This document shows, one piece after another, positions 1 to 64,000 of a DNA stretch of 64,000 nt (position 1 is its first letter; every line of letters begins with the position of its first letter). The DNA is taken from the NCBI GenBank assembly GCA_037447655.1, contig JBBHKE010002973.1:72158-136157 (forward strand), written 5' to 3'. The DNA comes from Zygnema cylindricum. Its lineage: Eukaryota; Streptophyta; Zygnematophyceae; Zygnematales; Zygnemataceae. A program made the position numbers and the translations under genes. The notes beneath the pieces were generated by a model. That model saw only the letters and a list, made by a program, of their open reading frames with translations, had not been told where the DNA came from and made no database searches.

Positions 1-239
1 GATCGACAACAGAGACTCGAAAGAATAGAGAGAAAAGACATGATTTCGGGAATGGATTAGATAGCCGCGTTCGGTCGAACGTTCCAAAGGGTGGTCTAAC
101 ACAGAGTGAACGGAACCAGATATTTAAAACCGCACACTTAGAACACAAAATGACAACGACCACGCGCCAAAGCAATGAACAGAGGGAAAAGAAGATTGAA
201 GCTTCACGATCAAAAGAGCCGCCGAACTCAGCCAATTCC
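1..239. other. unassigned sequence at window start
   Basis: No coding potential or recognisable element is seen here. It abuts the LTR-like repeat that begins near 240 and may be part of the same old insertion. Confidence 0.3.
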
Positions 240-1195
240 TCTCAAACAAGAATATTTGCATCATAGGCCACTAGGCACTGAAGTCTTCAATATTCCTTAC
301 AAGAGACCAACTAGTAGACAACAAACTCTCCTTAACCGACTCAAGCCGCCGAGAAAACTAGCACTTCGAAGTTAGAAGAAAAGGGAGACAAGTAACGAAA
401 CCGCGCACCAGCAACAGTAAAACACAAGATTCACACGCCAAAATTTATAGACCAAGGCAAGTGAGACACAATCTGGTGGGAAACCTTGCAAGCTGGCTTG
501 CGCCGATAGATTAGGTAAGGGCTTTAGTACAGAAAAGAGAGATAAGAAAGCTCAGAGACAACAGCTAGCCAAAGACTAAGGATCCAAAGAGCGAAACCCT
601 AACTCAATAACTCACTCATACTAAATATACAACCGAAAATGCCAACTCAAACAAAAAGGTTCGACAAATCCCGAGAATGCAGATTTGCCAGAAAACGACA
701 ACTCTCCAATGTTGGATTCCTGTGCTGTAATTTGTAACTATTCTTACGCAGCCACATGGCTTTTATCCTATGCTTTTGCCTATCATACAGCTACACTAAT
801 TCTTGAATATCTCTAAGCAAGCAGGTTTCTATGTGCAAACGCTGCCAATTTCTAGACACCGCCGTTGCGTGACCGTCTCGGAATGCCTTACATCTACACC
901 TCGAGGATGAAAACCCTCCCTTCGCTACCAAAAATAATGCATGAACCTCCGAGGGTTCACGACTTAGCCAGCTGTCAAGGTTAGAGCCGTTTGAGTTCCT
1001 GACAACCGATGCAGAACTGCAATCCAGTTCCACGTCGATGTCCCGTTGTGTTATACGTAAATGTAGTACGGCCTTTGATCGTATTGTACCTTCATCTGTA
1101 CGCCAAATTACAAACCTGTCACGTCACATACACGCCAATTAGTATAGGATTCAGCAATAACACCCGCCGACATCTTACGATATGATAATTCATTA
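240..1195 (-). repeat. LTR-like repeat X, copy 1
   Basis: This stretch is about 950 bp long and clearly matches 33268-34207 in the same orientation. Shared blocks include the 'ggccactagg' segment near 266 and the 'agtataggattcaacaataa' type segment near 1140. In the second copy the minus-strand end reads TGTCATGCCG, like the start of an LTR; a 54 bp piece of the same end lies at 49500-49553 beside a gypsy gag. In this copy the TG end is mutated. I infer an old gypsy LTR fragment. No gene is seen inside it. Confidence 0.5.
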
Positions 1196-1214
1196 CCGAT
1201 CGCACTGCTCATTG

Positions 1215-1425
1215 GAGCTAAATTGAAGTGAGAAAGTGCGTGTGCGCAGCAATTTTATTTACATGTGGTTGCCATAGTTTTGTTGCCGTAAACCTTGTTC
1301 GGCCGTGTGAATTGTTGTTTTTTTTTATGACGGTCGACGGTTGCAACCGCGACACTTTTTCAACCAGTCGTTACAATGTTTCGCAATTCAAAATTGTTCG
1401 ACGGATTGATCGTCAAGCATAAACT
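1215..1425. repeat. dispersed repeat S, copy 1
   Basis: The segment containing 'tttatttacatgtggttgcc' recurs at 21258-21440 in the same direction and at 31683-31880 inverted. It is non-coding, its class is unknown, and it shows no clear ends. Confidence 0.5.
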
Positions 1426-1479
1426 CATAGCCTATTCACACCGGAGCATTTGTAACTTTTTGCCCATTTCGATGATTTT

Positions 1480-1925
1480 CCCAAAACTCATCAGAAAATG
1501 GGTCTTGTTCACATCAAAATTTTGGCACGTAACTCCGATTGAAGGTGTCCTATGACACGTCACACGCTTCGACGTCATCAAACATAGGCGCGAAAACAAA
1601 CCTGCAGTTTTTCAAACTTACTACAGTTAGAAGGATGACGACGGTGGTTAAAAGTTGGACAGTTTTTTCGCACGAAAACAATGAAATAGCGGTTCAGATG
1701 TTGTTTTTGCTTCGTCAGCTTTCGCGTTTTACCGTTGGCCTGTTTCAAAGAAAGATGCAACCTTAACCTGACTTCATTATCCTCAAATATTTTAAGGAAG
1801 TTCTATTGTAGGGTTTTCTGGGAACTTCCAAGAACAACAAAGTCAGTGCACGGAAAGTCGTACATTATTAAAACGCCAATCTGTTGCGGAAGTGAGTTTT
1901 TTTCCGGTGGGAATAGGCTATCAAA
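1480..1925. repeat. dispersed repeat block B, copy 1
   Basis: This block matches 23786-24245 closely and in the same direction, including 'aaaatgggtcttgttcac' near its start. In this copy it lies left of an LTR fragment; in the other copy it lies right of block C, so the block order differs. No convincing protein is encoded. Confidence 0.55.
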
Positions 1926-1934
1926 GGTACGCGT

Positions 1935-2293
1935 AATTCCGTTAATCGGATTAGTGAGCACTGACACATTTAAATACTTATCGTACCCCATGCAATCTAA
2001 CGGACTTCAAAGACAAACCGGCTAAGGCCGATGACTATGCCTCGCCCAATCGGTCGGAGGTTCGAGTCCTGCTGGACTCAACCTTTTTGGTAGAGGTGAT
2101 TTATGTCACCTCTTCTGACTTGCCTAAGGAGCAAAGGCAGCCATGGCTCCACCACCCTCTCTCTCTTTCAGTGACTACGACAAGTATCCGAGAAAGAGAA
2201 GAGAGGTGGAGGCAGACTGCCTATGCTTTTCTTTTTTATTTCCACTAAGCTATTCAAACCTAGAAAATACTCTATAATTCTAATAATTCAACA
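1935..2293 (-). repeat. truncated LTR of the G family
   Basis: This is the promoter-distal part of an LTR whose full-length form is the solo LTR at 22249-23244. On the minus strand it begins TGTTGAATTATT at 2293. It contains the plus-strand tRNA-like block (box B at 2059-2069) and the hairpin at 2151-2210. The right flank starts TACTT, as at the full-length solo LTR, so both copies descend from one insertion. The LTR 3' part is deleted. Confidence 0.7.
2012..2083 (+). other. tRNA-like block inside LTR (antisense to LTR)
   Basis: A GGCTAAGG-type box A remnant is followed by a perfect box B, GGTTCGAGTCC, at 2059-2069, and complementary arms CAGG/CCTG-like remain near it. It is not a functional tRNA because the acceptor and anticodon stems do not fold well. 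Equivalent blocks occur in every LTR of the A and G families here. Confidence 0.55.
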
Positions 2294-2850
2294 TACTTTG
2301 TGTTTGCCGTCCTTTTTCCGTTCCATGATCATCAGTTTGCCAGTACAATGCCGCACGTTCCCGTAATTTTTTTTCAGTTAACCGACCTGAAACTTCTACA
2401 AAGTGCAACGTATTTTTTGTCAAAATCAGTACATTTACCCTAGAAAACCGTACATTTCCCATAAATTTTCTGTTCAGTTTACCGGACAGGAGTACTATGG
2501 ACTGAAATTACATAAATTATATATATATCAAGACCTCTGAGCATTCGATAACCGTTAACTATCGGTATCGTTGTTATTGAGATAATTTTTTTATCGATAC
2601 ATTACAGTAGTTATTAGACTATATAAATAATTGGTGTCAATAATGAATTAGTGTCATTGATGTTAATTTGTGTATCAATCCGATTGTGAAAAAAATGTTT
2701 AATTGTAATTTCTCTATAACTTTGATGTAGGTATACAAAATCCAGCGTCATTATATATACGTTAAAATAGGTAGAAGTACAAAATTTGATCATCCGTACC
2801 ACTTCTCGTCCTTGCGCTGTAATGAATCCATATTACTAGTTTAGGTTTGC
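2294..2850. repeat. dispersed repeat block C, copy 1
   Basis: The block recurs in the same direction at 23245-23785, and part of it recurs inverted near 8660-8775. It is AT-rich, non-coding and contains TATCGATA-type inverted words. Confidence 0.55.
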
Positions 2851-3060
2851 GGATAAACAATTATAAGGCGTTTCATACTTGTACTCTTAAATAGGTACGA
2901 GTTCATTCTTATCGCAAATTTGTATATAACCAACATAAGTAAACAACAATTTCCGTACGAATTTCGGTAACGAAGTACAGTGTTGTACGAACATTCACAT
3001 TTTGTACACCACATTATTCATGAAGTAAGTAAGGTAACACCATTGACGCCACGTGAACCG
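2745..3060. repeat. inverted repeat partner of 8455-8775
   Basis: The run from 'ttaaaataggtagaagtac' to 'gtaaggtaacaccattgacg' appears reverse-complemented at 8455-8775 with modest divergence. It is probably part of a longer non-autonomous DNA transposon whose ends I could not fix. Confidence 0.55.
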
Positions 3061-3199
3061 CGATAGGATCGAAACAATGTGTGTTTTCTAGTGTTGTGTT
3101 TCGGTAAAAAAATCATCGCGATAACACCGATACCGATAGTTATCGGTTATCGATAGTTCAAAGTTACCGATATATTTGTACTTTCTGTACTTTCTTTTC

Positions 3200-3545
3200 G
3201 GAGTACACGTGGCAGGTTTCTAGTGGATCTCAAAGAAGAAAGGGACAAAGCCATGGCGTCGCATGTGAAAGGTACATCGTTTTAACTGGAGCCGTAATAA
3301 AGCCGTACATTTCTTATGTCGGCTACTGTACTTTCGGCTTGTACAAATGATTTGATTGGTAGGCACCTCAGTAGATTATGGTTGCGAGTAGGGTGCGTCG
3401 AAGAATAACATTTACAGTTGAGTGAATTGGCCGTACGTTTATTTGTACGGTCCATACATATATCTCCAAACCGATATATCGATTATCGGCTACCCAAAAA
3501 AAGGCCCATATCGGTTATCGGCAAATCTTTACCGATACACAACAC
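3200..3545. repeat. dispersed repeat, inverted copy near 21700-22080
   Basis: The stretch with 'acaaagccatggcgtcgcat' and the TATCGGTTATCGG words is found reverse-complemented around 21700-22080. It is dense in GTAC. No coding sequence is seen. Confidence 0.5.
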
Positions 3546-3547
3546 TT

Positions 3548-4086
3548 CACCGCGCATCGTTATTAGTGTCAACGACACTAATTTGGGCTCTTAAAATTTT
3601 GATTTTTTTCCTCAAATAGGATACATGATTTTAATTTTTCCTTGACGTTAATTAAGGTACCGTACAAAATAGCGTAAAGGACGAATTACAATAATATCTA
3701 AATAGTGTGGTGACGGTCGATGTCAGTCCGTATATAAATGTACCTTTTCAAGTGATAATTTTACAAAAAATGAGTTAAATCAGACGCGCACGCATAGGAT
3801 CGTGCGCTAAAAAAATGGGATTGCTCTGACACGTAAATTAGTCTTACATGTACGGATATTTAAATTTCACGACGGCGTACGATTTTTAATATTTTGTTTG
3901 GATACATATATTAATGTATATAATCGTACAACGAATATTCCATTTTTGCTGTTCCCAAATTAGCATAAACGCCGAAATTAGAATACACCTTTTTTAAAAA
4001 AAAAAAAAAAAATCTTAATTAGCGTCAATGACGGTATATTTACGTCCACACTATTTAAACTATGACACTAATAACGATGCGCGGTG
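3548..4086. mobile_element. MITE 1 (TIR CACCGCGCATCGTTATTAG)
   Basis: The two ends are near-perfect inverted repeats of about 24 bp, starting CACCGCGCATCG and running to GTGTCA. Length is 539 bp with no coding capacity. The right flank starts TA; the left flank is TT, so a TA target duplication fits only if one base has changed. Related ends occur in three other elements here. Confidence 0.7.
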
Positions 4087-4087
4087 T

Positions 4088-4440
4088 AGTGTTTTCGTTT
4101 GGGCAAAAGACGAACAAAGGTACGGACTGCATCCCAATTTGCCGGGATTCTAGTACGGAAGGCTGAAATACAGTTGACCAACTGTTTTCTGTACTCTCCG
4201 ACAGCTGTCTCAAAAGAAGTTCGGTCCAAAAAATCATCGGTTTGCCGTTCTGTTCGCCTTCCGTCGAGTTGAATGTTATCGGACGGTCAGGAGGACGCCA
4301 CGAGTTTATATTTTGTGGAAACATTCCGTACAAATTATTGGAAGGTGTCGTTTCGCGAGATACGCGCCACGTCAGCACAAAGTTTGTCTCTCACATAAGA
4401 CAAGTGGAAGGCTATTGTGTGCTATAGCCGGGTGAGGACA
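4088..4440. repeat. dispersed repeat R, partial copy
   Basis: Matches 6260-6600 in the same direction and part of 26395-27145 inverted. MITE 1 sits directly beside it. Open frames are short, and indels between copies are not multiples of three, so I do not treat it as coding. Confidence 0.5.
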
Positions 4441-4889
4441 GTAAGGTTCCCAAGTTCGACAGTGCGCCTGTCGTGCACAATTTTGGATCTCTAAGGTATA
4501 CCAGTCGGCAGTTTAGGTAGATATACTTATTTTCTTTTACTCAATCTATGTGCCGTCATCATTTAGCTAAAAAATAATATTACTATAAGTCGGGTTTCAA
4601 AATTCCAGTCGTTTAAATAATTCCGGTCAGTGATGGCAAAATTTGTCCCCACTGCTTTTTGAACGAACACAAAAAAAAAAAAAAAAAAATTGCGATTCCG
4701 GATCCGGGCAGCGAATGAGCGAAAAGTCACAAACGGTCCTCTCCTCCCACCGACTTTCAGTTTCGTCGTTTTCTTGAATTCACTCGGTTTCTCTTCACAT
4801 GTCGGTTACGTACCATTTTGAATAACCGAATAAAGGATAAATCCCATAGTTGTAAATTCGCAACGAACTTGTCATATGTGACGATGGTA
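4441..4889. other. unassigned AT-rich DNA
   Basis: Nothing recognisable beyond a poly-A run near 4670-4690. Confidence 0.3.
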
Positions 4890-5374
4890 CACCGCGAATC
4901 GTAATTAGAGTTATGAACAAATTAGAGTACAAAAACTAAAAAAAAAATAGAGTAATAAACGCTAATTTATGTGATAGAGCTGCCTGTTTCAACATTGAAG
5001 TTTACTCTAATTTTGCACGCTAATATCCTCTACTGTAAATAAGGTATGTGTACTGAATTTGGCAAAACGTACAGTTTATAGTCACTATGACGTTTGCACT
5101 ACGCGGTTTTTTAAAAAGCAGTTACATGATAACGGCCTGTATTAAATCATTTTTTGTGCTTTTTTACTTAATAAAGTACAATTTTGCACGGTCGGAGGTC
5201 GTCCGTTTTCCACACTATTTAAAAATAATCTATATTAGAATTGAAAACGCTAATTAAACTTTAACTTAAATAGAATAATGAAAAATTTAGAATCATTTAC
5301 TCTATTTCATGTGATAGAGTCGAAATTTCGAGCGACCGAATTAGAGTAATTTACTCTAATTACGATTCGCGGTG
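4890..5374. mobile_element. MITE 2 (TIR CACCGCGAATCGTAATTAGAGT)
   Basis: The ends at 4890 and 5374 are inverted copies of CACCGCGAATCGTAATTAGA. Length is 485 bp, with no coding capacity. The left flank is TA. The right-hand 90 bp nearly match the right end of the element ending at 6060, so the two belong to one subfamily. Confidence 0.7.
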
Positions 5375-5543
5375 TGCGCCAATCATCTATTAGAGTATAT
5401 ATTCGGTGCCCTATTTGACCCAGCCTGAAATAAAGATTAATAAGGCTGTTGGACCATAACTGCACGTCTCAGGCACTCAGTAGTCGTAACGCTAATTTTT
5501 GTGCTATTTAATCGTGACTCTAATGGCGATTGGCGTTACTGTA

Positions 5544-6060
5544 CCGAATCGTAATAAATATCATTAAGAGTGAACCGAAATGAATTAGGTGAGAACAATT
5601 TGTGTGATAGAACTTTCACAGTCGAAGTTTACTTAATTTAGAATTACTCTATATTGGATAAATAAATATCCGCGAGAATTTCATAGCCTAAATTACGTGG
5701 GCGTACAAATCTGTCACTCCGTATAGTTTGACGTCATTTTATTCGATATTATTTGTCGTGTCGGTTAATGTTCACATGGCGACGTGTATCGAAGGACGAG
5801 GTTCGCGAACGGTTTTCGATGTTGATTTTTTGGCAGTCCGATTCACGTGCGGTACGTTGTATTATTTGTACTTTTGCCAAAAGTACAGTTTTACAGTCGA
5901 ACCGTCCGTACTCCACCTAATACAGGAGGCAATATTACAATTCTGTTGTTAAAACTTACCTAAATTAGAATAATATAATCATTTACTCTATTTGATGTCA
6001 TTGAGTCGAAATTTCGGGCGACCGAATTAGAGTAATTTACTCTAATTACAATTCGCGGTG
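5544..6060. mobile_element. MITE 3, same subfamily as MITE 2
   Basis: The right end reads CGCGGTG followed by TA, and the preceding 90 bp almost match MITE 2. The left end CCGAATCGTAAT is decayed, having lost the first bases. A short inner-deleted element with ends GTAACGC/GCGTTAC lies just upstream at 5487-5540. Confidence 0.55.
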
Positions 6061-6061
6061 T

Positions 6062-6960
6062 ACTTTGAGACACTGGAACCTTTTGAATTTTCCTATCGGT
6101 GCCTTCCGAGATCGAGGCATTGTGATATTTGTACTTGGTAGATTAGGACGCCGTACGATTCAGATAGTGTATGATACGGATCATGTATGGTACGGATCGT
6201 ATACGGTACGGATAGTGGCGGCTGGGTCCAAGGTTCCACGTGAACCGCGAAAGGATCGAAACAATGTGTGCTTTCGTTTGGGCAAAAGACGAAGGAAGGT
6301 ACGGACTGCATCCCGATTTGCCGGGATTCTCATACGGATGGCTGAATTACAGTGGACCCTCTGTTTTCCGTACTCTCCAACAGCTGTCTCAAAAGAAGTT
6401 TGGTCCATAAAAACATCGGTCCGCCGTTCTGTTCGCCTTCCGTCGAGTTGAATGTTATCGGACGGTCAGGAGGACGCTACGAGATTATATTCTGTGGAAA
6501 CATTCCGTACAAATTATTGGAAGGTGTCGTTTCGCGGGATACGCGCCACGTCAGCACAAAGTTTGGCTTACTCGTGAGACAAAAGAAATGTTTGCGGACA
6601 AATATTTGTGTGCCATTTGGCCGAATTCGAGGCCGATGAGGGTTTTGAGTGTCGGTTAAAACGATTGCGCACGTAAGATTTTTGTGATTATTTTGTAATT
6701 GTATGATCTGTATGATTGGTGACAGGCGACTTGTGATTATTTTGTAATTGTATGATCTGTATGATTGGTGACAGGCAAAGCTGTGGTCTCTGCCAAGATT
6801 CGTGCCAGCTGTCGACGGGTTTATGGGTGGGATATTATTGTTTTCTTCTTCTCCGAACGAGGCAAAAATGTCGGTTTTGTTTTGATTGAGGGTACTTTCG
6901 CATGTAGCCGAAAATTTTAGTCTTGTTACTTTGTTTTTTAGGGAAGATTCTCCATACAAC
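6062..6960. repeat. dispersed repeat R, long copy
   Basis: Matches 26350-27170 in inverted orientation and 4088-4440 in part. It starts with a cluster of GTACGGAT/ATACGGAT words (6160-6220). A 160-codon minus-strand frame (6477-6959) exists, but homologous copies shift frame against it. Class unknown. Confidence 0.5.
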
Positions 6961-7842
6961 TTTCAAAGCATTCGGATGTAAACGCAAATAACTTGTCACC
7001 TAAAAATGTGACTTACGTAGACATGTACTAGACAATGTGACAGATGAAGTGGTACACAAAATGAGGCGAAACTTCCACTCGGCTTCAGCATGAGGCGTTT
7101 CTCCGCACGCTGTACAATTTTTGTGACTTCGTAATGTCCGTACGTCACATTGTCGACGTGTCGAAACCCTAAAATACCTTTCGCTGTCGCTCAGAAATGC
7201 GGCTTCGTTTTTCGTCTTCCCACTTGCCGACATGTGGCGAATGTTTTTACTACAAGTTGTGTGAAGACACGAATGTTTGAGAGACGGCCCCTGTACGGAA
7301 ATCAGCGAACGGAAAACAGTACGCACAGGCTGGAAACGTGCAGTGTTTTATTTTTTGGTACTCCGCTCACAAAAATTGTAAAAAACTCACCTCGCGAGGT
7401 GATTTGACATAAAGTTTGAACATGTGCTGAAAGGACGCGAAAGTGGGTCGAAATGCGCTAGACGACAAATTGCATCCGGCTAGACGACAAACTACTATAC
7501 GTATAAAGTTCGAATATAACTCAACTTGTACGGTGGTAATTTCTATTTTTTGATAACGCTGAGGAGTTTCTCATTTTTTTCTAAGTTATGGAGGAAAACG
7601 ACATTAAATAACTGTAACTTTTGCACATGCGAAAGTACCCTGACACCCAGGGTAGCAACATCGATTGTACAAAAATGATGATGTGAGCATATGATCAGTT
7701 TCAGGCCGAAGAAGTAGAGATTAAGTCTATTTTATTGATTCTGATTCGTAATACGTGAATTACGAAACCTCTTTAAACTGAAGTACAGTACACTAATTCA
7801 CGTACGGAAATATTAAAACGCACGAAACAAATTTCGTATTGA
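6961..7842. other. unassigned intergenic DNA
   Basis: I see no supported gene or repeat ends here. Short open frames near 7000-7400 overlap on both strands and resemble nothing I know. Confidence 0.3.
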
Positions 7843-8081
7843 GGATCGACAATATTCAACATATCGCATGGGCGCCAAAGTGAAAACTTTGGAAAATAGC
7901 CAAGCCGGGGATCGAACCTTGGACCTTGTGTAGCCGTACACTAGCTCTACCAACTGAGCTACCCGGCCGATGTGCATGCAAGCTCCTGAAACCGAATTTA
8001 CGGCAATGAACGGCGCATTGGCAAAACCAGCATTTACTGCGATACACACGTGTGGAGTTCGAAGTGAACATTCCTCCAACA
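7843..8081 (-). repeat. tRNA-derived (SINE-like) repeat, copy 1
   Basis: About 240 bp shared with 20700-20938. On the minus strand it starts TGTTGGAGGAATGTTC and contains a tRNA-like core at 7904-7967, then a tail ending near GTCGATCCTC. No poly-A tail or clear target duplication was found, so SINE is the likely class but not proven. Confidence 0.6.
7904..7967 (-). other. tRNA-like sequence (tRNA-derived, not functional)
   Basis: Read on the minus strand it shows a perfect D-arm with box A (TAGCTCAGTTGGTAGAGC) and box B GGTTCGATCCC. The T stem and the anticodon loop (four bases) are wrong for a working tRNA. It sits inside a repeat found twice, so it is a tRNA-derived promoter region rather than a tRNA gene. 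Confidence 0.65.
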
Positions 8082-8400
8082 CACTCGCAAAGGCAAATCT
8101 CCCTAAAAAGTACAATCCAATGCTTTCGGGTTGGATTTGTCACATCACACAAGACCAGGAACAGCTACCAAAAAAAAAAAAAAAAATACGAGTATCGGGA
8201 CTTCTCTACCAAACTAGAAATTTGCCCTGAATTCGTTTCTTCAAAACGCAGTTTTTGCTCCCTTAACTGTTCGTCATTAGGCGACAGCTATCCATGGCGA
8301 CCATTCGCTCGCGTGTGTTTTTTCGTTGTTGTAAAAGGTCAAATGGTCTACACCGTGAATCTTTATTAGCCTTATGTACTCTATATCGGCACACCAAAAT
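8082..8400. repeat. dispersed repeat, second copy at 31190-31470
   Basis: The block starting 'caaatctccctaaaaag' and including 'ccatggcgaccattcg' recurs in the same direction at 31190-31470. Each copy has an internal poly-A tract. Here the tRNA-derived repeat is joined to its left; in the other copy it is absent. Confidence 0.6.
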
Positions 8401-8454
8401 TCTGACATTAATACCCGAAATACAATGAATGAATCTTATTTATCTTTGACGTTA

Positions 8455-8775
8455 ATTACGGTTCTTGTGAATTGGCGTCAATGGTGTTACCTTACTTCAT
8501 GAATAGTGTGATGTACAGAATGTGAATGTTCGTACAGTATTGTACTTCGTTACCGAAATTCGTACGGAAATTGTTGTTTCTTTATGATGTTTACAAACCG
8601 ATTTGCGATTAGAATGAACTCGTACCTATTTAAATGTACCAGTATGAAAGGCGTAATAATTGTTTATCCGCAAACCTAAACTAGCACTATGGATTCATTA
8701 CAAGGGAAAGACGAGACGTGGTACAGATTGTCAAATTTTGTACTTCTACCTATTTTAACGTATATGTAATGACGG
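8455..8775. repeat. inverted repeat partner of 2745-3060
   Basis: Reverse-complement match of 2745-3060. Its right edge at 8775 coincides with the broken 3' end of copia element E, marking a rearrangement or deletion breakpoint. Confidence 0.55.
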
Positions 8776-8856
8776 CGGCCATATACTTAGCTTCCATCGT
8801 TGATTGAGCTGTGACCTTTTTGAGTTTGCTACTTCAACAACACGTTCTTGTTCAAT

Positions 8857-9739
8857 CTAGAACACATGCGGTTGTTGATCTTCTGCTTGGTATGTCGCCA
8901 TAGCTGGCTTCGCTCCTAGTGTTGATCTTATCTTGACTTCTATTCCTCCTAAGTTTAGATATAAATTTCTTGTCCTTGATAGATATTTTAGGACTCTTTT
9001 TGCAACATCCCATTCTGCCTTTTTCGGATTCTGTAGACTTCTTCTAAGTACTCTTACAGCGGCAAAGATGTCAAGTCGAATATAATTCATAAAATAGATT
9101 AGGCTACCAACTATTTGCCTATAAGGAATATTACTCAAATTTTCATCCTTTGACTCATCTCTTATCAATACTACGAAAGAAATTTGTAGTCCTTCAAATT
9201 TTTGCCTGTTTTCCGTCTGCGTTGAACAACTTTTTGCATGTGACATTTCAAATCTTTCTAACATGTTCCTTATGGTTTCCTTTTGTGTCAACTTGATTAT
9301 TTTATTTTGTCTATCCCTATCCACCTGAATTCCTAAGGTGTATTTTGCTTCACCTAATTCTTTTATTTCAAACCTAGTATTCAAGGCCTTCTTTACTTTG
9401 TTTAATTTTGTTAGTGATTTGCTCATTATGAGCAAATCATCTACATATACTGCAATGCAAATCACTTCTTCATCTTTTTCCATAATATAGACAGAATGGT
9501 CTGAGCTAATTTTGACAAATCCTAATTTAGTAAAGAATTCATCTAGTTTAAGGTTCCATTGACGTGGGGGCTTGTTCCAATCCATATAATGATTTTAGTA
9601 ATTTACAGACAAGGTTTTCTTTTCTTTTTTCTTCGTACATTTCTGGTTGCTTCATATAGATAACCTCCTCTAATTCCCCGTGTAGGAAGGTTGTTATAAC
9701 ATCCATCTGATGAATTTCCATATCATCTATAGCTGCCAC
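8857..9739 (-). pseudogene. copia E reverse transcriptase C-part and RNase H (broken)
   Basis: This is the second half of the reverse transcriptase plus RNase H region of copia E. The RT active-site motif YVDD is present (in IAVYVDDLLIMSK), followed by the typical 'IPYRQIVGSLIYFMNYIRLDI' type segment and the 'DVAKRVLKYL' segment of the RT/RH connection. The 9548-9739 part holds the upstream RT motif 'EIHQMDVITTFLHGELEE', in a different frame from 8857-9585, so a frameshift lies near 9560. RNase H is truncated at 8776. In life the protein would copy element RNA inside virus-like particles; this copy cannot. Confidence 0.85.
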
Positions 9740-10128
9740 GGTAAGTAGAATTCTGACAGTGATTTCCGGTGAAAACGTTTCTTCAAATTCAATTTCTTCT
9801 TTTTGATTATAACCTTTAGCAACTAGCCTAGCTTTGTATCTTTCAATCGTATTATCTGGACTTAATTTTACCTAAAATACCCACTTACTTCCAATAGCTT
9901 TTCAATCAGGTGGTAGTTCGACCAATTCCCAAGTTTGAGCCGCCATAATTGACTTCATTTCGTCATTCGCAACTTCAACCCAATGTTCTTTTTCTGGTAC
10001 AGAAAATGCTTCTTGAATGGTTAAGGGTTCTCCGGATGCGGGCGAGTGTGCATACATTGTCGTCGAATCCTTTAGTCTTGAACTTATCCTTTTCTCTCTT
10101 GTGCTAGTCTTTTTCCCCCCGGAAAATT

Positions 10129-10960
10129 TTACGCTGGATTCGAGGGATCTCTCTTTGAAATTCTTGTCAATAGGACAAAGTTATCAAACTCATGTTCCGT
10201 GGATCCATTCGATTCCGTCTTAGGCAATTTATTCGTTTTTGTCTGAGGTGTTGCCCTTGTTTCCGTGTTAGGAGTAATAGTCTGCTCGTTGTTCACTTGT
10301 CTTACTTCGTCAAGGACCACGTATTCCATCTCCTTTTTGTTTCTCTGTTCAGGTGTTAGTGGAAATACATCCACTGAATCTGACTCATCTTTCACAAGGA
10401 TGTTTCTTGAAACTACAATTTGGTTGGTGCCTGGTATGTTGACTCTATATCCTTTAGCATTATTATCATATCTTAGTAGGATGCCAGGCATTCCTTTGGG
10501 CTCCATTTTCCATCTACTTGGATAGTTATTAAGTATAAAAACCTTACTGCCAAATACTCTTAAATGACTAACATCCGATTTCTCTTTTGTCCAAAGTTCA
10601 TAAGGTGTCCTTTTTGGTGTTGCTTTACTTTCTAGTCTATTTTAAATATATGCAGCACAATTTAAGGCCTCTGCCCAATATTTCACGCTTACTCCTTTAT
10701 CTTCCAACATAGTCCGAGCACACTCTACTAGTGTTCTATTTAATCTTTCCGCAACTCTATTTTGTTCAGGTGAGTATGGAACTGGTAGTTGGCATGAAAT
10801 TCCATGTTCTTTGAGAAAGTCCGAAAAACACCTGTAAGACGTATTCTCCTCTGTTATCGGATATGAGATTTAAAATGGGAACTCCATGTATCTTTTCGCT
10901 CCAGACTTTGAATTCTCGAAAGCATTCAAAAACTTCACTTTTTCTTTTCAGAAAGCACAC
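10129..10960 (-). pseudogene. copia E integrase (broken)
   Basis: Covers the integrase catalytic core and C-terminal part. The first acidic motif (TDDFSRY) lies just upstream at the end of 10961-11914; the second is in 'ISDNRGEY' (10766-10960 frame). The segment 10129-10506 matches the 'PKGxPGxLLGYD...GYRV' region downstream of copia integrases. Between 10507 and 10765 the reading frame is lost. Family function is insertion of element cDNA; this copy is inactive. Confidence 0.75.
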
Positions 10961-11914
10961 CTAGGTATATCTTGAAAAATCATCCGTTAATGTAAGCATA
11001 TATCGGACTCCCCCCATAGACGGTATTTTGGAAGACCAAACATCTGAATGTATTAGTTCTAAAACTCTTTTAGCTCTGTCATAGCTTTCAGTTGGAAATG
11101 GTAATTTGTGAATATTTCCTAAAGCACATTCATCACATAGTTCATTTGACTTATCTTGGGATAATTTTACTCCTTTGATTATGTTATATTTCAGCATTTT
11201 CCCTAATCTTTCTCGATGAACATGCCCCAGTCTTTTATGCCATAGATCATTATCATTTGTTACAGCTAAGTATAGAACCTTATTTCCATTAAATTCTTCA
11301 ACAAGATCAAGCTTGTACATCATATTTTCTCCTCTATTTCCAACAGCTGCAACAAATCGATTCATACTAACTACTTGTTTTCCATGCTTGAGACTTACTT
11401 CAAATCCTTTGCTTTCTACCAAAGATGTGCTAAACAAATTTTTATTGAATTCTAGAATAAATAACACATCAATTAAAGTCATGTCTACTGTTTGACTTTC
11501 TATTTTGAGTTTAAGATTCACCTTTCCTTTCGAGTTTGCAACTACATAACTGTCATCAACATAATAGATGTTTTGTGGTGAGATTGGCTCGAGAGTTTCG
11601 AATAGCTCCTTGTCGCTGTACATGTGAGCAGATGCTCCAGTGTCAATAATCGAGGTGTTCTCTTTTGGTCCAAATCTTGCATTTGTCATTGCAAACATTT
11701 CCTTTCCCGACACAATTGGAAAATTGCTGATATGTTTGTCACCTTTGTCTCCTCCTTCCTCTAAGAAATTCTCCTTTACAGCAGAAAAAGTTGATGCCTT
11801 TTCTGGTTGCATATAGGGTTTTCCTTGGTTGGAAGGACGCCGATTGTTGTTCCATCCTTCGCGAAAGTTTCCTATCAAAGTGTCCTTTTTCAAAACTAGA
11901 CATTCTCGTACCAA
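10961..11914 (-). pseudogene. copia E protease, GAG-pre-integrase and integrase N-part
   Basis: A 317-codon open stretch. The retroviral-type aspartic protease motif is 'IIDTGASAHM' near residue 90. Then come the GAG-pre-integrase zinc-binding region (WHKRLGH ... CDECALG) and the start of the integrase core (HSDVW, TDDFSRY). It is the best preserved part of element E. The order protease then integrase then RT defines Ty1/copia. Upstream the Gag frame is broken. Confidence 0.85.
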
Positions 11915-11968
11915 ATGATCCTTGTTAAAATAGGCCCATGGGTTGTTAGTTGATCGACCTGTCTGATA

Positions 11969-12650
11969 CTAATTTCTATTCTGAAACTGAGTGTTTAATA
12001 CTTGACATTTTTTACTTCCTTTCATTGCTAGATCAATAAATTCTTCTTCTAACACTAGCTGAATTTCCATTGTAAGGTTCCAAGATGACTGATCTATTTT
12101 CTTTAGTGCATCGGAGGCCCCTTTATATTCCTCAGGCAAACCTCTCATAAGCAACATGGCTTGCACCTCTCATAAGCAACATGGCTTGCAGTGCAGCTGG
12201 AAAAACACCTCCTGAGCATGTATTTTCTAAAAACTACTTTTAAAGACCATAACAATAATGTGGGATGCGACCACCATTGTACTTATACTCAAAAATAATT
12301 GTAGCACTTATCATTTGTCGCTGAACATTCGTTTGATGATACATATCATTCAAGGATCCCCAATTTTTTTTTGCCTTGTCCATATGAATGTGTGCCATTC
12401 CGATTTCCAAAGATACTTCTTGCATGAGTGCATAGACACAATGTGTATTCTTCTTGCTCCACGTAGGATCTGTTTCGCTAAGGAAACCATCCACCACATT
12501 GATGAGTTCTCTTTGGACAAAGTAGAGCTTCATGATTCCTCTCCAGTATAAGTAGTTGTCTCTATCAAACCTAGGTACTCTGGTTTGTGGGCCCATAACC
12601 TGTTGCTCTGCAGCAACAGGGACACTACCAGAAGCTGCAAAGTCACGCAT
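11969..12650 (-). pseudogene. copia E Gag (broken)
   Basis: Gag is in two pieces: 12240-12650 (N-part, 136 codons) and 11969-12166. The N-part starts inside the LTR and reads through the PBS as 'EQQVMGPQTRVPRFDRDNY', then the usual 'YLYWRGIMK' motif. The second piece holds the 'LLMRGLPEEYK' motif of copia Gags (UBN2-like). A duplicated stretch at 12150-12190 repeats part of the sequence. The zinc knuckle downstream (around 11920-11960) is decayed. Gag would form the particle shell. Confidence 0.8.
12586..12600 (-). promoter_or_regulatory. PBS of element E (half-tRNA-iMet type)
   Basis: On the minus strand GGTTATGGGCCCACA follows the LTR end directly. It is complementary to the anticodon arm of initiator tRNA-Met, not to a tRNA 3' end. 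Confidence 0.7.
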
Positions 12651-12690
12651 TTAATTCAGCAAAAGGCAAGCCAAAAAGTACCACACAAAT
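12601..12690 (-). repeat. element E 5' LTR, 3' portion (interrupted by F)
   Basis: The minus-strand LTR end is ...GAGCAACA at 12601. It runs to 12690, where F is inserted with a CAAAT duplication. The rest of this LTR should start at 16854; its outer end was not identified. Confidence 0.6.
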
Positions 12691-13831
12691 CGTTGGTTTT
12701 TTGAAACCTTTAGTCCTCTCTGTATCACATTGCTATGCTGCCATGCTGCGCTGGTTACATCGCAGCCATAGCAGCGTGTGTGATAAAGATATTCTGTTGC
12801 CATGCTGCGCCAGTCACATCGCAGTAATAGCTGCTTGTGTACTAGGTACTAAGTGTATTGAGACGTACGGATCTAATTGAGTGGCGCGAACAAACGTAAG
12901 TCAAATGAACGGCGGATCGCGAAGCGATCCGATTTGGAATATTGTTGAAAGGTACACTGCAATTACGAATGATAATGATGACGAAAGGATTCAAACTAAA
13001 AGTTGCGTGAGAGGCATTGAGTGGAAAGGACGCCAGGTGTATGGATTAATTTTGGTGAGGTGGCATCAGTTCGTCAAGTGATTGTGTGACCGTGTGACAT
13101 GACATCAAGTATGCGAAAAAAGAGCTACGGACGGCGGCGCCGTTAGTTTGGTGAGGGACGCGAAATCGCGTCTGTCACAAGATACTTATTTTGGACGGTC
13201 CCGATTCGATTTACGGAATTAGTAAGACTTGTAAATATTTAAACGATGTTTTGTCCTGTGTGTTAATTATTAGTGTAGGTTTCAGGTACACTCACATTAA
13301 TAGAGGTAGTTGATTGATTACGAACGGCTGGTATGCATCCGTACAGTTAGTAGTAAGCTGTAGTGTATATTTGTAGGACTTAGTCATTCTAGACTTAGGA
13401 ACTTTTTGGACAAAAACTGTTTCTGCTCCTTTTTTGGGATTTTCATCTGAGAATTGCTCTCAGTTTTATTGGCAGAATTATCTGAAATTTTGCATGTGTG
13501 TTCCTCTTTGTATTGGCAATATTGTGGCGAATTTGCAGACCTATTGTGTGTCTGGTTTGCTTGGGGCTTCATTGTAAAGTTGGTCATATTTATCAAAGTT
13601 CTGGCAGGTTGTTTTTCTGCAACTTTGACTGAGTGTTGTGATTATTCGGTTTGGTAATATTATATGAAATTTGGTGAGAATACTTAGTGGACTAGGAACT
13701 ATCTGGTTGTGTAGTTTTAGCTTGGTTTGGTTATTCTATAGAATTCTGAGTGGAATCAAAAGAGGCTGTTTTGGGGTAGTCTGTGGTGCTTCCGAGGGTA
13801 CATTCATGGCTGAAAAGGGCTATGAACAACA
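12691..13831 (+). repeat. element F 5' LTR
   Basis: 1141 bp, paired with 15708-16848. It ends ...GAACAACA before the PBS. The first 150 bp contain repeated 'catgctgcg' and 'acatcgcag' words. The gag start codon (13806) lies inside this LTR. Confidence 0.9.
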
Positions 13832-15059
13832 GGTTATGGCCCCACACCCATGGCTACCCATATTTGATGGATCTAAATATTAATATTGGAGGAGTATTAT
13901 GGAGAGCTACTTCAAGTCGAGGAAGTTAATGGATGTGGTGGATGGAACACGTGGTGAATCATCGATTGGATGGGAGGAGAAGAATATTGACTGTTTGTTG
14001 ACTATCAAGCTATCGTTGAATGAGGAACTTGTAATGACTTACCTTAGTTTAGAAAGTGCAGCTGAATTATGGAAGTGTTTAGAACGTGCATATCAAAAGA
14101 CTTCTGTGTATCACTGGATGATTAGTGTCACAAAAATAACTGAGTATAAGTATGATGGAGGTAGTATGTTGAATTATTGTATTGGGATACAAATATTGTT
14201 TGCAGAAAATGATATTGCAGGAGGAAACTTCACCAATGCTCAAAAGGCTTTCCTGTTATTGAAAGGATTACCAAAGGAATACAGGTGTGCTTTGGATAGA
14301 TTAAGACAAGTTGATAAAAAGGATTGGAACTTACTTTTAGCAATCAGGTGTGTTTTAGAGGAAGAGGCTAATAATGAGGCTTTAAAGAATAGGGAGAGTT
14401 GTCAAGGTGTCAGATCACAGTTTCAGAGAAATAAGAAAATTTGTCGGGCAGAAAACTGTTTTTATTGTAATGATGTAGGGCATACTTTTAGGGTATGTCC
14501 GCTATATAAAAGTGCATGTGTCGCAGGAACCTTCAAGAATGGATGGGATGATAATCGAGTACGACCTCCTAAACGAAGGGCCACACTTCCCTTGGACGAA
14601 TTTGTTTACTTGCCGATTGTTACTCTTCGAGATATGAAACATGAGGGAGGAAAAGAAAAATTTGTTGTCACCGGAAATGGAGTGGAGAAAGGGGTGACAG
14701 AAAAAGAGTCAGTTTTTGTCACTTTTACAAACAACAGATTGGTGAGTGATGAAAATGTGCAAGAGGAAGAGGTTGTTGAAGTAAGAATATTAGGAGGAAG
14801 TGAAGGGGATTTGGAAGTTGAAATTGAAAATAATTTGCAGGAGGAGATTAATTCACCTAGAGAGGGAGAGAGGAAAAGGGTTCAGAAAATTGGAGTACGT
14901 GAAAAAGTTCATAATACGAAAGAAGAAAATAAAATTGCGAAAATGGGAAAAACATCAAAATTCAGTAAGAAAACGAAGAAAGGAAGTAGAATTAAAAGGA
15001 TGAATCGTAGAAGAAAACGTAGTCCGAAAGTGGTCAAAAGAAGACGGCGTGAAAAGTAA
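13806..15059 (+). CDS. element F Gag with long charged tail
   Basis: This is the only protein of element F. Reading starts at ATG 13806 inside the LTR, passes through the PBS as Q-V-M-A-P, and meets an in-frame TAA at 13881-13883; the same frame then continues to 15059, with a possible restart at ATG 13899 (386 codons). The Gag core (with 'LLLKGLPKEYR') is followed by a zinc knuckle CFYCNDVGHTFRVC, that is CX2CX4HX4C, around residues 187-200 of the 386-codon frame. The last ~180 residues are acidic then very basic (KKTKKGSRIKRMNRRRKRS). No protease motif is seen. The tail replaces Pol and could bind nucleic acid; that is inference. Confidence 0.8.
13832..13846 (+). promoter_or_regulatory. PBS of element F
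   Basis: GGTTATGGCCCCACA directly follows the LTR. It is the half-tRNA-iMet type with one mismatch to the GGTTATGGGCCCA form of the other families. Confidence 0.65.
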
Positions 15060-15269
15060 ATTTACACAAGTGACTACCATTAACATTCGGTAATATTCGT
15101 GGAATTTTAAAATTTTAGTTTTTGATTGTTCTAAAATTGACTGAAAAATAGAGTTTTATTTTGAAGACTTAGAAAGACGCAGCGGAAGCGATGGTGTGTC
15201 TTGGAAGGACGAATTTTGGAAAAGATGGCCGGAGGGAGTTGGAGCAGTGGAGACGCTAAACACATCTTG

Positions 15270-15352
15270 CAGCGCTGCTATATTGCTAAGCTGCTATGCA
15301 GCTAAGCTGCTATGCTGCTATGTTGCTATGTTGATATGTTGCTATGTTGCTA
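15270..15352. repeat. short tandem repeat (GCTATGTT / GCTATGCT units)
   Basis: About ten imperfect copies of an 8-10 bp unit, downstream of F gag. Similar words occur at the start of the F LTR, so it may have grown from them. Confidence 0.6.
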
Positions 15353-15690
15353 TACCTTTATCTGACATCGCAAGCATAGCAGCTACCATGCTTTTAGATT
15401 ATTTCGGATGTACGAAACTAAATTTTCGAGGGAGTGTTGTTTCAAAAATTCAGTTTAGTGAGTGCGTGTCGTTTCGTGCATACAAAATGTTTCGTGGGTA
15501 CAGTACGAGATTCTAATGCTATCTTCATTTAATGTGGAGGTTCGAATGGATCTGCAAATTGGGGGAGCAATAGTACTAATTGCTTGGGATACACGGAGTT
15601 ATTTGAATCACTGGTAACGTTAGCCGAACGGTTGTGACGATTGAACAAAAGGGGAGAAGGGAGAAATGTAAACTTAGTGGCTGAGAGAGT

Positions 15691-15707
15691 CCAAAGGTTT
15701 GGGGGAG
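15691..15707 (+). promoter_or_regulatory. polypurine tract of element F
   Basis: The sequence CCAAAGGTTTGGGGGAG ends exactly where the 3' LTR begins (TGTTGG at 15708). Confidence 0.75.
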
Positions 15708-16848
15708 TGTTGGTTTTCTGAAACCTTTAGTCCTCTCTGTATCACATTGCTATGCTGCCATGCTGCGCTGGTTACATCGCAGCCATAGCAGCGTGTGTGA
15801 TAAAGATATTGTGCTGCCATGCTGCGCCAGTCACATCGCAGTAATAGTTGCTTGTGTACTAGGTACTAAGCGTATTGAGACGTACGGATCTAATTGAGTG
15901 GCGCGAACAAACGTAAGTCAAATGAACGGCGGATCGCGAAGCGATCCGATTTGGAATATTGTTGAAAGGTACACTGCAAGTACGAATGATAATGATGACG
16001 AAAGGATTCAAACTAAAAGTTGCGTGAGAGGCATTGAGTGGAAAGGACGCCACGTGTATGGATTAATTTTGGTGAGGTGGCATCAGTTCGTCAAGTGATT
16101 GTGTGACCGTGTGACATGACATCAAGTATGCGGAAAAAGAGCTACGGACGGGGGCGCCGTCAGTTTGGTGAGGGACGCGAAATCGCGTCTGTCACAAGAT
16201 ACTTATTTTGGACGGTCCCGATTCGATTTACGGAATTAGTAAGACTTGTAAATATTTAAACGATGTTTTGTCATGTGTGTTAATTATTAGTGTAAGTTTC
16301 AGGTACACTCACATTAATAGAGGTAGTTGATTGATTACGAACGGCTGGTATGCATCCGTACAGTTAGTAGTAAGCTGTAGTGTATATTTGTAGGACTTAG
16401 TCATTCTAGACTTAGGAACTTTTTGGACAGAAACTGTTTCTGCTCCTTTTTTGGGATTTTCATCTGAGAATTGCTCTCAGTTTTATTGGCAGAATTCTCT
16501 GAAATTTTGCATGTGTGTTCTTTTTTGTATTGGAAATATTGTTGCGAATTTGCAGACCTATTGTGTGTCTGGTTTGCTTGGGGCTTCATTGTGAAGTTGG
16601 TCATATTTATCAAAGTTCTGGCAAGCTGTTTTTTTGCAACTTTGACTGAGTGTTGTGATTATTCGGTTTGGTATTATTATATGAAATTTTGTGGGAATAC
16701 TAAGTGGACTAGGAAATATCTGGTTGTGTAGTTTTAACTTGGTTTGGTTATTCTGTAGAATTCTGAGTGGAATCAAAGGAGGCTGTTTTGGGGTAGTCTG
16801 TGGTGCTTCCGAGGGTACATTCATGGTTGAAAAGGGCTATGAACAACA
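15708..16848 (+). repeat. element F 3' LTR
   Basis: 1141 bp; begins TGTTGG and ends GAACAACA, followed by target duplication CAAAT. Confidence 0.9.
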
Positions 16849-16853
16849 CAAAT

Positions 16854-17300
16854 GGCCAACTTTGACCAGCTTATAATTAGTACTACAAAAGCCACTTAGG
16901 CTAACAACAAAACTCACTTAGAGCTTACACTTAACACAGTATAGGGACAAAGTTTGAAGCGCAAACTCTGATCAGTCACAAAGTGACATGAACACAAAGA
17001 CTGACTTAAATGTCACTCTTCTTAGTGAACTTGAGCAAGTTAATTTTCCAAATGTCCAAATTTATACCACTACGCCAATCTAATTCCCTAACTACCAATA
17101 AGATCATTGTGGGCGCATTATCGTACTGTCGGTTCCACTATCTGGTACAATTAATCTTGAGTACAATCTCTTGCTACAGATAACCCTGGTTTGTCACTTA
17201 CGCTAAAAACTGTACAGTACTATTTTAAGCACTACTACGCACTACGACAGAGTATACTTGGTGGTAAGTTTGCCACCGACTTTTTCTTACACCAATAAGG
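16854..17300 (-). other. probable continuation of element E LTR, otherwise unassigned
   Basis: By position this should be the rest of the E LTR beyond the F insertion. No second copy exists in the window to confirm it. No gene is seen. Confidence 0.35.
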
Positions 17301-17524
17301 TATTTGTTTGCCGACCAGTCCGTAAATTTAGCGTTGACTTTCAACCGTAACTTAGTGTTTCATTTAGTGAGCAATAAATTCATGTTCGTGTGGAATTTTT
17401 GTTACGTTGGTAAAATTATTTCGTCGCTGGTTATCGCTACTCCAGCGACGAGATTATCTTCATTGCTGAGAGTTCATAGTTTTCCAAAACAATATGATGG
17501 ATTCAACTGGAAACGAAAAATAAC

Positions 17525-17600
17525 AATAGTGAGGGGTGGAGAGAGGGAGAGAGAGAGGGAGATAGAGAGGGAAAAGGGATAGAGAGAGGGAGACGGAGAG
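17525..17600. repeat. GA-rich simple repeat
   Basis: Repeated GAGAGAGGGA. The second segment copy has the same tract at 27520-27560, inside the putative intron. Confidence 0.75.
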
Positions 17601-17714
17601 ATGAACTGGAATCCTTTTTTGTTCGCTCCTAATTTTTTTTTTTTTTTTTTAGAATATTATTGATTATTCCCTTGTTTATAGCTCAATTTCTTTACCGTTT
17701 CTTTGTCTTGACAG

Positions 17715-18003
17715 TTTCAGTTTTCGCGTAACGGCGATCTCCGTGGTGGTTTTCGTCGTCTTCTAGCGTGCAGCTGGTTGTCTTCAAGCGTGCAGCTAGA
17801 CCTACAAGTGGCAGAGAGGTGACACCTGTCAATATGTGGTGGGCAAGTTTTGCAGCATGAGAGGTGGCTCCACGTGGCAAAGCTGTTTGGGAGTGAGCGT
17901 CGGATATTGCATTGGAATCGGCGCCAATTAGATGGTTAACACCCCAATCTGCGTCAAATCGTGTATTGGGAGTGGGAGAAAATTGATCACTGGATGTGTC
18001 TAA
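17715..18003 (+). pseudogene. broken copy of LysM-like cysteine-rich gene (exon 2 part)
   Basis: Homologous to 27661-27927 and preceded by the same splice-acceptor-like TTGTCTTGACAG. The frame reads 'TYKWQRGDTCQYVVGKFC' and ends 'LITGCV' with TAA at 18001. It is broken by a 22 bp duplication near 17765-17800 ('gcgtgcagct' twice) and by an in-frame TAG replacing a Trp codon near 17930. All cysteines of the shared part are kept. The signal-peptide exon of the other copy is not recognisable upstream. Confidence 0.5.
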
Positions 18004-18539
18004 ACATGGTTCCATGTTGGTTCTGTGTCAGTTTCGTTGGGAGTTATTTTGAAAGCTTTGCTTGTTACGACGGGAGTCATGCTGGGATCTATGTTATTTA
18101 CGTCCCGTTACAATATACAACCTCGTACACTTATGTTCCGTCAGAATTTGTGTTTTATTAGGTGTAATTTTTGGAGTTGACATTAGCAGTTTTGTTCAGT
18201 TAGGATCTCTATTGGAATTTTTTTTTGTGAGTTTCCGATAAGAGTATTCTTTTGGGGGTTTCCTTTGGGGAGTTTCCATTGCTCAATGGAAGTCAAGAAT
18301 CATAATCATATCAAATTTTACAATTTCTTAGTTTTCTGTTTACATTCTAGCCAAACATTTACAAATGAAAAAGGAAGCATAAAAGATAAATCACTATCAA
18401 GGATTAATAAATCAAAATTTTCCCGTTTTAAGGATTTGAAGATATCAATTAAGGAGATTTCTTCTTTAAAAAAATTTGAGCTACATCGTGAATCGCTATT
18501 AGAGTGAAAGAAATAAATTGTAGAAAAATTGTGACCCTA

Positions 18540-20335
18540 ATTCAATTGCGATTGTGAACCACTTAAAGAATATTTTAAGAACAACAATGGCTTGAATAGC
18601 CATGCTACCATCGGGGAGGGAAGTGAGAGAGAGTAGGTGGGGAAGGCACCAAAGTGGGAACAAGGTAGTGAAAGGATCGAATAATAAAACACTGAGTGCA
18701 AATGCCAACGGAAGCATAAATGAATAAAACACACACAAGAGAAAGATTACCCCAAGGAAGCCAATTAATCCACGAAGAACTTTTCTTACATAATTTCCTC
18801 ACACCCTCAAAACACTCTCACTTCTAACTCCACTTAATGATATAGAAGATACTCTTCACTAGCATCCTCTAACTCCTCAAGAAACATCACAAAGCTATCA
18901 AACTCTCTCAACTCCTTGAACTCCTTCATAACCTACAAGGAGGATCAACTCTCGCCAAATTGATAAGAACCTCTCTCTCACTACGCCTCAATATACTCCT
19001 TCAAACGTCACGTAACAATACCACGGTACACGATTAGAAACGCGTAAGAGTCAACGTGGTGAAAACATCCGACCGACAACTGCAAGCCGACTTGAACTAC
19101 ACGGTACGACAAGAGAAGTCAAGTCAACCACGAACCGACTTGAACCACACGGTACAACTAGAACTTACGTGAACCGAAACGACCAAACAATTTCCACGTC
19201 ACTTCAATAGTACGACTAGAACTCGCGTGAAACGAAACGAACAAACAATTTCTACGTCACTTCAAATATCCAGCGACGAGACTACTTCGTCGCTGGTCGT
19301 CGCTACTTTAGCTACGAGAATGTCTCGTCGCTAAATGAATTCTCAGTACTAAATCCTAACAGGTAGGAAGGCAAATACTTGTACATTCTAAAATATGACA
19401 AAACTCCATGCTTCGAATGAATAGAAATTGTAACCATTAAATTCTCGAAGGTGATCGTGACCGTGAGAAGTGTTTGACTGGTGCCCATAACCAAGTGGAG
19501 GGGTAGAAGTGGAAGCATAAGAGTGGTTGTAGAGGTAGTTACCATGCTCAAAGATTAGGAAAAGGACAAAAGAAAAACATCCACAAAGGTAAACAAACAC
19601 TACTTCGTGGTCAAGACCCGGAAAAAGAAAATGTTCCATGTAAATTTAGTTTTAGTCAATATTATTTGCTTACTGCTTACTTATTTTAAAATAACTCTTT
19701 TTAAAGCATTTACAAGTACAGTCTAGTATAAAGTACAAATTTTTAGCACCTTGGATATTATTTACTTGGTAAAGTTAAGTATTAGAAAATTGAAACTGTC
19801 ATTTAAATTTAAAAGTAGTTGCAAAAGTGATTTGTTACCCATTGAGAGGAACTAATTATTGGGTAAAAACTTTGGAATCCAAGCTTTTATTCATTCTCTT
19901 TCAAATCTAAGATGTTAGTTTTTTTGCAGCTCAAAATAATCTTCCACTACCTTGCTATCTAACCATTTACCGATTATTTTTGACAAAGTGAATAAAAAAA
20001 AACATTTTGTGGTAGTTTTAACCCTAATTAATCTTTTAAACAAAAAGTACATGTAAATGCAACTCAATTGAAAGTGGTAGTATAAACAAATGACATATAA
20101 GTAAACTCAAGTACACACAAAAAACATATAAAATTAAATTAAATCCGATTTCAAATAAGTAATGAGTACATAAAAAATACATACAAGAAAAAAAAAGGGT
20201 ACGTATGAAGAACATCAATGGGACAGTATTTTAAGGTATTTTTTTTGTCATTTACACAACGGGTTATATTAGCTTACAATTGATGTTTAAAGTTTTTGAT
20301 CACTTGTAATTGAACTTTTTCAAAAAAATTGTGCT
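18540..20335. other. non-coding part of segmental repeat
   Basis: Only short overlapping frames, AT-rich. Blocks near 18600-18720 and 19310-19640 match 29630-30000. No gene is supported. Confidence 0.4.
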
Positions 20336-20339
20336 TTAA

Positions 20340-20605
20340 GGGTTTTAGGGATTGCCAAAAACTTAGATTTCTAGGGTTTTTAACAGGGTTTCAGGTTTTT
20401 TTAAATGGGTTTAACTTGGGGTTTTCCAAAGCATACTAGGGTTTCTACAATGAATTTAAGGGTTTACTTAGGGCTTCGGAGTTTTCGGGTTTAGGTTTAG
20501 GTCTATAATTAAGTGTGAGAGTTTCAGTTTGAGGGTTTCAAGTTTTGGCTTTGCGGTTTGGAATAAAGGGTTTAAGGTTAAGGGTTGAGGGTTCAAGATT
20601 CAAGA
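20340..20605 (+). repeat. degenerate TTTAGGG-rich array, copy 1
   Basis: Many scattered TTTAGGG, TTTAGGT, GGGTTT and TTAGGGTT words over ~265 bp, all on the plus strand, with drift between them. The second copy is at 30815-31100. Plant-type telomere repeats are TTTAGGG. This is interstitial and degenerate, not a chromosome end. Confidence 0.6.
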
Positions 20606-20699
20606 TTAGGTTTTGACCAAAAAGGTTGAAGGTGCGCCAATATCTGAATCCGCCTTCGTTTTCAAAAAGTTTCGAGCCTTCGCACGTTCACTCTATAGA

Positions 20700-20938
20700 G
20701 GATCGGCAATATTCAACATATCGCATGGGCGCCAGAGTGAAAACTTTGGAAAATGGCCAGCCGCGGATCGAACCCAGGACCTTATATTAGCCGTACACTA
20801 GCTCTGCCAACTGAGCAACCCGACCGATGTGCATGAAAGCACCTGAAACCGAATTTACGGCAATGAACTACGCACTAGCGGAACCATCATTTATTGCGAT
20901 ACACACGTGTGGAGTCCGATGTGAACATTCCTCCAACA
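20700..20938 (-). repeat. tRNA-derived (SINE-like) repeat, copy 2
   Basis: Close match to 7843-8081, with tRNA-like core at 20760-20824 (box B GGTTCGATCC). It is inserted within the segment whose uninterrupted form is at 31150-31200. Confidence 0.6.
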
Positions 20939-21257
20939 TTTCGTTGTCAATGTTAGTATATTGATTCGTAGATAGTGTGGCTCGATTTTGTCGCGCGTGA
21001 GGACTCGCATTTTTTTTATTTAATTTCAACTGATATTTTTACCCTGGTTCGTTATATTATCGTGTACAAAAAGTATTTCGTTTTGTGCGTTTTAATATTT
21101 CCGTGCAACACTTACAATACTATTTTTCAGTTTAAAGAGGTTTCGTGTCAATTTGCGTCTAAGTTAAATGTAACGCTTAGACGAATAAATTCCAATTTTG
21201 CGGCTAAGTTAATATCCAATGTGCTCTCACCGTGGAGCTCACATAACGACAAAAAGT

Positions 21258-21440
21258 GACTATCTGCAACACTTTTATTTACATGTGGTTGCCACAGTTT
21301 TGTTACCGCAAACCTTCAGCGGCCGTGTGAATTGCTAATTTTATTTTGACGGTTGACGTTCGCAAAAGCGACAAAAGTTTAAGCGGTTAAAAAAATATTT
21401 TGAAAGTCATTGTTGTTCAACTGATTGACCATCAAATTTA
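21258..21440. repeat. dispersed repeat S, copy 2
   Basis: Same direction as 1215-1425 and inverted relative to 31683-31880. Confidence 0.5.
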
Positions 21441-21639
21441 GACTGGATGGTACTTTACTTGTACCAATGTGTATTTCGAACGTACAATTTTTTACGAAAT
21501 GATCTAAGTGACTGTGCGCAACCAAAAACATTCACTACCATGATCAATAACGCGGAACTATTTAACACCTCGAATCGATGTTTAAGTCTCGACAAACTAA
21601 AACTAGTAAGCATAGAGAATTTCTAAATATTCCACAAAA

Positions 21640-22243
21640 TTTGGCACTACACTGTGAATCGTTATTAGTACTATTGTGTATCTGTAAAAAATTGTTATTA
21701 ACCGATATGGGCCTTTTTTCGGGTGGCTGATAATCGATATATTGGTACGATATATTGTTATCAGTGTTATCGCCAATAAATAACCGATATTTATTGGTTA
21801 TTATCGGCGATAACACCAATATCGATATCTATTTGCAATATATGTACGAACCGTACACATAAATGTACAGCCAGTTCACTCAACTGTACGTGTTATTCCC
21901 CCGAAGCGCCCTACTCACAACCCCTATTTACTGAGGTGCCTACCAATCAGATCATTTGTAGAAGAGGAAAGTACAGTAGCTTTTATAAGATATGTACGAA
22001 TTTAGTGCGGCTCTAGTTAAAACGATGTACCTTTCACATCTGACGCCATGGCTTTGTCCATTTTTTCCTTGGGATCAACTGGAACAACCTGCCACGTGTC
22101 AATCCGTCGGCTTTTTTGGCATAAACCGCCAAAAGAGCCATTTTAGGATGCCAACGCTCACGCTGGCCGTCTACTCGTATTTACTCATTGAAAGTCGTCT
22201 GTTGGATTCCGGTAGCGCGCATAATATTCTTTTGCGTCCGTTG
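21640..22243. repeat. dispersed repeat with TATCGG words, inverted relative to ~3110-3545
   Basis: Starts near the MITE-like end 'tacactgtgaatcgttattag'. The part 21690-22080 is the inverted partner of 3200-3545. Non-coding. Confidence 0.45.
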
Positions 22244-22248
22244 TACTT

Positions 22249-23244
22249 TGCAATTCTGTGTCCTCTATTGGACTATAGAATTCAAAAAACCTCTAGATAA
22301 TTTTTGGCTAACCCTTCTGCAGTTAGGATCATGGATGCTCAATATGTAAACAAGCTATCTGACTACACCCCTATGCAGCCTGGACTCCCCTGAGTCAACA
22401 GCAAAAGAAATCACTAAAAACGCCCAACCAGGCGATTAATTATCAAGTGGCAAAGATGCAAAAATATATGCAAGCTGATTGGGAGAGAGGTTGCTACCTC
22501 TTAAATCTCCTAAGTCCGAAACCCCTCTCACAACCCCTATCTACTGATGTACGAACTAGTCTGAGAACTGTAAAGTATAGAAAGGTAGTGTGGCCGGTGT
22601 ACTTTCTTACGGCCTGTGTACGACTTGGCCATTGAGTGGACGTCTATCTCTTCCAGACGTGACCTTATGCTCTCCAGGATTCTCGCTCTCCAGTGTTACC
22701 TTGCCACGTGGCACCATGTCATGTTTTGCCCTAAAACCGCCTAAGCGCCCATTCCGGGATCTCAGCGATGACGCGCATCGTTGAATCAAAAACGACTTTA
22801 AATGCTAGCCGTTGAAAATCGATGTCTAGTAAATATGTTTAGCGTTCTCATTGTATTTCGATTTTGTTTCTATGTGACTTATCCGTAATTCCTTTAATCG
22901 GATTAGTGAGCACTGACACACTAAAAAACTTATCGTACCCCATGCAATCTAACGGACTTCAACGATAGACCGACTAAGGCTAGCGACTAAGCCACGCCCT
23001 GTGGGTCAGAGGTTCGAGTTCTGCCGTACTGAACCATTTTGGTAGAGGTGATTTATGTCACCTCTTTTGACCTGCGTAAGGAGCAAAGGTAGACATGGCT
23101 CCACTACCCTCTCTCTCTTTCAATGACTACGAGAAGTATGAGAGAAAGAAGGGAGAGGTGGAGGCAGATTGCCAATGCTTTTTTTTCTATTTCCACTAAG
23201 CTATTCAGACCTAGAAAATACTTTATAATTCTAAAAATTCCACA
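22249..23244 (-). mobile_element. solo LTR of the G copia family
   Basis: 996 bp bounded by TG...CA on the minus strand (starts TGTGGAATTTTT at 23244, ends at 22249). Perfect 5 bp duplications TACTT lie at 22244-22248 and 23245-23249. It matches the solo LTR at 56896-57894. It contains a plus-strand tRNA-like block (box B near 23011) and a long hairpin at 23101-23161. No internal region remains, so it arose by LTR-LTR recombination. Confidence 0.88.
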
Positions 23245-23785
23245 TACTTTGTGTCTGCCGTCCTTTTTCCGTTCCATGATTATCAATCTGCTGGTACAAT
23301 GCCGCACGTTCCCGTAATTTTTGTTTCAGTTAACCGACCAGAAACTTCTACGAAGTGCAACATATTTTTGTCAAAGTCCGTACATTTACCGTAAAATACC
23401 ATACATTTCCCGTAAATTTTCTGTTCAGTTTACCGGACAAAGTACTCTGGAAAAAAATACAGGAATTACGGATATATCGGGACCTTTGAGCGTTTGATAA
23501 CCGTTAACTATCGGTATCGTTGTTGTTGAGATAATTTTTTTACCAATACACAACACTTGTTATTAGACTATATAAATACTTAGTGTTAATAATGAATTAG
23601 TGTCATTGATGTTAATTTGTGTTTCAATCCGATTGTGAAAAAAATGTTTAATTGTAATTTCTGCATAACTCTAATTTAGGTATACAGAATCCGTCGTCAT
23701 TACATATACGTTAAAATAGGTAGAAGTACAAAATTTTACAATTCGTACCACGTCTCGTCCTTCCGTTGTTATGAATCCATAGTAC
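23245..23785. repeat. dispersed repeat block C, copy 2
   Basis: Same direction as 2294-2850, and likewise directly right of a G-family LTR. Confidence 0.55.
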
Positions 23786-24245
23786 TGATTTTCCCATAAC
23801 TCATCGGAAAATGGGTCTTGTTCACACCAAAATTTTGGCACATAACTCCGATTGAAGGTGTCCTGTGACACGTCACACGCTTCGACGTCATCAAACATAG
23901 GCGCAAAGACAAACCTGCAGTTTTTCAAACTTACCGCAGTAGAAGGACGACGACAGTGGTTCAAAGTTGGACAATTTTTTCGCGCGAAAACAATGAAATA
24001 GCCGTTCGGATGTTGTGTTTTCTTCGTCAGCTTTTGGGTTTTACCGTTGGCCTATTTCAAAGAAAGACGCAACCTTAACCTGACTTCATTATCCTCAAAT
24101 ATTTTAAGGAAGTTCTATTGTACGGTTTTTTGGGAACTTCCAAGAACAACAAAGTCGGTGTTCGGAAATCCTTACATTATTATAACGCCCGTCTGTTGCG
24201 GAAGTGAGTTTTTTCTGGTGGGAATAGGCTATCAAAGGTACGCAA
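23786..24245. repeat. dispersed repeat block B, copy 2
   Basis: Same direction as 1480-1925 but placed right of block C instead of left. Confidence 0.55.
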
Positions 24246-24367
24246 TTTGTATTTATCTGTACTTAAAGTTTACAATTTTTGACAAGATGACGGAAGTACC
24301 TGCGCGCGCAGAAAAAATTGTCTCCGCGATTAGCATTTCCCATTTTTTTTGTACAGTTGCATAAGTA

Positions 24368-24927
24368 CACCGCCTATCGCTATTAGCGTAGTGTACGCTA
24401 ATTCAGTCCCGTTTTTTTTATTTTTGTTCTTAATTAGCGTACCTTATTATATTGTTTTCTGTACACCATTTAGGGTTATTTTCCAAGTACCGTACAAAAC
24501 GAAAGTACGTTGTTGTTTAAATAGTGTGGTGTACGGTCAATGTCAGACCGTACAAAACTGTACCTTTTTAAGTGAAAATGTATAATTAATGAGTTTTAGT
24601 AACCGCGGACGCATGAGAATATGCGCTTTAGAAAGGGGATGAAATCGGGCTGTCAAATATCACGTTCGCACATATTCGTCCAACCACCACGTTTTGACTG
24701 TGTGAATGTACGATTTGTGTACGATTTGTCAGATTATGTACAAATACCTATATTAGTGTAAGCATGTTTGCGACCGACATTTATTTTTTTCAAAGACCCA
24801 AATTAGCATTATTGAACAATTAGGATGTATGTTTTTTTTCAAAATTTACAAATTCTTAATTAGCGCACACCACTCTAATGATTATTATACGCTAAAGAAA
24901 CTTCTACGCTAATAGCGATTGGCGTTG
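24368..24927. mobile_element. MITE 4 (TIR CACCGCCTATCGCTATTAGCG)
   Basis: The left end CACCGCCTATCGCTATTAGCG and the inverted right end CAACGCCAATCGCTATTAGCG bound 560 bp with TA on both sides. Related to MITEs 1-3. Confidence 0.65.
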
Positions 24928-25100
24928 TAGTAGAAGCCATACAATAATATGTAAGTTTTACACAAATTACTGTGGTACGGGGGACAAGAAATTGCCCTTT
25001 CGTGAATTGAAAATCGCCAGGAGCCCTTCGTTTGGGCTAAAAAAGAAAGAATTCTATTCACATGCGACAAGGTTCGTTGCAAATATACAACCGAGATTTA

Positions 25101-26055
25101 GGGTACGTCCCCATGTATTAAAGTATCGACTTTAATCCGTCGTTTTCACCGAAAACGCAGTTCCGTACGAGAAAAACTTTAGCCGTACAAAAAAAACAAT
25201 TCTTTAAAAGTACAGCAAACCTCAAGTCGATACTTTGAATGTACTTCATGTTTGTCGCCATGTGAACGCATTTTGGCGTTTTCCATTTTTCGACCCCCGG
25301 GTAAGAGAATCCAGCCCGTCAAAAAACTTCATCAAAAATCACCTCGCGACCTGATTTCAGGGAAAGTACCGCCCAAACAACGAATGAAAAATGACCAACG
25401 CACGCGCCACACGAGTGGGAAAATTTTAGGACGAGGGAGAGTACTCACTATTTTTCTCCCTGCCTGTCACGTGCATGTACGGAAAAGACGAGGATGTACG
25501 GAAAAATATCTGCAAGGGTCTCGGACCTCCAATTTCATTTATGGGTCCTCGGTAGAATTTTGCATCGTCTTCGCCTCTCCCCTCTCCCTCTCACACTATC
25601 ACTTTTATCTCACACTTTTTAGAATGAGGCACGACAAAACTGGTATGAAATGAAAGATATTTGAAAATTAATTCTTTCGACTACCTTTATGTATATTTTT
25701 GTGGCAAGTAGAGCTAAAAAGGTTGAGAAAACGAAATCGGGTATCCATGGCCGAAAGTTCTTGAATCTGTGACGTCACAAGTGAGCGTGACGTTACAATG
25801 TTACAAAACCCTAAACTTCTGCCATGTCACAAAATTACAAAATTGTAGACGTCTACAACTATCGCTGTTTTTGTTGGCGTCAACAATTTCGTAGTCGTCG
25901 TCAACCGTCACAAAATTGTACCTACGTCTACACCCGTCACATTTCAAACTTCCGATTTTATTTTCGCACATAGGGACGCTTTTCAAAGTAGGTCGGAACA
26001 CTTCACTACAGTCCAAAATACTTTTTCAAAGTATAACTTACATGGGGACGTACTC
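25101..26055. mobile_element. TIR element with TTA duplications (PIF/Harbinger-like MITE), 1
   Basis: The left end GGGTACGTCCCCATGTA is inverted at the right end (GAGTACGTCCCCATGTA). TTA lies at 25098-25100 and 26056-26058. 955 bp. A 133-codon frame at 25252-25653 matches no transposase I recognise. The TTA target duplication fits the PIF/Harbinger class; the TIR is close to that of 32128-32904. Confidence 0.7.
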
Positions 26056-26213
26056 TTACCTTTATTCGACGCAAAGAATACAAGCAGCGGTGAAAACTGT
26101 ACGGACATGTGGAAAGGAACCGAGTCAGTCCAAGAAAGCGACGAAAGAGAAAGTCGGTGGGAGGAGAGGACCGTTTGTGACTTTTCGCTCGTTCGCTGCC
26201 CGGATCTGAATCG

Positions 26214-26238
26214 TTTTTTTTTTTTTTTTTTTTTTTTT
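26214..26238. repeat. poly-T run
   Basis: About 25 uninterrupted T. Similar long A/T runs occur near 3995, 4670, 8170 and 17635. Confidence 0.8.
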
Positions 26239-26349
26239 GTGTGCAACAAAAAGCAGTATCGGGAAATTTTTTGCCGTCGACGAATTAAAAAAAATATAAA
26301 CGACTGGATTTGTACTTTTAGAAACCTGACTCTATGAGTACGTCATCAT

Positions 26350-27170
26350 TTTTGTTTAAACGATACGCTACACTGGGAGTCAAAACCAAACCGACATTTT
26401 GTCTTTATCGGAGAAAATGAAAACCAGCATATCCGCCCATAAACCCGTCGACAACTGGCATAAATCTTGGCAGAGACCCCAGCGTCGCCTGCTGCCAATC
26501 ATTTTCGCAAAAATCACAAAAATCGTACGTGCGCAATCGTTTTTCCGACATCCAAAGATCCAATCGGCCTCAAATTCGGCCAAATGGCACAAAGATAATT
26601 GTTCACAAACTTTTCTTTTGTCTTTTGAGAGAGACAAACTTTGTGCTGACGTGGCGCTATCCCGCGAAACGATGCCTTCCAGTAATTTGTACGGAATATT
26701 TCCACAAAATATAATCTCGTGGTGTCCTCCCAACCGTCCGATAACATTCAACTCGACGGAAGGCGAACAGAACGGCGAACCGACGTTTTTTGGACCGAAC
26801 TTCTTTTCCAGCCAGCTGGCGAAGAGTACAGAAAACTGTCGGTCCTCTGTATTTCAGCCATCCGTACGAGAGTCGCGGCAAATCAGGATGCAGGCCGTAC
26901 CTTCCTTCGTCGTTTCCGCAAACAAAAATAGTAAAATACACATTGTTTCGATCCTTTCACGGTTCACGTGGAGATCCTTTGGGGGACCCAGCCGACACGA
27001 TCCGTACCATACACGTTCCGTACCGTACGGCATTCTAATCTGCGAAGTACAAATAGCACAATACCTCAATCTTTATCCGTACTGTACAATCTGTACCGTA
27101 CGGCATCCTAATCAATGAGGTACAAATAGCGCAATGCCGCGATCTCAGAAGGCACCGAACTATTAACTGC
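26350..27170. repeat. dispersed repeat R, inverted copy
   Basis: Reverse complement of 6062-6960. It holds a 239-codon plus frame (26399-27118), the longest unassigned frame in this part. Other frames here are also stop-poor, and the other copies carry frame-shifting indels, so I give coding little weight. Confidence 0.45.
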
Positions 27171-27353
27171 GGCAGAAAGAGACTTTGAAATTTTCCAATA
27201 TTAGACGACAAGACAAAAGTCACGCCTACTCTCCTCTCTCTCTCTCAACTTTTGCCGCCGGCTTTACAAAACTCGTGACCGTGAGTTTCTTTTGCGAACT
27301 TGACGTCCGAAACTTGACGTTCGGCTCCGACCGGTAACTTTCAACCGTCAAAA

Positions 27354-27516
27354 ATGGCTCGCCGACAAGCGTCAGTGGTTCTGTTGTTTCTGGCGGCTGC
27401 CGTTTGGGGAGCAGTCCACGTGGCAGCTGAGGAAAGTGAGGTCCACGTGGCAGTTGAAGAAGGAAACGTGGCAGGGATGGATCGATGGAGTCAACTGGAA
27501 ACGAAAAATAACAAAG
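27354..27516 (+). CDS. candidate exon 1: signal peptide of small secreted protein
   Basis: ATG at 27354 opens a typical secretory signal: a basic start (MARRQ), then hydrophobic VVLLFLAAAVWGAV, then a likely cleavage after HVAA. An acidic stretch with two HVA(A/V)EE-type repeats follows. The frame meets a good donor site, AAAG|GTGAGG, at 27516/27517, in phase 1. The GA-rich intron-like part (27517 to 27660 or 27682) is also seen in the paralogous segment. I infer the first exon of a two-exon secreted protein gene. It could instead be chance, since no transcript is available. Confidence 0.4.
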
Positions 27517-27660
27517 GTGAGGGGTGGAGAGAGGGAGAGAGAGAGGGAGAGGGAGAGAGTGAATGTGATCTTTTTCTGTTTGCCTCTTATTCTTTTTTCG
27601 TAGTAATAAGTATTCTCCAGTTTTCAGTTCGCTTCCTTTACCGTTTCCTTGTCTTGACAG

Positions 27661-27927
27661 TTTCAGTTTCCGTGTAACGCAGATCTCCGTGGCGGTTTCC
27701 GTCGTCTTCTAGCGTGCAGCTACACCTACAGGTGGCAGAGAGGTGACACGTGTCAGTCTGTGGTGGCCAAGTTCTGCGGCATGAGAGGTGGCTCCACGTG
27801 GCAAAGCTGTTTGGGAGTGAGCGCCGGATATTGCATTGGAACCGGCGCCAATTGGATGGTCAACACCCCAATCTGCGTCAAATCGTGTATTTCGAGTGGG
27901 AGAAAACTGGTCACGGGATGTGTCTGA
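27661..27927 (+). CDS. candidate exon 2: cysteine-rich LysM-like domain
   Basis: Open for 88 codons without a start codon, directly after a strong acceptor (CCTTGTCTTGACAG). Nine cysteines. The core 'YRWQRGDTCQSVVAKFCG' resembles the start of LysM domains (Y.V..GDTC.SIA.KF), which bind chitin or peptidoglycan sugars outside the cell; the later 'GTGANWMVNTPICV' fits the LysM end more loosely. It ends 'LVTGCV' with TGA at 27925. Joining exon 1 in frame needs the acceptor after GTAACGCAG (27683), because the 27661 acceptor is phase 0. The broken copy at 17715 keeps its shared cysteines. LysM assignment is tentative. Confidence 0.4.
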   Translation, partial: FQFPCNADLRGGFRRLLACSYTYRWQRGDTCQSVVAKFCGMRGGSTWQSCLGVSAGYCIGTGANWMVNTPICVKSCISSGRKLVTGCV

Positions 27928-28399
27928 ACATAGTTCCATGTTGGATGTGTGTCAGTTCCGTTGGGAGGTGTGTTAAGAGATACTCTAGTTGAGTCTGTTG
28001 TTATGCTGGGATTCATGTTAGTTACGTTCCGTTACGACTTCTGACGCGGTGGCAGTTATGTTCTGTCAGAAATTTTGTGATATTAGGAGTAGTTTTAGAA
28101 GTGGCAATATTTTTCCGTTGGGAACTCTATTGGAAGTTTTTTTTGTGAGTTTTCGATTAGAGTATTCTCTTGGTAGTTTCCTATTTAAGCGTTCCATTAA
28201 GGATTGTATTTGTACTTAAGTTGGGAAAAGAAAATAATCGAGATAGTTTTTTTGGATTTGGTTGTAGATTTCATTTTGATATGGGCACAACGTACCAGCT
28301 GGTTTAGTTTAATGAATAAATGCATATATAGTTTTGCTATTAGCTACATTTCTAAATTTGCGGAAGTAGGGAATAAAAAAAACATTTAACGTATTATTT

Positions 28400-28750
28400 A
28401 GAATCTTGGACCTGACAACAATTCTTTAATGAGAGTTGTACATTTGTAATTTGTACATTTGAAATCTGGACATTCGCAAATTTGCTTGCCTCAATTTCGT
28501 TTAGCTGAATTTTGCTAATCTCATCTTTGTACCTATTAAATTAGAATTTGGAAATTCGCACACTTGCATATTTAAAATTCGGTTATTTGAAAATTTCGTT
28601 TGAGATTTTCCTATCTGAAATTCGTAATTTAGATTTGCACATTTGAAATTTGTCCATATGCAAATTGTACATTTGGAATGTTACGCATTTGAAATGTGGA
28701 TGTTTGTAAATTTGAAATTTGTACGTTTACATCTGAAATTTGTTTTGCAA
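28400..28750. repeat. imperfect tandem repeat of ATTTGAAATTTG-like units
   Basis: Repeated words such as 'acatttgaaattt', 'gcacatttg' and 'ttcgcaaatttg' over ~350 bp, highly diverged. Confidence 0.5.
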
Positions 28751-28999
28751 TCCCGATGGAATATGCTCAATGGAAGTCAAGAATCACGCTAATATCAAAT
28801 TTTACATTTCCTTAGTTTTCTGTTTACATCCTAGCCGAACATGTACGAATGAGAAAGCAACGATTTAAGAGAAATCAATGTCGAGGATTAATAAACCAAA
28901 ATTTTCCCGTTTTATGAATTTGAAAATATAAATGAAGGAGTTTTATTCGTTGAAACATTTTAAAGTACATTGTGAATCGATATTTGAGTGAAAGGAACA

Positions 29000-30800
29000 A
29001 AATTTTGCGTTTATAACTAAAATTTTATTGCGATTGTCAACCACTTACAAAAATGTTTTAAGAAAAAGGTAATTAGTAGTAAAAGAAAAAAAATACGTTT
29101 GCCTGATAAGATTGCGTAGAAAATTGAAAATATTATTTTAAATTAAATGTATATATAAAGTAAATAGTTATAAATTAAGAGAAAAAAAGGTGTGCATCAA
29201 ATATTTAGGATAATTGTGAGGCTTTTAACCATTCTCACTTAAATATTAGGATGGCCTATGTTGCGGCATTTTCCGGCAAGCATTTCAACTACAAAGGGAG
29301 AGATGGGAGATGTAGGATTGCTAAGGTTGGGAAAGGTCCTTGAGGTGGTACGGAAATTCCTTTTGAAAGAGGCGTTGGTCGGAGCCATCGTCTCTCTCGT
29401 ACTCCATACAAAGTTGAGCCCAAGCTTGGGCGGACGACTCGATGGTGTGAAAAATATGAGATTCTTAGGCAAAACAGTCGCGCCAATAAGATGAGATTGG
29501 AAACAACCTCGTCTTCTTCAGAGATTCGTCATCTTCTTCGGAGAGGGCGCCGAGGAGGTGCAAGTAGGCGGTTTGATCTTTCCATTTAGATAGATTGAAA
29601 TAATATATTATAAATTATAATAATTATATTGACTATTCCACTCCTTCGAAGTACTAGCATGGGCCTTTGCGGATGCGTCATCGGCGAATTTTGTGGCAAG
29701 GAGAGGGAGGTGTTGGGGAAGGCACCAAAGTGGGACTATGGTAGAAAGGAAATAGTTGTAATGTCTAAAGTAAGACAAAACGCCATGCTTCGAATCAATA
29801 GAAATTGTAGCCATTAAATTCTCAAAGGTGATCGTGACCGTGAAAAGTGTGTGGCTGGTGTTCATAACCTAGTGGAGGCGGAGAAGTGGAAGCATAACAG
29901 GGGTTGTAGAGGTAGTTGCCATGCTCAAAGGTTAAGGCAACGAAAAAAGAAAAACATCTACAAAGGAAACAAGACAAAAAGGAAAGGGTCTTGTTTCGGT
30001 TTTCAGTATAGTGTTTTGCAAATACTAAAAAGTGCTAATACACATATTTGACGTGACGTCACTTTATGGAGACACAACATCTAACGAAGTGTCCATACTA
30101 GAATGAACCAAGGGAGCGATGACCAAAAGTGAGGAGTGCTAATTAAAAATCAAGTTAAAGGCTAAAACAATACTGGTGATTGAGTTACGAAAACGAAATA
30201 CTAATTAGTTAATACTACTTACAAGAACCGAAATTAGAGTGCCAAGAGCTACGTTGAACAAACACTATTTCGTGGTCAAGACCCGGAGAAAGAAAAGAGG
30301 TCCCATGTTAATTTAGTTTTAGCTAATAGATTCACTTTGTAGTTCCCATATTACATCATGGGGTTTCTCATTTCAACTGATTTTAGATTGCTTCTATATT
30401 AATGTAAAATTTGCTTACCGCTTACTTATTTTAAAATATATTTTTTTCTAAGCATTTATTGACACTTTCTAGCATGAAGTACACATTTTTAGCACTTTCA
30501 TATCATTTACCAGATAAAATTAAGTATAAGAAAATTGAAACTGTCACTTAAATTTAAAAGTAGTTGTAGAAGTAGCTTGTTATCAATTGACAGGAATAAA
30601 CTCGTGGGTCAAAATTTTGGAAAACCTTGAAACTTTTAGCCATACTCTTTTAGATCTAATCTTTTAGGGTTTTGGCCGCACAAAATTATCCAAATTGTTT
30701 ACAAAAAAAAAAAATAAGAAAAGAACCATCAAACCAATGACGTTTGAAAAATGGCATGGTCCACAATTTTAACGGTGAGTAATAAAACTACAAAGTTTTC
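29000..30800. other. non-coding part of segmental repeat copy 2
   Basis: Short frames at 29239-29494 overlap on both strands, and the corresponding part of copy 1 is absent or diverged. Nothing recognisable. Confidence 0.35.
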
Positions 30801-30814
30801 AGGAACTTTGAAAC

Positions 30815-31100
30815 GGTTCCAGGTTTTTAGGGTTTTAGAGATTTCCAAAAACTGAGATATCTAGGGATTCTAACAGGGTTTCAGGTTTTTAAAAAGGGGT
30901 TTTTAGGGTTTTTCAGAAGAATTCTAGGCTTTCTACAACGGATTTCAGGTTTCACTTAGGGTTTCGGAGTTTTCGGGCTTAGGTTTAGGTTTAAGTCTAG
31001 AACTTAGTGTGAGGGTTTCAGTTTTAGGGTTTCTAGTTCAGGGTTAGCGGTTTAGGCTAAAGGGTTTAAAGTTGAGGGTTCAGGATTCAGGATTAGGGTT
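30815..31100 (+). repeat. degenerate TTTAGGG-rich array, copy 2
   Basis: Aligned with 20340-20605; words such as 'ttttagggttttagag', 'gtttaggtttaggtttaag' and 'agggttt' are all on the plus strand. Confidence 0.6.
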
Positions 31101-31189
31101 TGACCTAAAAGGTTGAAGCGGCAGCAATGTCTGAATCCGCCTTCAATTCGTTTTCAAAAGAGTTCGAACCTTCGCAAGTTCACTATAAG

Positions 31190-31470
31190 AGACAAATCTC
31201 CCTAGAAAGGACAATCCGGCGCGCGCTGACTGGATTTGTCACGTCACGCTGGACCGGGAACAGCTGCCAAAAAATAGAAAAATAAATAAATAAATAAAAA
31301 AAAAGCGATATCGAAACTACCAAAGCAGAAATCCGCCACCTCGTTTCTTGCAATGTGCTGTTTCTGCTCCCATTAATAGTCATCATTGGTCGACAGCTGT
31401 CCATGGCGACCATTCGGTCGCCCGAGTTTGTCGTTATGCTAAAAGGTCAAATGCTCTAGTGCCGAATCTT
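31190..31470. repeat. dispersed repeat, partner of 8082-8400
   Basis: Direct copy; has AAATAAATAAATAAA in place of the poly-A of the first copy. Confidence 0.6.
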
Positions 31471-31682
31471 GTCGAATATTTATGACTTCTCCATGCTTTC
31501 TAGTTTCAGTTTGTCGGAACCTAAACAGCGATTCGAAGTGTTAAAATATCGAGGTCAGCAATTTCTTTTGGGAATTGCTAATCGCAGAGACAGTTTTTTC
31601 TGCGCGCAGGTACTTCCGTCATCTTGTCAAAAATTGTACATTTTAAGTACAGATTAGTACAAGCTGCGTACCTTTGAGTTTA

Positions 31683-31880
31683 TGCTTGACGGTCAATCCG
31701 TCGAACAACTTTGACTTGCGAAATATTGTAACGACCGGTTGAAAAACTGCCGCGCTTGCGAACGTCGACCGTCATAAAAAAACAACAATTCACACGGCCG
31801 GCCAAGGTTTACTGCAACAAAACTGCGGCAACCACATGTAAATAAAATTGCTGCGCGCAGTCACTTTCTCACTTCACTTT
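31683..31880. repeat. dispersed repeat S, inverted copy
   Basis: Reverse complement of 1215-1425. Confidence 0.5.
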
Positions 31881-32127
31881 CTTCACTTCATCAACTTTGG
31901 ATGTGCTGATACGTTCGGCCAGCGTACGGAAAAAGCTGTTTTCTTCGGTTGATGTCGGTGCCCGTATACTATTGTCGGTGCACTAGGTTAGGATTGCGAA
32001 CAAACGGGTCCATACTACTAATTGCAAACGCTTGGTGTATACGCTTTGCGAACTTTTGTGCGGCGTTTTTGCCGTGTGAATCCGTACTAAACGCACTAGG
32101 AGTTGCACGGCCTGAGCCTGCGCCTTA

Positions 32128-32904
32128 GGGTATGTCCCCATGTACTTGTAACTTAGCGAACTTACTTTGTATTTTAGCGCAGATCCGGCGGACCCGCTTT
32201 TCAAGTGTCCCTATGTGTAAGAACGTATCGTAAGTTACGTTTGTGACGATTGTATACGTCGACAATACTTGTGACGGTTGTCAACGTCTACAATATGTGT
32301 TGTCGGACGTTATTTTTTGGAACTCATTGAGTGACGTCGCATGTCTTACCGTGACATTGTAGACGTACCGCCTTTCACCCTGTACCGTTTCACAGTTGAG
32401 AAGTTGCTCTTTGCCTTTGCGTCTCTTGTCCAGTCGACGTGAAATGGCATCAGAATTTCCAGACTTCTGCAAAAAAAAATCCGTACTAGACAAAAACGGA
32501 CAAAACCAAACAAATTGTGTAATTTTCTTTGTCGTATTAAATGCAAACGGACAAAACATAGCGACTTCCGTACTTTCTTTTGTCTTTGAAAATCGTGTGA
32601 AATACTTCAAAAATTACGGCACGTGCGAATATGTGTTCCTATTTTTTTATGTAAAATCCCTAGTTTTAAATCACATCGCGCATCTGTTTTAAAGATAAGG
32701 TTGAAGATGACGTTTTTTGTCGTCGAAGTGGGTCGAAAAAAACAAGACGACAATTTTTCGTACATTCTAAGTTCGAGGGTGATGCAAATTGTACTCTACA
32801 AATTTGCGATTCCTTTGTACCGTTGGAACTTAGGAAGTTCGACGCTAAGTTTTACAAGAAAACGACAGAAAAAAACCCTTACTTATGCACATGGGGACAC
32901 ACCC
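32128..32904. mobile_element. TIR element with TTA duplications (PIF/Harbinger-like MITE), 2
   Basis: The ends GGGTATGTCCCCATGTAC and, inverted, GGGTGTGTCCCCATGTGC bound 777 bp. TTA lies at 32125-32127 and 32905-32907. Sub-terminal sequences (e.g. 'gtcgacaatacttgtgacgg') resemble those of 25101-26055. Several short open frames, but no transposase recognised. Confidence 0.75.
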
Positions 32905-33045
32905 TTAGATTTGAGCTCTGCAGTTAGCGACTTTGCCACGCATGGTGAATGCGCACGAAAAAAAGTAAAATGCGCACATAAAGGAAAAATAAAATACGCA
33001 CTTAAAAGACAATATTCCTGCGTGATCGTACTTGAAATCTCTCGT

Positions 33046-33265
33046 GCATGAGCATACAACCGTGTGTAACATGCATCACACCCAGCTAGCGTTGATAGTA
33101 ATCACCAGAAAATGTATGAATCCCACTTATGTCCGATGGTCAAGACCATGACCAAAGTACAAAGAATATATACCAACCGAAATATCAATGAATTAGCCCA
33201 AGAAAGCAAGCAAACAAAAAAAAGTACAAAGACAAGTCCAGTAGGTAAAGATGAAAAACGATGGC
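33046..33265. repeat. direct repeat D1 (partner 34208-34435)
   Basis: About 215 bp, ~90% alike to D2; the pair brackets repeat X. Contains 'tgaatcccacttatgtccg'. Confidence 0.65.
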
Positions 33266-33267
33266 AT

Positions 33268-34207
33268 TCATTATTTGCGTTAGAGGCCACTAGGCCCTGA
33301 AGTCTTCAATATTCCCTACAAGAGTCCCACTAGCACACAACACACTCTCCTTAACCAATTGAAGCCGCCGAGAAAACCGGCACTCCTGAAGTTAGAAGAA
33401 TAGTGAGACAATCGACGGAAACGACGCACCAGCAATTATAAAACATAAGATTCACACGCCAGAATTCATAGACCACGGCAAGTGAGACACAGTCATGAAG
33501 GAAACCTTGCAGGTTGGCTTGCGCTAGTAGATTAGGTAAGGGCTTTAGTACAGAAAAGAGAGATAAAAAAGCTCAGAGACAACAGCTAGCCAAAGACTAA
33601 GGATCCACAGAGCGCAACCCTAACTCAAAAACTAACTCATACCATATATGCTACCGAAAATGCCAACTGAAACAAAAAGGTTCGACAAATCCGGAGAATA
33701 CAGATTTTCTAGGAAACGACAACTCTCCAATGTTGGATTCTCGTGGTGTAATTTGCAACTATTGATATGCAGCCACATGGCTTTTATCCTATGTTGTTGC
33801 CTATCGTAATGCTAAACTAATTCTTGAATGTCTTTGAGCAAGCACGTTTCTATGTGTAAACCCTGCCAGTTTCTAGAGACGGCCGATGCGTGGCCGCTCG
33901 GAATGCCTTACATCTACACCTCGAGGATAAAAACCCTCCCTACGCTGCCAAAAATAATGCATGAACCTCCGAGGGTTCACGACTTAGCCATCTGTCACGT
34001 TTGGAGCTGTTTGAGTTCCTCACAACCGATGCAGAACCGGAATCCAGTTCCACATCGATTTCCCGTTGTGTCGTACGTGAATGTAGTATGGCCTTTGATC
34101 ATATTGTACCTTCAGCTATACGCCAGATTACAAACCTATCACGTCAAATACGCGCCAATTAGTATAGGATTCAACAATAATACCCGTCGACACCTTACGG
34201 CATGACA
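33268..34207 (-). repeat. LTR-like repeat X, copy 2 (probable gypsy 3' LTR part)
   Basis: Matches 240-1195 over ~940 bp. The minus-strand start reads TGTCATGCCGTAAGG, and it lies just downstream of the gypsy H1 integrase, where the 3' LTR belongs. No convincing polypurine tract precedes it, so the LTR call is moderate. Confidence 0.5.
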
Positions 34208-34435
34208 GCTGCCGTGCATGAGCATACAACCATGTATAACATGCAACACACCTGGTTAGCGTTGACAGTAAACATCTGAAAAGGTATGAATCCCACTTAT
34301 GTCCGGTGGTCAAGACCACGACCAGCGTACAAAGAATATATACCAACGGAAATATCAATGAATCAGCCCAAGAAAGCAAACAAACAAATAAAAATACAAA
34401 GACAAGTGTTGTACGTAAAGATGAAAAAGGATGTT
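34208..34435. repeat. direct repeat D2
   Basis: Second copy of D1, lying between the PHD region and repeat X. Confidence 0.65.
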
Positions 34436-34470
34436 GCAGGGGAGCTGGTAAGGACAACAGGTAGGTCGCG

Positions 34471-34605
34471 ACATCCATGGCAAAACCACTATCCAGCTGG
34501 AATAGCGTGGAGAGGTGGAACCAAGCACTCCATATGAAATCCTACATTGCAATAGTCATACAGAAGCTTCGTCGTTTCTCCATCAGACCGCCGACACAAA
34601 TGACA
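34471..34605 (-). other. PHD finger domain (C4HC3) fused to integrase
   Basis: Ligand order C-x2-C (CHLC), [C to Y]-x2-C, H-x2-C (FHMEC), then W-F-C-x2-C (WFCHGC, past a stop). The conserved LVPPL and the Trp two residues before the last Cys pair are PHD hallmarks. PHD fingers bind histone H3 tails, often at K4. Confidence 0.8.
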
Positions 34606-35664
34606 CTCGGTGGCCTCAGTAATCAGAATCCGCCACGGATCCATGCTGCGGGAAAGATCAGGTAGGTAGTAGGGGGCACAATTTTTTGAATGTTCTCGCA
34701 AAGTTCGCGTGTCAGCCCCTTGTAGGCTTAATAATCCATTGGAGTCGATCTTTGTGATCCTCAATATGTGAGCCAAGACATGCGTGTCGAGTGTGTCAAA
34801 TGTTTGCCGACGCAAATATACATAGTCCCCCACCCGATAGGGTTTTTGTTGTGGTCGGTAACTGCCACTGCGAGTTGTTGCAAACTGTAAGTAGTCGCGA
34901 TATTGAGCAATCTGCAAGTTTCCAAAGGCCATTAGAATTTCCCTAGGAAAAAGCAAAGCCCGGTTGGTTAGTTCTTCCAAAAAAAGAGAATTAGACATAA
35001 ACGGCAAAGGAAAACTAGCGACTTTCTGTATATTTCTACCTAGTAGTGGCTGTCGACCAAATAACACATAACAGGGACTAAAATTTGCTAAGCTGGCCTG
35101 TACAGACATGCGATAACCCATGACAATATAACCCAATGATTTATCCCACACAGTGATCTGTTTCTCCAAACAATGTTTACGCAAATCCCGATTAAATGTT
35201 TGCACCGCCCTTTCGACCAAACCGTATGCCTGGGGATGATATCGACTTATTCGACGGTGATCGATCAACACCTCGTCCAACATCTCTTGAAATTCGCCAC
35301 GAAACTCGCTTCCCTCGTCTGTAAGGACTTCTGCTGGAGCTCCATATCGGAGGAGCACATGCTCCTTGAAAGCGGTTGTGGTGAGTTTCGCAGTTTTGTG
35401 CGGGAGGGCCACAACTTCCACCCATTTGCTGAAATTCCCGATCATGATCATGATGTATTGCTTGTCCCTTGGTGAGTCGGGAAAAGGACCTGCGGAATCA
35501 CACAACCACCTGTAGAAGAGACCTCCGATAGGCAAAGGTTGAAGTGTAGTCTGACGGTTAGAGAATGAGGTCCGCAACCGGTGACATGTGCTACATCCTT
35601 TTAACACAACCACCACGTCAGCTTGCATGCCTGACCACCAATAACGTGCCTGTACCAAACTCAA
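34489..35664 (-). pseudogene. gypsy H1 integrase with C-terminal PHD finger
   Basis: 391 open codons. The zinc-binding CSTC (residues 24-27) closes the HHCC domain, whose histidines lie upstream of an in-frame stop. The catalytic triad is present: D56 (CDSAGPFP), D116 (LTDEGSEF) and E151 (GLVERAVQ). A GPY/F-like module ending 'HSKNCAPYYLPDL' follows. The last 38 residues begin a PHD finger: CHLC, then LLYDYCNVGFHMEC and 'LVPPLHAIPAG'. An in-frame TAG (34489-34491) cuts it before WFCHGC. One zinc ligand is changed (LLYD for the usual LLCD). The intact protein would insert element DNA, perhaps at chromatin read by the PHD finger. Confidence 0.85.
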
Positions 35665-35940
35665 AATACGTTTGGTACCCTAATGTCCCAGATCAGTATG
35701 AATCTGATCTATAAGCAATAGGCGATCTGTTGGCCGAGGAACATGCCGATGACTTCCATCTGCGAGGAGACGAATAAGGGAACCTCCCATCCATAAGTAA
35801 TTTTGAGCTCTTTTACAAACACGCTCCTCCTCTCCTGGTAAGGTGCATGCTCGAAAGGACTGAGTGGATGAAAAGAGAACAAGAGCGCTGTTCCGCCATG
35901 GATCGTGTTTTGTTTTTTGAACTATGGGGCCCGAAAAACT

Positions 35941-36165
35941 CTAAACCAGGTGTGCTCCAGCAGACATCGATGCAACTGGTACGTCATCAAAATCGTGTCG
36001 CACTCCATTAACGGCAGAATTGGGTAAGGGGTTTCGAGAAAGATCGTCGACATTCAAACTGAGGAGCCCGGGTCGATGGATGATCTCCATATTGTATTCC
36101 TGCAAAATAAAAACCCAGCGGGCTAATTTGCCGGATAGTTTGTCATTGGTCATGAGCCAATGCAA
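35941..36165 (-). pseudogene. gypsy H1 RNase H, C-terminal piece
   Basis: Contains 'HWLMTNDKLSGKLARW' and 'LQEYNMEIIHRPGLLS', the end of gypsy RNase H where the LQE-I-HRPG-N-DxLSR pattern is typical. The middle of RNase H (36166-36306) is decayed; the same part is clean in H2 at 39051-39300. RNase H removes the RNA strand during reverse transcription. Confidence 0.8.
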
Positions 36166-36306
36166 TGGTTGATGGTCACGAATTAAATAAAAAGCTTACA
36201 AAATAAAGGGAAATGCAATTCCCCAAGAAACCCCCCTTTATAACTATATCTGTAGTTCGACTCCTTAATTATTACCGGTGGCATGTTCCATATTCTTCGC
36301 CCGAGC

Positions 36307-37203
36307 TCATTGCGTCAGGATGGCTACGATATCATTTACCAAAGTCACATTCCACACCAAAATAAATATATGATTTGGTGGACGAAGAATGGGAGTGTTG
36401 GACAGTGCTTTCTTTAATCCCTGGAATGCCTCAATCTGCGGGGGTCCCCAAGTTAACGGCACTGATTTTTTCAAGAGGTCATTTAGTGGGGATGCGAGCG
36501 TGCTGAAACAAGGAACAAACCTCCGATAATAATTTGCAAAACCTAAGAGAGCACGTAGGCTCGTTAAATCTGTTGGGGCCGGTAGTTTACTAATCGCTTC
36601 TACCTTGGCTTCTAGAGGAGTGATTCCCTCGGATGAGATAAAATGCCCGAAATATGGTACCTCTTCGGACCCGAAGATGCATTTGGCAAGATGGCATTTG
36701 AGACCCACCTTTTTCAACTCCTTTAATACCCACTCTATATGTGCTGTGTGTTCCTCTATAGAGGCTGAAGCGATGATTAAATCGTCAATGTAGCAGCGGG
36801 CAAACTTACATCCCCCTAAGACTGAGTCCATAACAATGTGAAATACGGCAGTGCATTTTTCAAGCCAAAGGGCATAACTCACCATTCCCAACGCCCATCA
36901 CTTCCCCAAAATGTAGTCTTATGTCCGTCTTTTTCCTCTATTTCAATTTGGTTAAACCCCTGTTGTAAATCTAGAATGCTAAAATATTTAGCCCCTTTGA
37001 TCAAAAGTGTCCTCTGCCAAAGGCATTGGATGTCGGTCCTGGATTGTACGAGAATTCAGTTCTCGATAGTCCCCGCACATGGGACTTTGTGTGAAATTCC
37101 CCTATGCGTCTTTTTTACGAGGCGTGAGGATAAGCGCCGCAAAGGTGGAGTCGGACCTAAAAATCAGTCTTGCCTCTTCTAACTCTGTGCATGGTTTGTC
37201 CAC
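36307..37203 (-). pseudogene. gypsy H1 reverse transcriptase (partial, broken)
   Basis: The frame 36307-36891 has the catalytic YIDD (ARCYIDDLIIAS), then 'KCHLAKCIFG', 'YFGHFISSEGI' and 'LRALLGFANYYRRFVPCF', the standard Ty3/gypsy RT thumb/connection pattern. Upstream to 37203 the palm part (matching 'SRTIQDRHPM' of H2) is shifted in frame. It ends at a junction with unrelated sequence. Confidence 0.85.
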
Positions 37204-37613
37204 TTAAAGTGTGTTTCAGGGTACACGCCCCTGATAGCTCTTGACTTAAGAGCATGTTAGGTCCTGGCTGTAGGTTACGGAAACCGTCTCCTGTGAAAAC
37301 TAGTTTCCCCGATTTATAAAATCGTAAGATCTAAATGTTGTCCCCAAATTGGTTTAACTTTATCTCCTTTTTCTGCCTGTNNNNNNNNNNTTTCGCGTTC
37401 TTTATGACGCCTTCATAAATACTGCCAGTGCTAACATTGGGCCGAATTAGTCTGCCGGTGCTTCGTACGGCTCTAGCACCTTATCCAAAAGCCGCCAAAC
37501 GTCAATTGCAGTGCAGTTAACGGTGCACCGTGTTAGTGTAACCTAATGCTGTAGAGAACCCTAAGGTTCTTGCTTAGGTTTTTACTGTACACAGCTGAAA
37601 AACCGGTACAACA
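37204..37613. other. unassigned sequence around assembly gap
   Basis: Unrecognised DNA on both sides of a 10-N gap (37381-37390). The true distance and order across it are unknown, so H1 and H2 should not be assumed adjacent. Confidence 0.5.
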
Positions 37614-38439
37614 ATGAAGGGTCAAAGTTGACCTTTTGTACAGGAGCTCTCTGGGAGAGAGGGTCTAATCAATCAAATTTTTCTAAGTCCTATCTCTCTC
37701 TAAAACTCATCTACTGAAGTAAGGCACCAATCATAATAGTGTACCGTACATAAAGGTACATGTGCCGATGTACTTTATGTACGGATATTGTACAACATGG
37801 CCAAAAAGTCGACACATGTCATTTTTGGATTCGTTCTTGGAATCCCAGGAGATGTCGTAATCCAATGTGATTGTGCCACGTGGCAATTGACGTGACGTCA
37901 ACCGCAAACCGCCGAAAACCTATTCCACGATCTCGGCATGCTTCGTGGCCGTCTGATTAAGCCGGGTTACAATCGTGACCGTCATAAATACTTCCGCAGT
38001 ATTTCTTGCGCTTTCTAAAGAAATGCGCATTATTCGTTTTGAATGTTCCGTACGCCGTACTTTACAAACTGTATCTATGTTTAAAGATCCCGTTAAATGA
38101 AATATATTACGTGTTAACATTTAATTAACTATCAAACCATACACCTCCAAGCATGATGGCAAACTAAATGGCTAAGGCTACAGGCTAAGAGTGGACGGTA
38201 GGTACCCGGTTCAAATTCTGGGTCCGTCAATTTATATTTTGGTAAATCTACCAAAATCTACAACCCGTAACTCTATCTTTAATCAGCATAGGCAACCATG
38301 GCTCTAGCTCCCTCTTCAACCTTCAGTGACTACGACAAATGTGGGAGCTGAAGAGAGAAGTTAGAGGCAGACTGCCTCTGCTTCTTTTCTGCATTTTGCA
38401 AAACCTAGAAAATACTAAAATAACTTTTTTATTTCTACA
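37614..38439 (-). repeat. truncated copia LTR (A-family-like) in gypsy integrase
   Basis: The minus-strand start TGTAGAAATAAAAAAG at 38439 abuts gypsy H2 integrase sequence. It aligns with the A-family LTR down to the segment 'gggtcaaagttgacctttt' at 37618. The LTR 3' end is missing. A plus-strand tRNA-like block lies near 38163-38228 and a hairpin near 38310-38355. Confidence 0.7.
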
Positions 38440-38725
38440 ACCACTTGTAGAAGAGACCTCGGATAGGCAAAGGTTGAAGTGTTGTCTGGCGGTTAAAGAA
38501 GGAGGTCCACAACCGGTCATATGTGCTACATCCTTCTAACACGGCCGCAACCTTCGCCTGCATGCATGACCACCAATAACGTGCCTGTACGAAACTCAAA
38601 GTCCGTTTAGTACCATAATGTCCCAGATCAGTATGAATCTGATCGATAAGTGATAAGCGTTCTGTCGGCCGAGGAACATGCCGATGACTTCCATCTGCGA
38701 GGAAATGGATAAATGAACCTCCCAT
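38440..38725 (-). pseudogene. gypsy H2 integrase N-terminal part
   Basis: Holds the HHCC-type zinc region ('HTDLGHYGTKRTLSFVQARY', then CSTYDRL with the last Cys changed to Tyr) and ends at 'PIRGLFYKWL', just before the first catalytic Asp. The remainder is replaced by an LTR fragment, so no PHD finger can be checked for this copy. Confidence 0.8.
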
Positions 38726-38843
38726 CCATAAGTAATTTTGAGCTTTTTTACGAACACGCTCCTCCTCTCTTGGTGTGGTGCCTTTTCGAAAAGACTAGGT
38801 GGATAAAAATAGGACCAGAGCGCTGTCCTGCCATGGATCGTAT

Positions 38844-39671
38844 TCAGTTTTGTGAACTCTGGGACGCGAAAAAATTGTAGACCAGGTGTGCTCCAATAGA
38901 CAGCGATGCAAGTGGTTCGTCATCAAAATCTTGTCGCACTCCATTATCGACAAAATTGGGTAAGGGGTTTCGGGAAAGACCATCAGCAATCAAACTGAGG
39001 AGCCCGGGTCGATGGATGATCTCCATATCGTATTCCTGCAAATTAAGAGCCTAGCGGGCTAACTTGCCAGATAGTTTGTCATTGGTCATGAGCCAATGCA
39101 ATGGTTGATGGTTAGTAAGAAGAGTAAAAGGCTTGCCATAAAGGTAATGGCGGAAATGCACAATTCCCCAAACTGCGGCCAAGCACTCCCCACTACTATA
39201 GTTCGACTTTGCTTTATTGTTGCTTCGACTAGCATAAGCCACCACATATTCCTCACCTGTAAGCTCACGCTGAGTTAGGATGGCGGCGATTACAGGCTTA
39301 CCAAAGTCTGTCCGTAGGCAAAATGGTAACTTAGGATTCGGTGGACCGAGAATGGGACCGGTGGAGAGTGCTTTTTTTAATCCCTGGAATGCCTCAATTT
39401 GCGGGGGTACACAAGTAAACAGCGCTGATTTTTTCAAGGGTTCATTTAGTGGGGATGCGAGCATGCTAAACCCAGGAACAAACCTTCGATAATAATTAGC
39501 CAAACCTAGGAATGCACGCAGGCTTGTTAAATCTCTTGGGGCCAGTAGTTTACTGATCGCTTCTACCTTGGCTTCTAGCAGAGTAATTCCCTCGGATGAG
39601 ATAAAATGCCTGAGATATGGTACTCTTTCAGCCCCGAAGATGCATTTGGCAGGATGGCATTTGAGACCCAC
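38844..39671 (-). pseudogene. gypsy H2 RT thumb, RNase H and linker
   Basis: The frame 39051-39671 runs from RT ('KCHPAKCIFGAERVPYLRHF', 'LRAFLGLANYYRRFVPGF') into RNase H: 'LRTDFGKPVIAAILTQ', 'YASRSNNKAKSNYSSGECLAAVWGI' and 'LTNHQPLHWLMTN' carry the usual D-E-D layout, with the first Asp in RTDFG. A stop (39048-39050) splits it from 38844-39041 ('MQEYDMEIIHRPG'). Confidence 0.85.
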
Positions 39672-40300
39672 CTTTTTGAACTCTTTTAATACACATTCTA
39701 TATGTGTTGCGTGTTCTTCTATAGAGGCTGAAGCAATGATTAAATCGTCAATGTAGCAACGGGTAAACTTTCATCCCCTTAAGATTGAGTCCACAACCTT
39801 TTGGAATACGGCCAGTGCATTTTTCAAGCCAAAGGGCATAACTAACCATTCCCAACGCCCATCACTTCCCCAAAATGCAATCTTATGTCAGTCTTTCTCC
39901 TCTATTTCAATTTGGTTAAACCCCTGTTGTAGACCCCGAATGCTGAAATATTTAGCCCCTCCGATGTGATCAATAATGTCCTCCGCCAAAAGCATTGGAT
40001 GACGGTCCTGGATTGTACGGGAATTCAGTTCTTGATAGTCCCCGCACATGCAACGTACTGTGAAATTCCCCTCGGCGTCTTTTTTACAAAGCATGACGTT
40101 AGGCGCCGTAAAGGTGGAGTCAGACCTATAAATCAATCCTTCCTCTTCTAACTCTGGGCATCGTTTGTCCAATGCTTCCTATTCGCTTTGTGATAGACGA
40201 TGCTTGGGTTTGAATATGGGTCTTTCATCTTCCAAGTCAATGGACATTCGGTAAGTGGTGTGTCGACCTAAATCTTTCATGGAGTAAGCGAACGCGTCTT
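39672..40300 (-). pseudogene. gypsy H2 reverse transcriptase palm/fingers
   Basis: 39888-40172 encodes 'LEEEGLIYRSDSTFTAPNVM', 'GDYQELNSRTIQDRHPM' and 'GGAKYFSIRGLQQGFNQIEI', the first RT motifs. YIDD follows in another frame near 39745. Upstream (to ~40300) the RT start resembles 'MSIDLEDERPIFKPKHRLSQ', with one stop. RT copies element RNA into DNA. Confidence 0.85.
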
Positions 40301-40800
40301 TGTGTTGGTTTATGACATTGTCTAACAGTTCGTGTTCCGGTTTCCTTAGTCACCTCCCAAATTTTCAGGTTGGTTTTTCAAGTGCGTTGATGGTAATGGT
40401 TTCAATGACCTGTACAAACGCTAGTTGTTCATCCGTTATTAGGGAATATCCCAATTCATACTCAGTTAAAAGCTGATGCAAACAATTCACTGCATGATGC
40501 CAACTTCTAAATGGAAATGTAGCTGTCTAGTGTGGTGTTGCGCGTACCGGCATCTGAGACCTAGCCCCTGTGTATGCAAGGATGGACCAACTCATGTGAC
40601 CGGGTTCCAAGAAATCGTAAATAGTGTAATTTGTGTCAAACTTGGAGGAAGGAAAGAGAGAAAGCTGAAAAGTTGTACCCCGGAGAAAAGGTGAGGATTT
40701 TGATGCAGTCTGTTTAAATGGTATATTCCCCCCCCCAGCTGGTTGAGACACATGATTCTGTGCATATCGACCAGCTACAAACCCTATGCCCAAGACAAAT
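40301..40800 (-). other. linker between methyltransferase and RT of H2
   Basis: No clear domain. The frame 40527-40793 ('LGIGFVAGRYAQNHVSQPAG') continues from the region where the methyltransferase C-terminus (motifs IX-X) is expected, but I cannot assign motifs securely. Confidence 0.4.
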
Positions 40801-42056
40801 GAGAGTGATTGGGGATCTATGACCTGACGAAGTAATGTGCAGCGTTGCCGCTTAATGAGTCTTGGGGCAGCAGTGGTGCCTGGGATGAAATGGAGTAGGT
40901 GTTTTCGCTTTGCAGCGGTAATTTTCTTCTAGACTGCCCGTATGCGTGTTCTGAAGCATACCAGGTCCGTTATGTGAATATGCGTGAGAGTTTGTGTATG
41001 GGACTAATGTAGGAAGTGCACGTAACGGTTAGCCATTGGTGTTAAGACAAAATGCAGGAGGATAGTCTAACTAGACACATGTCTGTACCTTATGAAGTGG
41101 AGAAGTGCTTCTTGAATGGAAATTTTAGGTGGTCAAACAACGAGGTTAGCTTCTCGGAGCCGGCCTATGTCAACCAAATTTGTCCACTTGAAACGAACTC
41201 GACGTGCCAACGATCCATGACGTGCAGCGTCGATAATTAGTGGCGGTCCAATTGATGATTCAATGCGTTTCTAGTATGCGAGAACTGTAGGTCTGGGTCA
41301 TTATGAGTTACGACGTTTTCTAAGACGTATCCAAAGGGGTGGTTTAGTGACTGAAAGAAATGGATAAGACGCACTACCTCAAAGAACAGTTAAGTGCGCG
41401 GATCTGCTAAACCTAAACCTAACCCTTCCTAGCTCAAGACATACCGTGACATTCCCATCCTGCGAAAATGAGGTCGATTCGTTCTAACTCTGCCAAATGT
41501 TGATTACCTATGAGACGGATATACTGTGGTAAAACTAAATGCATGTTGTGAAAAGCGGACTGCGGTAAGAGGTGAGGGTATCGTTCATGTAAGATTTGAC
41601 AGTTGTGCCACTTAGCGCGTCTTGCCAAAGGGTCAATATCTATAGAAAAATACTGCTTGATTAGAATACCGTTCCTAAGGCAAGAGAGAAGTGTGGTACC
41701 TATTCCTGCAAAAAGGTCTAAGATAACGAGACCTTTTAGGTTAGGTTGTAAGCTGACCGATTTCCATTTAATGGGGGAAAACCCGAAAGGATCTATTGCA
41801 ATAGCGGGTGGATCCGGAATACTGAATAAAGGAATTGGTACTGTGAACATATACAATCTGTCAAAATTTGAAGAGTCAATAATAAAACCTGGGGTGCCAA
41901 ATAATTCCGGCATTCTCGGGGGGTCTGGTAAGATTTCTTCCGCTGTTAAAGATTCAAAAATATCAACACCTATGCCAACTGCAGCATAGGCTGGCAAGAC
42001 AAACGCCGAATGAGCGTAGTAGGCATGGGTTGCCTGGCCGAGATACATGGTAAGCA
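40801..42056 (-). pseudogene. DNMT3/DRM-like cytosine-5 DNA methyltransferase domain in gypsy H2
   Basis: The family transfers a methyl group from S-adenosylmethionine to cytosine C5. Seen here: motif I DLFAGIGTT (frame residues 122-130 of the open stretch 41434-42081), motif II SIDIDP (146-151), and motif IV IDLIFAGWECHGMS with the catalytic Cys codon at 41449-41451. A stop follows; further motifs are in shifted frames: motif VI 'GYVLENVV' (ENV at 41312-41320) and a motif VIII-like AARHGSLARRVRFKWTN (41178-41228), which resembles DNMT3 'RARYFWGN'. It lies between the protease linker and RT, so it was part of the polyprotein. The copy is dead: stops, at least two frameshifts, and a copia insertion at its N-side. 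Confidence 0.85.
41402..41426. repeat. short AAACCT repeat inside methyltransferase
   Basis: Three tandem telomere-like units lie directly after motif IV and add stops on the minus strand. They look like a local expansion. Confidence 0.55.
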
Positions 42057-42061
42057 AACTT

Positions 42062-43110
42062 TGAAACTCTGAGACCTCCATAAGTCCTCAGAGTGGACAG
42101 CTTCCAAGAAGCCTCTAGGATAATCCTGACCCCTTTGTGTTTAAGCAAAAATAACTGCCACCCTGACAGACAAAAACTCTGACCAACTTCACCCCTGTGA
42201 AGACAAGACTCCCCTGAGTCGATAGCAAAAAGAATCTCTGAATTTGCTCCCCTGAGCAGTAAGTTATGGAGGGTCAAAGTTGACCTTTTGTACAGAAGCT
42301 CTCTGGGAGAGGGGATCCTATCTTCTAATTTTTCTAAGTCCTATCTCTCTCACAGACTCTATCTACTGATGTACGGAACCAATCAGAATTGAGTTTCGTA
42401 CGCAAAAGTATAGCTGCCGGTGTACTTTATGTACGGATATTGTACGACATGGCCAAAATGTCGACACATGTCAAATCCGGATTCGGTGCCATAATCTCCG
42501 CAGATTCCACAATGCAACGGAATTTCGCCACGCGTCATCCGATGTGGCGATGGCCACAAACCGCCGAAATCTTCCTCTGCGATCTCGGCGCTAATCCCGG
42601 CCGTCCGATTAAATTCGGCTTTAATCGTAGCCGTAATAAATACATGCGCGGTATTTGTTTCATTTACGAAACAAATGCGCGGTACTGATTTGTGTCCGTA
42701 CCGTAAGTCGTACATTATATATTACTGGATCTATGTATCCCGTAATTCATTTCAGTTAAATGGTTTATCGCTTGTATACATATGTAAATAATTATCAAAC
42801 TATATGCTAGGTAACACTACCGCTAGATTAAACGGCTAAGGCTACCGGCTACTTCGTGTCTGCTGGCCGGCAGGTACAAGGATCAAATCCTGCCGCCGGC
42901 ACATACATTTTAATTAAATATATAAACCCTAATATAAAATTCCCGTAAACCTCAGGATAGCCAAGGTAGCCATGGCTCTAGCTTCCTCTCCAATTTCTCA
43001 GTGACTGCGACAAATTTGAGAGTCGCAGAGAGAATTTAGAGATAGACTGCCTCGACTTCTATATTTCTTTGCAGACCTAGAAAATACTAATAAAACCATT
43101 AGTTTGTACA
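42062..43110 (-). repeat. element A 3' LTR
   Basis: The minus-strand start is TGTACAAACT at 43110, right after the polypurine tract; it ends at 42062. Plus-strand tRNA-like block near 42826-42902. Confidence 0.93.
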
Positions 43111-43123
43111 CTCCCCTTATTTT
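43111..43123 (-). promoter_or_regulatory. polypurine tract of element A
   Basis: AAAATAAGGGGAG on the minus strand, directly before the 3' LTR. Confidence 0.85.
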
Positions 43124-45712
43124 CTAGTCAATCTTTAATTTCAGACCACACTTCTCCCTGCAAAAAATTAGCTTAGGGGAAGGCACAGGTTTGGTCATCA
43201 TATCTGCTACCATCTCACTATCTGGTCTGTACTCTAAACTGATTATTTTGTTTTCTACTTTCTCTCTAACAAAGCTGAGTCTGATGTCCATGTGTTTGGC
43301 TTTAAAATGGTGTTTAGGATTGGCAGAAATAGCAATTGCTGCCTGATTATCACAAAATATTTTCTGCACACCACTCTTAAGGTGACCAAGCTCACCAAGC
43401 AAAGACTTGACCCACATCAATTCTTTTACAGCAGAGCAAGAGGCCATATACTCAGCCTCCATGGTGGACTGAGCAATAACCTTTTGCTGTTTGCTACTCC
43501 AACAGCAAGCCCCATCACCCACATATAATACATATCCAGAAGTACATCTCCTCATTGGAGCATCACCATAACTGGCATCACTCCAAGTAGTGATGTCAGT
43601 ATTCTCCCCACCCAAATGAAACCATAGATCTCTAGTTCCTACCAAGTATCTAAGGACTCTCTTAGCTGCCTCCCAATCCTTCTTAGTGGGAGCATTTAGA
43701 CTTCTACTCAGCACTCCTACAGCTGCAGCTAAATCCGGCCGGGTACAATTCATAAAATAGATTAGACTTCCCACTACTTGCCTGTAAGGAATAGTCTGCA
43801 TGAACTTCTGTTCTTCAGGAGATAATTCCTCGTCTAAGACTATGACTCCTTCTTCCTCACTCCCCTCACTTCCCTTCTTCAATTCCATTGGAGTTGTACA
43901 ACTATTAGCTTTATCCATTTGAAATTTTTCAAGCATGTTCCCTATTGCTTCCTTTTGAGTCAATCTTATAATTTTCCTTTTTCGGTCTCTCTCTACTTGA
44001 ATTCCCAAAATATATTTTGCTTCCCCCATATCCTTCATTTCAAATCTCCCCTTAAGATCGGTTTTCAGTTTATTAATTTTTTCCATTGATTTACTTAAAA
44101 CAAGCAAATAATCAACATAAATTGCAATAAATATAAAACCTTCCTCATCTTCGAAAACATAGATTGAGTGATCTGAGCTGATCCGGATATATCCTAGACC
44201 GGTAAGAAACTCATCAAGCTTCTTATTCCACTGTCGGGGCGCCTGTTTCAAACCATAAAGAGATTTAATCAGCCGGCATACCTTACTCTCCTCTCCTTCT
44301 TCCACAAACCCTTTGGGTTGTCGCATGAAGATCTCCTCTTCTAATTCTCCATGCAAAAAGGCTGTTTTGATGTCCATCTGGTGCACTTCCATGTCTTCCG
44401 CCGCTGCTAAACTGAGAAGTATGCGGACGGAGGGAAATCTGACCACCGGGGCAAAGGTTTCCTCGTAGTCAATTCCTTCATTTTGTGTAAATCCCTTTGC
44501 CACTAATCTGGCCTTGTAGCGCTCGATTGTGTTATCTAGGTTCAGTTTTAGTTTGAAAACCCACTTACAACCGATTGGTTTTCGGTTAGGTGGACAGTCC
44601 ACCAGCTCCCAAGTATCGGCTGCCATGATTGAAGCCATCTCCTCATTGATGGCTGTCTTCCACCGGTTTCTTTCTGGACAAGTCATCGCCTCTCGATAAG
44701 TTTGAGGTTCATCTTGATGAGATAATTTAGTTACCTTGTTATTAACCTGTTTTTCTTGCAGTCTTTTGCTACTTCTCCTCCCTCCCTCAAAATCTGAGGC
44801 CGGAATAGATGGTTCTCGTGGATTCTTTCGAACAAACTCGGCTTCTCCCCTATCCCTTGATTCCGAATCAATTTCCACCACGTCTTCCGCTTCGAGTAGA
44901 GTTGTCACTGGAGTTTCCACAGCCGAGTCCTTTTCGGTCTGATTTGTTCCTGCAAGAATGTCATCGTCTCTAAAACCTGGATAGTTAGGAAGCTCAAAGT
45001 CATCATAATTTTCTGACTCAAATCTGATTTTTACTGACTTTGTATATTTGAAGGGATCCACAGACTTTCCTTCATCCATAACTACTAGATGCTTTACTAA
45101 GATTATATCTTCTCTTTTTAGATCATAAACTCTATATCCTTTAACATCCTCATCATATCCTAATAAGTATCCCGGTTTTCCTTTAGGATCTAGCTTCCAA
45201 TTGGACCGATCAGTATCTAGACTGAATACTTGACTGCCGAAAACCTTTAAATGAGATAAGTCTGGTTTCCAGCTTGTCCATCTCTCATAAGGTGTTTGAT
45301 CTTTTATAGCTGAAGTAAGAACTCTATTTTTGAGGTAATTAGCACAGTTCATTGCTTCTGCCCAAAACCTTTTTCCTATCTTCTTATCCGACAACATACT
45401 TCTAGCACTATCACTTAGTGTTCTATTTAACCTTTGAGCTACCCCATTCTGTTCAAGATTTTCTGGCACTGTCTTTTGGTGTTGAACCCCATCTTCCCTC
45501 AAAAAATCCTCAAACTGGTTAGAAGTATACTCTCCACCATTGTCACTCCTTACTCTCTTGATTGGAGTTTCATGGAGTTTTTCGCTCCATGCTTTATATT
45601 GTCTAAAACAGTCCTCAGCCTCTGACTTGTTTTTCAAAAAATATACTCGGGAATACCGAGACCAATCATCAGTTATAGTCATCATAAATCTCTTCCCCCC
45701 CGGTGAGGGCAC
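43124..45712 (-). CDS. element A Pol: integrase core, RT and RNase H
   Basis: 862 open codons. The integrase core has TDDWSRY (~residues 12-18), SDNGGEY (~54-60) and the Glu region PENLEQNGVAQRLNRT. A charged linker follows. RT begins near residue 380 ('ERYKARLVAKGFTQNEGIDY') and includes 'MDIKTAFLHGELEEEIFM'. The active-site box reads YVDY instead of YVDD (codon at 44108-44110); the related element C keeps YVDD. RNase H includes CTSGYV, QSTMEAEYMA and 'HMDIRLSFVREKV'. It ends 'KCGLKLKID' next to the polypurine tract. The lost Asp should abolish polymerase activity. Confidence 0.92.
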   Translation of the reverse strand: MPSPGGKRFMMTITDDWSRYSRVYFLKNKSEAEDCFRQYKAWSEKLHETPIKRVRSDNGGEYTSNQFEDFLREDGVQHQKTVPENLEQNGVAQRLNRTLSDSARSMLSDKKIGKRFWAEAMNCANYLKNRVLTSAIKDQTPYERWTSWKPDLSHLKVFGSQVFSLDTDRSNWKLDPKGKPGYLLGYDEDVKGYRVYDLKREDIILVKHLVVMDEGKSVDPFKYTKSVKIRFESENYDDFELPNYPGFRDDDILAGTNQTEKDSAVETPVTTLLEAEDVVEIDSESRDRGEAEFVRKNPREPSIPASDFEGGRRSSKRLQEKQVNNKVTKLSHQDEPQTYREAMTCPERNRWKTAINEEMASIMAADTWELVDCPPNRKPIGCKWVFKLKLNLDNTIERYKARLVAKGFTQNEGIDYEETFAPVVRFPSVRILLSLAAAEDMEVHQMDIKTAFLHGELEEEIFMRQPKGFVEEGEESKVCRLIKSLYGLKQAPRQWNKKLDEFLTGLGYIRISSDHSIYVFEDEEGFIFIAIYVDYLLVLSKSMEKINKLKTDLKGRFEMKDMGEAKYILGIQVERDRKRKIIRLTQKEAIGNMLEKFQMDKANSCTTPMELKKGSEGSEEEGVIVLDEELSPEEQKFMQTIPYRQVVGSLIYFMNCTRPDLAAAVGVLSRSLNAPTKKDWEAAKRVLRYLVGTRDLWFHLGGENTDITTWSDASYGDAPMRRCTSGYVLYVGDGACCWSSKQQKVIAQSTMEAEYMASCSAVKELMWVKSLLGELGHLKSGVQKIFCDNQAAIAISANPKHHFKAKHMDIRLSFVREKVENKIISLEYRPDSEMVADMMTKPVPSPKLIFCREKCGLKLKID

Positions 45713-46091
45713 TCTAGCTGGTCCCCAAATATCTGTGTGTACTAGATCTAGAAGTTTTTCTCCCTTGTAGGTGGCTGTTTTTGGAAAGGGTAATCTGTGT
45801 GCTTTACCTTGAGCACACCCACTACAATCAGTTATATCATCACTCTCACTGAACTAAATCCCTTCCACCACTCCCATCTTTTTCATCTCTCTTAACTTAT
45901 CTAGATTCACATGCCCAAGCCTCTTATGCCACATCATAATATCATGAACACCAGCATAATAAAGTTTCTTCGTTTCATTACTTAAGATCAGCCTAAACAT
46001 CCCATGGCTACCTTTCTCAGCAATGAAATAGACATCCTCCTCAAAACTAGCAGTAAAGACTCCTTCCCTAGTGCTAGTGAAAAAACCCTTA
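45713..46091 (-). pseudogene. element A GAG-pre-integrase and integrase start (broken)
   Basis: Encodes the WHKRLGH ... CSGCAQG zinc region seen intact in D (63465-63752), here with an in-frame stop near 45855 (a TAG in the G-I-x-F-S-E segment) and a frame break at 46092. These breaks prevent one continuous Gag-Pol. Confidence 0.8.
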
Positions 46092-46739
46092 TCATCTAAT
46101 TAATGATGTAGAGATAAGGTTTTTGTTCAGCTCCGGAATAAACAATACATCGGAGAATGTTAATATGGATGTCTTTCCTTCTACTAACACTTTCAGATCT
46201 ACCGATCCTACAAGAGTAGTGGTGACTATCCTCCCATCCCCGTACTCTATCTCTACGGTGGGAATCTTTCTTATCTTAGTGAACAGGTGTCTATCCTTAC
46301 ACATGTGCATTGAGGCACCTGAATCTATAATCCAGCCTGCTTCACCTTTCAATCCACCGTAAGCACATTTCTGCCTTCGTGGAATTTCAACCTCAGTTTT
46401 CGCCTCCAACTCCTCATCCAAAAGGAGCTCATCGTCCTCGTCCTCGGATTCCGCCTCAAGTACCTGTGTGACAAGGGCCTTTTTCTTTCCTCTCGGGGTA
46501 CCACCGGTCTGCCCCTCCTTTAACCGAAGCTCGGTTAGCTTGGTGCACTCTGCCATATAGTGCCCCGGTTTCTTACAAAAATGACATAAACCTTTGGGAG
46601 CCCTTGGTTCGAACTCGCCAACCTGTTTTTTCTGCTCCCTACCCCCATAATTTCCGACTGGTTTTCCGAGAATCCTTGTTCCTCCAATCGGTCGCTGTTG
46701 CCAAGGCTTGGCCACTTTTTCCTCCCCTTCGGATCTCAA
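46092..46739 (-). CDS. element A Gag C-part with zinc knuckle, and protease
   Basis: Zinc knuckle CHFCKKPGHYMAEC (CX2CX4HX4C) near residue 52, a Glu/Asp-rich linker (AESEDEDDELLLDEELEA), then the aspartic protease motif WIIDSGASMHM (Asp ~residue 139) and 'FSDVLFIPELNKNLISTS'. It overlaps 46639-47484 in another frame; elements C and D read both in one frame, so this is a frameshift mutation rather than a programmed shift. The protease would cut the polyprotein. Confidence 0.88.
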   Translation of the reverse strand: MRSEGEEKVAKPWQQRPIGGTRILGKPVGNYGGREQKKQVGEFEPRAPKGLCHFCKKPGHYMAECTKLTELRLKEGQTGGTPRGKKKALVTQVLEAESEDEDDELLLDEELEAKTEVEIPRRQKCAYGGLKGEAGWIIDSGASMHMCKDRHLFTKIRKIPTVEIEYGDGRIVTTTLVGSVDLKVLVEGKTSILTFSDVLFIPELNKNLISTSLIR

Positions 46740-47484
46740 TCGTATTCTCTCGAACGAGAATCATCCCTACCACTGAGTTCCATATCCACCTTGAGTCCGG
46801 CAAGTCCTGCACACGGTTGACTATGTTCTCGAACTCATCAGGTAACTTCATTAGTAAACAGTTAACTTTTTCTTTTTCACTAAAAACTTTACGCGCACTC
46901 TCTAGCTCCATGAAGAGTGTAGCAAGCTCATTGCAAAAATCCAACATATTTCCCCCTTTGTATACATACTCCTTAACTTTCTGATCAGCCAACTGTTGTT
47001 GTTGAATCGTACCACTTCGGTACATCTCTATGAGAGCCATCCAAAGATCGGATGCCCTCTCTACCTGCAAATGAGGACATGCAAGTCCTTGAGTGAGATG
47101 GCGTAGGATGAAGTGCTTTGCCGCCATATTGTTGAAGTCCCAGGTTTCAGTATCATTCTCCTCGTTCCTCGGAATAGGTGACATGAATGCTAAACTAGTT
47201 GCTATTGGTGTGGTCGCCTCCTTCTCCTTTCCTTTGTCCACCACCTCTCCTTCCTTTGTTTCCTCCGTTGAACGTGAATCCTCTTTCCTGGTGAATCTGC
47301 TTCCTTTAAACCCTGGAGGAATTCCAAGAATTGATGGACGCCCCAATCGTCCACTCACTATCCCCCAAAACCTTTTTTCGCATAGAGCTCCTATCATCAT
47401 ACTTTCCCAGTATATGAAGCCAGTTCCATTAAAGATTGGTACCCTAGAGGGTGGGCCCATAACCTGAAACTCTGAGACCTCCAT
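46639..47484 (-). CDS. element A Gag N-part
   Basis: 281 codons. The start ATG (47484) lies inside the 5' LTR; the frame crosses the LTR/PBS border as MEVSEFQ-VMGPPSR. 'FIYWESMM' is the copia Gag N-terminal motif. The middle holds an acidic/charged insert and 'WDFNNMAAKHFILRHL'; the later 'MLDFCNELATLFMELES' and 'LLMKLPDEFENIV' belong to the UBN2-type Gag core. It forms the particle shell. Confidence 0.88.
   Translation of the reverse strand: MEVSEFQVMGPPSRVPIFNGTGFIYWESMMIGALCEKRFWGIVSGRLGRPSILGIPPGFKGSRFTRKEDSRSTEETKEGEVVDKGKEKEATTPIATSLAFMSPIPRNEENDTETWDFNNMAAKHFILRHLTQGLACPHLQVERASDLWMALIEMYRSGTIQQQQLADQKVKEYVYKGGNMLDFCNELATLFMELESARKVFSEKEKVNCLLMKLPDEFENIVNRVQDLPDSRWIWNSVVGMILVRENTIEIRRGGKSGQALATATDWRNKDSRKTSRKLWG
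47450..47464 (-). promoter_or_regulatory. PBS of element A (half-tRNA-iMet type)
   Basis: GGTTATGGGCCCACC on the minus strand, directly after LTR end GTTTCA. Complementary to GGTGGGCCCATAACC, the anticodon arm of plant initiator tRNA-Met as I recall it. Confidence 0.75.
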
Positions 47485-48512
47485 AAGTCCTCAGAGTGGA
47501 CAGCTTCCAAGAAGCCTCTAGGATAATCCTGACCCCTTTGTGTTTAAGCAAAAATAACTGCCACCCTGACAGACAAAAACTCTGACCAACTTCACCCCTG
47601 TGAAGACAAGACTCCCTTGAGTCGATAGCAAAAAGAATCTTTGAATTTGCTCCCGTGAGCAGTAAGTTATGGAGGGTCAAAGTTGACCTTTTGTACAGAA
47701 GCTCTCTGGGAGAGGGGGTCCTATCTTCTAATTTTTCTAAGTCCTATCTCTCTCACAGACTCTATCTACTGATGTACGGAACCAATCAGAATTGAGTTCC
47801 GTACGCAAAAGTACAGCTGTCGGTGTACTTTATGTACGTATATTGTACGACATGGCCAAAATGTCGACACATGTCAAATCCGGATTCGGTGCCATAATCT
47901 CCGGAGATTCCACAATCCAACGGAATTTCGCCACGCGTCATCCGATGTGGCGATGGCCACAAACCGCCAAAATCTTCCTCCGCGATCTCGGCGCTAATCC
48001 CGGCCGTCCGATTAAATTCGGCTTTAATCGTAGCCGTAATAAATACATGCGCGGTATTTGTTCATTTACGAAACAAATGCGCGGTACTAATTTGTGTCCG
48101 TACCGTAAGTCGTACATTATATATTACTGGATCTATGTATCCCGTAATTCATTTCAGTTAAATGGTTTATCGCTTGTATACATATGTAAATAATTATCAA
48201 ACTATATGCTAGGTAACACTACCGCTAGATTAAACGGCTAAGGCTACCGGCTACTTCGTGTCTGCTGGCCGGCAGGTACAAGGATCAAATCCTGCCGCCG
48301 GCACATACATTTTAATTAAATATATAAACCCTAATATAAAATTCCCGTAAACCTCGGGATAGCCAAGGTAGCCATGGCTCTAGCTTCCTCTCCAATTTCT
48401 CAGTGACTGCGACAAGTTTGAGAGTTGGAGAGAGAAGTTAGAGATAGACTGCCTCGACTTCTATATTTCTTTTCAGACCTAGAAAATACTAATAAAACCA
48501 TTAGTTTCTACA
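47465..48512 (-). repeat. element A 5' LTR
   Basis: 1048 bp, TG...CA. On the minus strand it begins TGTAGAAACTAATGG. It contains the hairpin at 48382-48439, a plus-strand tRNA-like block at 48230-48303 and the GTAC cluster at 47693-47848. Confidence 0.93.
47693..47848 (-). promoter_or_regulatory. GTAC cluster in element A LTR
   Basis: Seven GTAC words in 156 bp (47693, 47774, 47801, 47811, 47825, 47834, 47845). The same layout is in the LTRs of B, C, D and G. GTAC is the core recognised by plant SBP-domain transcription factors; a regulatory role is inference. Confidence 0.45.
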
Positions 48513-48517
48513 AACTT

Positions 48518-49500
48518 TGCAGTTTGGAAAATTGTTTGGTCTATACGAAAATGTTTGATGATGCATATCAACCCCCCCCCCCTACTCGGAAAATGACGTC
48601 TTCGCCGACCAAGCACTCATAATCACTACAATTGGTGACCAAGGCGTGAGCGTATATTTCTGTGAAATCGGATTGTGATTGACACTAAAATTGAAAACAG
48701 AGTGGTTCTTTTGTCATACCTAGGACTGGTTCTGTGGTTCTTGCAGAAGTCAACAAACGAGTGGTAGTGGGTTGTAGTGTATCTGCGGTAAGACATATTT
48801 TCTTGGCAAAATCTTATCTGAGGATAATGGGTTTCGCCCCTGTGTCCAAGAGAGGTAAAGCTGGGGCCACCCCATTAACTGTGAACAAACCTAACTTGTT
48901 ATCCAAAAACCTGATGTGTGGAGTAAGAATGGAACGCTCTTTGAGAGTAATCGCTTGAAGAGATAGGGTACTACGATGGTTTTGAAGCACTTGTAATGCA
49001 TGTGCAGATTGAGTTAAATCTGAGGATTTAGCCTCGTTATTCGATTCGGGAAGCATAGTGGACAGTATTGCTAACTGTTCTATGACCTTATAAGCATCTT
49101 ATATACTCCCCTCTAGAATGGTTAAGGCCTCAGCAGTGATGCTAAAGGTTGTTTCCGGGATAAGGGTTTTAGGTTCTTTAGCGAAAGATAATGGTATGCA
49201 AGTGTTAATGGATTTAGACTCACGATTATGATCGGGAGTCCTTTTGAAAAGAGCTGCTCGCTGTTGGACGGTTGACTCTCGGAGAGATTGCCCAAGAAAA
49301 GAGGGTATATGGACTGCGGTTCGGGCCATTCCATTAATTGCAGTTTGACCTGCGCCATAAGCGGGGCAAACTGCTCCTTCATCATGGCCGCCATGGTTGC
49401 CTGCATCTCTGCTTTGTCTCAGTCCCTTCTACTGATTTTGGTGGGAGTGTCCTTCTCTTCCCCTTTCGGTGGAGTGACCAATTTAGCCGAGCAAGCAGGT
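48518..49500 (-). pseudogene. gypsy H2 Gag remnant and protease
   Basis: Gag-like start 'MQATMAAMMKEQFAPLMAQV' (49406), with the frame broken several times; no zinc knuckle remains. The protease motif LLDTGAKPIILR has DTGA at 48835-48846, followed after a stop by 'DFAKKICLTADTLQP' and 'TTEPVLGMTKEP', typical of gypsy retropepsins. A linker resembling 'FSYRPN' leads to the A insertion at 48518, beyond which the methyltransferase continues at 42056. The gag 5' part is lost. Confidence 0.8.
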
Positions 49501-49553
49501 ATACCAATTAGTATAAGAATCAACAATAATACTCGTTGACGTCTTGCGGTATG
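49500..49553 (-). repeat. 54 bp of repeat X (gypsy LTR start) beside gag
   Basis: The minus strand TGTCATACCGCAAGACGTC matches the start of X at 34207. It abuts gag without the remainder of the LTR or a PBS, so a deletion has fused the LTR start to gag. Confidence 0.6.
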
Positions 49554-49862
49554 ACATTGCATAATTTGCGATGGAAAAACCATCAACCTAAAAGCGCATA
49601 TCATCGTGACGTAACGATTTTACTTGCCTGAAATCTTGGAATCATGTTGCACTGTTGGTAGGGCTACGGACCGTACATTAGGGTTAGATTCTATGACCAA
49701 AAGAACCAATCTCAAGAATCTCGATCGATCTCTGCCACAAGAGTAAGCTCCCACGTGTGACAACTCACCCTTGTAAAAAAACGCGAAAACTTGATCCTCA
49801 TAAAATCCTACCTTGAGCATTTAATCGATTTCATTCGCTGCTGCGTTTAGGCGTAGAGTAAG
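49554..49862. other. unassigned sequence
   Basis: Nothing recognised. Confidence 0.3.
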
Positions 49863-52644
49863 GGTGAACTTCCATTAGAGGAAAAGTGGGGTTGTTTGAT
49901 GGACGCCGTACGATTTCGTACAGATTCGTACCATTTTTTTTTTTGTCAGACGAAACATGTCTACTGGATGGCTCAAATATTATAGGCGTAAATGTCGACC
50001 GTTGGATTTTTCACTTTTTTAGATTCGTGAAGAAATCACGCACATCGTCCAGTGTGAAGAGACTCTCATCAGGAGGAGAGTTTCTTCACACAAGTCGCGT
50101 ACCATTGGTTAACGTGAAAATTAAAAAAAAAAAATCCACCACGAACAGGCAATGTGAATCAAACACGTCGTACACGCCATGTGCCTTCTGCCATGTGCCT
50201 TCCGCCACGGTGTATGTAGGTCGACCGAAATATCTTCGCACGCTCCTTTTGACATTCGCTAACCTTAAAAGTTTGCGGCGCCTTTTTGACATTCCGTTCC
50301 AAAATTTTGATTTTCAATTTCAAAATTAAAATCTGGTCGCAAAATTTTTGTATGAGTCATTAACTACCGCCACCTGTACAAATATTACGTACAGATTTTT
50401 CAGCTTGAAGAATATTTCTAGATTTTAAAAATCTGAAAACAAACCTACGTGGTGCCAATCATAACTGAGAAACGATGTCTACTGGCACGACATAATGGAA
50501 GGCCATGCCAGTAAACACTAGAAATAAACGTATCCTCATGTTTACTCGGACCGCCTAATGGAGAACAAGCCTAATTCGTCGACCTCAATACGGGTAAAGT
50601 TCCATTAGGGGAAAAATGTCGTTGTTTACTGAAAGTCGTACTGTTTAGTACAGTGCCGTACCAGAAAAAATAAAATGTCAGAACAACAAGCTTACTGGAT
50701 GAGGGATTTGATTCTCCACGTTTATTGGCGTAAACATGGACCGTCTGATGCATAATCGGATACGCCATCGTTTGACACTTCTAGTTCCCAACAAGTGACC
50801 CGGAGTAGGTCAATTTTTAGCACCAAAACGAATAGCATCGTGCCTCGTGGAAAAGTGAACAAATATCGAAGACAACCGCGCGACGAGGTGGGTACACGTC
50901 GCCTATGACATGTGCCTTCCGCCAGGGAGGATGCGAGGCCACCGGAAGCCGCAAGAAAATCTTTGACGGAGGATATTGTTTCACGCTTCTGTTGCCATCC
51001 ACTAACAATTCTGACATTTTTGTACGCTTTTATAAATCTTAAGTTTCCTCCGCCCGTACAGATTTTATTCAATACCTCGTACTAGTCATTGTTTACCTTC
51101 GCTGGTACAAATATATGGTCACAATTTGATGTCAGAGATTAAGTTACCAGAATCTTATTCAACTATTACGTGGACCAATCAAAGTGTTCCACGCAAATAA
51201 AATGTTGGTTACTGACCCGATACAATGGAACGATGGCTAAAGGTAAGGTTCCATTAGGGAAAAAATGTCGGTGTTTACTGATGGTGGTACTGTTTCGTAC
51301 AGTGCTTTACCAAAAAATTAAAATGCCAAAAAAACAAGCCTACAGAATGAGCGATTTGATTCTCCACGTTTATGGGCGTAAACGTGGATTGTTGGATGCA
51401 TAATCGGATACGCCATCGTCTCACACTTTCAGTTCGGAACAAGTGACCCAGAGTAGGTCAATTTTAAGCTTCTGAACGAATATCATCGTGCCTCGTGGAA
51501 AAATGAACAAATATCCACGACGATCGCGTGACCAGGTGGGTACACCTCGCATAAGACATATGAAAACGCCAAGGAGGATGCGACAATATCGCAAGCCGCA
51601 AGAAAATCTTTGACGGAGGATATTATTTCACGCTTCTGTTGCCATCCACTAGCCATTCTGACATTTTCGTACGCTTTTACAAATCTTAAGTTTCGTACGC
51701 CCGCACAGATTTTATTCAATACGTCGTACGAGTCACTTTTTACCTTCGCTGGTACAAATATAAGGTCACAATTTTATGTCTGATATTCTTTGAAGATTAC
51801 CAAAATCGTATCTATCTATTACGTGGACAAATCAGAGTGTGCCACGCAAAAACAATGTTTGTTAATGACTCGACAAAATGGAACGATAGCTATAGTAAAG
51901 GAATTTATGACGTTTACTGAGACCGCCTAATGGAACAGCGCTCTTAGGGTAAGGTTCCATTAGGGAATAAATGTCGTTTTTTACTTAAAGTTGTACTGTT
52001 CCGTACAGTGCCATACCAAAAAAAATAAAATGTCAAAACAACAAGCCTACTGAATAAGGGATTTGATTCTCCACGTTTATGGGCGGAAACTAGGACCGTC
52101 GGATGCATTATCGGATACGCCATCGTTTGACAATTTCATTTCGCAATAAGTGACCCAGAGTAGGTCAATTCTTACCGTTTGAACTAATAGCATCGTGCCT
52201 CGTGGAAAAGTGAACAAATATCCATGACGACCACGCGACCCGGTGGGTACACGTCGCATATGACATGTGCCTTCCGCCTAGGAGGATGTGAGGCTACTAG
52301 AAGCCGCAAGAAAATCTTTGAAAGGAGGATACTGTTTAACGCATCTGTTTCCATCCACTAACCATTCTGACATTTTTGTACGCTTTTACAAATCTTAAGC
52401 TTCGTCCGCCCGTGCAGATTTTATTCAATACGTTGTACCAGTCACTTTTTACCTTCGCTAATAAAAATATGTGGTCACAATTTGCTTTCATAGATTTTTT
52501 CAAGATTTCCATAATCGTATTCATCTATTACATGGACCAATCAAATTTTTCCACGGAAATAAAATGTCGGTTATTGACCCACACAATGGAAAGATGGCTT
52601 CAATAAACAATTTTTTGACGTTTACTGAGACCGCCTAATGGAAC
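49863..52644 (+). repeat. tandem array of four ~0.7 kb units with inverted ends
   Basis: Units: 49863-50566, 50592-51241, 51242-51936 and 51948-52644. Each starts (G)GTAA(A/G)GTTCCATTAGG and, except unit 2, ends GACCGCCTAATGGAAC, so GTTCCATTAGG is inverted at the end. Shared internal words include 'gattctccacgtttatgg' and 'catcgtgcctcgtgg'. Units 2-4 are closer to each other than to unit 1. No transposase is encoded; frames are short. Either a TIR element amplified in tandem or a young satellite. Confidence 0.7.
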
Positions 52645-52646
52645 AA

Positions 52647-53698
52647 TGTAGAAATTAATGGTTATTTTTAGTATTTTCTAGATCTAAAATGAAAGGCAGA
52701 AAAGAAGCTGAAGCAGTCTGCTTCTAACTCCTCTCTTCAGCTCCCACACCTGTCGCAGTCACTGAAAGTTGAAGAGGAAGCTAGAGCCATGGTTGCCTAT
52801 GCTGCTTAAGAGATAAAGTGACAAGTGGTAGATTTTGGTAGATTTACCAAAATATACTTGATCGACCCATGATTTGATCGTGGTACCTGCCGTCCGTCAT
52901 GTCTCAAATAGACAATAGCTTTATCCTAAAGACTAAGAATCGGTGGTGAGACCTATAGGGTTTGACAAATATATAAACCGTGAAGCGTGAACTAATTCAT
53001 TTAACTGAAACTATAGACGTCGCACATGGATACAGGTTTATAAATTACGAAGCGATATGGTTCCGAAACGGATACCACGCATTTTGTTTCGACAACAAAA
53101 CAAAAAACATGCAACGATTTATGACGGCTACGATTAAAACCCGGTTTTGATCAGACGGCCGCAAAAGATGTCGAGATCGCAAAATAGGATTTTGGCGGTT
53201 TTCGATTATCGCCACATCAATTGACACGTGACACGACCACATTGGATTACGGCATCTTCGGGAATTAGAGGATTGAATCCAGATATGACATGTGTCGACT
53301 AGTTGGCCATGTCGTACCATGGCCGTATAGAAAGTACACCGACCCCAGTACCTTTCTGTACGACACAGTATTTTGATTAGTGTCGTACTTCAGTGGATAG
53401 AGTTTTAGAGAGAAAAAGGACTTACGAAAATTTGGTAGATAGGATCCTTTCTCCCAGACAGCCTATGTACAAAAGGTCAACTTTGACCCTCCATAACTTA
53501 CTACTCAGGGAAGCAAATTCAGATATTATTTTTGCTATCAACTCAAGGGAGTCTTACCTTCACAAGAGTGGAGGTGGTCAAAGTTTTTGTTTGCCAGGGA
53601 GGCAGTGTTTTTTGTTGAAACACAAAAGGGTCTGGGTTATTATAAAGGCTTCGTGTGAGCTGCTTACTCAAAGGGCCAATGGAGGTCTCAGAGTTGCA
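52647..53698 (+). repeat. element B 5' LTR
   Basis: 1052 bp, TGTAGAAATT...TTGCA. Minus-strand tRNA-like block near 52862-52935; hairpin at 52728-52784. Confidence 0.88.
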
Positions 53699-53818
53699 AG
53701 TTATGGGCCCACCATCTAAGGCGCCCATCTTTAATGGAACTGGATTCATATACTGGGAGAGTATGATGACAAGATCTCTATGTGAGAAAAGGTTTAGGGG
53801 AATAGTGAGTGGACGGGT
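53679..53818 (+). pseudogene. element B Gag start (cut by C)
   Basis: Starts at ATG 53679 inside the LTR: MEVSELQ then VMGPPSKAPIFNGTGFIYW and 'CEKRFRGIVSGR', as in element A. Truncated after about 47 codons by insertion of element C. Confidence 0.8.
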
Positions 53819-54874
53819 TGTAACTTTGAGACCTCCATAAGTCCTCAGAGTGGACAACTTCCAAGAAGCCTCTAGGATAACTCTGACCCCTTTATGTTTC
53901 AGCAAAAACAACTGCCACCCTGGCAGACAAAAACTCTGAACACTTGCACCCCTATGAAGGCAAGACTCCCCTGAGTCGATAGCAAAAAGAATCTTTGATT
54001 TTGCTCCCCTGAGCTGTAAGTTATGGAGGGTCAAAGTTGGCCTTTTGTACAGAAGCTCACTGGGAAAGAGGGTCCTATCTCCTTATTTTTCTGAGTCCTA
54101 TCTCTCTCACAAACTCTATCTACTGATGCACGGAACCAATCTGATTACAGTTCCGTACGCAAAAGTACAGGTGCCGGTGTACTTTATTTACGGACATTGT
54201 ACGACATGGCCTAAATGTCGACAGATGTCATATCCGGATTCGGTGCCATAATCTCCAGAGATACCACGATCCAATGTAATTTCGCCACGTGTCATCCGAT
54301 GTGGCGATGGCCACAAACTGCTGAAATCTTCTTCCGCGATCTCGGCGCTAATTTTGGCCGTCTGATTAAATTCGATTTTTAATCGTAGCCGTAATAAATA
54401 CATGCGCGGTATTCGTTTCACTAAAGAAATAAATGCGATGTATTGATTTTTTGTCCGTACCGTAATCTGTACTTATACATTACTGGATCTATGTATCCCG
54501 TAAACAATTATAGTTAAATGATTTATCCTATGTATTTCTGTTTTAATAAATATCAAACCATACACTACGTAACATTAGTTCTAAACTTAATGGCTAAGGC
54601 TACCGGCAAACTGCTGTCTGCCGGCCGGTAGGTACCAGGATCAAATCCTGTGGCCGGCACATACCTTTAAGTAAATAAACCCCTAACTAATATAAATTTC
54701 CCGTAAACCTCTGGATACCTTAGGTAGCCATGGCACTAGCTCCCTCTCCAATTTCTCAGTGACTACGACAAGTTTGAGAGTTGGAGAAAGAAGTTAGAGG
54801 TAGATTGCCTCGGCTTCTTTCTATATTTCTATTTAGACCTTGAAAATACTTAAAATGGACCATTAATTTCTACA
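53819..54874 (-). repeat. element C 3' LTR
   Basis: 1056 bp. The minus-strand start TGTAGAAATTAATGG at 54874 follows the purine tract AAAATAAGCGGAG. Confidence 0.88.
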
Positions 54875-54887
54875 CTCCGCTTATTTT

Positions 54888-56684
54888 CTAGTCAATATTT
54901 AATTTCAGACCACACTTCTCCCTGCGGAAAATTAGCTTAGGGGAAGGCACACGTTTGGTCATCATATCTGCTACCATCTCACTGTCTGGTTTGTACTCTA
55001 AACTGATTATTTTGTTTTCTAATTTCTCTCTAACAAAGCTGAGTCTGATGTCCATGTGTTTGGCTTTAAAATGATGTTTAGGATTGGCAGAAATAGCAAT
55101 TGCTGCCTGATTATCATAAAAACTTTTCTGCACACCACTCTTAAGGTGACCAAGCTCATCAATCAAAGACTTGACCCACATCAATTATTTTACAGCCGAG
55201 CAAGAGGCCATATACTCAGCCTCCATGGTGGATTGAGCAATAACTCTTTGCTGTTTGCTACTCCAACAGCAAGCCCCATCACCCACATATAATACATATC
55301 CAGAAGTGCATCTCCTCATCGGAGCATCACCATAACTGGCATCACTCCAAGTAGTGATGTCTGTATTCTCCCCACCCAAATGCAACCATAGATCCCTAGT
55401 TCCTATCAAATATCTAAGGACTCTCTTAGCTGCCTCCCAATCCCTCTTAGTGGGAGCATTTAGACTTCTACTCAGCACTCCTACAGCTGCAGCGAAATCC
55501 GGCCGGATACAATTCATAAAATAGATTAGACTTCCCACTACTTGTCTGTAAAGAATAGTTTGCATGAACTTCTGTTCTTCAGGAGATAATTTCTCGTCTA
55601 AGACTATGATTCATCCTTCCTCACTCCCCTCACTTCCCTTCTTCAACTCCATTGGAGTTGTACAACTATTAGCGTTATCCATTTGAAATTTTTCAAGCAT
55701 GTTCCCTAATACTTCCTTTTGAGTCAATCTTATAATTTTTCTTTTTCGGTCTCTCTCTGCTTGAATTCCCAAAATATATTTTGCTTCCCCCATATCCTTC
55801 ATTTCAAATCTCCCCTTAAGATCGGTTTTTCAGTTTATTAATTTTTTCCATTGATTTACTTAAAACAAGTAAATCATCAACATAAATTGCAATAAATATA
55901 AAACCTTCCTCATCTTCGAAAACATAGATTGAGTGATCTGAGCTGATCCGAATATATCCTAGACCGGTAAGAAACTCATCAAGCTTCTTATTCCACTGTC
56001 GAGGGGCTTGTTTCAAACCATAAAGAGATTTAATCAGCCGGCATACCTTACTCTCCTCTCCTTCCTCCACAAACCCTTCGGTTGTCGCATGAAGATCTCC
56101 TCTTCCAATTCTCCATGCAAAAAGGCTGTTTTGATGTCCATCTGGTGCACTTCCATGTCTTGCGCTGTTGCCACAATGAGAAGTATGCGGATGAAGGGAA
56201 ATCTGACCACCGGGGCAAAGGTTTCATCGTAGTCAATTCCCTTGTTTTGTGTAAATCCCTTTGCCACTAGTCGGGCCTTGTAGCGCTAGATTGTGTTATC
56301 TGGGTTCAGTTTTAATTTGAAAACCCACTTACAACCGATTGGTTTTCGGTTAGGTGGACAATCCACTAGCTCCCAAGTATCGGCTGCCATAATTGAGGCC
56401 ATCTCCTCATTGATGGCAGTCTTCCACCGATTTCTTTCTCGACAGGTCATCGCCTCTCCATAAGTTTGAGGTTCATCTTGATGAGATAGGTTAGTTACCT
56501 TGTTATGAACCTTTTTTTCTTGCAGTCTTTTGCTACTTCTCCTTCCCCCCTCAAAATCTGAGGCTGGAATAGATGGTTCTCGTGGATTCTTTCGAACAAA
56601 CTCGACTTCTCCCCTATCCCATGATTCCGAATCAATTTCCACCACGTCTTCCGCTTCGGGTAGAGTTGTCACTGGAGTTTCCAC
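54888..56684 (-). pseudogene. element C RT and RNase H (broken)
   Basis: Pieces at 54888-55184 and 55185-55565 (RNase H: CTSGYV, QSTMEAEYMA, 'HMDIRLSFVREKL'), 55611-55802, 55816-56070 (IAIYVDDLLVLSK, with the active-site YVDD intact), 56034-56267 ('MDIKTAFLHGELEEEIFM') and 56286-56684 (RT start and linker). A one-base insertion near 55828 and a stop near 56287 separate pieces that are continuous in element A. Confidence 0.88.
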
Positions 56685-56895
56685 AGCCGAGTCCTTTTCG
56701 GTCTAATTTGTATCTGCAAGAATGTCATCTTCTCTAAAACCTGGATAGTTAGGAAGCTCAAAGTCATCGGAATTTTCTGACTCAAATCTGATTTTTACTG
56801 ACTTTATATACTTGAACGGATCCACCGACTTTCCTTCATCCATAACTACTAGATGCTTTACTAAGATTATATCTTCCCTTTTTAGATCATAAACT

Positions 56896-57894
56896 TGTTG
56901 AAATAAGTAGTTTTTGTATTTTCTAGTTTAAAATAAAATTAGCATAAACATATATAAGAAATGATGGAAGCCTGCCTCCATCTCTTCTCTCTTTCCCCCA
57001 TACTTTTTGTAGTCACTGAAGGAGAGAGAGAGCGATGGAGCCATGGCTGCCCCTGCTCCATAGGAAGGACTAAAGAGTGACTTAAATCACTCTCAACAAA
57101 AGGTTGAGTCCGGCAGGACTCGAACCCCCGACCAGTAGAGCGCGGCGTAGCCGTTAGCTCTAACCAGTCTGTCGTAGAAGTCCCTTAGATGATATAGGGT
57201 TTCATTCATAAACTATTGTATAGTACCGAAATGATCTAACTGGAATATGAAACGAAACAAACATAGAACTTGTTAAGGTTTAGTGCAAACGTCATTTCGC
57301 ACGAAACAAATGAAACAGACACTTTGAACCGTCGACATTTAATGTCAGATTTAATCCGACGGCGCACGTCGTCACCGAGATCGCGGAATGGTCACTTTGG
57401 ATTTTATGGACGTGGCATGACGTGGCTCCGCGTGGAAGGATGACATTCGGTCACGGGAATTCCGGAGGAAATACGAACAAGTGGAAAAATGACACGCGTC
57501 CACTCAAGAGCATTGTCGTACACCGGCCGTACAGAAAGTACATCCGCCATAGTACCTTTCTATACTCTACAGTAATACGATTGGTTCATACTTTAGTAGA
57601 TAGGGGTTGTGAGAGGGATTTAGGACTTAGGAAATATTTGGTAGATAGACACCTCTCTCTAAGAGAGCTTTGTATAAATTGGCATTTTTTGCCGACTCAT
57701 AACTTATCGCCTGGTTGGCCGTTTTCAGTGATTCTTTTTGCTACAGACTCAAGGGAGTCCAAGCTGCACAGGGGTGCTGTCAAATTGTCAGTGTGCCTTC
57801 TTCGGCAGAATTGGTCGTGGCTTAAAGTGGGTTAGTTAAATAGTATCTAGAGGCTTCCTGTATTCTGTAGTCCAATGGAGGACACAGAATTGCA
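56896..57894 (+). mobile_element. solo LTR of the G family inside element C
   Basis: 999 bp, TGTTGAAATAAG...GAATTGCA, with perfect AAACT duplications at 56891-56895 and 57895-57899. It splits the copia coding sequence, which resumes as in element A on removal. A minus-strand tRNA-like block lies at ~57104-57172 with perfect box B (57116-57126). The last bases encode MEDTELQ before CA, so this family also starts Gag inside its LTR. Confidence 0.93.
57104..57172 (-). other. tRNA-like block in G-family solo LTR
   Basis: Minus strand: box A-like GGTTAGAGCTAACGG, box B GGTTCGAGTCC, and arms CCGGCAGGACTC/GAGTCCTGCCGG around it. Antisense to the LTR. Confidence 0.55.
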
Positions 57895-57899
57895 AAACT

Positions 57900-59077
57900 C
57901 TATATCCTTTAACTTCCTCATCATATCCTAATAAGTATTTCGGTTTTCCTTTTGGATCTAGCTTCTTATTGGACCGATCAGTATCTAGACTGAATACTTG
58001 ACTGCCGAAAACCTTTAATTGAGATATGTCTGGTTTCCGGCCTGTCCATCTCTCATAAGGTGTTTGATCTTTTATAGCAGAAATAAGAACTCTATTTTTG
58101 AGGTAATTAGCACAGTTCATTGCTTCTGCCTAAAACCTTTTTCCTCTCTTCTTATCTGACAACATACTTCTAGCACTATCACTTAGTGTTCTATTTAACC
58201 TTTCAGCTACTCCATTTTGTTCTGGGTTTTTTGGAAGTGTCTTTTGGTGTTAGACCCCATCTTCCCTCAAAAAATCCTCAAACTGGTTAGAAGTATACTC
58301 TCCACCATTGTCACTCCTTATTCTCTTGATTGGAGTTTCATGGAGTTTTTCGCTCCATGCTTTATATTGTCTAAAACAATCCTGAGCTTCCGGACTTATT
58401 TCTTAAAAAATACACTCGGGAATACCGAGACCAATCATTAGTGATAGTCATCATAAATCTCTTCCCTTCGGTGAGGGCACTTTATCCGGTCCCCAAATAT
58501 CTGTGTGTACTAGATCTAGAATTTTTTCTCCCTTATAGGTGGTTGTTTTAGGAAAGGGTAATCTGTGTGTTTTACCTTGAGCACATTCACTACAATCACT
58601 TATATTATCACTCTCACTGAACTTAATCCCTTTTACCACTCCCATCTTTTTCATCTCTCTTAACTTGTCTAGATTCACATGCCCAAGCCTCTTATGCCAC
58701 ATCATAAAATTATGAACACCAGCATAATAAAATTTCTTCGTTTCATTACTTAAAACGAGCCTAAACACCCCATGGCTACCTTTCTCATCAGTGAAATAGA
58801 CATCCTCCTCAAAACTAGCAGTAAAGACTCCATCCCAAATGCTAGTAAAAAAACCCTTATCATCTAATACAGTTGTAGATTTGAGGTTTTTGTTCAGCTT
58901 CGGAATAAATAATACATCGGAGAATGGTACTATGGATGTCTTTCCTTCTATTATCACTTTCCGATCTATCCATCCTACAATAGTAGTGGTGACTATCCTC
59001 CAATCCCCGTACTCTTTCTCTACAGTGTGAATCTTTTTTATCATAGTGAAGAGGTGTTTATCCTTACACATGTGCAT
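57900..59077 (-). pseudogene. element C integrase and GAG-pre-integrase (broken)
   Basis: 58451-59077 covers the protease end, GAG-pre-integrase (WHKRLGHVNLDKL ... CSECAQGKTHRLPF) and the integrase start (HTDIWGPDKV). The core with the second Asp lies at ~58200-58450 with breaks; 57836-58120 gives the integrase C-part ('MNCANYLKNRVLISAIKDQT', 'HLKVFGSQVF'-like). Interrupted by the solo LTR at 57894. Confidence 0.85.
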
Positions 59078-59098
59078 GGAGGCACCTGAATCTACAAT

Positions 59099-60223
59099 TC
59101 AGCTTGCTTCACTTATCAATAAACTGTAAGCACATTTCTGCCATCGTGGAATTTCGACCTCGTTTTTCGCCTCCAACTCCTCACCTAAAAGGAGCTCATC
59201 GTCCTCGTCCTCGGATTCCGCCTCATGTACCTCTGTCACAAGGGCCTTTTTCTTTCCTCTAGAGGTACCACCAGTGTGCCCATCCTTTAACCGAAGCTCG
59301 CTTAGCTTAGTGCACTCTGCCATATAGTGCCCCGGTTTCTTACAAAAATGACAAACCTTTGGGAGCCCTTTGTCCGAACTCGTCGATCTGATTATCTGCT
59401 CCCTCCGCTCATAGTTTCCGACCGTTTTTTGGGAATCCTTGTTCCTCCAATTGGTCCTAGTTGCCAAGGCTTGGCCACTTTTTCCTCCCCTTCGGATCTC
59501 AATCGTATTCTCCCGAATGAGAATCATCCCTACCACTGAATTCCATATCCATCTTGAGTCTGGCAAGTCCTGCACACGGCTGACTATGTTCTTGAACTCA
59601 TCGGGTAACTTCATCAGTAAATAGTTAACCTTTTCTTTTTCAATAAAATCTTTTCCTGCACTCTCTAGCTCCATGAAGAGTGTAGCAAGCTCATTGCAAA
59701 AATCCAACATCTTCCCCCCTTTGTATACATACTCCTTAACTTTCTGATCAGCCAACAGTTTTTGCTGAATCGTACCACTGCGATACATCTCTATGAGAGC
59801 CATCTAAAGATCGAATGCCCTTTCTACTTGCAAATGAGGACAAGCAAGTCTTTGAGTGAGATGGTGTAGGATGAAGTGTTTTGCCGCTATATTATTGAAG
59901 TCCCAAGTTTCAGTATCATTCTCCTCGTTCCTCGGAATAGGTGGCATGAATGCCGAACCAGTTGCCATTGGTGTGGTCTTCTCCTTCTCCTTTCCTTTGT
60001 CCACCACCTCTCCTTTCTTTGTTTCCTCCATTGAAGGTGGATCCTCTTTCTTGGTGAATCTGCTTCCTCCAAACCATGGAGGAATTCCAAGACTTGATGG
60101 ACGCCCAAACCGTCCACTCACTATCCCCCAAAATCTTTTTTCGCATAGAGCTCCTATCATTATACTTTCCCAGTATATGAAGCTTGTTCCATTAATGATT
60201 AGTACCATAGAGGTTGGGCTCAT
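59099..60223 (-). pseudogene. element C Gag with zinc knuckle
   Basis: 60223-59804 is the Gag N-part (FIYWESIM, 'WDFNNIAAKHFILHHL') and 59803-59099 continues in the same frame after a single stop (TAG at 59801-59803). The zinc knuckle CHFCKKPGHYMAEC and the acidic ESEDEDDELLLGEELEA linker match element A without A's frameshift. Another stop precedes the protease DSGA. The LTR start codon of the family is altered here (PBS region TATGAGCCC). Confidence 0.87.
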
Positions 60224-60227
60224 AACC

Positions 60228-60973
60228 TCAAACTATGAGACCTCCATAAGTCCTCAAAATAGACAGTTTCTAAGAAGCTTGTAGGATAACCCTGACCCCT
60301 TTGTATTTCAGCAAAAACAATTGCCACCCTGGCAGACAAAATCTCTGTCCACGTGCACCTCTGTGAAGGCAAGACTCCCTTAAGTCGATAGCAAAAATAA
60401 TCTCTGAATTTGCTCCCCTGAGCAGTAAGTTATAGAGGGTCAAAATTGACCTTTTGTATAAAAGCTCTTTTGGAGAGATGGTCCTATCTCCTAAATTTTC
60501 TAAGTCATATCTCTCTCACAGACTCTATCTACTGATGTACGGAGCCAATCACATTACACTTTCGTACACAAAAGTACAGTTGCCGGTGTACTTTTTGTAC
60601 GGACACTATACGACATGGCCTAAATGTCGACACGTGGTATATTCGGATTCGCTCCCTTAATCCTCGGAGAAGCCGCGATCCAATGTCATTCCACCACGTG
60701 TTATCCGATGTGGCGATGACCAAAAACCGCCGAAATCTTCTTCCGCGATCTCGACGCTAATTTCGGGCGTCCGAATAAATTTACATTTAATCGTAGCCGT
60801 AATAAAAACATGCGCGGTATTCGTTTCGCTAAAGATATATTGCGCCGTATTTGTTTCTTATCCGTACCGTAATCCATACTTTTACATTACTAGATCTATG
60901 TCTCCCATAAACTGTTTGAGTTAAATAAACTATCATATATATTAATGTGTAATTAAATATCAAACCCTATAGT
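60228..60973 (-). repeat. element C 5' LTR (partial)
   Basis: 746 bp of the LTR's 3' side. Cut at 60973 by element D; the remainder is expected beyond D. Confidence 0.85.
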
Positions 60974-62021
60974 TGTAGAAATTAATGGTTTTAAAGTATT
61001 TTCTAGGTCTGAATAAAAATAAAAAAGCCGAGGCAGTCTACCTCTAACTTCTCTCTCCAACTCTCAAACTTGTCGCAGTCACTGAGAAATTGGAGAGGAA
61101 GCTAGAGCCATGGCTACCTAGGCTATCCTGAGGTTTACGGGAAATTAATTTTAGTTAGGGGATTATTTACTAAAAGTTATGTGCCGGCTACAGGATTTGA
61201 TCCTGGTACCTGCCGGCGGACAGACAGTAGATAGCCGGTAGCCTTAGCCGTTAAGTCTAGAAGTAATCATACATGATATATAGTACGATAATTAATTAAA
61301 CATTAATTCGTAGGAAAAATCATTTAACTATAATTGTTAACGGGATACATAGATCTGGTAGCGTCAATGTACGAATTGCGGTACGGATAAGAAATCAATA
61401 CCGCGTATTTATTTTGTAAGCGAAACAAATACCGCGCATGTAATAATTACGGCTACAATCTAATGCGAGTTTAATCAGACGGCCGAAATTAGCCCCGAGA
61501 TCGCGGAAGAAGAATTCGGCGGTTTGTGGGCATGGCCATATCGGATGACACGTGGCGATGTTGCATTGGAGCGCAGCATCTTCGAGGATTAAAGGAGCGA
61601 ATCCGGACATACCACGTGTGGACATTTAGGCCATGTCGTACAGTGTCCGTACATAAAGTACACCGGCAGCTGTACTTTTGCGTACGGAACTCTAATCTGA
61701 TTGGTTACGTACATAAGTAGATAGATTCTGTGAGAGAGATAGGACTTAGAAAAATTACAAGATAGGACCCTCTCTCCCAGAGAGCTTCTGTACAAAAAGT
61801 CAACTTTGACCCTCCATAACTTACTGCTCAGTGGAGCAAATTCAGAGATTCTTTTTGCTATCGACTCAGGGGAGTCTTGCCTTCATAGGGGTGCAGGTTG
61901 TCAGAGTTTTTGTTTGCCAGGGTGGCAGTTGTTTTTGCTGAAACACAATGGGGTTAGGATTATCTTAGAGGCTTCTTGGAAACTGTCCACTCTGAGGACA
62001 TATAGAGGTCTCAGAGTTTCA
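60974..62021 (+). repeat. element D 5' LTR
   Basis: 1048 bp, TGTAGAAATT...GTTTCA. Minus-strand tRNA-like block near 61183-61255. Confidence 0.9.
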
Positions 62022-63021
62022 GGTTATGGGCCCACCCTCTAGGGTAATAATATTTAATGGAACTGGCTTCATATACTGTGAAAGTATGATGATATGAGCT
62101 TCATGCGAAAAAAGGTTTTGGGGGATATTGAGTGGACGGTTGGGGCGTCCATCAAGACTTAGAATTCCTCCAGGGTTTAGAGGAAGCAGATTCACAAGGA
62201 AAGAGGATTCACCTTCAACGGAGGAAACAAAAGAAGAAGAGGTGGTGGACAAAGGAAAGGAGAAGGAGGCGACCACACCAATAGGAACTGGTTTGGCATT
62301 CATGTCACCTATTCCGAGGAACGAGGAGAATGATACTGAAACCTGGTACTTCAACAATATTGCGGCAAAGCACTTCATCCTACGCCATCTCACTCAAGGA
62401 CTTGCATGTCCTCATTTGCAGGTGGAATGGGCATCCGATCTTTAGATGGCTCTCATAGAGATGTAGCGAAGTGGTACGATTCAGCAACAACATTTGGCTT
62501 ATCAGAAAGTTAAGGAGTATGTATACAAAGGGGGAAATATGTTGGATTTTTGCAATGAGCTTGCTACACTCTTCATGGAGCTAGAGAGTGCGGGAAAAGA
62601 TTTTAGTGAAAAAGAAAAGGTTAACTGTGTACTGATGAAGTTACTTGATGAGTTCGAGAACATAGTCAACCGTGTGCAGGACTTGCCGGAATCAAGGTGG
62701 ATATGGAACTTAGTGGCAGGGATGATTCTCATTCCAAAGAATATGATTGAGATCCGCAGGGGAGAAAAGAGTGGCCAAGCTTTGGCTACAGCGACCGATT
62801 GGAGGAACAAGGATTCCTGGAAACTAGTCGGAAACTTTGGGGGTAGGGAGCAGAAAAAACAGGCTGACGAGTTCGAACTAAGGGCTCCCAAAGGTTTATG
62901 TCATTTTTGTAAGAAACCGGGGCACTATATGGTAGAGTGCACTAAGCTAACCGAGCTTCGGTTAAAGGAGGAGCAGACCGGTGGTACCCCGAGAGGAAAG
63001 AAAAAGGCCCTTGTCACATAG
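62002..63021 (+). pseudogene. element D Gag (broken)
   Basis: The LTR start codon is ATA instead of ATG (62002). Pieces: 62128-62445 ('KHFILRHLTQGL'), 62494-63021 ('MLDFCNELATLFMELES', 'VLMKLLDEFENIV', zinc knuckle CHFCKKPGHYMVEC). A stop after KKALVT (63019) ends it. Confidence 0.85.
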
Positions 63022-63464
63022 GTACTTGAGGCGGAATCCGAGGACGAGGACGATGAGCTCCTTTTGGATGAGGAGTTGGAGGCGAAAAATGAGGTTGAAA
63101 TTCCACGAAGGCAGAAATGTGCTTACGGTGGATTGAAAGGTGAAGCAGGCTAGATTATAGATTCAGGTGCCTCTATGCACATGTGTAAGGATAGACACCT
63201 GTTCAGTAAGATAAGAAAGATTCCCACCGTAGATAGAGTACGGGGATGGGAGGATAGTCACCACTACTCTTGTAGGATCGGTAGATCTGAAAGTGTTAGT
63301 AGAAGGAAATACATCCATATTAACATTCTCCGATGTATTGTTTATTCCGGAGTTGAACAAAAACCTTAGATGATGAGGGTTTTTTCACTAGCACTAGGGA
63401 AGGAGTCTTTACTGCTAGTTTTGAGGAGGATGTCTATTTCATTGCTGATAAAGGTAGCCATGGG
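63022..63464 (+). pseudogene. element D protease region (broken)
   Basis: The acidic linker and protease motif IIDSGASMHM (about 63155-63185) are preserved, but the Trp before it is a TAG stop, and a frameshift follows near 63235. Confidence 0.8.
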
Positions 63465-64000
63465 ATGTTTAGGCTTATCTTAAGTAATGAAAAGAAGAAA
63501 CTTTATTATGCTGGTGTTCATGATATTATGATGTGGCATAAGAGGCTTGGGCATGTGAATCTAGATAAGTTAAGAGAGATGAAAAAGATGGGAGTGGTGG
63601 AAGGGATTCAGTTCAATGAGAGTGATGATATAAGTGATTGTAGTGGATGTGCTCAAGGTAAAGCACACAGATTACCCTTTCCTAAAAGAACCACCTATAA
63701 GGGAGAAAAAATACTAGATCTAATACACACAGCTATTTGGGGACCAGCTTAAGTGCCCTCATCGAGGGGGAAGAGATTTATGATGACTATCACTGATGAT
63801 TGGTCTCGTTATTCCCGGGTGTATTTTTTGAAAAACAAGTAAGAAAATCAGGATTGTTTTAAACAATATAAAGCATGGAGCAAAAAACTCCATGAAACTC
63901 TAATCAAGAGAGTAAGGAGTGACAATGGTGGAGAGTATACTTCTAAACAGTTTGAGGATTTTCTGAGGGAAGATGGGGTTCAACACCTAATGACAATTCT
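63465..64000 (+). pseudogene. element D GAG-pre-integrase and integrase start
   Basis: 95 open codons with MMWHKRLGHVNLDKL and CSGCAQGKAHRLPF, then HTAIWGPA (Asp of HTDIWGP changed to Ala) and a stop. Integrase continues with TDDWSRY and SDNGGEY near 63790 and 63920, with stops, to the window edge. Confidence 0.85.

Follow-up and report, generated by a model that had tools for sequence, protein, structure and literature searches.

A decayed DNMT3-like methyltransferase domain in a predicted Ty3/gypsy polyprotein of Zygnema cylindricum

Retrotransposons are targets of DNA methylation, and elements that bear a DNA-methylating enzyme of their own challenge this picture. The kind is already known from KnitGypsy-Dnmt3 of Klebsormidium nitens, the closest known element, which we compare by its text description only: as described there, an unrearranged Dnmt3-type methyltransferase (MTase) lies in a gypsy Pol, the repeats are DIRS-like, and several copies exist, all of which hold for the Zygnema cylindricum element reported here (PMC5890265). 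The accessible text of that paper reports purifying selection on KnitGypsy-Dnmt3 (Ka/Ks < 0.2), in line with the low omega of the Zygnema MTase, and no methylation by the Klebsormidium enzyme in yeast, a result its authors called inconclusive; a PHD finger (0 occurrences), target duplication, and an ECQ motif, all three found in the Zygnema element, go unmentioned there (PMC5890265). SymbioDIRS-Dnmt3 of dinoflagellates, according to the same text, also shares with the Zygnema element a retrotransposon Pol that contains a Dnmt3-type MTase, A-B-A-B repeats, and the occurrence of two domain orders, but integrates via a tyrosine recombinase, whereas the Zygnema element has a DDE integrase and 4-bp target site duplications (TSDs) (PMC5890265). 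In the portions available, other papers report DNMT3 borne by Copia and DIRS elements in streptophytes and dinoflagellates (PMC12344493, 2025) and N4/N6-type methyltransferases on DNA transposons of Ectocarpus and other algae (PMC12477816), and a 2019 opinion describes land plants as being without transposon DNA methylases (PMC6338049).

The window, that is, the whole stretch of Z. cylindricum DNA analyzed here, spans 64,000 nucleotides. On the minus strand at 42060-40731, a C5-cytosine methyltransferase is readable, spread over several frames. The read-through MTase matched PF00145 (E 2.8e-7, above the profile cut-off), DNMT3A in the PDB (E 1.5e-8), and a phage DNA-methyltransferase profile (E 1.9e-10); when its longest uninterrupted open segment (41437-42081) was searched by itself, there was no PF00145 match. 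With these PF00145 and DNMT3A matches, the DNMT motifs and coordinates proposed in a sequence-only reading of the window hold. We placed the domains by tblastn of L009, a relative from the same genome, domain by domain (Table 1).

Table 1. Features of the two gypsy copies in the window and of the copia element nested in copy 2
Feature	Position	Strand	Evidence
Gag C-terminal part of 5'-truncated element copy 2	49084..49565	-	tblastn to L009, 57-79% identity
Aspartic protease domain (LLDTGA), copy 2	48574..48933	-	tblastn to L009, 82% identity, E 2e-63
Copia retrotransposon inside copy 2, foreign to the gypsy element	42062..48512	-	LTR pair and AACTT on both sides
DNMT3-like C5-cytosine methyltransferase domain, frameshifted, motif IV = ECH	40794..41757	-	tblastn with L009 domain, E 2e-103, three pieces
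Ty3/gypsy reverse transcriptase (RT), copy 2	39477..40226	-	tblastn to L009, 84% identity, E 7e-140
RNase H, copy 2	39063..39476	-	tblastn to L009, 86% identity
Integrase start, copy 2, interrupted by copia-like LTR	38441..38851	-	tblastn to L009, 82% identity
RT and RNase H of second, 5'-truncated gypsy copy (copy 1)	36127..37203	-	tblastn to L009, 69% and 54% identity; 84% DNA identity to copy 2
Integrase (H2C2 and DDE core), second copy	34867..35916	-	tblastn to L009, 84% identity; rve and H2C2 Pfam matches in relative
PHD finger, C-end of second copy's polyprotein	34447..34641	-	tblastn to L009, 86% identity; PF00628 E 2.7e-10 in L009
Terminal repeat B1, second copy	34213..34433	-	88.7% identical to 33043-33263; layout by analogy with own-genome copies
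Terminal repeat A2, second copy	33272..34205	-	88% identical to 253-1185; 73% identical to A repeat of L009
Terminal repeat B2, second copy	33043..33263	-	Partner of B1; layout by analogy with own-genome copies

Once the copia element is set aside, copy 2 reads gag C-end, protease, MTase, RT, RNase H, and integrase start, all on the minus strand. The copia LTRs (42062-43110 and 47465-48512) are 98% identical, an AACTT TSD flanks the insertion, and blastn of the window against an uninterrupted own-genome relative, whose frame also holds RT, was colinear across it with 80% identity over 3.6 kb. The tblastn placements, the TSD, and this colinearity confirm the earlier proposal that the MTase sits between a gypsy protease and RT. 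Judged by its sequence, the segment at 41757-40794 is what is left of the MTase domain, broken by frameshifts, of a Ty3/gypsy polyprotein. Transposon insertions into a host DNMT gene could likewise leave a DNMT3-like sequence within a region rich in transposable elements, but we reject this reading on the colinearity and give it next to no weight; moreover, the places examined elsewhere in the genome repeat this arrangement of domains.

The second gypsy copy (37203-33043, minus) continues through integrase and a PHD finger and ends in repeats B1-A2-B2. Earlier assignments of 33272-34205 as a leader or as an LTR were dropped, and the segment is now read as repeat A2. Elsewhere in the window, 37614-38440 is similar to the LTRs of the copia element, several additional copia copies and LTRs of related sequence lie at 52647-64000, either nested or inverted, and an Rfam search found one tRNA and nothing else.

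Searching the Zygnema genome (352.8 Mb, 2,689 contigs) with PF00145 gave 123 scored matches from 782 candidates, all 123 above the cut-off; part of these may be host genes. We examined 20 distinct places out of the 123 (L001-L022, with L005 lying within L014 and L006 within L020), all selected via the MTase, 14 of them fetched at 10 kb mostly for their long open frames. With L007 left aside (no frame of 150 aa), the remaining 19 places form 2 families: family A (n = 11: L004, L009-L011, and L013-L019), with motif IV reading ECQ in 11 of 11, and family B (n = 8: L001-L003, L008, L012, and L020-L022), with PCQ. One family-A copy is a single frame of 2395 aa with two zinc-knuckle motifs, protease, MTase, RT, RNase H, H2C2, rve, and PHD; by Pfam, the zinc knuckle and protease fall below the cut-offs (Asp_protease_2 in L009), and the other domains lie above. 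The remaining family-A copies are interrupted by stops or frameshifts, some keeping long frames that span protease, MTase, and RT. The family-A order is gag-protease-MTase-RT-RNase H-integrase (Pfam in one relative, motifs in the others), and the order protease, RT, RNase H, integrase, with an H2C2 and DDE integrase, was found in one family-A and one family-B copy (Pfam, protease below cut-off). RT matches around the places chosen by their MTase sit downstream of it, which is not independent evidence given that selection, with three exceptions: copy 1 of the window (5'-truncated), L015 near its end (2 bases of room), and L023 (38% identical, 1,468 bases of room).

Of the ten family-A places retrieved at 10 kb, seven (L009-L011, L013, L016, L017, and L019) showed a PHD finger, which in L009 lies at the polyprotein C-end; in the family-B copy L020, the match was below cut-off (E 0.0039). 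A histone-reader-type module at the integrase C-end recalls chromoviruses, in which, as generally described, a chromodomain follows the integrase; the Zygnema element has a PHD finger in its place, plus the MTase. We found no description of a PHD finger together with an MTase in gypsy elements in the titles, abstract starts, and term counts of the open literature (figures unseen), and to that extent the PHD finger is new.

Selection was estimated under a GY codon model with one omega value per tree. Among 9 family-A copies each, omega was 0.080 for MTase, 0.095 for protease, 0.089 for gag, and 0.019 for RT; RNase H and integrase (8 family-A copies each) gave 0.030 and 0.046, and the PHD finger (6 copies) 0.057. 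By this measure, conservation of the MTase is similar to that of gag and protease and weaker than that of RT, and including family B (15 copies) raised its omega to 0.109. Pairwise NG86 estimates, from which saturated or near-identical pairs were left out, had a median of 0.158 for the MTase (5 of 36 pairs usable, range 0.047-0.214) and 0.029 for RT (3 pairs usable). Because of the 2395-aa frame, the family-A domain order, and this dN/dS of 0.08, the MTase is, on sequence grounds, a conserved polyprotein domain of the element. The suggestion that the element encoded the enzyme within its polyprotein gains support from the single frame, the long protease-MTase-RT frames, and the low omega.

Three protein searches gave 26 proteins in total. 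By precomputed Pfam annotation, 15 of the 16 long metagenome proteins join a DNMT3-like MTase to a gypsy-type RT, RNase H, or integrase, and 8 of the 16 carry a PHD. As far as the literature searched goes, these 15 proteins with their two domain orders are new, and because of them, the earlier description of such capture as rare looks too strong. In P0011 the MTase lies ahead of RT, as in the window element, and in P0012 a protease is followed by the MTase and then, we infer, by RT. The MTase comes after RT in P0010 and in ten others (P0013, P0014, P0016-P0019, and P0022-P0025), and P0015, P0020, and P0021 have MTase and integrase only. The remaining long protein, P0026, is a polyprotein of copia type in which a DNMT3-like domain lies between a gag zinc knuckle and a protease-like motif; its match is weak (E 2.4e-6) and its motif IV is PEC. 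The short protein P0005 matched one bacterial-type chain only in the PDB (E 0.0099), the structure predicted for one relative from the metagenomes was of low quality (pLDDT 50), and IMG/VR scans found no relatives.

In an MTase tree of 26 rows, those labeled as having MTase before RT (4 of family A, 2 of family B, P0011, and P0012) form one side of a branch (support 96/97), the other 18 rows including 7 of unknown domain order and the copia row. An RT tree of 19 rows (8 vs 11) gives the same split (100/99), so that one change of domain order suffices; both trees are without an MTase-free gypsy outgroup, and the copia branch is very long. Judging from less decayed relatives, found both in this genome and in metagenomes, the MTase is a conserved part of a wider element class.

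DNMT3 enzymes were the best solved matches in the PDB (E 1.2e-10 for L009 and 2.3e-14 for L006); matches to DRM2 (E 0.0018) and DNMT2 (E 0.16-0.26) were far weaker, and those to DNMT2-type tRNA enzymes had E values of 0.11 or worse. A methyltransferase acting on RNA (the genomic RNA of the element or its primer tRNA) instead of DNA was raised for a LINE-borne enzyme in the text available from de Mendoza et al. (PMC5890265); for the Zygnema enzyme we consider it improbable, the DNMT2-type tRNA enzymes matching so much more weakly than DNMT3. Animal DNMT3A/B are its best solved relatives by sequence, yet L009 is without an ADD or PWWP Pfam match, its PHD lies at the distant end of the polyprotein, and family A has ECQ.

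The motif order I-IV-VI-VIII-IX-X is unrearranged, and the EN of motif VI and the R-x-R and WTN of motif VIII are conserved in the 19-row alignment; the ECQ-type state of motif IV, motifs IX and X, and the PHD finger of the neighboring copy go beyond the sequence-only reading. Motif IV has the Pro-Cys of DNMT3 in family B and departs from it in family A, which is why we call the enzyme DNMT3-like; the retained catalytic Cys is not independent evidence, since the own-genome rows were picked with patterns containing Cys. ECQ in 11 of 11 family-A places is new within the literature we searched. With ECQ in place of PCQ, the enzyme could be altered, and it might be conserved without methylating DNA any longer, serving as a scaffold that binds DNA or cofactor, or acting as a dominant-negative partner to a host DNMT. 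Such a role would fit the proline-to-glutamate change at every distinct family-A place and in the window copy, the ECQ of two metagenome proteins outside family A (P0015 and P0019), and the at least three changes, gains or losses, that ECQ requires on the MTase tree, but it sits poorly with the conserved residues of motifs VI and VIII and with family B, which retains PCQ in the same genome; we judge it unlikely. In our view, the MTase probably acts on DNA at some point in the life cycle of the element.

Ten places were taken with flanks for the analysis of element ends, which were worked out in four (L009, L013, L017, and L019). A pair of A1/A2 repeats was identified in 5 of the 10, with identities of 100, 99.6, 99.5, 96.3, and 80.3% (the last in L011), and was not found in L010, L016, L018, or the family-B places L012 and L020. 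Plain LTRs at both ends were not what the four copies showed; their layout is A1-internal-B1-A2-B2, in which A measures 931-1475 bp and B 190-243 bp and the two B repeats are 99.5-100% identical, and B1/B2 pairs are present too in L010, L011, and copy 1 of the window. Each of the four starts with TGTCATGC and ends with GCACGACA, so that TG..CA ends and 4-bp TSDs (TTGG, AAGG, CCCT, and CCCC) occur in 4 of 4 family-A copies, the blast-defined start having been shifted inward by 1 or 3 bases in two of them. The combination of A-B-A-B repeats with such ends and TSDs is, as far as our searches go, new. The A1/A2 identity of 96.3-100% in the four copies shows that the element lineage was recently active. 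In these same copies, a run of 9 to 12 G lies at or just before B1.

DIRS elements have A-B-A-B-type split repeats but use a tyrosine recombinase. The Zygnema element shares the split direct repeats of the DIRS/PAT type and departs from it in integrase and target duplication: the L009 frame gave no recombinase Pfam match and contains an rve integrase. Assignment to DIRS was rejected on this retroviral-type integrase and the TSDs.

We put the probability at about 0.88 that the window holds the decayed MTase domain of a gypsy family with the polyprotein gag-protease-MTase-RT-RNase H-integrase-PHD. For the element cycle, we propose a mechanism in which the protease would release the MTase, along with RT, within the particle. 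The MTase would methylate cytosines either in the newly made cDNA or in chromatin at the insertion site, and the methylated copy may thereby escape being taken as foreign or may acquire a chosen chromatin state. The PHD finger may guide the integrase to nucleosomes bearing a particular histone H3 tail. The A1-internal-B1-A2-B2 layout could be that of a gypsy element whose LTR is B+A, circularly permuted through an integrase that joins ends at the B|A joint. The presence of reader and writer in a single polyprotein suggests that the element itself determines the chromatin state where it inserts, and the split repeats combined with target duplications pose a separate question on the mode of integration. 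It is an even bet that the element belongs to a widespread class of "reader-writer" gypsy elements, with a DNMT3-type writer and a PHD reader in one polyprotein, DDE integration at a split-repeat joint, an MTase in either of two pol positions, and repeated change from PCQ to ECQ. With more than 100 PF00145 matches, young copies, and two families with different catalytic motifs, the role of the enzyme is testable in the Zygnema genome.

Family B differs further at the junction of protease and MTase. In seven rows (L001, L002, L003, L006, L008, L012, and L020), which are 6 of the 8 distinct places, TAG CAA TTC ends the protease frame and the MTase-RT frame comes next; L021 has TAG TAA TTC at the same junction, and no such junction was seen in L022. 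Leaky stops of plant viruses have a similar context, and this resemblance suggests possible stop-codon readthrough in family B. As far as we could find, a second family whose MTase is preceded by TAG CAA TTC is new. Near position 2097 on the minus strand of L035, a family-B-like junction has AAA instead of the stop.
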